Shown: in pieces, positions 1 through 45,835 of the stretch | How the letters are laid out: every line of letters begins with the position of its first letter | Position numbering within the stretch: position 1 is the stretch's first letter | NCBI GenBank assembly: GCA_036399055.1 | Contig: DASWNX010000023.1 | Coordinates: 1 to 45,835 of the forward strand | Length of the DNA stretch: 45,835 nt | Direction: 5' to 3' | Origin: Jatrophihabitans sp. | Lineage (GTDB): Bacteria > Actinomycetota > Actinomycetes > Mycobacteriales > Jatrophihabitantaceae | Made by a program: the position numbers and the translations under genes | The notes under the pieces: generated by a model | Told to the model about the DNA's origin: nothing | What the model saw: only the letters and a program-made list of their open reading frames with translations | Database searches by the model: none

Positions 1-1164
1 CTGCAGCTGATCGCCAGCGAGAACTTCACCAGCCCCGCGGTGCTCGCCGCGCTGGGCAGCACGCTGTCGAACAAGTACGCCGAGGGCTACCCGGGACGCC
101 GGTACTACGGCGGATGTGAGGTCGTCGACCGCGCCGAATCAATCGGCATCGAGCGGGCGAAGGAGCTCTTCGGCGCCGAGCACGCGAACCTCCAGCCGCA
201 CTCCGGCGCGAACGCCAACCTGGCCGTCTACGGCGCCTTCCTGCAGCCCGGCGACACCTTCCTGGCCATGTCGCTCCCGCACGGCGGCCACCTGACCCAC
301 GGCGCGAAGGTCAGCTTCAGCGGCAAGTGGTTCGACGCCGTCCACTACGGCGTCGCCGAGGAGACCGAGCACATCGACTACGACCAGGTGCGCGACCTCG
401 CGCGCACGCACCGGCCGAAGCTGATCATCGCCGGCGGCTCGGCGATCCCGCGGCTGATCGACTTCGCCGCCTTCCGGGAGATCGCCGACGAGGTCGGCGC
501 CATCTTCATGGTCGACGCGGCGCACTTCATCGGCCTGGTGGCCGGCAAGGCGATCCCCTCGCCGGTGCCCTACGCCGACGTGGTCACCTTCACCACCCAC
601 AAGGTGCTGCGCGGCCCACGGGGCGGGGCGCTGGTGTGCAAGGCCGAACACGCCGCCAAGCTCAACAAGGCGGTGTTCCCGATGATGCAGGGCGGCCCGT
701 TGATGCACGCGATCGCGGCCAAGGCGGTCAACCTCGCCGAGTGCGCCACGCCGGAGTACCAGGCCTACACCAGGCAGGTGATCAGCAACGCCCAGGCGCT
801 GACCGCGGGCCTGGCCGAGGTGGGGATGCGCCCGGTCACCGGCGGCACCGACACCCACCTGGCGTTGCTGGACCTGCAAGGCATCGGGGTCACCGGCCGG
901 GACGCCGAGAGCCGCTGCGACGCCGCGGGCATCGTCCTGAACAAGAACGCCATCCCCAACGACCCGGCGCCGCCCTCGGTGGCCTCCGGCGTCCGGGTGG
1001 GCACCCCCTCGGTGACCACCCAGGGCATGACCGAGCCGCAGATGACGCAGATCGCACGGCTGATCGGACGGGCGGTCACCAGCGACGACCCGGCCGTGCA
1101 CGCCGACGTCCGCGCCGAGGTCAGCACCCTGGTCGCTGCCCACCCGGCCTACCCGCAAGGTTGA
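1..1164 (+). CDS. glyA: Serine hydroxymethyltransferase, 5'-truncated by the window edge
   Basis: PLP enzyme that interconverts serine plus tetrahydrofolate and glycine plus methylene-tetrahydrofolate in the cytoplasm. The reading frame is already open at base 1 and begins LQLIASENF, the conserved SHMT N-terminal motif, so only a few dozen residues are missing upstream. Also visible are the NKYAEGYPGRRYYGG block, the HLTHG segment, the PLP-binding lysine in VTFTTHKVLRGPRGG, and a C-terminal domain containing GVRVGTPSVTTQGM. The usual Thr after the PLP lysine is Val here (HKV instead of HKT), a conservative change. A 20-base gap separates it from wecA. Family assignment is very secure. The start codon lies outside the window. 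Confidence 0.95.
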   Translation: MQLIASENFTSPAVLAALGSTLSNKYAEGYPGRRYYGGCEVVDRAESIGIERAKELFGAEHANLQPHSGANANLAVYGAFLQPGDTFLAMSLPHGGHLTHGAKVSFSGKWFDAVHYGVAEETEHIDYDQVRDLARTHRPKLIIAGGSAIPRLIDFAAFREIADEVGAIFMVDAAHFIGLVAGKAIPSPVPYADVVTFTTHKVLRGPRGGALVCKAEHAAKLNKAVFPMMQGGPLMHAIAAKAVNLAECATPEYQAYTRQVISNAQALTAGLAEVGMRPVTGGTDTHLALLDLQGIGVTGRDAESRCDAAGIVLNKNAIPNDPAPPSVASGVRVGTPSVTTQGMTEPQMTQIARLIGRAVTSDDPAVHADVRAEVSTLVAAHPAYPQG

Positions 1165-1184
1165 GCGCGACGTTGGCGTAGCTC

Positions 1185-2303
1185 ATGCATCCGTCCCTGG
1201 AATACGCGCTGGTCGGCCTGATCGCCGCCCTTGGGACGTTTCTGTGCACCCCGTTGGCCCGCCAGTTCGCCACCCGCTGGGGGGCGGTCGCCAAGCCGCG
1301 CGACCGGGACGTGCACGCCGTGGACACCCCGCGCCTGGGCGGCGTGGCGCTGCTGGCCGGCTTCGCGGTGGCCATGCTGGTCGCGCACGCCCTGCCCACC
1401 CTGCGCAGCACCTTCGGCAACGGCAGTGAGATAACCGGGGTGCTGTGGGGCGGTCTGATCATCTGCGCGGTGGGTGTGCTGGATGACCGCTACGAACTGG
1501 ACTCGCTGACCAAGTTCGCCGGGCAGGTCACGGCCGCGGCCGTGATGTCGATCGTCGGCGGCATCCAACTGCTCTACATCTACGTGCCATGGGGCAACAT
1601 CGGCACGATTCCCTTGGACCGTGACGCCAGCGTGGAGCTGACCATCCTGCTCACCGTGCTGACCGTGAACGCGATCAACTTCATCGACGGCCTGGACGGC
1701 CTTGCGGCCGGGGTCACCGCGATCCAGGGGATGGCCTTCTTCGGCTACAGCTATCACCTGGCGCAGATCGGCAACACCGACATCGCGCTGGCCCCGACGC
1801 TGATCTGCGCCGGCCTGGTCGGCGCCTGCATCGGGTTCCTGCCGCACAACTTCGCCTCCGCGCGGATCTTCATGGGCGACTCCGGGTCGATGCTGGTCGG
1901 GCTGATGCTCTCGGCCGGCGCCACCACGGCCTCCTCGCAGGCTGACCCGCAGTCACTCGGCATCAAGGGGACCTTGCCGCTGTACCTGCCGCTGATCCTG
2001 CCGCTGGCGGTGCTGGCGCTGCCGCTGTTCGACCTGCTGCTGGCGGTGCTGCGGCGGTTGCGGCGCGGCCAGTCGCCGTTCGCGCCGGACAAGGAGCACC
2101 TGCACCACCGGTTGATGGACCTGGGGCACAGCCATCGCCGGGCGGTGCTGCTGCTGTACTTCTGGTCGGCGGTGCTGGCCTTCGGAGCGGTGGCCATGTC
2201 CTTCAGCAGCGGGCCATGGCTGGTGCTGACGGTGGTGGCCGCCCTGCTGGCAGCCGGCCTGCTGGCGACCGCCATCCCGCGGCTGCGCTCGGCCCGATTG
2301 TGA
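1185..2303 (+). CDS. wecA: Undecaprenyl-phosphate GlcNAc-1-phosphate transferase (WecA/TagO/Rfe family)
   Basis: Integral membrane glycosyltransferase (372 aa) predicted to move a sugar-1-phosphate from a UDP-sugar to polyprenyl phosphate, starting cell-wall linker or polymer synthesis. It has about ten hydrophobic segments. Family motifs are present: DDRYELD in a cytoplasmic loop, NAINFIDGLDGLAAG, the FMGDSGS segment, and a C-terminal HLHHRLMDLGHSHRRAV block matching the HHR nucleotide-sugar loop. The position just before the ATP synthase genes matches rfe (Rv1302) in M. tuberculosis. The ATG at 1185 has no clear Shine-Dalgarno sequence. The gene overlaps the next by GTGA. The exact acceptor polymer cannot be read from sequence. 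Confidence 0.9.
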   Translation: MHPSLEYALVGLIAALGTFLCTPLARQFATRWGAVAKPRDRDVHAVDTPRLGGVALLAGFAVAMLVAHALPTLRSTFGNGSEITGVLWGGLIICAVGVLDDRYELDSLTKFAGQVTAAAVMSIVGGIQLLYIYVPWGNIGTIPLDRDASVELTILLTVLTVNAINFIDGLDGLAAGVTAIQGMAFFGYSYHLAQIGNTDIALAPTLICAGLVGACIGFLPHNFASARIFMGDSGSMLVGLMLSAGATTASSQADPQSLGIKGTLPLYLPLILPLAVLALPLFDLLLAVLRRLRRGQSPFAPDKEHLHHRLMDLGHSHRRAVLLLYFWSAVLAFGAVAMSFSSGPWLVLTVVAALLAAGLLATAIPRLRSARL

Positions 2304-2692
2304 GCAGGCCGATGACCGCGTCAAAGCCGGTGACCCTGCGCTGGTGGGCGCTGGCCGCCGCCGCGGCGCTCGGCCTGATCGGGTTCAGCCTCGCCTCGGC
2401 CAACGGCGTGCGGGCCGGTCTGAGCTTCGTCGGGGGCCTGGCCCTGGTGACCGCGTGCTTTGAGTTCGGAGCGTTCAACATCCGGTTCGTCGGCCGTCAT
2501 CTGCCGGGTATGACACTGCTGGTGGCGATGTTGAGCTACCTGACCACCGCGATCGCCCTGGCGCTGGTGCTGGCCGCTTCAAGCCCCCGGGTGGTCGACG
2601 GGCAGGCGATCGCGGTGGGCCTGTTCGCCGGGCTGGCGATCTGGCTGGGCGGGGAGCTGGCGGCCACTTGGGTCGTGCGGGAACACCCCTGA
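2300..2692 (+). CDS. Small AtpI-like integral membrane protein (Rv1303-type)
   Basis: About 130 residues with roughly four hydrophobic segments, lying between wecA and the ATP synthase genes where actinobacteria carry an AtpI-like protein (Rv1303 in M. tuberculosis). Family members are thought to help c-ring assembly or ion supply for the ATP synthase, but this is inferred from position and topology. The frame is open further upstream to 2216, inside wecA. I place the start at GTG 2300, which overlaps the wecA stop as GTGA. ATG 2312 is the alternative. No catalytic motif is visible. Confidence 0.7.
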   Translation: MSRPMTASKPVTLRWWALAAAAALGLIGFSLASANGVRAGLSFVGGLALVTACFEFGAFNIRFVGRHLPGMTLLVAMLSYLTTAIALALVLAASSPRVVDGQAIAVGLFAGLAIWLGGELAATWVVREHP

Positions 2693-2701
2693 AAAGCCTG
2701 T

Positions 2702-2707
2702 TAGCAT
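2702..2707 (+). promoter_or_regulatory. Candidate -10 box of the ATP synthase operon
   Basis: TAGCAT fits the actinobacterial TANNNT -10 pattern and ends 10 bases before the ATG at 2718. Transcription would start at or just before that codon. No -35 box is evident. The site sits in the only gap between the upstream membrane-protein genes and the atp genes. Confidence 0.4.
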
Positions 2708-2717
2708 TCCCTCACAA

Positions 2718-3047
2718 ATGCACAGCTCGCCACGTCCGAACCCCCCCGCAGAGGGTGGCGGAGATCCATGGGCGGCCTTCGGCTATCTTGTAGCCGGAGT
2801 GCTGTTCTACGGTTTCGTGGGCTGGTTGCTGAGCGTTTGGTTGCACGCCGACTACTGGATTCCGATCGGAATCCTGGTTGGCGCTGGTTTCGGGATGTAC
2901 ATGGTGTTCGCCCGTTACAGCATCAAAGCGCCCAAAGCCGAACCCCGCACGACCAAGAGCACTCCGTCCAAGAATCGGACGACGTCTGATGACGAGGCAG
3001 CCCGAACAACACGGCCAGATAGTGATGACCGAGGAGAGACTGCGTGA
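2718..3047 (+). CDS. AtpZ/AtpI-family F0F1-ATPase accessory membrane protein
   Basis: A 109-aa protein with two hydrophobic segments (about residues 19-37 and 45-65) containing the GxxxG-rich stretch PIGILVGAGFGMYMVFAR, followed by a charged, disordered C-terminal tail rich in Lys, Thr and Asp. Size, two-helix hairpin and position directly before atpB match the AtpZ/AtpI family, proposed to aid ATP synthase assembly or ion handling. It overlaps atpB by GTGA, so the two are translationally coupled. It probably has a leaderless or very short leader, since a TAGCAT box lies 10 bases before the ATG. Confidence 0.75.
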   Translation: MHSSPRPNPPAEGGGDPWAAFGYLVAGVLFYGFVGWLLSVWLHADYWIPIGILVGAGFGMYMVFARYSIKAPKAEPRTTKSTPSKNRTTSDDEAARTTRPDSDDRGETA

Positions 3048-3865
3048 GCCACACCGGCCAAGTCCTGGCAGCAGCTGAAGGATTCCACGCGCCTGGACCG
3101 GCTGAGTTCTTTTTGCCAGATTTCGCGGGCAATAACTGGGGCGAGCACGGCTACCAGGCGCTGCTGACCAAGGCGTCGCTGTTGCTGGTGCTCGGCGCGG
3201 TGCTGGCCTACCTGTTCCTGGCGATGACCTCGCGGCGAAGCGCCGTGGTCCCGAGCAAGAGCCAATACCTCGGCGAGCAGGCCTACACCTTCGTCCGGAA
3301 CGGCATCGCTCAGGACATCATCGGCAGCAAGGAGTACCGCCGCTACGTCCCGCTGCTGGTCTCGCTGTTCTTCTTCGTGGTGATCAACAACCTGTTCGGC
3401 ATCGTGCCGCTGCTCGCCTTCTCGCCGTTCTCCAAGGTCAGCTTCGCCTACGGCCTCGCGCTGCTGGTCTGGCTGATCTACAACGGCGTCGGCGTCATGC
3501 AGAAGGGCTTCTTGGGCTACCTCAAGCACACCACGGTTCCATCCGGCGTGCCGGCCTGGATCCTGCCGCTGCTGATCCCGCTGGAGTTCCTGTCCAACAT
3601 CCTGATCCGGCCGGTGACGCTCTCGCTGCGTCTGTTCGCCAACATGTTCGCCGGTCACCTGCTGATCATCCTGTTCTCCACCGGCGGCGCTTACCTGCTG
3701 ATCACCGCGACTGGTTCGCCGGTGCTCAAGCCGGCCGGTGTGCTCGCTTTCACTCTCGGGGTGGCAATCGGTTTCCTCGAAATCGTGGTGGCCGTGCTGC
3801 AGGCCTACGTCTTCACGCTGTTGACCGCGCAGTACATCTCCGGAGCGCTTGCCTCCGAGCACTGA
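3044..3865 (+). CDS. atpB: ATP synthase Fo subunit a
   Basis: Membrane stator subunit (273 aa, GTG start) that forms the proton half-channels against the c-ring. The hallmark helix is present: [17 protein letters not shown], with the essential Arg in LSLRLFAN. The C-terminal segment [18 protein letters not shown] carries the usual Glu/Gln channel residues. There are five to six hydrophobic helices. The start overlaps the preceding gene as GTGA. A 94-base gap follows before atpE. Assignment is secure. Confidence 0.97.
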
Positions 3866-3945
3866 TTTCCGGCACCACCTGCTTGACCGCGCACCGTGCG
3901 CACCATCGGATAACGATCACGATCGGCCATCGCGGCCGAGAAACG

Positions 3946-3953
3946 AAAGGAAA
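3946..3953 (+). promoter_or_regulatory. Strong purine-rich ribosome binding site of atpE
   Basis: AAAGGAAA lies 6 bases before the ATG at 3960, within an A-rich stretch that is unusual for this GC-rich operon. It fixes the atpE start even though the frame is open 37 codons further upstream. A dedicated leader of 94 bases before atpE is consistent with extra translation of the c subunit, which is needed in many copies per complex. Confidence 0.6.
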
Positions 3954-3959
3954 CCCCCC

Positions 3960-4163
3960 ATGGGTGGCTCGCTCAACATGGTTGGCTACGGACTGGCGGC
4001 TATCGGTCCGGGCATCGGCATCGGCCTGATCTTTGCCGCCTACATCAACGGCACGGCACGCCAGCCTGAGATGCAGAGCCGGTTGCAGCCGATCGCCATT
4101 CTCGGGTTCGCTCTCGCCGAGGCGCTGGCCATCATCGGCATCGCGCTCGCCTTCGTTATTTAG
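3960..4163 (+). CDS. atpE: ATP synthase Fo subunit c
   Basis: A 67-residue proteolipid with two transmembrane helices that oligomerises into the proton-driven c-ring. The first helix carries the glycine-rich GPGIGIG motif (residues 16-22). The polar loop [10 protein letters not shown] follows. The second helix holds the proton-binding glutamate E54 in [11 protein letters not shown]. The start is ATG 3960 on the basis of the AAAGGAAA ribosome site. The longer open frame back to 3849 is not coding in the family. It is flanked by 94 bases upstream and 44 downstream, so it is less tightly coupled than the other subunits. Confidence 0.96.
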
Positions 4164-4207
4164 CCGGCAGCTCGAAGAGCAGTTCCACCGATCTCTAGGG
4201 GTGCGTT

Positions 4208-4762
4208 ATGTATCTGACTCTGCTCGCCGCGGAAGAAGAGGGGCACGAGCCGAACCCGCTGGGCTTCGTGCTGTCCGAATTCATCCTCGTGCTGATCATC
4301 TTCGGGCTGTTGCTCTTCATGATCAGCAAGTTCGTGGTGCCGCGGTTCGAGAAGGCCTTCGACGACCGTCGGGACGCGATCGAGGGCGGCATCGCGCGCG
4401 CCGAGCAGGCGCAGGCCGAAGCGGCCCGACTGCTGGAGCAGTACAACGCCCAGTTGGCCGAGGCTCGCACCGAGGCCGCCCAGATCCGCGAAAGCGCCCG
4501 CGCCGAGGCCCAGCGGATCGTGGAGGAGCTGCGCACCCAGGCACAGCAGGAGTCAGCCCGCATAGTGGCTCGCGGTCAGGAGCAGTTGGCGGCCCAGCGC
4601 GGTCAGGTGGTGCGCGAGCTGCGCGGTGAGATCGGCACTCTGGCCGTGGAGCTGTCGGAGAAGATCGTCGGGCAGCGACTGTCTGACGACGCCGCGATCC
4701 GCGGCACGGTGGATGCGTTCCTGGCCGACATCGAGCGCCAGCAGGCAGGCGAGCAGCGATGA
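4208..4762 (+). CDS. atpF: ATP synthase Fo subunit b
   Basis: Peripheral stalk subunit (184 aa): one N-terminal membrane helix (about residues 19-45, FVLSEFILVLIIFGLLLFMI) followed by a long charged coiled coil rich in Ala, Glu, Arg and Gln that reaches to F1. AGGGG lies upstream of the ATG. It overlaps atpH by ATGA. Subunit b is free-standing here, whereas in mycobacteria a second b-like domain is fused to delta. Confidence 0.95.
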   Translation: MYLTLLAAEEEGHEPNPLGFVLSEFILVLIIFGLLLFMISKFVVPRFEKAFDDRRDAIEGGIARAEQAQAEAARLLEQYNAQLAEARTEAAQIRESARAEAQRIVEELRTQAQQESARIVARGQEQLAAQRGQVVRELRGEIGTLAVELSEKIVGQRLSDDAAIRGTVDAFLADIERQQAGEQR

Positions 4763-5625
4763 TCCACGCTGCCTCGCGTTCTGCCCTCGCCGAATTGCGC
4801 GAGCGGCTGAACACGGTGCTGCCCGATCTCTCCAGCGTCCTGGTCAACTGGATCCCGCTGCTGCGCCGGTACGAGGACGGCAGCCGGCATCGCGAGCTGG
4901 CCGACGAGCTGTACGCGGCCGCTGAGCTGCTGAGCAAGCAGCCCCGGCTGCGGCGGGCGCTGGGTGATCCCTCCACCGACGCCTCGGCGCGCGCGGACCT
5001 GGCCCGGTCGTTGTTCAGCGGCCAGGTCGGTGACGTGGCGCTGGGCCTGATCGCCGACGCGGTGTCGCTGCGCTGGTCCTCGCCGTGGGACCTCACTGAC
5101 GCCTTGGCGATCCTGGGCGACGACGCCCTGCTGGCCGCCGCCGAGCAGGACGGTCAGCTCGACACCGTCGAGGACGAGCTGTTCCGGTTCGAGCGGATCC
5201 TGGCCGACTCCGGTGAGCTGGGCGCCGCGCTGGACGAAGCGGGTGTTCCGGCCGAGCGTCGTCGCGGCCTGCTCCAGTCGTTGCTCGGTGAGAAGGTGCA
5301 GCCGATCACCGCACAGCTGCTCGAGCACGCGGTGACCAGCGGCCGCCGGCCCACCCTGACGCTGGCGATCGATGACCTGCTGCAGGCAAGCGCCGCGCGC
5401 CGGGAACGCTCGGTCGCCCGGGTGCTCTCGGCCACCGAGCTCACCCCGGCGCAGACCGAGCGGTTGGCGGCGGCGCTGACCCGGCTCTACGGTCGAGAGA
5501 TAAACGTTCGAACCGCTGTGGATGAAAGTGTCAAGGGCGGCCTGGTGGTCCGAGTGGGCGACGAGGTCATCGACGGCAGCGTCGCCAGCCGGCTGGCAGC
5601 TGCCCGCGCCGCGTTCGCCGGCTGA
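4759..5625 (+). CDS. atpH: ATP synthase F1 subunit delta
   Basis: Stalk connector (288 aa) joining b to the top of the alpha3beta3 head. Length is typical of actinobacterial delta subunits, which have an extended N-terminal region. The C-terminal part, with GREINVRTAVDESVKGG followed by VRVGDEVIDGSVASRLAAAR, matches the conserved OSCP/delta signature. The start overlaps the atpF stop as ATGA. There is no fused b domain. A 53-base gap separates it from atpA. Confidence 0.95.
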   Translation: MIHAASRSALAELRERLNTVLPDLSSVLVNWIPLLRRYEDGSRHRELADELYAAAELLSKQPRLRRALGDPSTDASARADLARSLFSGQVGDVALGLIADAVSLRWSSPWDLTDALAILGDDALLAAAEQDGQLDTVEDELFRFERILADSGELGAALDEAGVPAERRRGLLQSLLGEKVQPITAQLLEHAVTSGRRPTLTLAIDDLLQASAARRERSVARVLSATELTPAQTERLAAALTRLYGREINVRTAVDESVKGGLVVRVGDEVIDGSVASRLAAARAAFAG

Positions 5626-5678
5626 GAAGTGAAACACGTGACCGAGCAACATCCGATGATTGAGATTGAGGAACCAAG

Positions 5679-7304
5679 ATGGCTGAGCTGACGATCTCTG
5701 CCGAAGAGATCCGGACCGCACTCGAGGGCTATGTGTCCTCGTACTCGCCGGAAGCCTCCCGCGAAGAGGTCGGGATCGTCGCTGACATCGGTGACGGCAT
5801 CGCCCACGTCGAGGGCCTGCCCAGCGTGATGACCAACGAGCTGCTCCAATTCGAGGGCGGCACCCTCGGCCTGGCGCTGAACCTCGACGTCCGCGACATC
5901 GGCGTCGTCATCCTCGGTGACGACTCGAAGATCACCGAGGGCCAGCAGGTCAAGCGGACCGGTGAGATCCTCTCGGTCCCCGTCGGCGACGCCTTCCTCG
6001 GCCGGGTGGTCAACCCGCTCGGCGAGCCCATCGACGGCCTCGGCGAGGTCGTCTCGGACACCCGGCGCGCCCTGGAGCTGCAGGCGCCCACCGTGGTGCA
6101 GCGTCAGGAGGTCCGGGAGCCGCTGCTGACCGGCATCAAGGCCATCGACGCGATGACCGCCATCGGCCGGGGACAGCGCCAGCTGATCATCGGCGACCGG
6201 CAGACCGGCAAGAGCACCGTCGCCCTCGACGCGATCATCAACCAGCGCGCCAACTGGGCCAGCGGCGACCCGAAGAAGCAGGTGCGCTGCATCTACGTCG
6301 CCATCGGCCAGAAGGGCTCCACCATCGCCGGCGCGCGATCGGCCCTGGACGCGGCCGGCGCGCTGGAGTACACCACCATCGTCGCCGCGCCCGCCTCGGA
6401 CTCGGCAGGCTTCAAGTACCTCGCCCCCTACACCGGCTCAGCCATCGGCCAGCACTGGATGTATGACGGCAAGCATGTGCTGATCGTGTTCGACGACCTG
6501 TCCAAGCAGGCCGAGGCCTACCGCGCGGTGTCGTTGCTGCTGCGCCGCCCGCCGGGCCGCGAGGCCTACCCGGGCGACGTGTTCTACCTACACTCGCGGC
6601 TGCTCGAGCGCTGCGCGAAGCTATCCGACGAGCTCGGCGGCGGTTCGATGACCGGCCTGCCGATCATCGAGACCAAGGGCAACGACGTCTCGGCCTACAT
6701 CCCCACCAACGTCATCTCGATCACCGACGGCCAGTGCTTCCTGGAGACCGACCTGTTCAACGCCGGTGTCCGCCCGGCCATCAACGTCGGCATCTCGGTG
6801 TCGCGAGTCGGTGGCGCCGCGCAGTCCAAGGCGATGAAGTCCGTCGCCGGCCGGCTCCGGGTCGACCTGGCCCAGTACCGTGAACTCGAGGCATTCGCCG
6901 CCTTCGGCTCGGACCTGGACAAGGCCAGCCAGCAGCAGCTGCGGCGCGGGTCCCGGCTGGTCGAGCTGCTCAAGCAGCCCGCGGCCTCGCCGTTCCCGGC
7001 CGAGCGTGAGGTCGTCTCGATCTGGGCCGGCACCACCGGCCAGCTCGATGAGCTCGAGGTCGCCGATGTCCGCCCGTTTGAAGCGGCCCTGCACGATTAC
7101 ATCGCGCACAACAAGCCCGAGATCTTCGACAGCATCGTCAACACCGGCAAGCTCGAGGACGACACCATCGAGCAACTGCAGAAGGCCGTGACCGAGGTCA
7201 AGGCGCAGTTCACCTCCACGGTGACCGCTCGCGCCGATGACGACCAGCCCAAGCCCCGGCGGGTCAACAACGTCGAGTCGGCTGTCAAAGAAGACGTGAA
7301 GTAG
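5679..7304 (+). CDS. atpA: ATP synthase F1 subunit alpha
   Basis: Non-catalytic nucleotide-binding subunit (541 aa) of the F1 head. The beta-barrel domain comes first, then the P-loop GDRQTGKST and the central ATPase domain with [17 protein letters not shown] and the [20 protein letters not shown] block. The C-terminal helical domain begins at about [18 protein letters not shown]. The tail after about residue 510 is charged and variable, ending in basic and acidic residues, as in other actinobacteria. A GAGG ribosome site precedes the ATG. Only 3 bases separate the stop from atpG. Confidence 0.98.
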
Positions 7305-7307
7305 CGG

Positions 7308-9715
<2,408 letters not shown>

Positions 9716-9739
9716 TGCACAGCGGCAGGGTTCGAGCAG

Positions 9740-9826
9740 GCGAGCGAGGAGCGGAGTGAATGGCTAGCTCAGTGAGCGAGCATCGCAGCGAGCGCCAGCG
9801 AGCGAGGAGCGGAGTGAATGGCTAGC
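9740..9826 (+). repeat. Direct repeat duplicating a ribosome site and start codon
   Basis: A 29-base sequence occurs twice without mismatch, at 9740-9768 and 9798-9826, offset by 58 bases. Each copy contains GAGGAGCGGAGTGAATGGC, that is a ribosome-binding site, spacer and ATG. The second copy starts atpC. The first starts a 21-codon frame that ends inside the second copy. The intervening sequence is also GAGC/GCGA-rich. Confidence 0.9.
9760..9825 (+). CDS. Possible 21-residue leader peptide overlapping the atpC start
   Basis: The first copy of the duplicated initiation region opens an ATG frame coding for a 21-residue peptide beginning MASSVSEHR and ending SGVNG. Its TAG stop (9823-9825) lies 3 bases after the ATG of atpC, in another frame. 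It has the same GAGGAG ribosome site as atpC. It may be translated and may couple atpD to atpC, or it may be a by-product of the duplication. No family similarity is recognised. Confidence 0.3.
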
Positions 9827-10213
9827 AACGCCACTATGCAGGTCGAACTGGTGTCGGTCGAGCGTCCGATCTGGTCCGGAGAGGCCACTGCGGTCTATGC
9901 CCGGACCGCTGAAGGCGAGATCGGCGTCCTGCCCGGTCACACGCCGTTGCTCGGCGCGCTGGCGCCGGGCTGGCTGGTGCGCATCCTGCACGCCGATGGC
10001 GTCGAGCAGCGGGTGGCGGTGCACGGCGGCTTCCTGTCGGTGCGCGCCGACGGTGTGTCGGTGCTGGCCGAGATGGCCGAGAACGCCGACGAGATCGATG
10101 TCGCCCGAGCCCGGCAGGCGCTGGAGCGGGCCGGCGACGGCGCCGACGAGGACTCGGTCGGGGCACGCAACCGGGCGCTGGCACGCTTGCGTGCCGCGGG
10201 CGAGCAGATTTAG
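9818..10213 (+). CDS. atpC: ATP synthase F1 subunit epsilon
   Basis: Rotor-base and inhibitory subunit (131 aa). The N-terminal beta-sandwich is clear: [33 protein letters not shown] and [20 protein letters not shown]. The C-terminal helical hairpin is short and charged. The start at 9818 is chosen because GAGGAG lies upstream. An ATG at 9836 fits the usual family N-terminus but has no ribosome site. It is the last gene of the atp operon proper. Confidence 0.95.
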
Positions 10214-10266
10214 CGGTTTCAGCGTCGCCCAGCAGGCTGGGCAGGCAGTGCGAAGGAGGCACCCGA

Positions 10267-10674
10267 TTGGCGGAGATCGAGCTCTCCGCTCTCATCTTGG
10301 TGTGCGCGCTGCTGATGCTGTGGATCGCCGTGGTGCTGCACCAGCGGCGGGTGGTCGCCTCGGCCGGTGGCCTGCCGATGGCGCTCAAGCGCGATGACCA
10401 GCGCTGGTCCAACGGAGTCGGCCGCTACGAGGGCGACGAGTTGGTCTGGTACCGCACCCTGTCGCTGTCACCGACCCCGGCGCTGCGGATGCCGCGCACT
10501 GACCTCGAGGTCATCCTGAGCCGGGCGTGGGACCCGCAACGCGACATGGCGCTTCGGCCGAACCTGATGATCGCCGAGTGCCGGTTCAGGGGCGCCAAGG
10601 TCAGCCTGGGCTTTCCGGACAACGGGCTGACCGGCTTTCTGTCCTGGCTGGAGGCCTCGGCGCCGAGGTTCTGA
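10267..10674 (+). CDS. DUF2550 family membrane-anchored protein
   Basis: A 135-aa protein with one N-terminal membrane helix (about residues 5-25) and a basic, mostly beta soluble domain containing GRYEGDELVWYRTLSLSP. This family follows atpC in many actinobacteria (Rv1312 in M. tuberculosis). Its function is unknown. A TTG start is chosen because a full GAAGGAGG ribosome site (about 10252-10259) sits 7 bases upstream. It is convergent with the next gene, 25 bases away. Confidence 0.85.
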   Translation: MAEIELSALILVCALLMLWIAVVLHQRRVVASAGGLPMALKRDDQRWSNGVGRYEGDELVWYRTLSLSPTPALRMPRTDLEVILSRAWDPQRDMALRPNLMIAECRFRGAKVSLGFPDNGLTGFLSWLEASAPRF

Positions 10675-10699
10675 CACCGGTTGGCCGGCCGGGCGGCGC

Positions 10700-11278
10700 T
10701 CAGCCGGCGGTCGGGCCGCCAGGCTGCCACAGCACGTCGGCGCCGGTGTTGGCGCACCGCGCCAGGATGAACAGCAGGTCCGAGAGCCGGTTGAGGTAGG
10801 TGGCGGCCAGCTGGTTGGTGTGCTCGGGATCTGCCTCGACCAGTGCCCAGGTGCTGCGCTCGGCACGCCGGGCGACCGTACGGGCCACGTGCAGCAGCGC
10901 CGCGCCGGGCGTGCCGCCGGGCAGGATGAAGCTTGCCAGCGCCGGCAGCTCGGCGTTGAACTCATCGCACCAGGCTTCCAGGCGGCTGAGGTAGCTCTCG
11001 GTGATCCGAAGCGGCGGGTACTTCGGGTCGGCCACGATCGGGGTGCACAGGTCGGCCCCGACGTCGAACAGGTCGTTCTGCACGTGCCTGAGCACCGCCG
11101 CGATCGGCTCGGCCAGCTCGCCGAGCGCCAACGCGGCGCCGACGGCGGCGTTGGTCTCGTCGGAGTCGGCGTAGGCGGCGACCCGGATGTCGGTCTTGGG
11201 CACCCGGCTCATGTCACCGAGTCCGGTCGTGCCGGTGTCGCCGGTCTTGGTGTAGATGCGGGTCAGATGTACGGCCAT
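10700..11278 (-). CDS. pduO: PduO-type ATP:cob(I)alamin adenosyltransferase
   Basis: Makes adenosylcobalamin from cob(I)alamin and ATP (192 aa). The N-terminal ATP-binding motif RIYTKTGDTGTTGL is followed by the conserved YADSDETNAAVG segment, LFDVGADLCTP, the FILPGGT loop and the R-x2-AR-x2-ER helix (ARTVARRAERS) typical of the PduO trimer. The usual Gly in the Y-(G/A)-x-(V/L)-DE motif is Ala here. In this window the cofactor is needed by the acyl-CoA mutases at 12877 and 44175, whose GTPase chaperone is at 26171. The transcript appears leaderless: a TAGATT box lies 6 bases before the ATG. Confidence 0.92.
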   Translation of the reverse strand: MAVHLTRIYTKTGDTGTTGLGDMSRVPKTDIRVAAYADSDETNAAVGAALALGELAEPIAAVLRHVQNDLFDVGADLCTPIVADPKYPPLRITESYLSRLEAWCDEFNAELPALASFILPGGTPGAALLHVARTVARRAERSTWALVEADPEHTNQLAATYLNRLSDLLFILARCANTGADVLWQPGGPTAG

Positions 11279-11284
11279 GGCCTC

Positions 11285-11290
11285 AATCTA
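11285..11290 (-). promoter_or_regulatory. Candidate -10 box of the adenosyltransferase gene
   Basis: On the minus strand TAGATT is followed by the six bases GAGGCC and then the ATG at 11278. The spacing places the transcription start at the A of the start codon. There is no obvious -35 box. Confidence 0.5.
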
Positions 11291-11368
11291 GGGGGGCGGC
11301 CGGCGAGGCGGCACACCGCGGCGGCCCTGCGGGCGCGGTCCTGGCCACCTTGCCCCGGCCGCGAGGCG

Positions 11369-11674
11369 CTAATCGGCCAGCAACTGGCGGGCGCGGTCGG
11401 CCTCGGCCGCGAACACCAGGAGGTCATAGCTGTCGCGGTCAAGCCGCGACACCGAGCAGCGGATGCCACGCTCGGACAGCAGGTTCTTGGCCGCCAGCAC
11501 CTGGGAACGGGGAGCGTGGGACAGCACCGGGGTCAGCAGGCCGAGATCGGCGTTCGGGCCGCCCTGCGGTCGCCCGGTCCGCGGCCGGGACGGCTGGAAC
11601 ACCCACCGACTCGTCAGCATCAGCATGACCATGATGCCGATAGCCCACGCCAGGATGCTCAGATCGAAACCCAT
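11369..11674 (-). CDS. Small membrane-anchored protein with DUF2007-like C-terminus
   Basis: About 101 aa: one N-terminal membrane helix (FDLSILAWAIGIMVMLML), a basic linker and a small alpha/beta domain with GIRCSVSRLDRDSYDLLVFAAEADRARQLL. The C-terminal part resembles DUF2007 (putative signal-transducing) domains, but similarity by eye is weak. ATG 11674 is preferred because the helix follows immediately. A GTG at 11701 would add nine residues. No partner or function can be named. Confidence 0.55.
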   Translation of the reverse strand: MGFDLSILAWAIGIMVMLMLTSRWVFQPSRPRTGRPQGGPNADLGLLTPVLSHAPRSQVLAAKNLLSERGIRCSVSRLDRDSYDLLVFAAEADRARQLLAD

Positions 11675-11837
11675 GTCAGAATCACCGACGCCTCTCCGCA
11701 CCGATCCGCCGGACCGATCCGCCAGTCCGCTCAGTCCAGCATTACAGCCGTTGACCAGCCGGCGCGAGCTGCGCGATGACGGGCCGCTATCGTGCGAGCA
11801 TCCCGCCTAGCCGGGCCGAGGCGGCGGCACGCACAAC

Positions 11838-11885
11838 CAGCCCGTCGCACGCCCCCAGCCCGTCGCACGCCCCCAGCCCGTTGGA
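11838..11885 (+). repeat. 18-base tandem repeat upstream of a 3-hydroxyacyl-CoA dehydrogenase gene
   Basis: CCAGCCCGTCGCACGCCC occurs at 11838-11855 and 11856-11873, and a third partial copy (CCAGCCCGT) starts at 11874. It lies in the leader of the gene starting at 11908, just before its ribosome site GAGGAG (11893-11898). Confidence 0.8.
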
Positions 11886-11907
11886 ACGCAGCGAGGAGAC
11901 ATACGCC

Positions 11908-12756
11908 ATGACACAGCAGGTAGCGGTTATCGGAGCCGGCCTGATGGGATCCGGGATCGCCCAGGTGGCGGCCGTGGCAGGGCTGTCGGTCGCCCTGCAG
12001 GACGTCACCGAGGTGGCCCTGCAACGCGGCAGGGACGGGATCGAGAAGTCACTGACCAGGTTCGCCCAGAAGGGCACGCTCGCTGAGGCCGATGTGCAGG
12101 CGGCGCTGGAGCGGATCACCATGAGCACCGACCTGGGCTCGGCGGCCGAGGCCGACATCGTCGTCGAGGCGGTGTTCGAGAGCCTGGACGTCAAGCACGG
12201 GCTGTTCCGGACCCTGGACGGGTTGTGCAAGGACGGGGCGGTGCTGGCCTCCAACACCTCCGCGATCCCGATCAGCCAGCTCGCCGCGGTCACCCGGCGC
12301 CCGGAGTCGGTGGTGGGCACCCACTTCTTCTCGCCGGTGCCGATGATGAAGCTGTGCGAGCTGGTCCGTGGCTACAAGACCTCCGATGACACCCTGGCCC
12401 GGGCGCGGGCCTTCGCCGAGCAGATCGGCAAGACCTGCATCGTCGTCAATCGCGACGTCGCGGGCTTCGTCACCACCCGGCTGATCGCGGCGCTCAGCAA
12501 TGAGGCGGTCCGCCTGGTCGAGAGCGGGGTGGCCAGCGCCGAGGACATCGACACTGCCTGCAAGCTCGGCTTCGGCCACGCGATGGGGCCACTGGCGACC
12601 CTGGACCTGACCGGCGTCGACATCATGCTCAACGCCTCGAACAACATCTACAACGACACCAAGGACGCCAAGTTCGCCCCGCCCGAGCTGCTGTCGCGGA
12701 TGGTGGTGGCAGGCGACCTCGGCCGCAAGACCGGCCGGGGTTTCTACTCCTACTGA
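11908..12756 (+). CDS. 3-hydroxybutyryl-CoA (short-chain 3-hydroxyacyl-CoA) dehydrogenase
   Basis: NAD-dependent oxidoreductase (282 aa, the normal length of single-domain enzymes) interconverting acetoacetyl-CoA and 3-hydroxybutyryl-CoA. The Rossmann motif GAGLMGSG lies near the N-terminus. An acidic residue ends beta-2 (VALQDVTE), which favours NAD. SNTSAIP and THFFSPVPMMKLCELV carry the catalytic Ser and His, with SP where most members have NP. The C-terminal domain has AGFVTTRLIAAL and FGHAMGPLATLDLTGVDI. The start is ATG 11908 with GAGGAG 9 bases upstream. It is probably part of the acyl-CoA module with the mutase gene downstream. Confidence 0.88.
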   Translation: MTQQVAVIGAGLMGSGIAQVAAVAGLSVALQDVTEVALQRGRDGIEKSLTRFAQKGTLAEADVQAALERITMSTDLGSAAEADIVVEAVFESLDVKHGLFRTLDGLCKDGAVLASNTSAIPISQLAAVTRRPESVVGTHFFSPVPMMKLCELVRGYKTSDDTLARARAFAEQIGKTCIVVNRDVAGFVTTRLIAALSNEAVRLVESGVASAEDIDTACKLGFGHAMGPLATLDLTGVDIMLNASNNIYNDTKDAKFAPPELLSRMVVAGDLGRKTGRGFYSY

Positions 12757-12805
12757 GCCGGTCGGTCGCCCGGCCGCCTCACCGTGCGAACTGGGCCACA
12801 TCGTC

Positions 12806-12822
12806 CTACCCACCGGTAGCGC
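12806..12822 (+). promoter_or_regulatory. Candidate operator shared by the mutase and reductase genes (mutase copy)
   Basis: CTACCCACCGGTAGCGC lies 54 bases before the ethylmalonyl-CoA mutase start and contains a 5-base inverted repeat (CTACC, 4 bases, GGTAG). A closely similar sequence, TTACTGACGGGTAGCGC, lies at 24283-24299 in the promoter of the crotonyl-CoA carboxylase/reductase gene. A TetR-type repressor is plausible, but its identity is unknown. Confidence 0.45.
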
Positions 12823-12876
12823 GCGTGCCAGACTCTGGCCAGCCGAGTCCCGTATCCACCTCAGGAGGCCGCGCCG

Positions 12877-14889
12877 ATGGTCGAGCGGACCAAGCCGTGG
12901 GTGATGCGCACCTACGCCGGGCACTCCAGCCCGCTGGAGTCCAACGCGCTCTACCGGCGCAACCTGGAGAAGGGCCAGACCGGGCTGTCGGTCGCCTTCG
13001 ACCTGCCGACCCAGACCGGCTATGACCCCGACGCCGAGCTGGCGCGCGGCGAGGTGGGCAAGGTCGGCGTGCCGATCGCCCACCTCGGAGACCTGCGGAC
13101 GCTGTTCGAGGGCATCCCGCTGGAGCAGATGAACACCTCGATGACCATCAACGCCCCGGCGATGTGGCTGCTGGCGCTGTATCTGGTCGTCGCCGAGGAG
13201 CACGCCGCCAAAGCGGGCCTGGACCCGGCTCAGGCCCGCGCCCAGCTGGCCGGCACCACCCAGAACGACATCGTCAAGGAGTACCTCTCGCGCGGGACGT
13301 TCATCTATCCGCCCGAGCCGTCGCTGCGGCTGATCACCGACGTGATCGCCTACACGGTGGCCGAGGTGCCCAGGTGGAACCCGATCAACATCTGCAGCTA
13401 CCACCTGCAGGAGGCCGGGGCGACGCCGGTGCAGGAGGTCTCGTTCGCGCTGTGCACGGCCATCGCGGTGCTGGACTCGGTGCGCGATTGCGGCCAGCTG
13501 CCGCCGGAGAAGTTCGGCGAGGTGGTGCAGCGGATCTCGTTCTTCGTCAACGCGGGGGTGCGCTTCGTCGAGGAGCTCTGCAAGATGCGGGCCTTCGGCC
13601 GGCTGTGGGACGAGATCACCGCCGAGCGCTACGGCGTCACCGATCCGAGGCAGCGGCGGCTGCGCTACGGCGTCCAGGTCAACTCCCTGGGCCTGACCGA
13701 GGCCCAGCCGGAGAACAACGTCACCAGGATCCTGCTGGAGATGCTCGGGGTGACCCTGTCGAAGAATGCACGAGCACGCGCGGTCCAATTGCCGGCCTGG
13801 AACGAGGCGCTCGGCCTGCCCCGGCCGTGGGACCAGCAGTGGTCGCTGCGCATGCAGCAGGTGCTGGCGTTCGAGACCGACCTGCTGGAGTACGACGACA
13901 TCTTCGACGGCTCGACCGTGATCGAGGCCAAGGTCACCGAGATCGCCGCCGGCGCCCGAGCCGAGATCGAGAAGGTGCTCGGCCAGGGCGGCGTGGTGGC
14001 CGCGGTCGAGTCCGGATACCTCAAGAGCGCGCTGGTCTCGTCGCTGGCCGAGCGCCGGCGCCGGATGGAGACCGGCGAGGACGTCGTGGTGGGGGTGAAC
14101 CGGTTCACCGAGACCGAGCCCAACCCGCTCACCGCCGACGTCGAGGGCTCGATCCTCACGATCGACCCCGGCGTCGAGGCAGCCGCGGTGGCCTCGGTGC
14201 GCGCCTGGCGAGCCGAGCGCGACCAGGCCGAGGTGGCGGCCAGCCTGGCCGACCTGAAGTCGGTGGCGGCCACCACCGCGAACCTGATGCCCGCCACCCT
14301 GCGCTGCGCCCGCGCCGGCGTCACGACCGGTGAATGGGCCGGGGCGCTGCGCGAGGTGTTCGGCGAGTACCGGGCGCCGACCGGGGTGTCGGGCGCCGCG
14401 AGCGCCGGTGCGGCCGGGGGCGCCGACGAGGCGTTCGCCGAGCTGCGCCGCCGGGTCGCCGAGACCGGCGACGAGCTCGGCGGCCGGCTGCGGTTCCTGG
14501 TGGGCAAGCCGGGGCTGGACGGGCACTCCAACGGCGCCGAGCAGATCGCCGTCCGGGCCCGCGACGCCGGCTTTGAGGTGGTGTACTCCGGAATCCGGCT
14601 GACCCCGGCCCAGATCGTGGCCTCGGCGGTGGAGGAGGACGTCTCGGTGGTGGGGCTGTCGGTGCTGTCCGGCTCGCACCTGTCGGTGGTCCCCGAGGTG
14701 CTGGACGGCCTGCGGGCCGCGGGCATGGACGACGTGCCGCTGGTGGTGGGCGGCATCATCCCCGACGCCGACGCCGCCCGGCTTCTCACGCTCGGAGTGG
14801 CCCGGGTCTTCACCTCCAAGGACTTCGAGCTGAGCAAGGTGCTGGGCGGGGTGCTGGAGGCCGTCCGGGAGGCCAACGGGCTGAACTGA
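12877..14889 (+). CDS. meaA: Ethylmalonyl-CoA mutase (MeaA), adenosylcobalamin-dependent
   Basis: Converts (2R)-ethylmalonyl-CoA to methylsuccinyl-CoA in the ethylmalonyl-CoA pathway. At 670 aa it is a full single-chain mutase: a TIM barrel starting almost at residue 1 (RTYAGHS, Y13) and a C-terminal B12 domain with LDGHSNG (D548-G-H550, the cobalt-ligand His). Y13 and R139 (KEYLSRGTF) occupy the positions of Tyr89 and Arg207 of methylmalonyl-CoA mutase, which bind a free carboxylate. The shortened N-terminus and blocks such as LEQMNTSMTINAPAMWL match actinobacterial MeaA rather than MutB. AGGAGG (12863-12868) sets the start. A candidate operator lies upstream. Confidence 0.92.
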   Translation: MVERTKPWVMRTYAGHSSPLESNALYRRNLEKGQTGLSVAFDLPTQTGYDPDAELARGEVGKVGVPIAHLGDLRTLFEGIPLEQMNTSMTINAPAMWLLALYLVVAEEHAAKAGLDPAQARAQLAGTTQNDIVKEYLSRGTFIYPPEPSLRLITDVIAYTVAEVPRWNPINICSYHLQEAGATPVQEVSFALCTAIAVLDSVRDCGQLPPEKFGEVVQRISFFVNAGVRFVEELCKMRAFGRLWDEITAERYGVTDPRQRRLRYGVQVNSLGLTEAQPENNVTRILLEMLGVTLSKNARARAVQLPAWNEALGLPRPWDQQWSLRMQQVLAFETDLLEYDDIFDGSTVIEAKVTEIAAGARAEIEKVLGQGGVVAAVESGYLKSALVSSLAERRRRMETGEDVVVGVNRFTETEPNPLTADVEGSILTIDPGVEAAAVASVRAWRAERDQAEVAASLADLKSVAATTANLMPATLRCARAGVTTGEWAGALREVFGEYRAPTGVSGAASAGAAGGADEAFAELRRRVAETGDELGGRLRFLVGKPGLDGHSNGAEQIAVRARDAGFEVVYSGIRLTPAQIVASAVEEDVSVVGLSVLSGSHLSVVPEVLDGLRAAGMDDVPLVVGGIIPDADAARLLTLGVARVFTSKDFELSKVLGGVLEAVREANGLN

Positions 14890-14931
14890 GCGGCGCGGTC
14901 GGTTCGAGTGAGCCGCTGGCGTTCGGCTGGG

Positions 14932-14937
14932 TAGGCT
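14932..14937 (+). promoter_or_regulatory. Candidate -10 box of nucS
   Basis: TAGGCT ends 6 bases before the GTG at 14944 and no Shine-Dalgarno sequence is present, which predicts a leaderless nucS transcript. Confidence 0.5.
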
Positions 14938-14943
14938 GCCCCG

Positions 14944-15618
14944 GTGCGCCTGGTGATAGCTCATTGCATGGTCGACTACGTCGGGCGGCTGACCGCCCAC
15001 CTGCCGATGGCGCCGCGGCTGCTGATGATCAAGGCCGACTGCTCGGTGCTGGTGCACTCCGACGGCGGGTCCTACAAGCCGCTGAACTGGATGTCCCCGC
15101 CGTGCACCTTCGTGGAGTCCGAGCTGCCCGAGGGCGCCGCGCTCTGGACGGTCACCAACAAGTCCGGCGACCAGTTGCTGATCACCGTCACCGAGGTGCT
15201 GCATGACTCCAGCCACCAGCTCGGGATCGACCCGGGGCTGGTCAAGGACGGTGTCGAGGCGCATCTGCAGGTGCTGCTGGCCCAGCACATCGAGACCCTC
15301 GGCGCGGGTTACCGGCTGGTCCGGCGGGAGTTTCCGACCGCGATCGGACCGGTCGACATCATGGCCCGCGACCCCCAGGGCGTGTCGGTGGCGGTGGAGA
15401 TCAAGCGGCGAGGCGACATCGACGGCGTCGAGCAGTTGACCCGCTACCTGGAACTGCTCAACCGCGACCCGTTGCTGGCGCCGGTCAAGGGTGTCTTCGC
15501 CGCCCAGGAGATCAAGCCGCAGGCCCGCACGCTGGCCACCGACCGCGGCATCGCCTGCCTGGTGCTGGACTACGACCTGCTGCGCGGGGTGGACGACCCG
15601 TCCCAGCGGCTGTTCTAG
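14944..15618 (+). CDS. nucS: Mismatch-specific endonuclease NucS/EndoMS
   Basis: Cuts both strands at certain base mismatches and provides the MutS/MutL-independent mismatch repair of actinobacteria, in concert with the sliding clamp. It is 224 aa, the usual size. The N-terminal DNA-binding domain is followed by a RecB-like nuclease domain with GPVDIMARD (D138) and VAVEIKRRG (E152, K154), the metal-binding D-x-n-ExK core. The C-terminus [10 protein letters not shown] is compatible with a clamp-binding tail. The homologue in M. tuberculosis is Rv1321. It has a GTG start, apparently leaderless. Confidence 0.95.
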
Positions 15619-15692
15619 CCGGCGTCGCCCTGTCTGGGTAGCGTCGTGCCGCCGCCTTGACGGCTGCGGTGGCGGCCTGGCGTACCGGCCAG

Positions 15693-15698
15693 TAACCT
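15693..15698 (+). promoter_or_regulatory. Candidate -10 box of the aldehyde dehydrogenase gene
   Basis: TAACCT ends 6 bases before the ATG at 15705 with no ribosome site between, consistent with a leaderless transcript. Confidence 0.5.
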
Positions 15699-15704
15699 CC
15701 CTGC

Positions 15705-17354
15705 ATGACCGCTGTCTCCGCCCACTCCGGCAGCACGGCGCAATCCGGCAGCACGGCCCAGCCCGACAGCACGGCCCAGCCCGACAGCACGGCCCAGCCC
15801 GAGGGCACGGCCCAGCATCCCGAGGGCACGGCCCAGCATCCCGAGAGCGGGGCGGCAGGCGGCCGGCAGACCTTCCAGTCCACGAGTCCGGCGTCCGGCG
15901 AGCTGATCGGCGACTTCCCGATCCACAGCGCCGAGGACGTGGGCGCGGCCGTGGCTCGGGCCAGGGCGGCCGCCGGTTGGTGGGCCGAGCTCGGCGCGGC
16001 CGGCCGGCGCGAGCGGTTGACCGCCTGGCGGGTGCAGCTGGTCCGGCGCGCCGACGAGCTGGCCGAGCTGATCTCACGGGAGAACGGCAAGCCCCACGAC
16101 GACGCCGTCGTCGAGGTCGTCATCGCCATTGCCCACCTGGCGTGGGCCAGCCGCAACGCCGCCAAGGTGCTGCGCCGCCGCCGGGTCAACCCCGGACTGC
16201 TGGCGGTGAACCACTCCGCCAGCGTGGAGTACCTGCCGTTCGGCGTGGTCGGGGTGATCGGGCCGTGGAACTACCCGGTGCACACCCCGATGGGCTCGAT
16301 CTCCTACGCCCTGGCCGCCGGAAACGCGGTGGTCTTCAAGCCCAGCGAGTTCACCCCGGCCGTCGGCCAGTGGCTGGTGGACTCCTTCGCCGAAGTCGTC
16401 GGCGAACAGCCCGTCCTGCAGCTGGTCACCGGGTTCGGCGCGACCGGCGCCGCCCTGTGCCAGGCGGGCGTGGACAAGCTGGCCTTCACCGGCTCGGCGG
16501 CGACCGGCCGGCTGGTGATGGCCAGCTGCGCGGCCACCCTCACCCCGTGCGTGATCGAGTGCGGCGGCAAGGACGCCCTGATCGTGGCCGCCGACGCCGA
16601 CCTCGAACGCGCCGCCGAGCAGGCCGTCTGGGGCGCGATGTTCAACGGCGGCCAGACCTGCGCGGGGGTGGAACGGGTCTACGTCGAGGCGGGCGTCTAC
16701 GACGAGTTCATCGCCAAGGTCAGCGCGGTGGCGGCCGGCATCCGCACCGGCCCACCCGGCGCGCCGGACACGACCGGCGCGCGACCTGCGGCGCATTACG
16801 GCGCGATCACCATGCCTGCCCAGCTGGAGGTGATCTCCCGGCACATCCGCCAGGCCGTCCAGGCCGGCGGCCGAGCGCTGGTCGGCGGGCCCGACTCGGT
16901 GCGCGGGCCCTACGTCGAGCCGGTGGTGCTGGTCGACGTGCCGGCGGACCAGCCGGCGGTCACCGAGGAGACGTTCGGCCCGACCATGGTGATCAGCAAG
17001 GTCACAGACCTCGACGAGGCAGTGGCGCTGGCCAATTCCGGGGACTACGGCCTGGGCGCGTCGGTGTTCAGCCGCGCGCAGGGCCGGCAGCTGGCCGCCC
17101 GGCTGACGGCCGGCATGGTCAGCGTCAACTCGGTGCTCACCTACGCCTCGATCCCGGGGCTGCCCTGGGGTGGCAGCGGCCAGTCCGGCTTCGGCCGGAT
17201 CCACGGCCCGGACGGCCTGCGCGAGTTCGCCCGTTCCAGGGCCGTCACCTCGCAGCTGTTCGACATCCCGCTCAAAGTCGCCACCTTCGCTCGTCCGGAC
17301 AGCTCCATCGGCCAGCTCCGCCAGCTGGCCAGGCTGCGCTGGGGTCGGCGTTGA
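15705..17354 (+). CDS. NAD(P)-dependent aldehyde dehydrogenase with repetitive N-terminus
   Basis: Oxidises an aldehyde, substrate unknown, to the acid (549 aa). The first about 50 residues are a low-complexity tail made of STAQPD-type hexapeptides. The catalytic fold follows: cofactor motif GPWNYPVHTP, KPSEFTP, the FTGSAATG glycine motif, general base E285 (VIECGGKDA) and nucleophile C319 (GGQTCAGVE). EETFGPTM and LPWGGSGQSGFGR are also typical. The extra N-terminal tail is not part of the family and is coded by in-frame tandem repeats. The start is ATG 15705 with a -10 box 6 bases before it. The next gene begins 250 bases downstream. Confidence 0.9.
   Translation: MTAVSAHSGSTAQSGSTAQPDSTAQPDSTAQPEGTAQHPEGTAQHPESGAAGGRQTFQSTSPASGELIGDFPIHSAEDVGAAVARARAAAGWWAELGAAGRRERLTAWRVQLVRRADELAELISRENGKPHDDAVVEVVIAIAHLAWASRNAAKVLRRRRVNPGLLAVNHSASVEYLPFGVVGVIGPWNYPVHTPMGSISYALAAGNAVVFKPSEFTPAVGQWLVDSFAEVVGEQPVLQLVTGFGATGAALCQAGVDKLAFTGSAATGRLVMASCAATLTPCVIECGGKDALIVAADADLERAAEQAVWGAMFNGGQTCAGVERVYVEAGVYDEFIAKVSAVAAGIRTGPPGAPDTTGARPAAHYGAITMPAQLEVISRHIRQAVQAGGRALVGGPDSVRGPYVEPVVLVDVPADQPAVTEETFGPTMVISKVTDLDEAVALANSGDYGLGASVFSRAQGRQLAARLTAGMVSVNSVLTYASIPGLPWGGSGQSGFGRIHGPDGLREFARSRAVTSQLFDIPLKVATFARPDSSIGQLRQLARLRWGRR
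15729..15842 (+). repeat. In-frame minisatellite coding a hexa/heptapeptide array
   Basis: Four 18-base units (15729-15800) code for variants of GSTAQP/DSTAQP, followed by two identical 21-base units (15801-15842) coding EGTAQHP. Unit lengths are multiples of three, so copy-number change would not shift the frame. The array forms residues 9-46 of the aldehyde dehydrogenase. Confidence 0.9.
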
Positions 17355-17398
17355 GCCAGCGCGCGAGCGCCGGCAGCGACTAGCCCGGACCCGCCGGC

Positions 17399-17410
17399 GT
17401 GAGATTTCAC
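17399..17410. promoter_or_regulatory. Short near-palindrome in the gap before the fused dehydrogenase gene
   Basis: GTGAGATTTCAC is palindromic at 10 of 12 positions and stands out as AT-richer than its surroundings. It lies in the 250-base non-coding stretch 17355-17604. It could be an operator, but no function is assigned. Confidence 0.3.
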
Positions 17411-17534
17411 CCACGCGCGTGGCACCGTCGGCGGGCTGGCCGGTTACCGTGAGCCGACCGGCTAGTCGGCGCAGGTCGATCCCAACGGCCGGTCTGGCTG
17501 ACGCGCTTGGCAGGCGACAGCTGGCAGGCTGACG

Positions 17535-17550
17535 AGCTGACAAGTCAGCT
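17535..17550. promoter_or_regulatory. Inverted repeat upstream of the fused dehydrogenase gene
   Basis: AGCTGAC-AA-GTCAGCT is a perfect 7-base inverted repeat with a 2-base centre, 54 bases before the GTG at 17605. It may be a regulator site. The loop is too short for a stable hairpin. Confidence 0.4.
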
Positions 17551-17604
17551 GACCGGCCGACGGCCGGAGAACGACCTGACAGCGACCCGAAGGAGGCACC
17601 AGCA

Positions 17605-19380
17605 GTGGCGCGGAGATTCACTCGAGTAGGCGTGGTCGGCCTGGGCACCATGGGCGCGGGCATCGCCGAGGTGTTCGCCCGCAACGGCCTCAGCGTGGTG
17701 GCGGTCGACCGCGATCAGGCCTCGATCACCCGGGGCAGGGGCCACATCGAGCAGTCCACCGGGCGGGCGGTGGCCCGCGGCAAGCTGGCCGAGTCCGAGC
17801 AGGCCGAGTTGCTGTCGCGGATCACCTTCGACACCGAGATGAAGTCGCTCGCCGACGCCGACCTGGTGATCGAGGCGGTGCCCGAGCAGCTGGACCTCAA
17901 GCGTGCCATCTTTTCCGCGCTGGACGAGATCTGCGGGCCCGACACGATCCTGGCCACCAACACCTCGTCGCTGTCGGTCACCGAGATCGCGGTCTCGACC
18001 TCGCGCCCGGACAAGGTCATCGGCGTCCACTTCTTCAACCCGGCGCCGGTGATGAAGCTGGTCGAGGTGGTGCGCAGCGTGGTCACCGATCCGGACGTGG
18101 TCGCCGACATCGAGGCGTTCGTGGCCTCGCTGGGCAAGACCGACGTCACGATCGGCGACCGGGCAGGCTTCATCGCCAACGCGCTGCTGTTCGGCTACCT
18201 CAACCACGCCGCCGCGATGTACTCCGAGCGCTACGCCAGCCGGGAGGACATCGACGCCGCGATGAAGCTCGGCTGCGGCCTGCCGATGGGTCCGCTGGCG
18301 TTGCTGGACCTGATCGGACTCGACACCGCCTACGAGATCCTGGACACGATGTACAAGCAGTCGCGCGACCGGCTGCACGCCCCGACCCCGATCTTCAAGC
18401 AGATGATGACGGCGGGCCTGCTGGGCCGCAAGGTGGGCCGCGGCTTCTACACCTACGACGGGCCGGACTCGCCGAAGGTCCTGGCCGACGCCCACACCCC
18501 GGCGCAGCAGCCAGGCGCCGAGGGGGCCCGGCCGGTCCGGCGCGTCGGCGTGGTCGGTTCCGGAGTCATGGCGACCGGCATCGTCGAGGTGTTCGCCCGA
18601 GCCGGCTACGACGTGCACTTCATCGCCCGCTCGGCCGAGAAGGTCGCCCAGGTGCACAGCTCGCTGCAGCGCTCGCTGGAGAAGGGCGTGCAGCGGGGCA
18701 AGCTCACCGAGGAGCAGCGCGACCAGGCCCTGGCCCACGTCACCGGCTCGGCCCGCCTGGACGACCTGGCGCCGATGGACCTGGTCGTCGAGGCGGTGGT
18801 CGAGGAGCTGTCGGTCAAGCAGGCGCTGTTCGCCAACCTGGACGAGATCTGCCGGCCGGGCGCGATCCTGGCCACCGCCACCTCGTCGCTGCCGGTGATC
18901 GAGTGCGCGGCGGCCACCTCGCGGCAGGCCGATGTGATCGGCCTGCACTTCTTCAACCCGGCGCCGGTGATGGCGCTGGTCGAGGTGGTCAGCACGGTCG
19001 CCACCGCGCCCGACGTCGAGGCCACCGCGCTGGCGGTCTGCGCCCAGCTGGGCAAGCACCCGGTGCGTTGCGGTGACCGGGCCGGCTTCATCGTCAACGC
19101 CCTGCTGTTTCCCTACCTCAACGACGCCGTGAAGATGCTGGAGGCGCATTACGCCACCAGCGAGGACATCGACTCGGCCATGAAGGTCGGTTGCGGCTAC
19201 CCGATGGGCCCGTTCGAGTTGCTCGACGTGGTGGGCCTGGACGTCGCGTTGGCGATCCAGCGGATGCTCTACCTGGAGTTCCGGGAGCCGGGTTTCGCGC
19301 CCGCGCCGCTGCTGGAGCACCTGGTCACCGCCGGCCGGCTCGGCCGCAAGACCGGCAAGGGTTTCCGCGAGTACACCTGA
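17605..19380 (+). CDS. Tandem-fused 3-hydroxyacyl-CoA (3-hydroxybutyryl-CoA) dehydrogenase
   Basis: 591 aa made of two complete dehydrogenase units, about residues 1-290 and 310-591, each with a Rossmann domain and a helical domain. Both keep the catalytic His (H142, H448 in HFFNPAPVM) and the partner Glu (KLVEVV, ALVEVV). Domain 1 has GLGTMG (12-17) and D35 at the end of beta-2, the NAD pattern. Domain 2 has GSGVMA (318-323) and A341-R342-S, which resembles an NADP pattern. N119 of domain 1 is A425 in domain 2. GAAGGAGG lies just before the GTG start. Two-domain members are found in other actinobacteria. It probably reduces acetoacetyl-CoA or oxidises 3-hydroxyacyl-CoA. Confidence 0.88.
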   Translation: MARRFTRVGVVGLGTMGAGIAEVFARNGLSVVAVDRDQASITRGRGHIEQSTGRAVARGKLAESEQAELLSRITFDTEMKSLADADLVIEAVPEQLDLKRAIFSALDEICGPDTILATNTSSLSVTEIAVSTSRPDKVIGVHFFNPAPVMKLVEVVRSVVTDPDVVADIEAFVASLGKTDVTIGDRAGFIANALLFGYLNHAAAMYSERYASREDIDAAMKLGCGLPMGPLALLDLIGLDTAYEILDTMYKQSRDRLHAPTPIFKQMMTAGLLGRKVGRGFYTYDGPDSPKVLADAHTPAQQPGAEGARPVRRVGVVGSGVMATGIVEVFARAGYDVHFIARSAEKVAQVHSSLQRSLEKGVQRGKLTEEQRDQALAHVTGSARLDDLAPMDLVVEAVVEELSVKQALFANLDEICRPGAILATATSSLPVIECAAATSRQADVIGLHFFNPAPVMALVEVVSTVATAPDVEATALAVCAQLGKHPVRCGDRAGFIVNALLFPYLNDAVKMLEAHYATSEDIDSAMKVGCGYPMGPFELLDVVGLDVALAIQRMLYLEFREPGFAPAPLLEHLVTAGRLGRKTGKGFREYT

Positions 19381-19421
19381 GCGCAGGCTCGCCAGGCCGC
19401 CGGCCGCTGCCGGCCCATGTC

Positions 19422-19430
19422 AGGAGGAGG
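19422..19430 (+). promoter_or_regulatory. Strong ribosome binding site of the lyase gene
   Basis: AGGAGGAGG lies 8 bases before the ATG at 19439 and decides that start. The 58-base gap after the fused dehydrogenase suggests co-transcription. Confidence 0.6.
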
Positions 19431-19438
19431 ATCGCGGC

Positions 19439-20377
19439 ATGGCCGCCAACGGATTGCCCGACGTCGTCGAGTTGGACAAGCTGCCCGCCCGGGTGGTCAT
19501 CTGCGAGGTGGGCCCGCGGGACGGGCTGCAGAACGAGTCGGCCATCGTGCCGGTGGAGGTCAAGCTCGAGTTCATCGAGCGCCTGGTGGACGCCGGTCAT
19601 CAACTGGTCGAGGTGACCAGCTTCGTGCACCCGTCCTGGGTGCCGCAGCTGGCCGACGCCGAGCAACTGCTGAGCCGGCTACCGCGCCGGCCCGGCGTCC
19701 GCTATCCGGTGCTGGTGCCCAACGCCCGCGGGCTGGACCGGGCACTGGACGCCGGCGTCACCGAGATCGCGATCTTCGGCAGCGCCACCGAGACCTTCGC
19801 CCGGCGCAACCTCAACCGGACGATGGCCGAGTCGGTGGAGATGTTCGCGCCGGTGGTGGCCGGAGCCCGCGAGCGTGGGCTGCGGGTGCGGGGTTACCTG
19901 TCGATGTGCTTCGGTGACCCGTGGGAAGGCCGGGTGCCGCTGCCTCAGGTGGTGCGGGCGGCGACTGCGTTGATGGGACTGGGTTGCACCGAACTGAGCC
20001 TGGGCGACACCATCGGAGTGGCCACGCCTGGTCAGGTCCGCGCGCTGCTGGCCCTGCTGGCCCAGGCCGGTGTGGACCTCGACAGCGTCGCGGTGCATTT
20101 TCACGACACCTACGGCCAGGCGCTGGCCAACACGCTGGCCGCGCTGCAGTGCGGCGTCTCGATCGTCGACGCCTCCGCCGGCGGCCTGGGCGGCTGCCCC
20201 TACGCCGAGAGCGCGACCGGCAACCTGGCCACCGAGGACCTGCTGTGGCAGCTGGCAGGACTGGGCATCCAGACCGGGGTCGATTTGACCAAGCTGGTCG
20301 AGACCAGCGTCTGGATGGCCGGTCAGCTCGGCCGGCCAAGCCCGTCCCGGGTGGTGCAGGCGCTCGCGCCGCGCTGA
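19439..20377 (+). CDS. Hydroxymethylglutaryl-CoA lyase
   Basis: Splits 3-hydroxy-3-methylglutaryl-CoA into acetoacetate and acetyl-CoA, the last step of leucine breakdown (312 aa). TIM-barrel DRE-family motifs are present: VGPRDGLQNE (catalytic Arg and Asp), VTSFVHPSWVPQL, HFHDTYGQALAN (metal-binding His-x-His) and the G-loop GGLGGCPYAESATGN with the active-site Cys. Its products feed the acetoacetyl-CoA chemistry encoded around it. Other members of the DRE-TIM family, such as the citramalate synthases, are less likely given the Cys G-loop. Confidence 0.92.
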   Translation: MAANGLPDVVELDKLPARVVICEVGPRDGLQNESAIVPVEVKLEFIERLVDAGHQLVEVTSFVHPSWVPQLADAEQLLSRLPRRPGVRYPVLVPNARGLDRALDAGVTEIAIFGSATETFARRNLNRTMAESVEMFAPVVAGARERGLRVRGYLSMCFGDPWEGRVPLPQVVRAATALMGLGCTELSLGDTIGVATPGQVRALLALLAQAGVDLDSVAVHFHDTYGQALANTLAALQCGVSIVDASAGGLGGCPYAESATGNLATEDLLWQLAGLGIQTGVDLTKLVETSVWMAGQLGRPSPSRVVQALAPR

Positions 20378-20404
20378 GGTCGGCGCTGGCTGCGCCTTCG
20401 CCGT

Positions 20405-20410
20405 TAGACT
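20405..20410 (+). promoter_or_regulatory. Candidate -10 box of a small zinc-binding protein gene
   Basis: TAGACT ends 6 bases before the ATG at 20417 without any ribosome site, predicting a leaderless transcript. Confidence 0.5.
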
Positions 20411-20416
20411 CGACCG

Positions 20417-20758
20417 ATGCCCCGTCGTAATCTGCCCGCCCGGCACGGGGCGGCTCGCAAGCCCGTCGCCAGTGGCCGGGCCGCCGACGGGGCCGGCGAG
20501 CGCCGCGGCGGTGAGCAGGCGCAGTGGTGGCGCGGCGTGGAGTACCGGGTGCGGGCAGTGTCCGGGTCGGCGTCGTCGACGTACCGGTGCCCGGGCTGCG
20601 ACCAGCTGCTGGCGGCCGGAGTAGCCCATCTGGTGGCCTGGCCGGGCGATGACCTGGACGCCTCGGACCGCCGGCACTGGCACACCGCCTGCTGGCAGGC
20701 GCGGGAGCGGCGGACGCCAGGCGTCCAGCGCAGCCGCAACGCCCCGCGCTACGGTTGA
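20417..20758 (+). CDS. Small zinc-finger-like protein of unknown function
   Basis: 113 aa. The first about 40 residues are basic and disordered. The core is a probable zinc site formed by C58-x2-C61 (YRCPGCDQ) and H87-x-H89-x2-C92 (HWHTACW). Similar small proteins in Streptomyces are often labelled ATP/GTP-binding protein, but no nucleotide motif is visible here. It is convergent with the permease gene, 13 bases apart. No function is proposed. Confidence 0.75.
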   Translation: MPRRNLPARHGAARKPVASGRAADGAGERRGGEQAQWWRGVEYRVRAVSGSASSTYRCPGCDQLLAAGVAHLVAWPGDDLDASDRRHWHTACWQARERRTPGVQRSRNAPRYG

Positions 20759-20771
20759 GAGCCTGCCGGCC

Positions 20772-21854
20772 TCAGCGGCTGGCCTGGCGCGGCAGCACCA
20801 CCTCGCGCATGATCAGGGTGATCACCGCCACCAGCGGGATCGAGATCAGGAAGCCGACCACGCCCAGCGTCGTGTAACCCGCCAGGGCTCCGACCAGCGC
20901 CGACGCCGGGCTGATCCGGACCGACCGGTCGAGCAGCCGGGGAAAGAACACCAGCCGGGCCAGCACCTCGTAGGCGATGAAGAAGCAGATCACCGCGATA
21001 CCGGTGGGAACCGATTCGAGCATGACGACGGTCGAGACCACGACTCCGGCCAGCGCGGTGCCGACCACCGGCGCCAGATCCAGCAAGGCCGCGATGAAGG
21101 CCAGCGCGAAGGGGTAGGGCACCCCGACGGCCCACAGGAACACCAGCGTGAAGGTGCCCCGAAGCAGGGCCAGGGCCACCGTGCCGATTACGTAGGCGCC
21201 GATCTGGGCCACGATCTTGTCGCCGATCCCGCTGACCTGGGTCCGGCGTGAGGCCGGCGTCATCCGGTAGACGAAGGCGGTGATGTCACGCAGGTAGGCG
21301 AGGAAGTACAGCGTCAGGATCGCCAGCGTGAAGGCCTTGAAGATGCTCGCGGCGACCGTGGTGCCGACGCTGAGCAGGTTGCCGGCCACCTGCTGGTCCA
21401 CGGTCGAGCCCTGCAGCCGGTTCTGCAGGGAGGCCAGCAGGCCGAACCGCCGGTCCAGGTCGGCGATCCGGCGGTGGTGCTGCAGATCGGACACATAACC
21501 GGGCAGGTTGCGCGTGAAGGTGCTGGTCTGCTCGACCAGCGGCGGGATGACCGCCACGCACATGCCGATCAGGAACACCAGGACGCCCACGAACACGATG
21601 GCCACGGCCATGCCGCGCTTGATCCCGCCGGCGTTCTCCATGCGGCGCACCGCGGGGTCCAGTCCGGCGGCCAGGAACAGCGACAGCGCCAGCAGCAGCA
21701 AGGTGTCCTTGCTCTGGTCCAGGGCTCGGAACAGCAGGTAGGTCAGACCGAAGCCGACCGTCGCGGTGAGGCCGAGCCGGAAGGGCGAGTAAGTGGCGAA
21801 CCCCCGCCTCGGGGGTGCGGTCAGGTGGTTCGCGGGCTCGACCGGCTCGCTCAC
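20772..21854 (-). CDS. AI-2E (PerM/TqsA) family permease
   Basis: Membrane protein (360 aa) with about eight hydrophobic segments in the usual arrangement: two pairs at the N-terminus, a periplasmic-type amphipathic region around residues 120-170, then a C-terminal block with DLAPVVGTALAGVVV and PRLLDRSVRISP, the family signature. Members export signals or exchange ions, and the substrate cannot be told. The GTG start overlaps the stop of the DivIVA-like gene as GTGA, so the pair is translated together. Confidence 0.85.
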   Translation of the reverse strand: MSEPVEPANHLTAPPRRGFATYSPFRLGLTATVGFGLTYLLFRALDQSKDTLLLLALSLFLAAGLDPAVRRMENAGGIKRGMAVAIVFVGVLVFLIGMCVAVIPPLVEQTSTFTRNLPGYVSDLQHHRRIADLDRRFGLLASLQNRLQGSTVDQQVAGNLLSVGTTVAASIFKAFTLAILTLYFLAYLRDITAFVYRMTPASRRTQVSGIGDKIVAQIGAYVIGTVALALLRGTFTLVFLWAVGVPYPFALAFIAALLDLAPVVGTALAGVVVSTVVMLESVPTGIAVICFFIAYEVLARLVFFPRLLDRSVRISPASALVGALAGYTTLGVVGFLISIPLVAVITLIMREVVLPRQASR

Positions 21855-22792
21855 GGGGAGGCGGCGTCGGAGATGACCTCGCCGAGGCGCTGGTGCAGCT
21901 CGCGAAGCCGCTGATGAGTCTGCTGGCGCTCGGCGTGGAGGGCGGCAGCCTGCTCGCGAGCCTCGGTGATCAGCTGCTCGGCGGTGGCGCGAGCGGCCTG
22001 CTGGTCGAGTTGGGCTTGCCGCTCGGCGCTGCTGCGCCGGCTCCGCAGGGTGATCTCGAAGTCCTGCTCGGCGGTTCGCAGCCGTTCGATCGACGCTCGC
22101 TCGGCCGCGGCGCGGGCGGCGGCGGCCTCGTCGTCGAGCCGGTCACGCTCAGCGGCGGCGGCCTCGGTGATGCTGGCCCCCGCAGCGACGGCCTTGTCCA
22201 GCTCGGCAGTGGCGAGGTCGAGGATCTTGGAGGCCTCGGCCCGGGCCTTGTCCAGCTCGGCCGCGCTCTGCACCCGGGCCTGAGCCAGCTTCTGGTCGGC
22301 TTCGGCCGAGCGCTGGGCGGCGCCGGCCGTCAGCCGCTGCTGGGCCGCGGCGGCCTCGGCGCGAACCCGTTCGGCGTCTGCGCGAGCGGCCGAGAGCACC
22401 CGGTCGGCCTGCTCCTCGGCTGCCCGCCGGATCGCGGCCGCCTCCTCCTCGGCGGTGCGCCGGGTCTGGTCGGCTTCGTCGGTGGCCAGTTGCAACATGT
22501 CGCGGATCCGGTCCGAGACGTGCACCACCGGGCTCGGCGCTTCGGAGGCCTTGGCGGCCTGCTGCTTGAGCGACTCGATATAGGCCTCACGGCTGGCCAG
22601 TTGCGCGGCTCGGTCTGCGCTGGTGGACAGCGCGGCGTCACGGGCTGCTTTCAGCTCGGCGATCTGGGTCTCGGCCTGGGAGACGTAGCTGTCCACCTGG
22701 CGCTTGTCGTAGCCGCGGATGCCGACGTCGAAGATGGGCTCGTCCTCGTCGAGCAACGGCAGGAGTTCTGTGCTGTTGTCTTCGGCTGCCAT
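21851..22792 (-). CDS. DivIVA-domain coiled-coil protein
   Basis: 313 aa. A short acidic N-terminus leads to the DivIVA-type lipid-binding motif FDVGIRGYDKRQVDSYV (residues 21-37), followed by about 260 residues of almost continuous Ala/Glu/Arg/Gln coiled coil. Relatives (DivIVA, Wag31, Scy, FilP-like) organise polar growth or septation in actinobacteria. The much longer coiled coil and position away from the ftsZ cluster argue against it being the main DivIVA. The start at ATG 22792 is chosen because the motif follows closely. The frame is open upstream to 22984. It is in an operon with the permease. Confidence 0.8.
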   Translation of the reverse strand: MAAEDNSTELLPLLDEDEPIFDVGIRGYDKRQVDSYVSQAETQIAELKAARDAALSTSADRAAQLASREAYIESLKQQAAKASEAPSPVVHVSDRIRDMLQLATDEADQTRRTAEEEAAAIRRAAEEQADRVLSAARADAERVRAEAAAAQQRLTAGAAQRSAEADQKLAQARVQSAAELDKARAEASKILDLATAELDKAVAAGASITEAAAAERDRLDDEAAAARAAAERASIERLRTAEQDFEITLRSRRSSAERQAQLDQQAARATAEQLITEAREQAAALHAERQQTHQRLRELHQRLGEVISDAASP

Positions 22793-22893
22793 GCCACCAT
22801 GGTCGCATGTCCGGCGCCGGCCCGACTGGCGGTGACGGCCGTGTCCTGACCTTCCAGAGCGACTCGCGCACGCGCGCGTGCCGCCCGCCGGCC

Positions 22894-24234
22894 TCAGGCG
22901 TCGCGGAAGCGGTTGATCGCCGGCAGGTGCTCGGCGCGCAGGTCCGGCGCCGTCACACCCTGGCCCTCGCCGTCGGCCAGGCACAGCACGCCGACCTTGC
23001 CCTGGTGGGTGTTGCGGTGCACGTCGTAGGCGGCCTGCCCGGTCTCGGCCAGCGGGTAGGTCCGCGACAGCGTCGGATGGATCGCGGCCTTGGCGATCAG
23101 CCGGTTGGCCTCCCAGGACTCGCGGTAGTTGGCGAAGTGCGAGCCGATGATGCGCTTGAGGTTCATCCAGAGGTAGCGGTTGTCGTACTCGTGCAGGTAA
23201 CCCGACGTCGAGGCGCAGGTGACGATCGTGCCGCCTCGCTTGGCGACGAAGACCGAAGCGCCGAAGGTCTCGCGACCGGGGTGCTCGAAGACGATGTCGG
23301 GGTCATCGCCGCCGGTGAGCTCGCGGATCCGCGCGCCCAACCGCTTCCACTCGGCCTGGTCCTGGGTCTGGGGGTCCTTCCAGAACCGGTACCCCTCGGC
23401 TGACCGGTCGATGATCAGCTCCGCGCCCATCCGCCGGCACAGCTCGGCCTTGTCCGGCGAGGAGACCACGCAGACCGGGGTGGCGCCGCCGTTGAGCGCG
23501 TACTGGGTGGCATAGCCGCCCAGGCCGCCGGAGGCGCCCCAGATCAGCACCACGTCGCCCTGCTTCATGTCAGCGCCGTGGTGGCTGACCAGCTGCCGGT
23601 AGGCGGTGGAGTTGACCAGGCCGGGGGAGGCGGCCTCCTCCCAGGTCAGGTGCTCGGGCTTGGGCATCAGCTGGTTGGACTTGACCAGGGCCAGCTCGGC
23701 CAGGCCGCCGAAGTTGGTCTCGAAGCCCCAGATGCGCTGCTGCGGGTCCATCATGGTGTCGTCGTGGCCCTGTGGGTCCTCCAGCTCTACCGACAGGCAG
23801 TGCGCCACCACCCGGTCACCCACCTGCCACCGCGACACCCCCGGGCCGGTCCGCAGCACCACGCCCGAGAGGTCCGAGCCCACCACGTGGTAGGGCTGGT
23901 CGTGCTTGCGGGCCAGCTCGGAGCTGCGGGCGTAGCGCTGCAGGAAGGAGAAGGTCGACACCGGCTCGAAGATGGACGTCCAGACCGTGTTGTAGTTGAT
24001 CGCACTGGCCATCACCGCGATCAGCGCCTCGCCCGGCCCCACCTCGGGGGTCGGCACCTGTTGCAGGTGCAGGGACTTGCGCGGGTCCTTGTCGCGGGTG
24101 CTCAGACCCGCGAACATGTCGGCCTCATCGGCGCGCACGACCACGCCCTGGTAGCTGTCGGGAACCGCCAGCCCGGCCAGGTCCGACAGCGAGTCGGCGC
24201 TGGCTTGGTTGACGGCGGCACGTATTTGGTCCAC
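22894..24234 (-). CDS. ccr: Crotonyl-CoA carboxylase/reductase
   Basis: Reductively carboxylates crotonyl-CoA to (2S)-ethylmalonyl-CoA with NADPH and CO2, the key step of the ethylmalonyl-CoA pathway and a source of ethylmalonyl extender units. It is 446 aa, a medium-chain reductase fold with the NADPH loop WGASGGLGG. The four CO2-pocket residues known from Kitasatospora setae (Asn81, Phe170, Glu171, His365) are all kept, as N82 (INYNTVW), F171-E172 (WGFETNF) and H366 (GSHFANY), so the carboxylating activity should be intact. The GTG start has GGAAGGG upstream. The promoter carries a candidate operator shared with the mutase gene. Confidence 0.95.
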   Translation of the reverse strand: MDQIRAAVNQASADSLSDLAGLAVPDSYQGVVVRADEADMFAGLSTRDKDPRKSLHLQQVPTPEVGPGEALIAVMASAINYNTVWTSIFEPVSTFSFLQRYARSSELARKHDQPYHVVGSDLSGVVLRTGPGVSRWQVGDRVVAHCLSVELEDPQGHDDTMMDPQQRIWGFETNFGGLAELALVKSNQLMPKPEHLTWEEAASPGLVNSTAYRQLVSHHGADMKQGDVVLIWGASGGLGGYATQYALNGGATPVCVVSSPDKAELCRRMGAELIIDRSAEGYRFWKDPQTQDQAEWKRLGARIRELTGGDDPDIVFEHPGRETFGASVFVAKRGGTIVTCASTSGYLHEYDNRYLWMNLKRIIGSHFANYRESWEANRLIAKAAIHPTLSRTYPLAETGQAAYDVHRNTHQGKVGVLCLADGEGQGVTAPDLRAEHLPAINRFRDA

Positions 24235-24279
24235 GGCGGAGCCCTTCCGGGTTGAACGCGCAGGCTTGACGTTTCGAGC

Positions 24280-24299
24280 AGGTTACTGACGGGTAGCGC
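24280..24299 (-). promoter_or_regulatory. ccr promoter: -10 box overlapped by a shared operator-like motif
   Basis: On the minus strand TAACCT (24285-24280) is a fair -10 box, giving a leader of about 40 bases. The plus-strand sequence TTACTGACGGGTAGCGC (24283-24299) overlaps it and matches 13 of 17 bases of the motif before the ethylmalonyl-CoA mutase gene. Overlap of a candidate operator and the -10 box suggests repression. Confidence 0.45.
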
Positions 24300-24322
24300 T
24301 TTCGGCGGAGTGGCGTGACGGT

Positions 24323-24745
24323 TCACACAGCCGGCGTCGCCGGCTCCACCAACTCGATCAGCACGCCTCCGGCGTCCTTGGGGTGCACGAAGTTGACCCG
24401 GGAGCCGGCGGTGCCGCGCTTGGGCTGGTCATAAATCAATCGCAGGCCCCGGCTTCGCAGCTCGGCCGACGTCGCCTCGATGTCGTCGACGGTGTATGCC
24501 AGCTGCTGCATGCCGGGGCCGTTGCGGTCGAGGAACTTGGCCAGCGTCGAGCTGCCGTCCAACGGCGCCAACAGCTGGATCTGGCTGACGCCGTCGCCGA
24601 CCGACAGCATCGCCTCGCGGACGCCCTGCTCGGAGTTGACCTCCTCGTGCACGCTCAGAAGACCGAAGGTGTCGCGGTAGAAGGCGATGGCCGCGTCAAG
24701 GTCGGCGACGGCGATCCCCACATGGTCGATCCGCAGGATGGTCAT
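24323..24745 (-). CDS. mce: Methylmalonyl-CoA (ethylmalonyl-CoA) epimerase
   Basis: Interconverts the 2R and 2S forms of methylmalonyl-CoA, and in this pathway of ethylmalonyl-CoA. About 140 aa in the vicinal-oxygen-chelate fold: RIDHVGIAVADLDAAIAFY (first metal His), IQLLAP (metal Gln) and VLIELVEPA (metal Glu). Where many epimerases have a second metal His, the sequence reads GPGMQQLAYTV. As I recall, related actinobacterial proteins also have Gln-Gln. The start at ATG 24745 is preferred over GTG 24751. It lies between ccr and the divergent thiolase gene. Confidence 0.88.
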   Translation of the reverse strand: MTILRIDHVGIAVADLDAAIAFYRDTFGLLSVHEEVNSEQGVREAMLSVGDGVSQIQLLAPLDGSSTLAKFLDRNGPGMQQLAYTVDDIEATSAELRSRGLRLIYDQPKRGTAGSRVNFVHPKDAGGVLIELVEPATPAV

Positions 24746-24832
24746 GGCCACATGGTGGGTGCTGGCAGGCCTGCAGAAAAGCGCAGGTGGCGCGGCTCAT
24801 ATCCCGGCAAGGCTGGCTCTGGCCGGGAAGCT

Positions 24833-24851
24833 CGATATTGTGGGCATATCG
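24833..24851. promoter_or_regulatory. Inverted repeat between the divergent epimerase and thiolase genes
   Basis: CGATAT-N7-ATATCG is a perfect 6-base inverted repeat in the 180-base divergent region 24746-24925, in a locally AT-rich spot. A dimeric regulator could control both genes from here. Confidence 0.4.
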
Positions 24852-24925
24852 CGCCCGCGACAGCCCATCTGTCCGCGGCGTCCGGGCAGCACGTCGCTGC
24901 TGCCCCCCAGCTGTAGGAGGCAGAC

Positions 24926-26167
24926 ATGTCAGCAACCACCTCGGTGATCGTCGCCGGCGCCCGCACCCCGGTAGGCAAGCTGCTCGGCGCGCTCAAGGAC
25001 TTCTCCGCCGCCGACCTGGGCGGCGTGGCCATCAAGGCCGCCCTGGAGAAGTCCGGCGTCGCCCCGGAGCAGGTGCAGTACGTGATCATGGGCCAGGTGC
25101 TCACCGCCGGCGCCGGCCAGATCCCCGCGCGTCAGGCCGCCCACAAGGCAGGCATCCCGCTGACCGTGCCGGCGCTGACCATCAACAAGGTCTGCCTGTC
25201 CGGCCTCGACGCCATCGCCCTGGCCGACCAGTTAATCCGGGCCGGCGAGTTCGAGGTGATCGTGGCCGGCGGACAGGAGTCGATGACCCAGTCGCCGCAC
25301 CTGCTGGCCAAGTCTCGCGAGGGCTTCAAGTACGGCCCCGTCCAGATGCAGGACCACATGGCCTACGACGGCCTCTGGGACGTCTTCACCGACCAGGCGA
25401 TGGGCGGGCTGACCGAGGCGGCCAACAACGGTGACTGGGAGTTCAGCCGCCAGGAGCAGGACGCCTACGCCGCCCGCAGCCACCAGCTGGCCGCCGAGGG
25501 CTGGAAGAACGGCGTCTACGACGACGAGGTCGTGCCGGTCTGGATTCCCCAGCGCAAGGGCGAGCCTCTGGAGTTCCGCTACGACGAGGGTGTCCGCGCT
25601 GACACCAACGTCGAGACGCTGGCCCGGTTGCGCCCGGCGTTCCGCCCGGACGGCACCATCACGGCCGGATCGGCCTCGCCGATCTCCGACGGCGCCGCCG
25701 CGGTCGTGGTCATGAGCAAGGCCAAGGCCGAGGAGCTGGGCCTGAGCTGGCTGGCCGAGATCGGCGCGCACGGCGTGGTCGCGGGACCGGACTCAAGCCT
25801 GCAGCACCAGCCGGCCAACGCCATCCGGGCGGCGCTCGCCAAGGAAGGCATCACGGTCGCCGAGCTGGACTTGATCGAGATCAACGAGGCCTTCGCCGCG
25901 GTCGGGCTGGCCTCGGCCAAGGAACTCGGCGTCCCGGCCGACATCGTCAACCCCAACGGCGGCGCGATCGCCATCGGCCACCCGATCGGGATGTCGGGCG
26001 CCCGGCTCACCCTGCACCTGGCGCTGGAGCTGCAGCGCCGCGGCGGCGGGATCGGCGTGGCGGCGCTGTGCGGCGGCGGCGGTCAGGGCGACGCCCTGAT
26101 CGTGCGGGTCCCCAAGCGATCGAGCGCCCACAACCCGACCTCTGACAATCCGACCCCAGCGGCCTGA
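24926..26167 (+). CDS. Acetyl-CoA C-acetyltransferase (thiolase)
   Basis: Condenses two acetyl-CoA to acetoacetyl-CoA, or cleaves it (413 aa). Catalytic residues are visible: nucleophile C90 ([10 protein letters not shown]), H352 ([12 protein letters not shown]) and the second Cys C382 ([11 protein letters not shown]). The NPNGG block and NEAFAAV motif fit biosynthetic/short-chain thiolases. GTAGGAGG stands before the ATG. It would supply acetoacetyl-CoA to the hydroxybutyryl-CoA dehydrogenases and Ccr. meaB starts 3 bases after its stop. Confidence 0.93.
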
Positions 26168-26170
26168 TCG

Positions 26171-27160
26171 GTGGTCTCCGGGCGACCTTCCTCGCGCAGG
26201 GCCAGGCCTGACGTAGCCGAACTCGTGGAGCGGGCCAGGCAGGCCGACCCGCGTTCGGTCGCCAGGCTGATCTCACTCGTCGAGGACGGCTCGCCCGCGC
26301 TGCGGGAGGTCGCCGAACGGTTGATGCCCTTCACCGGCCATGCGCAGGTGGTGGGCATCACCGGCTCGCCGGGTGTCGGCAAGTCGACCTCGACGTCGGC
26401 CCTGGTCGGCGCGCTCCGGGCGGCGGACAAGCGGGTCGCGATCCTGGCGGTCGACCCGTCCTCGCCGTTCTCCGGCGGTGCGTTGCTCGGTGATCGGGTG
26501 CGGATGCAGGACCACGCCACCGACCCGGGTGTCTTCATCCGTTCGATGGCCACCCGTGGACACCTGGGCGGTTTGGCCGCCGCGGCGCCGCAGGCCCTGC
26601 GGGTGCTGGACGCGGTGGGCTGCGACGTGGTGTTGATCGAGACGGTGGGAGTGGGCCAGTCCGAGGTCGAGGTGGTGCAGCTGGCCGACACCACCGTGGT
26701 GCTGCTCGCCCCGGGCATGGGTGACGGCATCCAGGCGGCCAAGGCCGGCATCCTCGAGATCGCCGACGTCTTCGTGGTCAACAAGGCCGATCGTGACGGC
26801 GCCGATCAAGTCGCGCGCGACCTGCGCTACATGCAGTCCCTGGGCGGCAAGCACTCCACGGCCGGCGCCTGGCGCCCGCCGATCGTCAAGACCGTGGCAG
26901 CGCGCGGCGAGGGCGTCGAGGACCTGGTGGCCGCCATCGACAAGCACCGGGACTGGATGACGGGCACCGGTGAGCTGCGGCGACGCAGGCAGGCCCGGGC
27001 CGGCGCCGAGATCGAGGCGATCGCCGTGGAGGCTGTGCGGCGACGGTTCAGTGAGATCCACGGCGCGGCCGGGTTGGACGAGCTGGCCAGCGGAGTGGCC
27101 GCCGGCCGGCTGGACCCCTACGCCGCCGCCGACGAGCTGGTCGCCTCACTGCCTGCCTGA
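26171..27160 (+). CDS. meaB: MeaB/ArgK-type GTPase, acyl-CoA mutase chaperone
   Basis: G3E-family GTPase (329 aa) that protects adenosylcobalamin-dependent acyl-CoA mutases and gates cofactor loading. P-loop G65SPGVGKST, switch and Walker regions ILAVDPSSPFSGGALLGDR and VVLIETVGVGQSEVEV, and the NKADRDGA base-recognition motif are present. The helical C-terminal dimerisation arm is complete. The GTG start lies 3 bases after the thiolase stop, so it is co-transcribed. Probable clients are MeaA (12877) and the mutase at 44175. The stop codon lies in the first unit of a tandem repeat. Confidence 0.93.
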   Translation: MVSGRPSSRRARPDVAELVERARQADPRSVARLISLVEDGSPALREVAERLMPFTGHAQVVGITGSPGVGKSTSTSALVGALRAADKRVAILAVDPSSPFSGGALLGDRVRMQDHATDPGVFIRSMATRGHLGGLAAAAPQALRVLDAVGCDVVLIETVGVGQSEVEVVQLADTTVVLLAPGMGDGIQAAKAGILEIADVFVVNKADRDGADQVARDLRYMQSLGGKHSTAGAWRPPIVKTVAARGEGVEDLVAAIDKHRDWMTGTGELRRRRQARAGAEIEAIAVEAVRRRFSEIHGAAGLDELASGVAAGRLDPYAAADELVASLPA

Positions 27161-27276
27161 GCCGCGCTGCCTGAGCCGCGCTGCCTGAGCCGGGCTGCCT
27201 GAGCCGGGCTGCCTGAGCCGGGCTGCCTGAGCCGGGCTGCCTGAGCCGCGCTGCCTGAGCCGCGCTGCCTGAGCCG
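27155..27276 (+). repeat. 14-base tandem repeat between convergent meaB and idi
   Basis: Eight full copies of GCCTGAGCCGSGCT and a ninth partial copy run head to tail from 27155 to 27276. The variable base gives the order C, C, G, G, G, G, C, C, a symmetrical pattern. The meaB stop lies in copy 1. Each GGCT-GCCTG-AGCC step can fold as a small hairpin, so the array could also act in termination between the convergent genes. Confidence 0.92.
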
Positions 27277-27308
27277 GCCGCGGGTGCCCGCAGGGCGCTT
27301 GCCTGCGC

Positions 27309-27863
27309 TCAGGCTCCGCTTGGACGGCTCTGTTCCGGCGACCGCAGCTGTTCGATGCCGGGATGGCCGGCCAGCGCTTGGAGCTGCAGCACGCACCATG
27401 GCGACAGCTGCGGGGTCCGGCCCGAGAGCACGTCGTCCCAGTCCAGCCATCGGCTCTGCTCGACCTCCGAGGGCCGCAGTGTCGGCTCGCCACTGACCCG
27501 GACGCCGAAGACGGGGCAGATCTCGTTCTCCACCACGCCGTCGAGCTCGGCTCGGTAGCGGAAGTCGGGGAGCAGCTCGATCACCTCGTCGGCGCTCAGC
27601 CCGAGCTCGAAGTCCAGCCGCCGGCGCAGGGCCTGCTCGTTGGACTCCTCCGGCATGGGGTGACCGCAGCAGCTGTTGGTCCAGACCCCGGGCCAGGTCT
27701 GCTTGGAAAGCGCTCGCTGGGTCAGCAGGAACCGGCCCCGCGCGTCGAAGACGTAGGCCGAGAACGCCAGGTGCAGTGGAGTGCGGTCGTGGTGGCTGCT
27801 CGCCTTCGGGGCGGTTCCCACCGTGACGCCGGCCTCGTCGACCAGCACGATCAGCTCAGTCAT
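27309..27863 (-). CDS. idi: Isopentenyl-diphosphate delta-isomerase, type I
   Basis: Converts IPP to DMAPP, balancing precursors for prenyl chain synthesis (184 aa). It is a Nudix-fold protein with NSCCGHP (catalytic Cys at 65/66) and VENEICPVF (E112, E114), the residue pair of type I isomerases. WLDWDDV lies near the C-terminus. GAAGGGA precedes the ATG. It diverges from the P450 gene, and the two share an intergenic region containing a perfect inverted repeat. Its position next to the prenyl synthase operon implies a role in terpenoid supply. Confidence 0.94.
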   Translation of the reverse strand: MTELIVLVDEAGVTVGTAPKASSHHDRTPLHLAFSAYVFDARGRFLLTQRALSKQTWPGVWTNSCCGHPMPEESNEQALRRRLDFELGLSADEVIELLPDFRYRAELDGVVENEICPVFGVRVSGEPTLRPSEVEQSRWLDWDDVLSGRTPQLSPWCVLQLQALAGHPGIEQLRSPEQSRPSGA

Positions 27864-27886
27864 GGCTTCCCTTCACCGCGCCGGTT

Positions 27887-27902
27887 CGACTCTCACGAGT
27901 CG
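27887..27902. promoter_or_regulatory. Perfect inverted repeat in the idi/P450 divergent promoter
   Basis: CGACTC-TCAC-GAGTCG is a perfect 6-base inverted repeat, 24 bases from the idi start and 26 bases before the candidate P450 -10 box. It is a candidate cluster regulator site, or it could form a hairpin in the idi leader. Confidence 0.4.
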
Positions 27903-27927
27903 ATGGCAATCCACCGTCTGCGAACTC

Positions 27928-27933
27928 TAGACT
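27928..27933 (+). promoter_or_regulatory. Candidate -10 box of the first P450 gene
   Basis: TAGACT fits TANNNT and lies 29 bases before the first possible ATG (27963). Transcription would start near 27940. No -35 box is evident. Confidence 0.35.
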
Positions 27934-27962
27934 GGCGCGGCGTCAGGCGTCAGTCGTCGGCG

Positions 27963-29255
27963 ATGAGAAGAATGGGGCTGTCGATGACTGTCGCCGAAGA
28001 GCAGATTCGGGATTACCCGTTCGAGCCCTTTCGAGGCGATTTGCCGCATGAACTGCTGGAGATGGTGCACACCAAGCCGGTTTCCAGAGTCCGGATTCCC
28101 GACGGCCGGGTGGTCTGGCTGGTGGTGGGTTACCCCGAGACGAGCCTGGTGCTCTCGGACCCGCGGTTCGCCCGGCACAACTCCGAGATCATGGCAGCCG
28201 GACAGCCCGAAGGTTGCCCGGTCGGCGCCGTCGAAGCGCTCGAAGCCGATAAGGCCGATAGCGCCCCGGCGTCACGGGAGTCGGGCGAGGCCGGGCAGTG
28301 CCCAGCCGGTCTGCGCCAGCTGAGCATGGACGGCAAGCCGCACCATGACCTGCGCCGGTTGGCGGCCCGGGCCTTCACCGCCCGGCGGATCGAGGCCTAC
28401 CGCCCCCGGGTGCAGGCGATCACCGACGAGCTCATCGACGCCTTGATGGCAGTCGGGCCGCCGGGGGACCTGGTCGCGGGCCTGGTGGTGCCGCTGCCGG
28501 TGATCGTCACCTGTGAGCTGCTCAGCATTCCGGTCGCCGACCGCGACAAGATCGCCGACTGGGCCAACGACATGATGTCGCTGACCGCGCACGGCCAGGC
28601 CGGCGCCGCCCAGGCCGAGGCCGAGCTGCGGGCGTACCTGCTGCGGCGGCTGACCGCCCGGCGCGACGAGCCGGGCGAGGACCTGCTCTCGTCCTGGATC
28701 GCGACCCAGGCTGGTTCTGACCTGAGCGACGCCGAGATCGTCGGACTGGCCATCGCGGTGCTGATCGGCGGTCGTGAGATCAGCTCGACCAGCGCCGGCA
28801 TTCGCGCGCTGTTCCAGCACCCGACGGCGCTGCGGCGGCTGCGCGAGGACCCGTCGCTGCTGCCGGCGGCCGTGGAGGAGATCCTGCGCTACACCTCGGT
28901 GAGCCCGATGTTCCTGGTGCAGACGGTGACCGAGGACCTCGAGCTGGGCGGGCAGCAGCTGCGCGCCGGCGACGGCGTGATGGCGGTGCCGTGGGCGGCC
29001 AACCGGCACGCGGCGGCCTTTGACGAACCCGACCGCTTCGACCTCGACCGGCCCCAGAACAACCCGCACCTGACCTTTGGCTTCGGCCCGCACTTCTGCC
29101 TGGGAGCGGCGCTGGGCCGGCTGCAGGTCGAGATCGCCATCGGCACCCTGCTGCGCCGGATGCCGGCGCTGGCGCCGGCATCCGATCTGCGGGATTTGCC
29201 TTGGCGCGACGAGCGAATCAACTGCGGGCTGGCTGAGTTTCCAGTGACCTGGTAG
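27963..29255 (+). CDS. Cytochrome P450 with atypical I-helix
   Basis: Soluble bacterial P450 (430 aa from ATG 27963; ATGs at 27972 and 27984 are alternatives and the start is uncertain). The heme loop FGFGPHFCLG has C379, and the K-helix EEILR is intact. The I-helix reads GGREISS (residues 269-275) where P450s normally have AGxET. The acid is present but the proton-relay Thr is Ile, as in the small group of P450s that use another route for oxygen activation. The substrate-entry region carries DGKPHHDLRR instead of the usual DPPEHTRLR. It lies beside idi and ahead of the terpenoid operon, so a terpenoid substrate is likely. Confidence 0.85.
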   Translation: MRRMGLSMTVAEEQIRDYPFEPFRGDLPHELLEMVHTKPVSRVRIPDGRVVWLVVGYPETSLVLSDPRFARHNSEIMAAGQPEGCPVGAVEALEADKADSAPASRESGEAGQCPAGLRQLSMDGKPHHDLRRLAARAFTARRIEAYRPRVQAITDELIDALMAVGPPGDLVAGLVVPLPVIVTCELLSIPVADRDKIADWANDMMSLTAHGQAGAAQAEAELRAYLLRRLTARRDEPGEDLLSSWIATQAGSDLSDAEIVGLAIAVLIGGREISSTSAGIRALFQHPTALRRLREDPSLLPAAVEEILRYTSVSPMFLVQTVTEDLELGGQQLRAGDGVMAVPWAANRHAAAFDEPDRFDLDRPQNNPHLTFGFGPHFCLGAALGRLQVEIAIGTLLRRMPALAPASDLRDLPWRDERINCGLAEFPVTW

Positions 29256-29280
29256 CCGGCCGCGGCACGGGGAGGCGCTC

Positions 29281-29307
29281 ACCGCTGTGATCGAAACAGC
29301 GGTTATC
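29281..29307 (+). terminator. Hairpin after the first P450 gene
   Basis: ACCGCTGT-GATCGAA-ACAGCGGT is a perfect 8-base stem with a 7-base loop, 25 bases after the P450 stop and followed by TTATC. There is no long T-tract, but many actinobacterial terminators lack one. Confidence 0.5.
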
Positions 29308-29834
29308 AGACAAATGCCCAAGTTGAATAGTCATAGACAACTCAGCATTTCTGGTCAGTTATTCGGCAAGTCGATTCGCCGGCCCCGACGATTATCTCCA
29401 TTGGCTAGCGGACGATTCGAACCTTGACTTAGTGTCTGCGCTACCCGCACGACTCAGCACGATGCGGCGAGCACGCCGGCCGCCTGACGACGTTGTGCCC
29501 GAACAGAAAGCCCACCTGGTGCCCTTCTCCTCTGACGCAGCCACCTCCCACGACCCGAACGTCGGGCCGGCGGGCCTGATCGAGCATCGGACTGCCCGGC
29601 CTGATCGCTTTGGAGACGGCCCTGGCGGTTCAGGTGGCGGCTTGGTTGAGAGCGGTCGCGCAGATGGCGGCCGGAGTGCCTGAGGTGGACGCGACAGCGG
29701 AGGCGGTGGACGTCGATCGAGTGTCACAGGAACACGCATGCGCCTAGTGCCGGCCAGGCGCCCCACCCACTAGCACTTGGCGCCGGACCCGTGCCGCGGA
29801 TGTTGTCCACCTGCCACTCTGGAGACCTCAGGCC
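29304..29834. other. Non-coding stretch before the terpenoid operon
   Basis: About 530 bases with no convincing gene. The first part (about 29304-29420) is much richer in A and T than the surroundings and includes a loose inverted repeat AGTTG-N12-CAACT (29331-29352) and a TTGACT box (29424-29429). The open frames at 29432-29683 (+) and 29392-29766 (-) have low-complexity Arg/Pro/Gly composition and overlap each other, so they are not accepted. It probably contains the operon's regulatory region. GGAGA lies about 10 bases before the ATG at 29835. Confidence 0.5.
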
Positions 29835-30851
29835 ATGACTATTACCGGATCGGTTCCCCGAGCGCTGCTCGATGACCTGGCGCGCAGTCGCACCGGCGAA
29901 CTGCTCTACGACGCGCTGGCGACGCGCTGGCCCGCGGACTGCGACGAGCTGAACGCCATCGCCCGCTACGCCCTGTTGCCCGCCGGCAAGTTCCTGCGGC
30001 CGGTGATGACCATGACGGCGGCCGAGGCGGTCGGCGGTGAGCCAGGTCAGGTGTTGCCGGCCGCGCTGGCGATGGAGTACCTGCACGTGGCCACCCTGAC
30101 TCACGACGACATCATCGACGGCGACATGCTGCGCCGGGGACGTCCCACGGTGCACGTCGCGCACGGTCTGGCGCACGCGATCGTCGCCGGTGATCACCTG
30201 ATCTTCGCCGCGTTCACCGGGATAGCCGAGTGCCGGGCGGCCGGGCGGCGCGACCCGGCTGTCGTGGAGTCGGTGGCGGTGCTGGCCGAAGCCGGCTCGG
30301 ACCTGTGCCGGGGCCAGATGCTGGAGGCGCGGCTGGTCGGCGACATCACCGCCGAGCCGGAGACCTACCTGGAGATGGCTCGGTTGAAGACCGGGGCGCT
30401 GTTCCGGGCGGTCTGCCAGATCGGCGCCCTGCTGGGCGGCGCCGACAGCGAGCAGGCCGCGGCGCTGGGCCGTTACGGCTCTGACCTCGGGGTGGCCTTC
30501 CAGATTCGGGACGACCTGATCCTGTTCGCCGATCCCGAGGTCAGCGACAAGCCCACGGGCAGTGACCTGGCCAACGGCCGGCCCACCCTGCCGGTGCTGA
30601 TGGCCTACCAGACCAGCGACGCCGACACCCGGCTGGCGATGGGCGCCGCCCTGACCCGCCGCTCGGCCGAACCCGCCGAGTTCGACGAGTTCCGGTCGCT
30701 GCTGATGGCCACCGACGCCCTGCGGGGCTGTCAGGAGCACGCCAGCGAGTACGGCCGCCGCGCCCTGGATGAGCTTTCCCGGCTGCGGCCCTCGCGCAGC
30801 GTCGACCTGCTTGCCGGCATCGTCCGGTGGGCAATCACCACCAGGCCATGA
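29835..30851 (+). CDS. Polyprenyl diphosphate synthase (probably geranylgeranyl diphosphate)
   Basis: Builds a linear prenyl diphosphate from IPP and allylic primers (338 aa, all-trans isoprenyl synthase fold). The first aspartate-rich motif is D91-D-I-I-D95. The second is QIRDDLILF (D226-D227), with the last Asp of DDxxD replaced by Leu, a variation also seen in other actinobacterial enzymes. The fifth residue before the first motif is Ala, not an aromatic residue, which favours C20 or longer over C15. GKFLRP is the IPP-binding motif. It is the first gene of a seven-gene overlapping operon and overlaps the UbiA gene as ATGA. Confidence 0.88.
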   Translation: MTITGSVPRALLDDLARSRTGELLYDALATRWPADCDELNAIARYALLPAGKFLRPVMTMTAAEAVGGEPGQVLPAALAMEYLHVATLTHDDIIDGDMLRRGRPTVHVAHGLAHAIVAGDHLIFAAFTGIAECRAAGRRDPAVVESVAVLAEAGSDLCRGQMLEARLVGDITAEPETYLEMARLKTGALFRAVCQIGALLGGADSEQAAALGRYGSDLGVAFQIRDDLILFADPEVSDKPTGSDLANGRPTLPVLMAYQTSDADTRLAMGAALTRRSAEPAEFDEFRSLLMATDALRGCQEHASEYGRRALDELSRLRPSRSVDLLAGIVRWAITTRP

Positions 30852-31897
30852 GCGCTCAGCCCGCTGGCCCCCGGCTCCGCGTCGGGGCGATCGCGCATCT
30901 GCAGACCTGGCGGCTCTACACCTTCTGGTACGTCGGGTTCCTCGGACTGGCCGGCGCCAGCCTGAGCCCGGGGCAGCATGAGGGCCTCCGGCTGTTCGCC
31001 GCCTGGGCGGTGCCCACGCTCGGCTGGCTCGGCGGGCACTACCTCAGCGACTACTTCGACCGTGAGCTCGACGCCATCGCCAAGCCGCACCGGCCGATCC
31101 CGTCCGGCCGGCTGCCGGCCCGGGTGGCGCTGGCCTGCGGGGTGCTGGCGATGCTGTGCGTCGCGGCTTCGGCGGTGCTCACCGGCTGGCGCACCAGCCT
31201 GATCGCGGTGCTGGCGGTGGCCGCGGTGCTGGCCTACGGGCTGCGGCTCAAGGCCCTGGGCATCGCCGGCAACCTGGTCCGCGGAGCCCTCGGAGCGCTG
31301 GCGCTGCTGTACGGGGCGGCCACCGTGCCGCCGTTGGACTGGACGGCGCTGCTGCCGTTCGTCGCCGCTTTCTGGCTGCACGACACCTGCTCGAACCTGG
31401 TCGGCACACTGCGCGACGTCGAAGGCGACCGGGCCGGTGGCTACCGCACCCTGCCGGTCACCCATGGCGCCGCGACCGGGGTCCGGGTCGCGTTGGGCCT
31501 GTACATCCTGACGCTGCTGGCGGCCGCCTGGGGCGGGGCCCTGGCCGAACCCGCCGCTGGAAGGGCCTGGTACCCGGCGGGGCTGGCCGGGGTCGCGGTG
31601 TTCGGCCTCGCCGCCATCGTGCCGATGCTGAGCCGGCGTCACCAACTGCCCGCCCGGGACGCCCTGCGCGCCCACGAGCTGCTGGTGCTGGAGCGGCTGT
31701 GCCTGGCCGCGGCGGTGATCGGGCTGGGCCTGGGAGCGTGGAAGGCGGCGCTGCTGCTGGCGCCGGCGCTGATCCTGACCTGGTGGTCACAGCGCACTCT
31801 GCGAAGCTGGTACGAATTCGGTTCCGGCGCCGCCGGCGAGCACCTGCCGACTGCCGAGCACCCGCCGAGCGTCCCGAAAGGAAGCACCTATGCCTGA
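30848..31897 (+). CDS. UbiA-superfamily membrane prenyltransferase
   Basis: Integral membrane enzyme (349 aa, about eight or nine helices) expected to transfer a prenyl chain to an acceptor or to cyclise it. First Asp-rich motif: S67-D68-Y-F-D71-R-E-L-D75, with Ser where NDxxDxxxD has Asn, followed by KPHRPIPSGRLP. Second motif: LRDVEGDRAGGYRTLPV (D190, D194). These resemble the chlorophyll-synthase/DGGGP-synthase branch. The acceptor is not evident because no aromatic-acid pathway genes are nearby. ATG 30848 overlaps the previous stop as ATGA. The end overlaps the cyclase gene by 8 bases. Confidence 0.88.
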   Translation: MSAQPAGPRLRVGAIAHLQTWRLYTFWYVGFLGLAGASLSPGQHEGLRLFAAWAVPTLGWLGGHYLSDYFDRELDAIAKPHRPIPSGRLPARVALACGVLAMLCVAASAVLTGWRTSLIAVLAVAAVLAYGLRLKALGIAGNLVRGALGALALLYGAATVPPLDWTALLPFVAAFWLHDTCSNLVGTLRDVEGDRAGGYRTLPVTHGAATGVRVALGLYILTLLAAAWGGALAEPAAGRAWYPAGLAGVAVFGLAAIVPMLSRRHQLPARDALRAHELLVLERLCLAAAVIGLGLGAWKAALLLAPALILTWWSQRTLRSWYEFGSGAAGEHLPTAEHPPSVPKGSTYA

Positions 31898-33605
31898 AGT
31901 CTCCCAGCGGGCCGAGCACGCCATCCGGCTGGGCGCCGAGGAGCTATTCGGCCGCCAGCGCGAGAACGGCGCCTTCGGCGACGACCCGCCGAGCTCGGTG
32001 CTGGGAACCGCGGGCGCGATCACCGCTCTGCGGTTCGCCGATCCCGCCGGCTCGGCGGAGCTGGTCGCCGCCGGCAGCCAATGGCTGCGTTCGGCGCAGC
32101 TGCCCGACGGCGGCTGGGGCGGAGTGCTCGGCGCCGGCAGCGAGCCGGTCGCCACCTCGGTGGCCGCCGCGACCTTGCAGATCGTCGACCCCGACGCCAG
32201 CGCCGAGGCGATCGCCGCCGGCCGGGCCAGGCTCGAGCAGCTCGGCGGCCTCGCGGCGGTGACCGATCCGGCGGTGCTGCTGCTGTGCAAGACCTTCGGC
32301 ATGCTGGCCGGCTTCCTGCAGCCGGAGGACCTGCGCCGGTTACCGCTGGAGATCGTGCTGTTCGACAGGGTCAGACGGCAGAACGTCTCGTTCCGGACCG
32401 CGCCGTTCGCGGCGATGGCACTGGCCCAGTCGGTCACCGATCCGGCGCGCGGGCTGCGTGGCAAGACCTCGCGGCTGGCCCGCGGCAAGGCGCTGCGGCT
32501 GCTTGGCGAGGTCTATGAGCACGAGGGCCGGACCGGGGACTTCAGCGAGGACCCGTGGCCGTCCGCGCTGGTCTGCCTGAGCCTTGCCAGAGCCGGCCTG
32601 GCGCCGGACATGGTCGCTGCCAGTGCGGGCTACCTGCGCCGTTCGGTTCGCCCCGACGGCTCCTGGGACGCCGTCAGCAACCTGGACCTGACCCGGTCCG
32701 GCTTCGCGGCCACCGGCCTGATCGCGGCCGGCTACGCCGCCGATCCACGGCTGGAGCCGACCCGGCAGCTGTTTCACCGTTGCCAGCAACGCCAGGAGTT
32801 CACCGTGCTGGCCTGCCCTCCGGGCGGTTGGAGCTTCTCCGGCGCGCGCGGCTGGCCGGTGACGCTGGAGTCGGCCGAGATCATCGCCGCGCTGGCCGGG
32901 ATGCCCGGCCACCAGAGCGACCAGTCGCTGCGAACCGGCCTGGAGTGGTTGCGCGGCCGGCAGGACAGCAGAGGCTCGTGGAGCCTGTGGGTCCGCGACA
33001 CCAAGCTGGCCAACGACGGCCCGTGCCCGAGCATCACCAGCCAGGCCATCACGGCGCTGCTGGACGCGGGCGAGCCGGCCGACGGCCCCGCGGTCAGCAA
33101 GGCGGTGGGCTGGCTGCTCACCCAGCAGCGGCCCGACGGGACCTTCGACAACCTCTGGTACCGCGATCACACCACCGGCACCTCCGCGGTGCTGGCCGCG
33201 CTGGGCCGGGCCGGCAAGGCCGGTGACCCGGTGGCCGAGCGGGCCCGGCGGTGGCTGCTGGACACCCAGCGCCCGGACGGCTCGTGGGGCGACGGGGCCG
33301 AGTCCGACAGCTCGGTGGAGGAGACGGCCTGGGCCCTGCACGCGCTGCTCGAGGCCGGGCTGGACCCGGCCTCGGCGCCGGCCAGCTCGGCAGTCGACTG
33401 GCTGGTGAACGCCCAGCAGCCCACCGGCGGCTGGCAGCCCAGCCGGGTCTGCGCCTACATCCGGCACCACATGCACTACCCCAACGGCGCCATCACCCGA
33501 GGCCTGGCGCTGCGCGCGCTGGGGCTGTACCAGAGCAAGACCCAGACCGGGGCGGGTTCGGCGTCCGCCGTCCACAGCCCAGCCAGCAGTGAGGGGACCG
33601 GCTGA
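31890..33605 (+). CDS. Squalene-cyclase-fold terpene cyclase-like protein lacking the DxDD/DCTAE acid motif
   Basis: 571 aa made of alpha/alpha-barrel repeats with many QW-type motifs (LPDGGWGG, RPDGSWDAV, RQDSRGSW, RPDGTFDNLW, RPDGSWGDG, QPTGGW). Such proteins protonate and cyclise prenyl chains (class II). At the catalytic position, after PPGGWSFSGARGWP, the sequence is V324-T-L-E-S-A-E330. Hopene cyclases have DxDD there and oxidosqualene cyclases have DCTAE. The catalytic Asp position holds Leu, followed by Glu327. A second nearby motif, N264-L-D-L-T268, holds an Asp. GAAAGGAAG precedes the ATG. It may be a cyclase using another acid, or may have another function. It overlaps both neighbours. 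Confidence 0.82.
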   Translation: MPEVSQRAEHAIRLGAEELFGRQRENGAFGDDPPSSVLGTAGAITALRFADPAGSAELVAAGSQWLRSAQLPDGGWGGVLGAGSEPVATSVAAATLQIVDPDASAEAIAAGRARLEQLGGLAAVTDPAVLLLCKTFGMLAGFLQPEDLRRLPLEIVLFDRVRRQNVSFRTAPFAAMALAQSVTDPARGLRGKTSRLARGKALRLLGEVYEHEGRTGDFSEDPWPSALVCLSLARAGLAPDMVAASAGYLRRSVRPDGSWDAVSNLDLTRSGFAATGLIAAGYAADPRLEPTRQLFHRCQQRQEFTVLACPPGGWSFSGARGWPVTLESAEIIAALAGMPGHQSDQSLRTGLEWLRGRQDSRGSWSLWVRDTKLANDGPCPSITSQAITALLDAGEPADGPAVSKAVGWLLTQQRPDGTFDNLWYRDHTTGTSAVLAALGRAGKAGDPVAERARRWLLDTQRPDGSWGDGAESDSSVEETAWALHALLEAGLDPASAPASSAVDWLVNAQQPTGGWQPSRVCAYIRHHMHYPNGAITRGLALRALGLYQSKTQTGAGSASAVHSPASSEGTG

Positions 33606-34591
33606 TGAGCATGCACGACCTGTCGATGAACGAGTCCCGCTTCGGCCCGCTGCCCAGCGTGCGCGCGGTCGTCGAGCAGGGCGCCGCGCAGCTGCACCGC
33701 TATCCCTCGCACACCGCGGCCGGGCTGGTGAGCGCGCTGGCCAGCCACCTGGACGTGCCCGCGGCCGAGGTGCTGGTCGGCCCGGGTTCGGCCGGGCTGA
33801 CCCAGAACCTGATCACCTCGCTGGGCCCCGGCCGCGACGAGGTGGTGTACGCGGCGCTGTCGTTCGAGGCCTACCCGCTGATGGTGCTCAACGCCGGCTG
33901 CCGGCCGGTCGCGGTGCCGATGGCAGGCGACACCCATGACCTGGACGCGATGGCAGCCGCGGTCACCGAGCGGACCCGTTGCGTGCTGATCTGCAATCCG
34001 AACAACCCGACCGGCGCCGTGCTCGGCCGCGCTGAGCTGGCGGCTTTCCTGGACCGGGTGCCGGCTTCGGTGCCGGTGATCATCGATGAGGCCTACCGGG
34101 AGTTCGTCACCGATCCCGAAGCAGCCGACGGGCTGGAGCTGCGGGCCGGCCGGGACAACGTGTGCGTGTTGCGGACCTTCTCTAAGGCCTACGGCCTGGC
34201 CACCCTGCGGGTCGGCTACGCCGTGGCGGCAGAAGCCATCGCCCAGCGGGCCCGGATGACCGGCCTGGTCTTCTACCCCGGCGGCCTGGCCCAGGCAGCC
34301 GCGGTGGCGTCGCTGGAGCCTGAGGCTGACAAGCAGGTGCTCGAGCGCTGCGCCGAGTTCGCCGGAGTCCGTGCCCAGCTCACCGAGGACCTGCGGGCGG
34401 CGGGGCTGCCGGTCCCCGACTCGCAGGCGAACTTCCTGTGGTTGCCGATCGGCGCCGACACCGAGGACTTCGCCGCCCGCTGCCACGCCGCCGGCGTCCT
34501 GGTGCGGGCCTATCCGGGCGTGGGGGTCCGGGTGACCGTCGGCGCCGACGAGGCCAACCGGCTGTTGCTGAGCGCGGTGGCGCCCGGATGA
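33605..34591 (+). CDS. PLP-dependent aminotransferase, HisC/aromatic aminotransferase-like
   Basis: Class I/II fold-type I aminotransferase (328 aa). It has the HisC-like opening DLSMNESRFGPLPSV, phosphate-binding GPGSAGLTQN, the NPNNPTGAVL block, the aspartate in IIDEAYREF and the PLP lysine K194 in RTFSKAYGLATLRVGY. It is shorter than many HisC proteins (about 350 aa). Lying inside the terpenoid operon away from any his genes, it more likely aminates an oxidised terpenoid or sugar, or makes an aromatic keto acid for the UbiA acceptor, than acts in histidine synthesis. ATG overlaps the cyclase stop by one base. Its stop overlaps the next start as ATGA. Confidence 0.85.
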   Translation: MSMHDLSMNESRFGPLPSVRAVVEQGAAQLHRYPSHTAAGLVSALASHLDVPAAEVLVGPGSAGLTQNLITSLGPGRDEVVYAALSFEAYPLMVLNAGCRPVAVPMAGDTHDLDAMAAAVTERTRCVLICNPNNPTGAVLGRAELAAFLDRVPASVPVIIDEAYREFVTDPEAADGLELRAGRDNVCVLRTFSKAYGLATLRVGYAVAAEAIAQRARMTGLVFYPGGLAQAAAVASLEPEADKQVLERCAEFAGVRAQLTEDLRAAGLPVPDSQANFLWLPIGADTEDFAARCHAAGVLVRAYPGVGVRVTVGADEANRLLLSAVAPG

Positions 34592-35799
34592 GGGTGCTGG
34601 TCTCCAGCTGGGGTTGGCGCTCGCACTTCTATCCGCTGGTCCCGCTGGCCTGGGCGCTGCGCTCGGCCGGCCACGAGGTGCTGGTCGCCAGCCAGCCCGG
34701 CATGGCCGAGGTCATCCTCGGCGCCGGCCTGCCGGCCGTCGCGGTCGGCGAGGACCTGGACTTCATCGAGGTGTTCAGCGGCCAGGTCGGGCGGGTCGCG
34801 ACCCGGGCTGAGCGGGCTCGCGGCGCGGCTACCCCGGATGCGCTGCGACCGGCGGTGACCCCCGACGGCGGAGTGGTCCGGTTCGCCGCCGCGATGGTCG
34901 GCGACCTGGTCGCCTTCGGCCGTGAGTTCGATCCCGACCTGGTCGTGTTCGAGCCGCAGAACTTCGCCGCCGCGATCACCGCGGCGGCACTGGGGGTGCC
35001 CGGGGTGCGCCAGCTCTGGGGCCCGGACGAGACCACCCAGCTGGACCTGGACACCGCTGCCATCCTCGGGCCGCTGGCTGACCGGGTCGGCGTGGCGCCG
35101 GCCGATGTCCGCCCGGCCGGCTCGCTGATGCTGGACCCGTGCCCGCCGGGCATGCAGGTCCGGCTGGCCGGGCCGTCCCAGCCGGTCCGCTTCATCCCCT
35201 ACAACGGGCCCAGCATGCTGCCCGACTGGCTGCGCACGCCGCCCGAACGCCCCCGGGTCTGCCTCACCTGGGGCACCGTGATGGCCGCGCTGGGCCTGGA
35301 CCCGGCGCGGGACCTGGCGGCGATGATCGCCGAGGTGGCCAGCCTCGACGTCGAGCTGGTGCTGGCGCTGCACCCGGCTCAACACGCCGGGCTGACCGAC
35401 CTGCCCGGCAACGTCCGGCTGGCCCGGACACCGCTGGCGCTGCAGCTGGTGCTGCCCAGTTGCCAGGCGCTGATCCACCAGGGCGGGGCCGGCAGCATGA
35501 TGACCGCGCTGGCAGCCGGCGTCGCGCAGGTCGTGGTGCCGCTGGTCGCCGACCAGCATCTCAACGCCGAGCGGCTGGTCGCCATCGGCGCCGGGCGCAG
35601 CCTGCCGCAGGGCGCCGCCGGGCCGACGCAGGTGCGGCGACTGGTGGCCGAGCTGCTCAGCGGCGCCCCGGAACGGCGACGAGCGGCCGAGGTCGCCGAC
35701 CAGATCCGCGCGATGCCCGCGCCGTCGCAGATCGTGCCGGTCTTGGAACGGCTTTGCAGCACCACCCGTGCCGGATCACTGTCAGGAGCGCACCTGTGA
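34588..35799 (+). CDS. MGT/EryCIII-type nucleotide-sugar glycosyltransferase
   Basis: GT1-family (GT-B fold) enzyme (403 aa) that adds an activated sugar to a small-molecule acceptor. The N-terminal acceptor domain opens RVLVSSWGWRSHFYPLVPLAWALRSAG with the conserved His. The C-terminal donor domain has LTWGTVMAAL, ALIHQGGAGSMMTALAAGVAQVVVPLVADQHLNAERL, the macrolide/aglycone glycosyltransferase signature. No deoxysugar pathway genes are in the window, so the donor comes from elsewhere. It is an operon member with 4-base overlaps on both sides (ATGA, GTGA). Confidence 0.88.
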   Translation: MRVLVSSWGWRSHFYPLVPLAWALRSAGHEVLVASQPGMAEVILGAGLPAVAVGEDLDFIEVFSGQVGRVATRAERARGAATPDALRPAVTPDGGVVRFAAAMVGDLVAFGREFDPDLVVFEPQNFAAAITAAALGVPGVRQLWGPDETTQLDLDTAAILGPLADRVGVAPADVRPAGSLMLDPCPPGMQVRLAGPSQPVRFIPYNGPSMLPDWLRTPPERPRVCLTWGTVMAALGLDPARDLAAMIAEVASLDVELVLALHPAQHAGLTDLPGNVRLARTPLALQLVLPSCQALIHQGGAGSMMTALAAGVAQVVVPLVADQHLNAERLVAIGAGRSLPQGAAGPTQVRRLVAELLSGAPERRRAAEVADQIRAMPAPSQIVPVLERLCSTTRAGSLSGAHL

Positions 35800-36980
35800 G
35801 CCAACCGATCAGCTACCCGCTGCCGCCGCCGCCCTCGATCTACGAGCCGCTGCCGCAGCTTGTGGAGTACCAGCGCGAGCAGCCGGTGGTGCAGGTGGTG
35901 ATGGCCGACGGCACCGAGGCCTACCTGGTGTCGCGCTACGCCGACGTCCGGCAGATCCTGGTGGACCGACGCTTCAGCCGGGAGGCCGTCAAGGGCCCGG
36001 GCGGGCCGGCCAAGGAGCTGGGTGAGCTGGAGACCGAGTCGCTGATCGGGATGGACCCGCCGCACCACACCAGGTTGCGCAAGCTCGTGTCCCATGCCTT
36101 CACCCCGCGCCGGGTGGAGGGGCTGCGGCCTCGGATCGCCGAGCTGGTGAACGAGCTGCTGGACAAGATGCTGGTGGGGCCGGGTCCGGTGGACCTGGTC
36201 GAGGGTTTCTCGACTCCGCTGCCGGTGGCGGTGATCAGCGAGCTGTTCGGCATTCCGGAGTCCGAGCGGAACAAGTGCAAGGAGTGGTCCGACACCATGA
36301 TGGGGGACTGGCAGCTCGACCCCGAGGGCACCGCGGCCGCCGTCCAGGGCTTCTCGGAGTTGATCGACAGGCGCCGGGCCCACCCGGGCGAGGACCTGAT
36401 CACCGCGCTGCTGAAGGTCAACGTCGACCAGGACCGGCTCTCAGACCAGGAGCTGCTGATGGTCAGCATCGGCGTGCTGATCGGCGGCCACGAGACCACC
36501 ACCACCCAGATCAACCTGTTCGTCCTGACCCTGCTGCGCTTTCCCGAGCAGCTGGCCGCGCTGCGAGCCGATCCGAGCAAGGTCCCCGATGCCGTCGAGG
36601 AGCTCAGCCGGTTCATCCAGCTGGGCGAGACCGGCGTGATGCTGCCCCGGATCGCGACCGAGCCGATCGAGCTGAGCGGCACGCTGATCCCCGCGGGCGC
36701 CACCGTGCTGCCGGCCTTCATGGTCGCCAACCGCGATCCGGCGATGTTCTCCGAGCCGAACGGGCTGGATCTGAACCGGCCGAGCAACCCGCACCTGGCC
36801 TTCGGCGCGGGCGTGCACCACTGCCTCGGCGCGCAGCTGGCCCGGGTGGAGCTGCAGGAGGCGCTGGCAGGACTGCTGCGCCGGATGCCCAACCTGCGGC
36901 TGGCGGTGCCCGAGTCCGAGCTGCGCTACACCCAGGGCCTGGTGGTCCGGCGGCTGGAAGAGCTGCCGCTGTGGTGGTGA
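35796..36980 (+). CDS. Cytochrome P450 (canonical)
   Basis: 394-aa soluble P450, GTG start overlapping the glycosyltransferase stop. All conserved parts are normal: MDPPHHTRLRKLV, the I-helix GGHETT (E233, T234), ExxR in VEELSR, and the heme loop FGAGVHHCLG with C343. It probably hydroxylates the terpenoid made by the operon. Ferredoxin and reductase partners are not encoded nearby. It differs from the first P450 in keeping the I-helix acid-alcohol pair. Confidence 0.93.
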   Translation: MSQPISYPLPPPPSIYEPLPQLVEYQREQPVVQVVMADGTEAYLVSRYADVRQILVDRRFSREAVKGPGGPAKELGELETESLIGMDPPHHTRLRKLVSHAFTPRRVEGLRPRIAELVNELLDKMLVGPGPVDLVEGFSTPLPVAVISELFGIPESERNKCKEWSDTMMGDWQLDPEGTAAAVQGFSELIDRRRAHPGEDLITALLKVNVDQDRLSDQELLMVSIGVLIGGHETTTTQINLFVLTLLRFPEQLAALRADPSKVPDAVEELSRFIQLGETGVMLPRIATEPIELSGTLIPAGATVLPAFMVANRDPAMFSEPNGLDLNRPSNPHLAFGAGVHHCLGAQLARVELQEALAGLLRRMPNLRLAVPESELRYTQGLVVRRLEELPLWW

Positions 36981-38314
36981 CGCAGCCCGTCGGAAAGTCA
37001 GCTCTGGTGATCGGCGCCGGGATCGCCGGACTGTGCGCGGCCCGCACGCTGGCCGACCGGTTCGAGCAGGTGCTGGTGCTCGATCGTGACGAGCTGCCCG
37101 ACACCGCCGTCCCCCGGCGTGGGGTGACCCAGGGCGGGCACGGCCACGTCCTGCTGGTCTCGGGGCAACGGGCGCTGGACGAGCTGTTCCCGGGCCTGAT
37201 GGACGAGCTGGTCGAGGCCGGCGGGGCGCGCTTTGACCCGGGCGCCGAGCTGTCTTTCTACCGGTTCGGCGCGATCTGGCCCCGGGTGCCCTCCGAGCTG
37301 CGGCTGGTGACCTTCAGCCGGCCGTTGCTGGAGCTGGCGATCCGCCGCCGGGTGGCGGCGCTGCCCGGGGTGAGGATTCGCGACGGGGTGTCGGTGACGG
37401 CCCTGCAGGGCGCCGAGGGCCAGGTCACCGGAGCGCGGCTGGACGACGGCGAGGTGATCGGAACCGACCTGATCCTCGATTGCACCGGCCGCGGCGCCCG
37501 GTCCAACCACTGGCTGGGCGCCCTGGGCTTTCCGGCTCCGCGGGTCAGCGAGGTCAAGGTCGGCGTCGGATACGCGACCCGGTTCTACCGCCGCTCACCG
37601 GGAGACCTGGCCGAGGGCTCGGCGGTCTTCTCGCTGCCGAGCCCGCCCGAGGACAGGCGCGCCGGGCTGGCCCTGCCGGTGGAGGGCGACCGCTGGCTGA
37701 TCTCCCTCGGCGGCTGGCACGACGACTTCCCCCGCGACCTGCCCGCCTTCGAGCAGCATGCCCGGGCCTTGCCGCATCCGGGCATCGCGCGGCTGATCGA
37801 GCGGTGCGAGCCCGTGACGGAGCTGTCGGTGGTGCAGTACCCGAGCAGCCGGCGACGCCACTTCGAGGAGCTGTCCGAGGTGCCCGGCGGGTACCTGGCG
37901 CTCGGCGACGCGCTGTGCAGCTTCAATCCGATCTACGGCCAGGGCATGACCTGCGCGGCGCTGCAGGCCCTCGAGCTGGGCAGGCTGCTGGACAGCCGCC
38001 CCGGGCCCGCCGCTGCCGGTCCGATCCCGGAGCTGTCCATCCAGTACTACCTGCAGGCCGCCAAGATCGTGGCGACGCCGTGGCAGTTCGCCACCGGCGG
38101 CGACTTCAGCTATCCCGAGACCAGCGGGGATCGCCCGCGCGGCGTCGGGCTGAAGAACGCCTACGCCAAGCGGGTCCAGCAGGCCTCGATGGTCGATCCC
38201 CAGGTGCGCAAGGCGTTCACCTCGGTGCAGCACCTGATCGCCGATCCCGCCGTGCTGCTCAAGCCGGCGATGGTGGCACGGGTGCTGCGAGGGGCCCGCA
38301 AGGCGCCGCGCTGA
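36977..38314 (+). CDS. FAD-dependent monooxygenase/oxidoreductase
   Basis: 445 aa, GTG start overlapping the P450 stop as GTGA (in-frame GTGs at 36971 and 36974 are alternatives). The FAD Rossmann motif GAGIAG (13-18) ends with an acidic beta-2 (VLVLDRDELP). PRRGVTQGGHGHVLL and GYLALGDALCSFNPIYGQGMTCAALQALELG match PHBH-type flavoprotein hydroxylases and the epoxidase-like branch common in natural-product clusters. The C-terminal region ends in a basic helix. It probably oxidises or epoxidises the terpenoid. It is the last gene of the operon, and the next gene is convergent. Confidence 0.85.
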   Translation: MTQPVGKSALVIGAGIAGLCAARTLADRFEQVLVLDRDELPDTAVPRRGVTQGGHGHVLLVSGQRALDELFPGLMDELVEAGGARFDPGAELSFYRFGAIWPRVPSELRLVTFSRPLLELAIRRRVAALPGVRIRDGVSVTALQGAEGQVTGARLDDGEVIGTDLILDCTGRGARSNHWLGALGFPAPRVSEVKVGVGYATRFYRRSPGDLAEGSAVFSLPSPPEDRRAGLALPVEGDRWLISLGGWHDDFPRDLPAFEQHARALPHPGIARLIERCEPVTELSVVQYPSSRRRHFEELSEVPGGYLALGDALCSFNPIYGQGMTCAALQALELGRLLDSRPGPAAAGPIPELSIQYYLQAAKIVATPWQFATGGDFSYPETSGDRPRGVGLKNAYAKRVQQASMVDPQVRKAFTSVQHLIADPAVLLKPAMVARVLRGARKAPR

Positions 38315-38338
38315 TCGTGTCGGGTGGAGTCCGGCGCC

Positions 38339-38650
38339 TCAGGCGGCCGGTGACTTGTGCAAATTCTTGTCAACGTGTGCCGCTACGGCGAGCAACCAGG
38401 CACGGTGACTCTGCCACCCATCGCCAGGCGGGTAATAGACGATGCCCAGTTGGCGAAGGCGCTGCTGGATTTCCTGCTCACTCTGGCACTGGCTCAGTAC
38501 TTGCTCCACATCGGCACGAAAGTGCGGAGCCGATTGCGGTTCACCATCGGTGAAGTCGTCGACCGCATGCCACAGGTCCGGGTAGTCGTCGGCCCAATCT
38601 TCGTGAAGGTAGGCACCCAGAAAGAGCTCTAACGCTGCCAATCGCTTCAT
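38339..38650 (-). CDS. CdiI-type immunity protein
   Basis: Small acidic protein (103 aa) resembling contact-dependent-inhibition immunity proteins. It opens LELFLGAYLHEDWADDYPDLWHAV, the family signature, followed by an acidic helix-rich body. Its job would be to bind and block the RNase toxin encoded directly upstream on the same strand, with which it overlaps as ATGA. GC content is clearly lower than in the surroundings. No homology to the terpenoid genes. Confidence 0.82.
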   Translation of the reverse strand: MKRLAALELFLGAYLHEDWADDYPDLWHAVDDFTDGEPQSAPHFRADVEQVLSQCQSEQEIQQRLRQLGIVYYPPGDGWQSHRAWLLAVAAHVDKNLHKSPAA

Positions 38651-39966
38651 AGCTCCACCATTGCCGTGTGTATCCGGTATCCCGTTGTCATAGTTGCGCT
38701 GCGCTTGAGCACCAACCTTATTCCCGAAGCTTCGACGGGACCAACAGCCTCTCTTATGATTGCAACGCCTACCGGATGTGGCATCCGACCGTTTAGGACC
38801 AAGCTTCTTGAACCATCTACAAGCCAGCGCTCGACCCCGCGCGCGTTTGCGTCGAGAAGCTGAGACAGGGAACTCTCAGCAATCTGACGATTGTGAAATG
38901 TCGAGGCGATGCCGAGGTTGGGTTCGGTGGCTAGCCGGTTGCGCAGGTAGTCCTCGCTCTTGCCGACGTGCTTGGCCAGGGTATGTCCGCCGTCTAGTCC
39001 CTCGTGGGCCATCAGTCCGCCGCCAGGAACGAGGTGAACGACGTTGTCAGCAGCTCGTAAACCACGGACGGCGGCGCCGCCGATCGGGATCGCGGCGGCT
39101 AGTCCCAGGCCGAGGTCGGTGTTGCTGACCTGCTCGCCGTGGGCGCGCCGGGTCGCGTCCACGGCCAGCTGGGTGAGGGCGAGGAAGGTCGCGGCGGCCA
39201 GGCAGGCGGTTGCCGCGGGTGGGCAGATGAGCAGCAGACCCAGGCCGAGCACGGTCAGGTCGGTGGTCAGCGCGCTGAGGCAGTCGGAGATGTTGTGCAG
39301 TGACGGGTGCCTCATCGCCCGGGCGAAGGGGCTGAGGTGCCGGGAGGCCGCCGCGGTGAGCTGGTGCGCCAAGCCGCCGAGGCCGCCGAGGCCGTGTCGG
39401 TCGCGGGTCGGGTCAGCCTCGTCGGCCCGGGACAGTGCCCGGATGCAGTGCTCCAGGGCGTCGGCCCACCGGTCATAGCCGGCCTTGAAGTCTCGGGCGG
39501 TCAGCAGCAGGTCCACTGTGTCGGGCGCCGGCCAACCTTGCTGGTCGGCGGCTCCGAAGGCTGCCGGCGCCTGCTGGGAGCGGGCCAGCTGCTGGACCAG
39601 CTCGTCGTGGCGTTGGCGCAGCCGGCTGCGGGCGGTGACCAGCCGGGGCGTGGTCTCGTCCAGGGCGCCGGCGTAGGCGTGCAACGCGCTGGCGTACTGC
39701 TCATAGCGGTCGGCGGTGGCTGTCATCGAGGGCGCGTGGGCGTGGATCTGCTCCACGAACGCCCGATGCGCCGGGCCGCTCCATAACGGCGTGTCCACCC
39801 GGGACAGCAGCGCCGAAGCCACTCGGCGCAGGTCTGCGGCCTGGGCGCCGGTCCGGCGGGCCGCGGCCCGGATCTGCGCCGGGTCTCCGGCCGGCATGCG
39901 CTGGCCCAGGCACAGCCGCGCCGCCGACAACCCGTCACCGGGCAGCTCGAACCGGCTAACCGCCAT
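38647..39966 (-). CDS. Polymorphic toxin: WXG-like N-terminus with RNase A-like CdiA-CT domain
   Basis: About 439 aa. The N-terminal about 100 residues are a helical WXG100/type VII secretion-like module (PLWSGPAHRAFVEQI, then YEQYASALHAYAGALDE). A linker with two hydrophobic segments follows (around LTVLGLGLLLICPPA). The last about 135 residues match the bacterial RNase A-like CdiA-CT toxin: AHEGLDGGHTLAKHVGKSE, ASTFHNRQIAE, WL-x-DGSRSLVLNG and the terminal TTGYRIHTAM. The first His and Lys and the C-terminal residues are the likely catalytic set. ATG 39966 is taken as start; GTG 39975 is the alternative. The immunity gene follows with an ATGA overlap. No ESX secretion genes are in the window. 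Confidence 0.85.
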   Translation of the reverse strand: MAVSRFELPGDGLSAARLCLGQRMPAGDPAQIRAAARRTGAQAADLRRVASALLSRVDTPLWSGPAHRAFVEQIHAHAPSMTATADRYEQYASALHAYAGALDETTPRLVTARSRLRQRHDELVQQLARSQQAPAAFGAADQQGWPAPDTVDLLLTARDFKAGYDRWADALEHCIRALSRADEADPTRDRHGLGGLGGLAHQLTAAASRHLSPFARAMRHPSLHNISDCLSALTTDLTVLGLGLLLICPPAATACLAAATFLALTQLAVDATRRAHGEQVSNTDLGLGLAAAIPIGGAAVRGLRAADNVVHLVPGGGLMAHEGLDGGHTLAKHVGKSEDYLRNRLATEPNLGIASTFHNRQIAESSLSQLLDANARGVERWLVDGSRSLVLNGRMPHPVGVAIIREAVGPVEASGIRLVLKRSATMTTGYRIHTAMVEL

Positions 39967-40080
39967 GGCCACCACGCCGCCCGGGCCTCATCCGCATGCC
40001 GCAGCACGTTAGGCAATTCCGCCCGGTCAGCGCGTCGAGTTATCCACAGCCCAGCTCGGTGAGCCTGGCGGCAGCCGACC

Positions 40081-41286
40081 TCAGCGGTAGGCCGAGAACC
40101 CGGTGAGCCGCTCGCCCAGCACCAGGGTGTGCACCTCGTGGGTGCCTTCGTAGGTGTAGACCGTCTCCAGGTTCACCGCGTGCCGCAGGGGGGAGTACTC
40201 GGTGGTGATGCCCGAACCGCCCAGGATGCTGCGCGCCTCCCGGCAGACCTCCAGGGCAGAGCGCACGTTGGAGAACTTGCCGAAGCTGACCTGGTGCGGC
40301 TGGAGCTGGTGGGCGTCCTTCAGCTCACCGAGCCGGCGCGACACCAGCTGCATGTTGGTCACCGTCACCGCCAGCTCGGCTAGCTTGCGCTGGGTCAGCT
40401 GGAAGGACGAGATCGGCCGGCCGAACTGGACGCGGCTGTTGGCGTAGTCCAGCGCGCTGGCGAGGGAGTCCCGAGCCGCGCCGACCACGCCGCTGATGAT
40501 CCCGAACCGCGCCTCGGTCAGGCAGCCCAGCGGCGCCCGCAGCCCACGGGCCTCGGGCAGCTGGGCGCTGGCGGGCAGCCGGACCTCGTCGAAGCTCAGC
40601 TCGGAGGTGATCGAGGCGCGCAGCGAGATCTTGTGGTGCACGTCGGAGCTGGTGAACCCGGGGGCGCCCTTCTCGACCAGGAAGCCGCGGACACCGTCGT
40701 CGGTGCGCGCCCACACCACGGCGACGTCGGAGATCGAGCCGTTGGTGATCCACATCTTCGAGCCGTGCAGGATCCAGTCGGCGTCCTCGCCCGCTCCCGC
40801 GCGGCGGGCGTAGGTGCGCATCGACGACGGGTCCGAGCCGGCGTCGGCCTCGGTCAGGCCGAAGCAGCCGATCGCCTCACCGCGCGCCATCCGGGGAAGC
40901 CATTCGCGCTTGTGCTCCTCGCTGCCATAGGCGTGGATGGCATACATCGCCAGCGAGCCCTGCACGCTGACCAGAGAGCGCAGGCCCGAGTCGACCGCCT
41001 CGATCTCGGTGCAGGCCAGCGCGTACTGGCTGGCCTTCGCGCCGGCGCAGTCATAACCCTCAAGGTGCATCCCGAGCACCCCGAGCTTGCCGAACTCCAG
41101 CGCCAGGTCCCGAGCCGGCAGGGCGCCCGCCTCGAACCACTCGGCGATGTGCGGGCGAAGCTGCTCGGTGGCGAAGCGGCGGACGGTGTCGCGCAGCAGC
41201 CGGTCCTCGCTGTCCAGGGTGTCATCGAGGTCGAGCAGGTCCAACCGGTCGAGGGCGTCGAAGTCGGCCTGAGGTTCGATCGTCAT
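40081..41286 (-). CDS. Glutaryl-CoA dehydrogenase (acyl-CoA dehydrogenase family)
   Basis: FAD enzyme (401 aa) that oxidises and decarboxylates glutaryl-CoA to crotonyl-CoA, the end of lysine and tryptophan breakdown. CFGLTEADAGSDPSSM and WITNGSISDVAVVWA are the flavin motifs. The catalytic Glu (about E380) lies in VYTYEGTHEVHTLVLGERLTG, the glutaryl-CoA dehydrogenase form of this motif. Other short-chain dehydrogenases are less likely, and it is too short for methylsuccinyl-CoA dehydrogenase. ATG 41286 is chosen because a GTG at 41295 would overlap the -10 box TATCGT. It diverges from a MarR gene. Its product is the substrate of Ccr. Confidence 0.85.
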   Translation of the reverse strand: MTIEPQADFDALDRLDLLDLDDTLDSEDRLLRDTVRRFATEQLRPHIAEWFEAGALPARDLALEFGKLGVLGMHLEGYDCAGAKASQYALACTEIEAVDSGLRSLVSVQGSLAMYAIHAYGSEEHKREWLPRMARGEAIGCFGLTEADAGSDPSSMRTYARRAGAGEDADWILHGSKMWITNGSISDVAVVWARTDDGVRGFLVEKGAPGFTSSDVHHKISLRASITSELSFDEVRLPASAQLPEARGLRAPLGCLTEARFGIISGVVGAARDSLASALDYANSRVQFGRPISSFQLTQRKLAELAVTVTNMQLVSRRLGELKDAHQLQPHQVSFGKFSNVRSALEVCREARSILGGSGITTEYSPLRHAVNLETVYTYEGTHEVHTLVLGERLTGFSAYR

Positions 41287-41293
41287 GGACGCC

Positions 41294-41299
41294 ACGATA
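41294..41299 (-). promoter_or_regulatory. Candidate -10 box of the glutaryl-CoA dehydrogenase gene
   Basis: On the minus strand TATCGT ends 7 bases before ATG 41286 and supports that start codon and a leaderless transcript. Confidence 0.45.
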
Positions 41300-41353
41300 G
41301 TCCTCGGCGCCGCCCGCGCCGGTCGGGCTGAGCAGCGAATGTGGGCTAGTCGT

Positions 41354-41359
41354 TAGGCT
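41354..41359 (+). promoter_or_regulatory. Candidate -10 box of the MarR gene
   Basis: TAGGCT ends 7 bases before ATG 41367 with no ribosome site, so a leaderless transcript is predicted. It lies about 55 bases from the divergent dehydrogenase promoter, so one bound regulator could cover both. Confidence 0.5.
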
Positions 41360-41366
41360 GTCGGAC

Positions 41367-41882
41367 ATGTCCGGACCGCTGCCCTTCGATCCGGTCGAGC
41401 GCGCCAGCGACTCGTGGGCCAAGCACTACCCCGAAGCCGGCGAGCAGGTGTACGCCGCGATGCGAGCGGTGACCTCGATCATGCGGGCCCAGCAGATCCT
41501 GATCGCCGGCCTGGACGCCGCGCTGCGGCCCTTCGGCCTGACCTTCGCCAGGTACGAGGCGCTGGTGCTGCTGACCTTCTCATCGACCGGGGCGCTGCCG
41601 CTGTCCAAGATCGGTGAGCGGTTGCAGGTGCACGCGACCAGCGTGACGAACCTCATCGACCGGCTGGAGGCCTCGGGCATGGTGCGGCGCGAGCCCAATC
41701 CGCATGATGGCCGGGGCACCCTGGCGGTCATCACCGACGAGGGCCGGCGGGTCGCCGACGCGGCTACCCGCGAGCTGCACAAGAACCAGTTCGGACTGCA
41801 GGGACTCCCGCCCGAGGACCTGCAGGGACTGTTCGCCGCCCTGCGCCGGCTGCGGATCGAGGCCGGCGACTTCGCCGTCTGA
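41367..41882 (+). CDS. MarR-family transcriptional regulator
   Basis: 171-aa winged-helix dimer. The core LTFARYEALVLLTFSSTGALPLSKIGERL leads to the recognition helix HATSVTNLIDRLEASGMV and the wing with REPNPHDGRGTLAVIT. Its divergent position suggests that it controls glutaryl-CoA dehydrogenase and itself, perhaps in response to an acyl-CoA or aromatic acid. The N-terminal extension of about 25 residues is typical of CoA-ester-responsive members, but the ligand is not readable. Confidence 0.9.
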   Translation: MSGPLPFDPVERASDSWAKHYPEAGEQVYAAMRAVTSIMRAQQILIAGLDAALRPFGLTFARYEALVLLTFSSTGALPLSKIGERLQVHATSVTNLIDRLEASGMVRREPNPHDGRGTLAVITDEGRRVADAATRELHKNQFGLQGLPPEDLQGLFAALRRLRIEAGDFAV

Positions 41883-41898
41883 ACCGCTCAGCGCCGGT

Positions 41899-41994
41899 CG
41901 AGTGGAGACGCTCAGCGCACCGCCGGCACTCGAGTGGAGACGCTCAGCGCCGGTCGGCACTCAGCGCACCGCCGGCACTCAGCGCACCGCCGGC
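41899..41994 (+). repeat. Interleaved direct repeats after the MarR gene
   Basis: CGAGTGGAGACGCTCAGCGC occurs at 41899-41918 and 41931-41950. CTCAGCGCACCGCCGGC occurs at 41911, 41960 and 41978. The last copies run over the stop codon of the convergent carboxypeptidase gene (41979-41981), so part of the array codes for its C-terminus. Confidence 0.8.
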
Positions 41995-43043
41995 TCGGTG
42001 ATGCTCAGCCGGCGCTGCCGCGGATCGACCAGCATCTGCCGTCCCAGCGGCAGCACGCCCATCGGGGAAGAGTGGCCGTAATCGAGATTGGCCACGAAGG
42101 GCAGGTCGGGTCGGCCGGACAGCACCAGCTCCTCGCCGATCGCCTCGTAGAGGGCCAGGGTGTCGCGCAGTGGCAGGGCCTCCGGCCGCGAGAACAGCAG
42201 CGCCGAGATCCGCTGCAGAATGCCCAGCGCGGCGAAGTTGCGCAGCCAGGCGACCACCTGGGTCAGCGGTGGCCGCTCGTTGGAGATCTCCAGGTGCAGC
42301 ACCGCCCCCTCGAAGGCCGACAGCTCGGGCCAGATCTCGGTGCCCAACGCCATCGCCAGCACCTCCAGGCAGCCGCCGATGAGCGGGCCCTGCACCGGCT
42401 CGCCGCCCTGCAGCCACAGCCAGCCGTAGTTGGGCACCCAGCGCCGCCGCCTGCTCTGCAGTCGCTGATCGCTCCAGTCCAGAAGCTCCTCGGTCCACTC
42501 CGGCGCAGCCGCCAGGTCGCCGACCGGCGCTGTGGACATCACGGTCGCGGTGAACGAGTCGGCGCTGAATTCGGCGATGCCGCCGTTCTCGGCGGCGGTG
42601 CTGAGCACCGCCATGCCGTAGAACGAGCCGACGCCGGCCTTGCCGAAGGCCAGATGGGTGATGGTGGTGTCGGAGTAGCCGGTGAACACCTTGGGGTGCG
42701 CGGCGATCAGGTCGAAATCCAGGAACGGCACTATCCGGATTGAGTCATAACCGCCGACGGCCGAGATTATGCCGTGCACGTCAGGGTTTTCCAGCGCCCA
42801 GTGCAGGTCGTCGGCGCGGGCCCGGGGGTTGGCGCGCAACCAGTCGGAGTCCCGGTCGGCATGCGGGGCGTCGATGACCCGAAGCCCGAACGTCTCGGCC
42901 AGTTGCCGCTTACCGGTGGCGTAGCGGTGCGGCAGCGCGGCGGCCCCGCCCGCCGACAGCGAGACGACGGCGACGGTGTCGCCCGGCCGCAGCGCGGGCG
43001 GCAGAGTCGATGCGAAGGCGGCCATGCCGATCATTGTCACCAT
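41979..43043 (-). CDS. LD-carboxypeptidase / MccF-like serine peptidase (family S66)
   Basis: Serine peptidase (354 aa) of the fold that either trims murein tetrapeptides (LdcA) or inactivates peptidyl-nucleotide antibiotics such as microcin C (MccF). The triad is visible: S124 (TGYSDTT), E252 (LHLEISNE) and H324 (LDYGHSSP). The N-terminal [15 protein letters not shown] and GGYDSIRI blocks are normal. The aromatic stretch [10 protein letters not shown] is the loop used for nucleotide recognition in MccF, which favours that branch, without proof. The exact start (43043, 43034 or 43025) is uncertain. It diverges from the reductase gene. Confidence 0.85.
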
Positions 43044-43088
43044 GCCGGCAAGCGCATTCGACGGCGGAGGAACTCAGAGGCGCTGCAT

Positions 43089-43094
43089 TAGTCT
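43089..43094 (+). promoter_or_regulatory. Candidate -10 box of the aldo/keto reductase gene
   Basis: TAGTCT gives a leader of about 30 bases that contains the strong ribosome site AAGGAG (43120-43125) before the ATG at 43130. Confidence 0.4.
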
Positions 43095-43129
43095 CAATCG
43101 AAAGGACCGCGTTCGTCGCAAGGAGTGAC

Positions 43130-43984
43130 ATGACCTCACCCGACCAGCCCAGCGCCTTCCAGATCGGCGGCAAGAGCGTGCGCCGCTTGGGATACGGGGC
43201 GATGCGCGTCACCGGCCCCGGCATCTGGGGAGAGCCGGCCGATCGCGCCGAGTGCGTCGCGGTGCTGCGCCGGGCGGTCGAGCTGGGCGTCGACTTCATC
43301 GACACCGCCGACTCCTATGGCCCCGTGGTCAGCGAGGAGATCATCGCTGAGGCGCTGCACCCTTACCCCGACACGGTGCTGGTCGCCACCAAGGCCGGGC
43401 TGACCCGCACCGGACCCGACAAGTGGGTCCCGGTGGGACGCCCGGCCTACCTGCGCCAGCAGGCCGAGCTGTCGCTGCGCCGGCTCAAGCTCGAGCGGAT
43501 CGAGTTGTTCCAGCTGCACCGGATCGACCCGGAGGTTCCGCTGGCCGATCAGGTCGGCGAGCTCAAGGCCCTGCAGGACGAGGGCAAGGTCGGCGCCATC
43601 GGGCTGTCGGAGGTGAGCGTCGAGCAGATCCAGGCGGCGCAGAAGGTCGCCGACATCGCGACCGTGCAGAACCTCTACAACCTGACCAACCGGAAGTCCG
43701 AAGGCGTGCTGCGCTACTGCGAGACCCACGGCATCGGCTTCATCCCGTGGTTTCCGATCGCGGCCGGTGACCTGGCCAAGCCCGGCGGCGCGGTCGACCA
43801 CGTCGTTCAGGCGACCGGGGCCACGCCGTCGCAGGTGGCACTGGCCTGGTTGCTGGCCAAGTCGCCGGTCACCCTGCCGATTCCAGGCACCTCCAAGGTG
43901 AGCCACCTCGAGGAGAACATGGGCGGCGCCGACGTGCGGCTGACCGCCGAGCAGGTCAGCGAGCTGACCGACGCCGTCCGCTAG
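43130..43984 (+). CDS. Aldo/keto reductase
   Basis: NADPH-dependent TIM-barrel reductase (284 aa). The catalytic tetrad is complete: D58 and Y63 ([10 protein letters not shown]), K88 (VATKAG) and H130 (LFQLHRID). The cofactor region [15 protein letters not shown] is normal. Substrate unknown; relatives reduce a range of aldehydes and ketones. ATG 43130 is chosen for AAGGAGTG just upstream, although the frame is open back to 43010. It is followed by tandem repeats. Confidence 0.9.
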
Positions 43985-44114
43985 CCCGTCGACGAGCGCC
44001 CAGGCGACAGGGCAGGAAAGCGCGCCCGTCGACCGAGCGCCCAGGCGACGGGCAGGAAAGCGCGTCCCGTCGACCGAGCGCCCAGGCGACGGGCAGGAAA
44101 GCGCGTCCCGTCGA
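43985..44114 (+). repeat. 41-base tandem repeat before the acyl-CoA mutase gene
   Basis: Three consecutive units at 43985-44024 (40 bases, slightly diverged), 44025-44065 and 44066-44106, each starting CCCGTCGA and ending GGCAGGAAAGCGCG, then a partial fourth (CCCGTCGA). The second and third units are identical. The array starts 1 base after the aldo/keto reductase stop and ends just before the mutase operator. Confidence 0.92.
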
Positions 44115-44126
44115 TGTGACGCTATC

Positions 44127-44164
44127 TACTAGGACGTCCTAGCACTTAGTCGGACGTCCTAGTA
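44127..44164. promoter_or_regulatory. Twin palindromic operator of the acyl-CoA mutase gene
   Basis: CTAGGACGTCCTAG (44129-44142) is a perfect 14-base palindrome. A second half-conserved site sharing GGACGTCCTAG lies at 44152-44162. Their ACGT centres are 20 bases apart, about two helical turns. The second site touches the -10 box TACCAT, so a bound dimer pair should block transcription. Confidence 0.65.
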
Positions 44165-44168
44165 CCAT
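44163..44168 (+). promoter_or_regulatory. Candidate -10 box of the acyl-CoA mutase gene
   Basis: TACCAT ends 6 bases before ATG 44175, predicting a leaderless transcript. It overlaps the edge of the second operator site. Confidence 0.45.
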
Positions 44169-44174
44169 CAGGGA

Positions 44175-45835
44175 ATGGATTCCGAGGAGATCGAGGCGGG
44201 CCGCGCCCGCTGGCAGCAGCGCTACGAGAAGTCCCGGATCGCCGAGCGCGATTTCACCACCCTGTCCGGCGTCGAGGTCGAGCCGGTCTACGGGCCGCCC
44301 GAGGGCACTTCTGACCCTCGCTTCGAGCAGATCGGCTGGCCGGGGGAGTTCCCGTTCACCCGCGGCCTGCACGCCAGCGGATTCCGCGGCAAGCCCTGGA
44401 CGATCCGGCAGTTCGCCGGCTTCGGCAACGCCCAGCAGACCAACGAGCGCTACAAGATGATCCTGGCCTCCGGCGGCGGCGGGCTCTCGGTCGCCTTCGA
44501 CATGCCCACGTTGATGGGCCGGGACTCCGATGACCCGCGCGCGCTGGGCGAGGTCGGGCACTGCGGCGTGGCGATCGACTCCGTCGCCGACATGGACGTC
44601 CTCTTCGACGGCATCGACCTGGGCTCGGTCACCACCTCGATGACCATCTCGGGGCCGGCAGTCCCGGTGTTCTGCATGTACGTGGTGGCCGCCGAGCGCC
44701 AAGGGGTGGACGTCGCCCGGCTCAACGGCACCCTGCAGACCGACATCTTCAAGGAGTACATCGCGCAGAAGGAGTGGATCTACCCTCCCGAGCCGCACCT
44801 GAAGCTGATCGGCGACCTGATGGAGTACGTCGCCGAGGGCATCCCGGCGTACAAGCCGCTGTCGGTGTCGGGCTACCACATCCGCGAGGCCGGAGCCACG
44901 GCGGCGCAGGAGCTGGCGTTCACCCTCGCCGACGGCTTCGGCTACGTCGAGCTGGGCCTGTCCCGCGGCCTGGACATCGAGCAGTTCGCGCCGGGCCTGT
45001 CGTTCTTCTTCGACGCCCACCTGGACTTCTTCGAGGAGATCGCCAAGTTCCGGGCAGCACGGCGGATCTGGGCGCGCTGGTTGCGCGACGTCTACGGCGC
45101 CAAGACCGTGAAGGCACAGCAGTTGCGGTTCCACACCCAGACCGCCGGGGTGTCGCTGACTGCCCAGCAGCCGGAGAACAACATCGTCCGGACCGCCATC
45201 GAGGCGCTGGCCGCGGTGTTGGGCGGCACGAACTCGCTGCACACCAACGCCCTGGACGAGGTGCTGGCCCTGCCCACCGACAAGTCCGCCCAGATCGCGC
45301 TGCGCACCCAGCAGGTGATCGGCGAGGAGATCGGTGTCCTCAACGTCGCCGACCCGCTCGGCGGCTCGTGGTACGTCGAGGCGCTGACTGACAAGATCGA
45401 GGCCGAGGCGGAGAAGATCTTCGCGCACATCAAGGAGATGGGCGGCGACGGCACCATGACCGCCGGCCTGCTGCGCGGCATCGAGGACGGCTGGTTCACC
45501 GGTGAGATCGCCGAGTCGGCCTTCCGCTACCAGGTCGCGCTGGAGAAGGGCGACAAGCGGGTCGTCGGGGTCAACGTCCACCAGGGCGAGTACGGCGAGC
45601 CGCTGGAGATCCTGCGGGTCTCCCACGAGGTCGAGCTGGAGCAGGTCGAGCTGGTGCGCAACCGGCGCGCCGGCCGGGACTCCGCCGCCGTCGACGAGGC
45701 GCTCAAGCGAATGGTGGCTGCCGCCGAGAACGGTGAGAACACCGTGCCGGCGATGCTGGACGCGGTCCGCGCCGAGGCGACCCTGGGCGAGATCTGCAAC
45801 GCGTTCAAGCCGCTGTGGGGCGAGCACCGCGAGCC
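44175..45835 (+). CDS. icmA: Isobutyryl-CoA mutase-like large subunit (IcmA-type acyl-CoA mutase), 3'-truncated
   Basis: TIM-barrel subunit of an adenosylcobalamin-dependent acyl-CoA mutase; 553 residues are visible before the window ends. Blocks such as [48 protein letters not shown] and [13 protein letters not shown] are typical. The two substrate-pocket residues are F80 (TIRQFAGFG) and Q198 (EYIAQKEW), the pair reported for isobutyryl-CoA mutase. Methylmalonyl-CoA mutase has Tyr89 and Arg207. It should therefore interconvert isobutyryl- and n-butyryl-CoA or a similar non-carboxylated substrate. No B12 domain is visible; family members of this length rely on a separate small subunit, expected beyond the edge. 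It is preceded by a twin operator. Confidence 0.85.

Follow-up and report, generated by a model that had tools for sequence, protein, structure and literature searches.

Described pathways closest to the cluster

In the zigralone (zig) pathway of the actinobacterium Micromonospora zingiberis, an aminotransferase, a polyprenyl synthase and a UbiA-like enzyme are proposed, in the part of the report available to us, to make a prenylated indole-pyruvate, whose oxygenated prenyl chain is then cyclised; the same part gives ZigA as dispensable in the zigralone host (PMC13307353). For the phenalinolactones of Streptomyces, the accessible text states that a squalene-monooxygenase homologue is believed to epoxidise GGPP (PMC5618424). 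In the merosterol pathway of Scytonema, MstE is, according to the titles of PDB entries 6sbb-6sbg, bound to geranylgeranyl dihydroxybenzoate.

The window analysed here, a stretch of 45,835 nucleotides of Jatrophihabitans sp. DNA, carries a cluster that shares with zig an aminotransferase, a polyprenyl synthase, a UbiA-like transferase and several P450s, and for which we likewise propose cyclisation of an oxygenated prenyl chain. Compared by description and not by alignment, only zig has a Pyr4-like membrane cyclase, a P450 epoxidase, a TPP-dependent enzyme and a DUF6875 protein, as far as the available part of its report goes (PMC13307353), whereas only the window has a squalene-cyclase-fold protein lacking the DxDD motif, a flavoenzyme and a glycosyltransferase; the genes of the window operon all belong to families other than the Pyr4-like cyclase and the TPP-dependent ring-expansion enzyme. 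A UbiA match of 32% in genome G108 was considered as a possible zig cluster and rejected, with no synthase, aminotransferase or cyclase match in 20 kb. The phenalinolactones resemble the product proposed for the window in being terpene glycosides, but the phenalinolactone/tiancilactone system differs in its 35-gene cluster, as given in the text accessible to us (PMC10301674). MstE has the fold predicted for the window cyclase but is shorter, at about 340-352 residues per chain compared with 571. We know of no role of a flavoenzyme in the merosterol pathway.

The sequence-only reading had not recognised this exact gene set, and no characterised cluster containing it was found among the open-access papers searched in full text; the accessible parts of the gromomycin and olindenone papers showed no matching cluster.

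Organisation, insertion and distribution of the cluster

Seven genes, called as open reading frames, lie on the + strand between 29835 and 38314, and the overlaps of 1, 4 or 8 bases by which they had been read as one unit were confirmed: assuming the preferred start codons, they measure 4 bases for synthase/UbiA, 8 for UbiA/cyclase, 1 for cyclase/aminotransferase, and 4 each for aminotransferase/glycosyltransferase, glycosyltransferase/P450 and P450/FAD enzyme. Upstream of the block is a further P450 gene and, beyond it, idi (27309..27863, − strand), recognised as isopentenyl-diphosphate isomerase by NCBIfam models NF002995/TIGR02150, both above cut-off. The domain matches of each gene agree with the earlier description of a specialised terpenoid cluster with a glycosyltransferase and oxidases and, judged by layout and gene content, the seven genes are one operon-like block of such a cluster. 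A scan for promoters gave 1 site and one for terminators gave 0, counts that lie inside or under the range of the shuffled controls.

The cluster is flanked by meaB and an acyl-CoA dehydrogenase gene, which adjoin each other in 4 genomes of the same genus, so that idi and the cluster represent an insertion. The assignment of idi to the cluster is borne out by its place inside this insertion, and the insertion site of 4 relatives showed no idi match. This idi is the single match in the window genome; G001 has none, and G003, G004 and G006 have 50-54% identical idi genes elsewhere.

The cluster is a real bacterial gene cluster with a patchy distribution. Its cyclase family was examined in 25 other loci, 19 of which belong to Micromonospora. 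Across 160 genomes of that genus, UbiA (E ≤ 1e-20) was found in 20 and the cyclase (E ≤ 1e-40) in 19, the same 19 genomes having both; a class sample of 394 genomes gave UbiA in 3 and the cyclase in 4, with the 3 contained in the 4. Within the window's own genus, 9 genomes, some of them incomplete, were compared, and 3 carried close copies of the cyclase. Related clusters in named Micromonospora strains (M. wenchangensis, M. chalcea, M. humi and M. mirobrigensis) put a product within reach in cultured bacteria. KASIII, ABC and AMP-ligase genes adjoin many of the Micromonospora copies; since they were not found in loci L141 (save for a 32% ABC match) and L146, we consider them neighbours and not part of the core. 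A function in primary lipid or quinone metabolism, to which the weak likeness of the UbiA protein to archaeal lipid and chlorophyll synthases might point, is extremely improbable: it was ruled out by this patchy presence and by the insertion between conserved neighbours, and the EryCIII-like glycosyltransferase and P450s of the cluster also argue against it.

Polyprenyl synthase and UbiA enzyme

The block opens with a trans-polyprenyl diphosphate synthase gene (29835..30851, + strand; PF00348, 1e-58), with DDIID and RDD motifs. Synthases of C20 (GGPP) carry a bulky residue at position −5 before the first Asp motif. This residue is Tyr in the GGPP synthase 1wy0 but Ala in the window synthase, as in 25 of 26 rows overall (L155 has Phe), so that the chain, previously given as probably C20, may have another length.

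The following gene (30848..31897, + strand; a longer GTG start at 30827 is possible) encodes a UbiA-family membrane prenyltransferase (PF01040, 1e-31), whose nearest solved proteins in the PDB are DGGGP synthase (8e-11) and chlorophyll synthase (8e-9). Both of these carry the Asn of motif 1 (NDxxDxxxD); in the 25 rows compared it is replaced throughout, by Ser in 4 and Gly in 21, and the Asp residues of both motifs are always kept. In 22 of the 24 other loci that have UbiA, its gene and the cyclase gene share a strand and are no more than 35 bases apart, so their pairing is not due to chance.

A squalene-cyclase-fold family mostly without DxDD

The product of the third gene (31890..33605, + strand) matches SQHop_cyclase_C (3e-27) and SQHop_cyclase_N (1e-21), and its AF2 model (pLDDT 90.8), with SHC and SsDMS as best structural matches, predicts the squalene-cyclase didomain fold of class II terpene synthases. 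Unlike the class II synthases SHC, SsDMS, PtmT2 and Tpn2, it lacks DxDD, and reads VTLE at residues 324-327. Of the 26 family members 25 are without DxDD, whereas only 1 of 61 non-family rows lacks it, and the fourth motif position is acidic, either Glu or Asp, in all 26 family rows (Glu327 in the window). A motif alignment took in 69 of 80 loci, those with a complete cyclase-like ORF on the same strand and 480-720 residues long, and left out the other 11; a tree was built on 35 of the 74 rows. L037 is the family member that keeps DTDD, at the same alignment position, and the single non-family row without DxDD reads WPVSDCTAE, which we take to be an oxidosqualene-cyclase-type motif and whose frame the WPVTLESAE of the window resembles. 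DLT at residues 266-268 was rejected as a DxDD equivalent, because alignments to SHC and L037 place the motif at 324-327.

It had been supposed that this protein cyclises the prenyl chain. The predicted fold agrees with that, but, with DxDD gone, cyclisation would call for another acid or for a substrate that is already activated, and the combination of a lost catalytic acid with a neighbouring flavin oxygenase suggests a family that cyclises epoxides. As DxDD is the recognition mark of type II terpene cyclases, motif-based mining could miss this conserved family, which would show how the acid is dispensed with or moved for epoxide substrates.

Two kinds of flavoenzyme

The last gene of the operon (36977..38314, + strand; DAO, 5e-11), previously described simply as a flavoenzyme, does encode an FAD enzyme and can be assigned more closely: in the PDB it matches MonCI at 7e-58 and Lsd18 at 4e-53, with the next family at 5e-5, so by sequence it is of the MonCI/Lsd18 polyether epoxidase type, related over nearly the full length and closer to these than to other FAD enzymes. 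The available part of the source treats MonCI as an epoxidase (PMC10560226); MonCI and Lsd18 act on polyketides, whereas the window gene closes a terpenoid operon.

A different, common flavin monooxygenase is present in 23 of the 26 cyclase loci. In 22 of them it follows the cyclase downstream at a distance of no more than 92 bases, and in L154 it is 5.4 kb away on the opposite strand. The window and its sister locus have the MonCI type in its place, the one remaining locus is truncated, and the two types never occurred together among the 26 loci; two exchangeable flavoenzymes offer a direct test of their shared step. The common enzyme is nearest to 2x3n (3.7e-24), presumably PqsL, with squalene monooxygenase lower (5.9e-13), and therefore need not be an epoxidase. 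Moreover, DxDD loss and flavoenzyme are not strictly coupled, since L037 keeps DTDD and yet has the flavoenzyme.

Aminotransferase, glycosyltransferase and P450s

The aminotransferase (33605..34591, + strand; domain 8e-49) scored 388 bits against the NCBIfam model PRK03321 (cut-off 374), and its best PDB match, 4r2n, a 'putative phenylalanine aminotransferase', stands at 2.7e-76 with the next at 6.5e-36. The catalytic Lys is present (SKAYG). The window genome has another Pat-like gene at a separate site, with 49% identity, and on sequence comparison the cluster gene is a duplicate of an aromatic amino-acid transaminase. The terpene had been thought to be aminated; because the enzyme is a Pat-type aromatic paralogue, we find it more likely to supply an amino-acid-derived acceptor. 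No further gene for an aromatic acceptor was found within the operon. Nor is the acceptor constant throughout the family: L155 combines synthase, cyclase and flavoenzyme without a UbiA gene, the aminotransferase is absent from L030, L037 and L155, and in L154 its identity is only 46%, which is no more than housekeeping Pat-like genes reach (48-51%).

The glycosyltransferase (34588..35799, + strand) is of the EryCIII-like GT-B type (PF21036/PF06722, 2e-41; PDB 2yjn, 9.6e-61). A 2-deoxysugar donor was considered and dropped, as no NDP-hexose 2,3-dehydratase match was found in the window genome; 1 of 6 genomes searched had one. For this reason we predict no particular sugar. Both P450s keep the haem Cys. 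The one inside the block (35796..36980, + strand) matches PF00067 at 1e-28, and the upstream one (27984..29255, + strand) matches NCBIfam P450 models below their cut-offs. Of the 19 Micromonospora loci, 18 have a copy of this upstream P450 at 54-56% identity; comparison with these copies indicates that it probably starts at 27984, although an ATG at 27963 is also open.

Proposed pathway and alternatives

The cluster most likely builds a sugar-bearing terpene hybrid. More specifically, we tentatively propose that the operon makes a glycosylated prenylated (mero)terpenoid as a specialised metabolite, by a route whose reactions, acceptor and order of steps we infer as follows. Idi and the polyprenyl synthase would provide the prenyl diphosphate, and the action of the Pat-type transaminase on an aromatic amino acid would yield an acceptor of the aryl-pyruvate type, to which UbiA would join the prenyl chain. 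The MonCI-type flavoenzyme would then epoxidise the chain, and the DxDD-less cyclase, in which an acidic residue, Glu327, is kept at the fourth motif position and may take part, would open the epoxide and close the rings; finally, the P450s would hydroxylate and the EryCIII-like enzyme would attach a sugar. The dispensability of ZigA in the zigralone host and the replaced Asn in motif 1 of UbiA count against this route, as do the variable gene content of the family and the absence from the operon of any further gene for an aromatic acceptor. It is a more doubtful extension that the actinobacterial family as a whole consists of epoxide-only cyclases for UbiA-prenylated aryl-pyruvates, that the flavoenzyme partner was swapped, with the window lineage turning to the MonCI type, and that the products form an undescribed class of glycosylated meroterpenoids.

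The same genes might instead make a pure terpenoid glycoside, which we consider rather unlikely: the flavoenzyme would epoxidise the prenyl diphosphate, the cyclase would give a bicyclic diphosphate, UbiA would act as a terpene cyclase and the aminotransferase would later aminate a ketone or aldehyde. There are precedents, in the accessible parts of the sources, in a UbiA-type diterpene synthase that comes after PtmT2, a class II synthase of Streptomyces platensis (PMC10301674), and in a likely UbiA cyclase encoded in 14% of 342 ent-CPP-synthase clusters (PMC9814783), and both the replaced motif 1 Asn and the cyclase-flavoenzyme pair of L155 that lacks UbiA are in favour. On the other hand, the solved proteins nearest to UbiA are transferases, the aminotransferase is a Pat paralogue, and aminotransferase, synthase and UbiA together are the proposed early set of zigralone in the text available (PMC13307353).

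It is still less probable that the DxDD-less protein is not an acid cyclase, but binds or orients a prenylated intermediate or performs another reaction, the rings being closed elsewhere or never. The nearly complete loss of DxDD in the family would fit this, given that, according to the accessible part of the source, conservation of the central Asp comes close to 100% across 964 bacterial type II synthases (PMC9814783). Conservation of the protein (91, 84 and 62% identity to other loci), the didomain fold of its model, best matched by SHC, the invariably acidic fourth position and the neighbouring flavoenzyme argue for retained cyclisation.

Gene remnants and state of the window copy

The intergenic stretch at 29256..29834 contains, on the + strand, collinear remnants (blastn, tblastn) of an O-methyltransferase and a second glycosyltransferase gene, both of which are intact in the sister locus L021. 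The former spans 29492-29718 and is firmest at 29625-29718, whereas its N-terminus is matched only at 51% over 35 aa (E=0.004); of the latter, the gene start is found at 29726-29797 and the gene end at 29776-29835. Against L021, blastn gave 71% over 94 nt (E=1e-7) and 74% over 73 nt (E=4e-6), and tblastn gave 80% for the last 20 aa of the glycosyltransferase (E=1e-4). These remnants could point to decay of the window copy, which would then yield no product or, with the two genes lost, a simpler congener; we regard this as quite improbable, as the other cluster genes are open from end to end and share 85-91% identity with the sister copy. The O-methyltransferase of the Micromonospora loci was also considered as an arylpyruvate C-methyltransferase and rejected, its nearest solved relatives being O-methyltransferases (3i53 and DnrK among them).

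Setting and integrity of the gene block

The window is one entire contig of the 4.5 Mb Jatrophihabitans assembly (G000). Seven genes run along a single strand between 29835 and 38314 with successive overlaps of 4, 8, 1, 4, 4 and 4 bases, and domain searches identified, in order, a polyprenyl synthase, a UbiA enzyme, a squalene-cyclase-like protein (31890–33605, lacking DxDD), a class I/II aminotransferase, an EryCIII-like glycosyltransferase, a P450 (35796–36980) and a FAD enzyme. Another P450 lies upstream, and past it idi on the opposite strand. The sequence-only reading had described just this arrangement, genes joined by overlaps of 1, 4 or 8 bases with idi and a P450 next door, and had recognised no known pathway in the gene set; in agreement, no cluster with the same set came up among the titles, abstracts and passages of the open-access papers covered, an absence that is weak evidence. 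We regard the locus as a real cluster of the terpenoid or meroterpenoid kind, unmatched to any characterised one that we found, and a specialised terpenoid pathway of some kind is near certain. Its standout feature is the conserved family of DxDD-less cyclases, together with a flavoenzyme partner that has been swapped.

The gene meaB was searched in six same-genus genomes without the cluster and found in four (G003, G004, G006 and G007), in all of which it adjoins an acyl-CoA dehydrogenase gene. The gap between the aligned ends of the two genes is 0.8–0.9 kb in three genomes and 3.6 kb in G004, and no match to idi, to the cluster proteins or to the toxin protein of the window was found within it. 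Since the two genes are adjacent in these four relatives, the cluster together with its flanking idi and toxin genes is additional DNA in the window. No other idi was found in this genome; genes 50–54% identical to it occupy other sites in G003, G004 and G006, and none was found in G001, a further relative. Directly after the operon, a CdiI_2 immunity-like gene (38339–38650, minus strand) overlaps the gene of an RNase A-type CdiA-CT toxin-domain protein (38647–39975, minus strand; WXG100 match below threshold). The window also holds two methylmalonyl-CoA-mutase-family genes (12877–14889 and 44175–45833) and a NucS endonuclease gene (14968–15618).

The window cluster is a reduced version: the 579-base gap 5' of the synthase contains collinear remnants of an O-methyltransferase and a second glycosyltransferase, both intact in the relative G002.

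Distribution of related loci

The cyclase family is present in G002 and G008 (same genus; the G008 cyclase is 84% identical to that of the window), Micromonospora, Actinoplanes flavus, Acrocarpospora phusangensis and two genomes from another family of the class (G411 and G446). Among 160 genomes of the genus Micromonospora, the cyclase (E ≤ 1e-40) was found in 19 and a UbiA of the cluster kind (E ≤ 1e-20) in 20; all 19 were also UbiA-positive, the twentieth UbiA match being only 32% identical. A class sample of 394 genomes, including the window's own, gave the cyclase (E ≤ 1e-60) in four and UbiA in three of these four, and nowhere else.

The assignment of G037 and its congeners to Micromonospora comes from G213, whose locus shows complete identity, across the genes compared, with locus L025 of Micromonospora wenchangensis. 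We compared 26 loci, leaving out public loci L024–L029, which overlap with loci of the sampled genomes. Besides the window, the synthase occurs in 25/25, UbiA in 24/25 (missing in L155), the aminotransferase in 22/25 (missing in L030, L037 and L155) and the glycosyltransferase in 20/25; the G008 contig stops within the aminotransferase. In locus L155, which has synthase, cyclase and flavoenzyme, UbiA was not found in the 20 kb fetched; this could be a free terpenoid branch.

The prenyl synthase of the earlier reading was confirmed, but its "probably C20" product was not established, because at −5 from the first Asp motif (VATLTHDDIID) the enzyme shares Ala with the trans-isoprenyl diphosphate synthase 3oyr and lacks the Tyr of the GGPP synthase 1wy0. 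Ala occupies this position in 25 of 26 rows, and Phe in L155. The Asp residues of UbiA are kept, and the motif-1 Asn is replaced in 25/25 rows (Ser in 4, Gly in 21).

Flavoenzyme exchange and proposed pathway

A FAD monooxygenase was found in 23 of the 26 loci, in 22 of them on the same strand and at most 92 bases downstream of the cyclase, and in L154 5.4 kb away on the opposite strand. The three copies scanned (L025, L030 and L037) gave a FAD_binding_3 match and a weak squalene epoxidase match. This enzyme is absent from the cluster contigs of the window and G002, where the last gene of the block encodes a MonCI/Lsd18-type enzyme; its best matches elsewhere in these genomes are weak (33% in G000; 34%, and a partial 39%, in G002). 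The one remaining locus is truncated, and the two types were found together in none of the 26.

We tentatively propose, with somewhat less than even confidence, that UbiA would prenylate an aryl-pyruvate-type acceptor, the flavoenzyme epoxidise the chain and the DxDD-less cyclase close the rings, before the P450s and the glycosyltransferase act. The epoxide step is suggested mainly by the exchange for a MonCI-type enzyme, MonCI being treated as an epoxidase in PMC10560226. Two observations count against it. Among solved structures, the common FAD monooxygenase is nearer to 2x3n, which we take to be PqsL, than to squalene monooxygenase, and in L037, from Acrocarpospora, a DTDD motif and the flavoenzyme are both present.

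As for the acceptor, the aminotransferase scores above the PRK03321 model cut-off, and its match to the structure of a putative phenylalanine aminotransferase is much closer than those to HisC structures. A second Pat-like gene, 48–49% identical to it, is present in each of G000, G002, G037 (genus Micromonospora) and G092, whereas the window's enzyme shares 86%, 65% and 62% identity with its cluster counterparts in G002, G092 and G037, which indicates that the cluster enzyme is a dedicated duplicate in those genomes. The L154 aminotransferase is just 46% identical and may be of independent origin; this weak link slightly lowers confidence in the full mechanism. The closest precedent found for the aminotransferase, synthase and UbiA triad is the zigralone cluster of Micromonospora zingiberis, for which PMC13307353 proposes that a prenylated indole-pyruvate is made by ZigA (an aminotransferase), ZigB and ZigC (a transferase), ZigA being dispensable in the heterologous host. 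By analogy, this triad supports, without proving, that the acceptor in the window cluster would be an aryl-pyruvate.

In L037, UbiA, HMGL and homocitrate-synthase-like domains share a single 851-residue frame (4344–6899), the HMGL/homocitrate-synthase-like part of which may make a different acceptor, and a radical SAM gene lies nearby. In G002 (locus L021, 4184–5874), streptomycin-adenylyltransferase-like and nucleotidyltransferase-like genes lie between the P450 of the block (P450b) and the MonCI-type gene.
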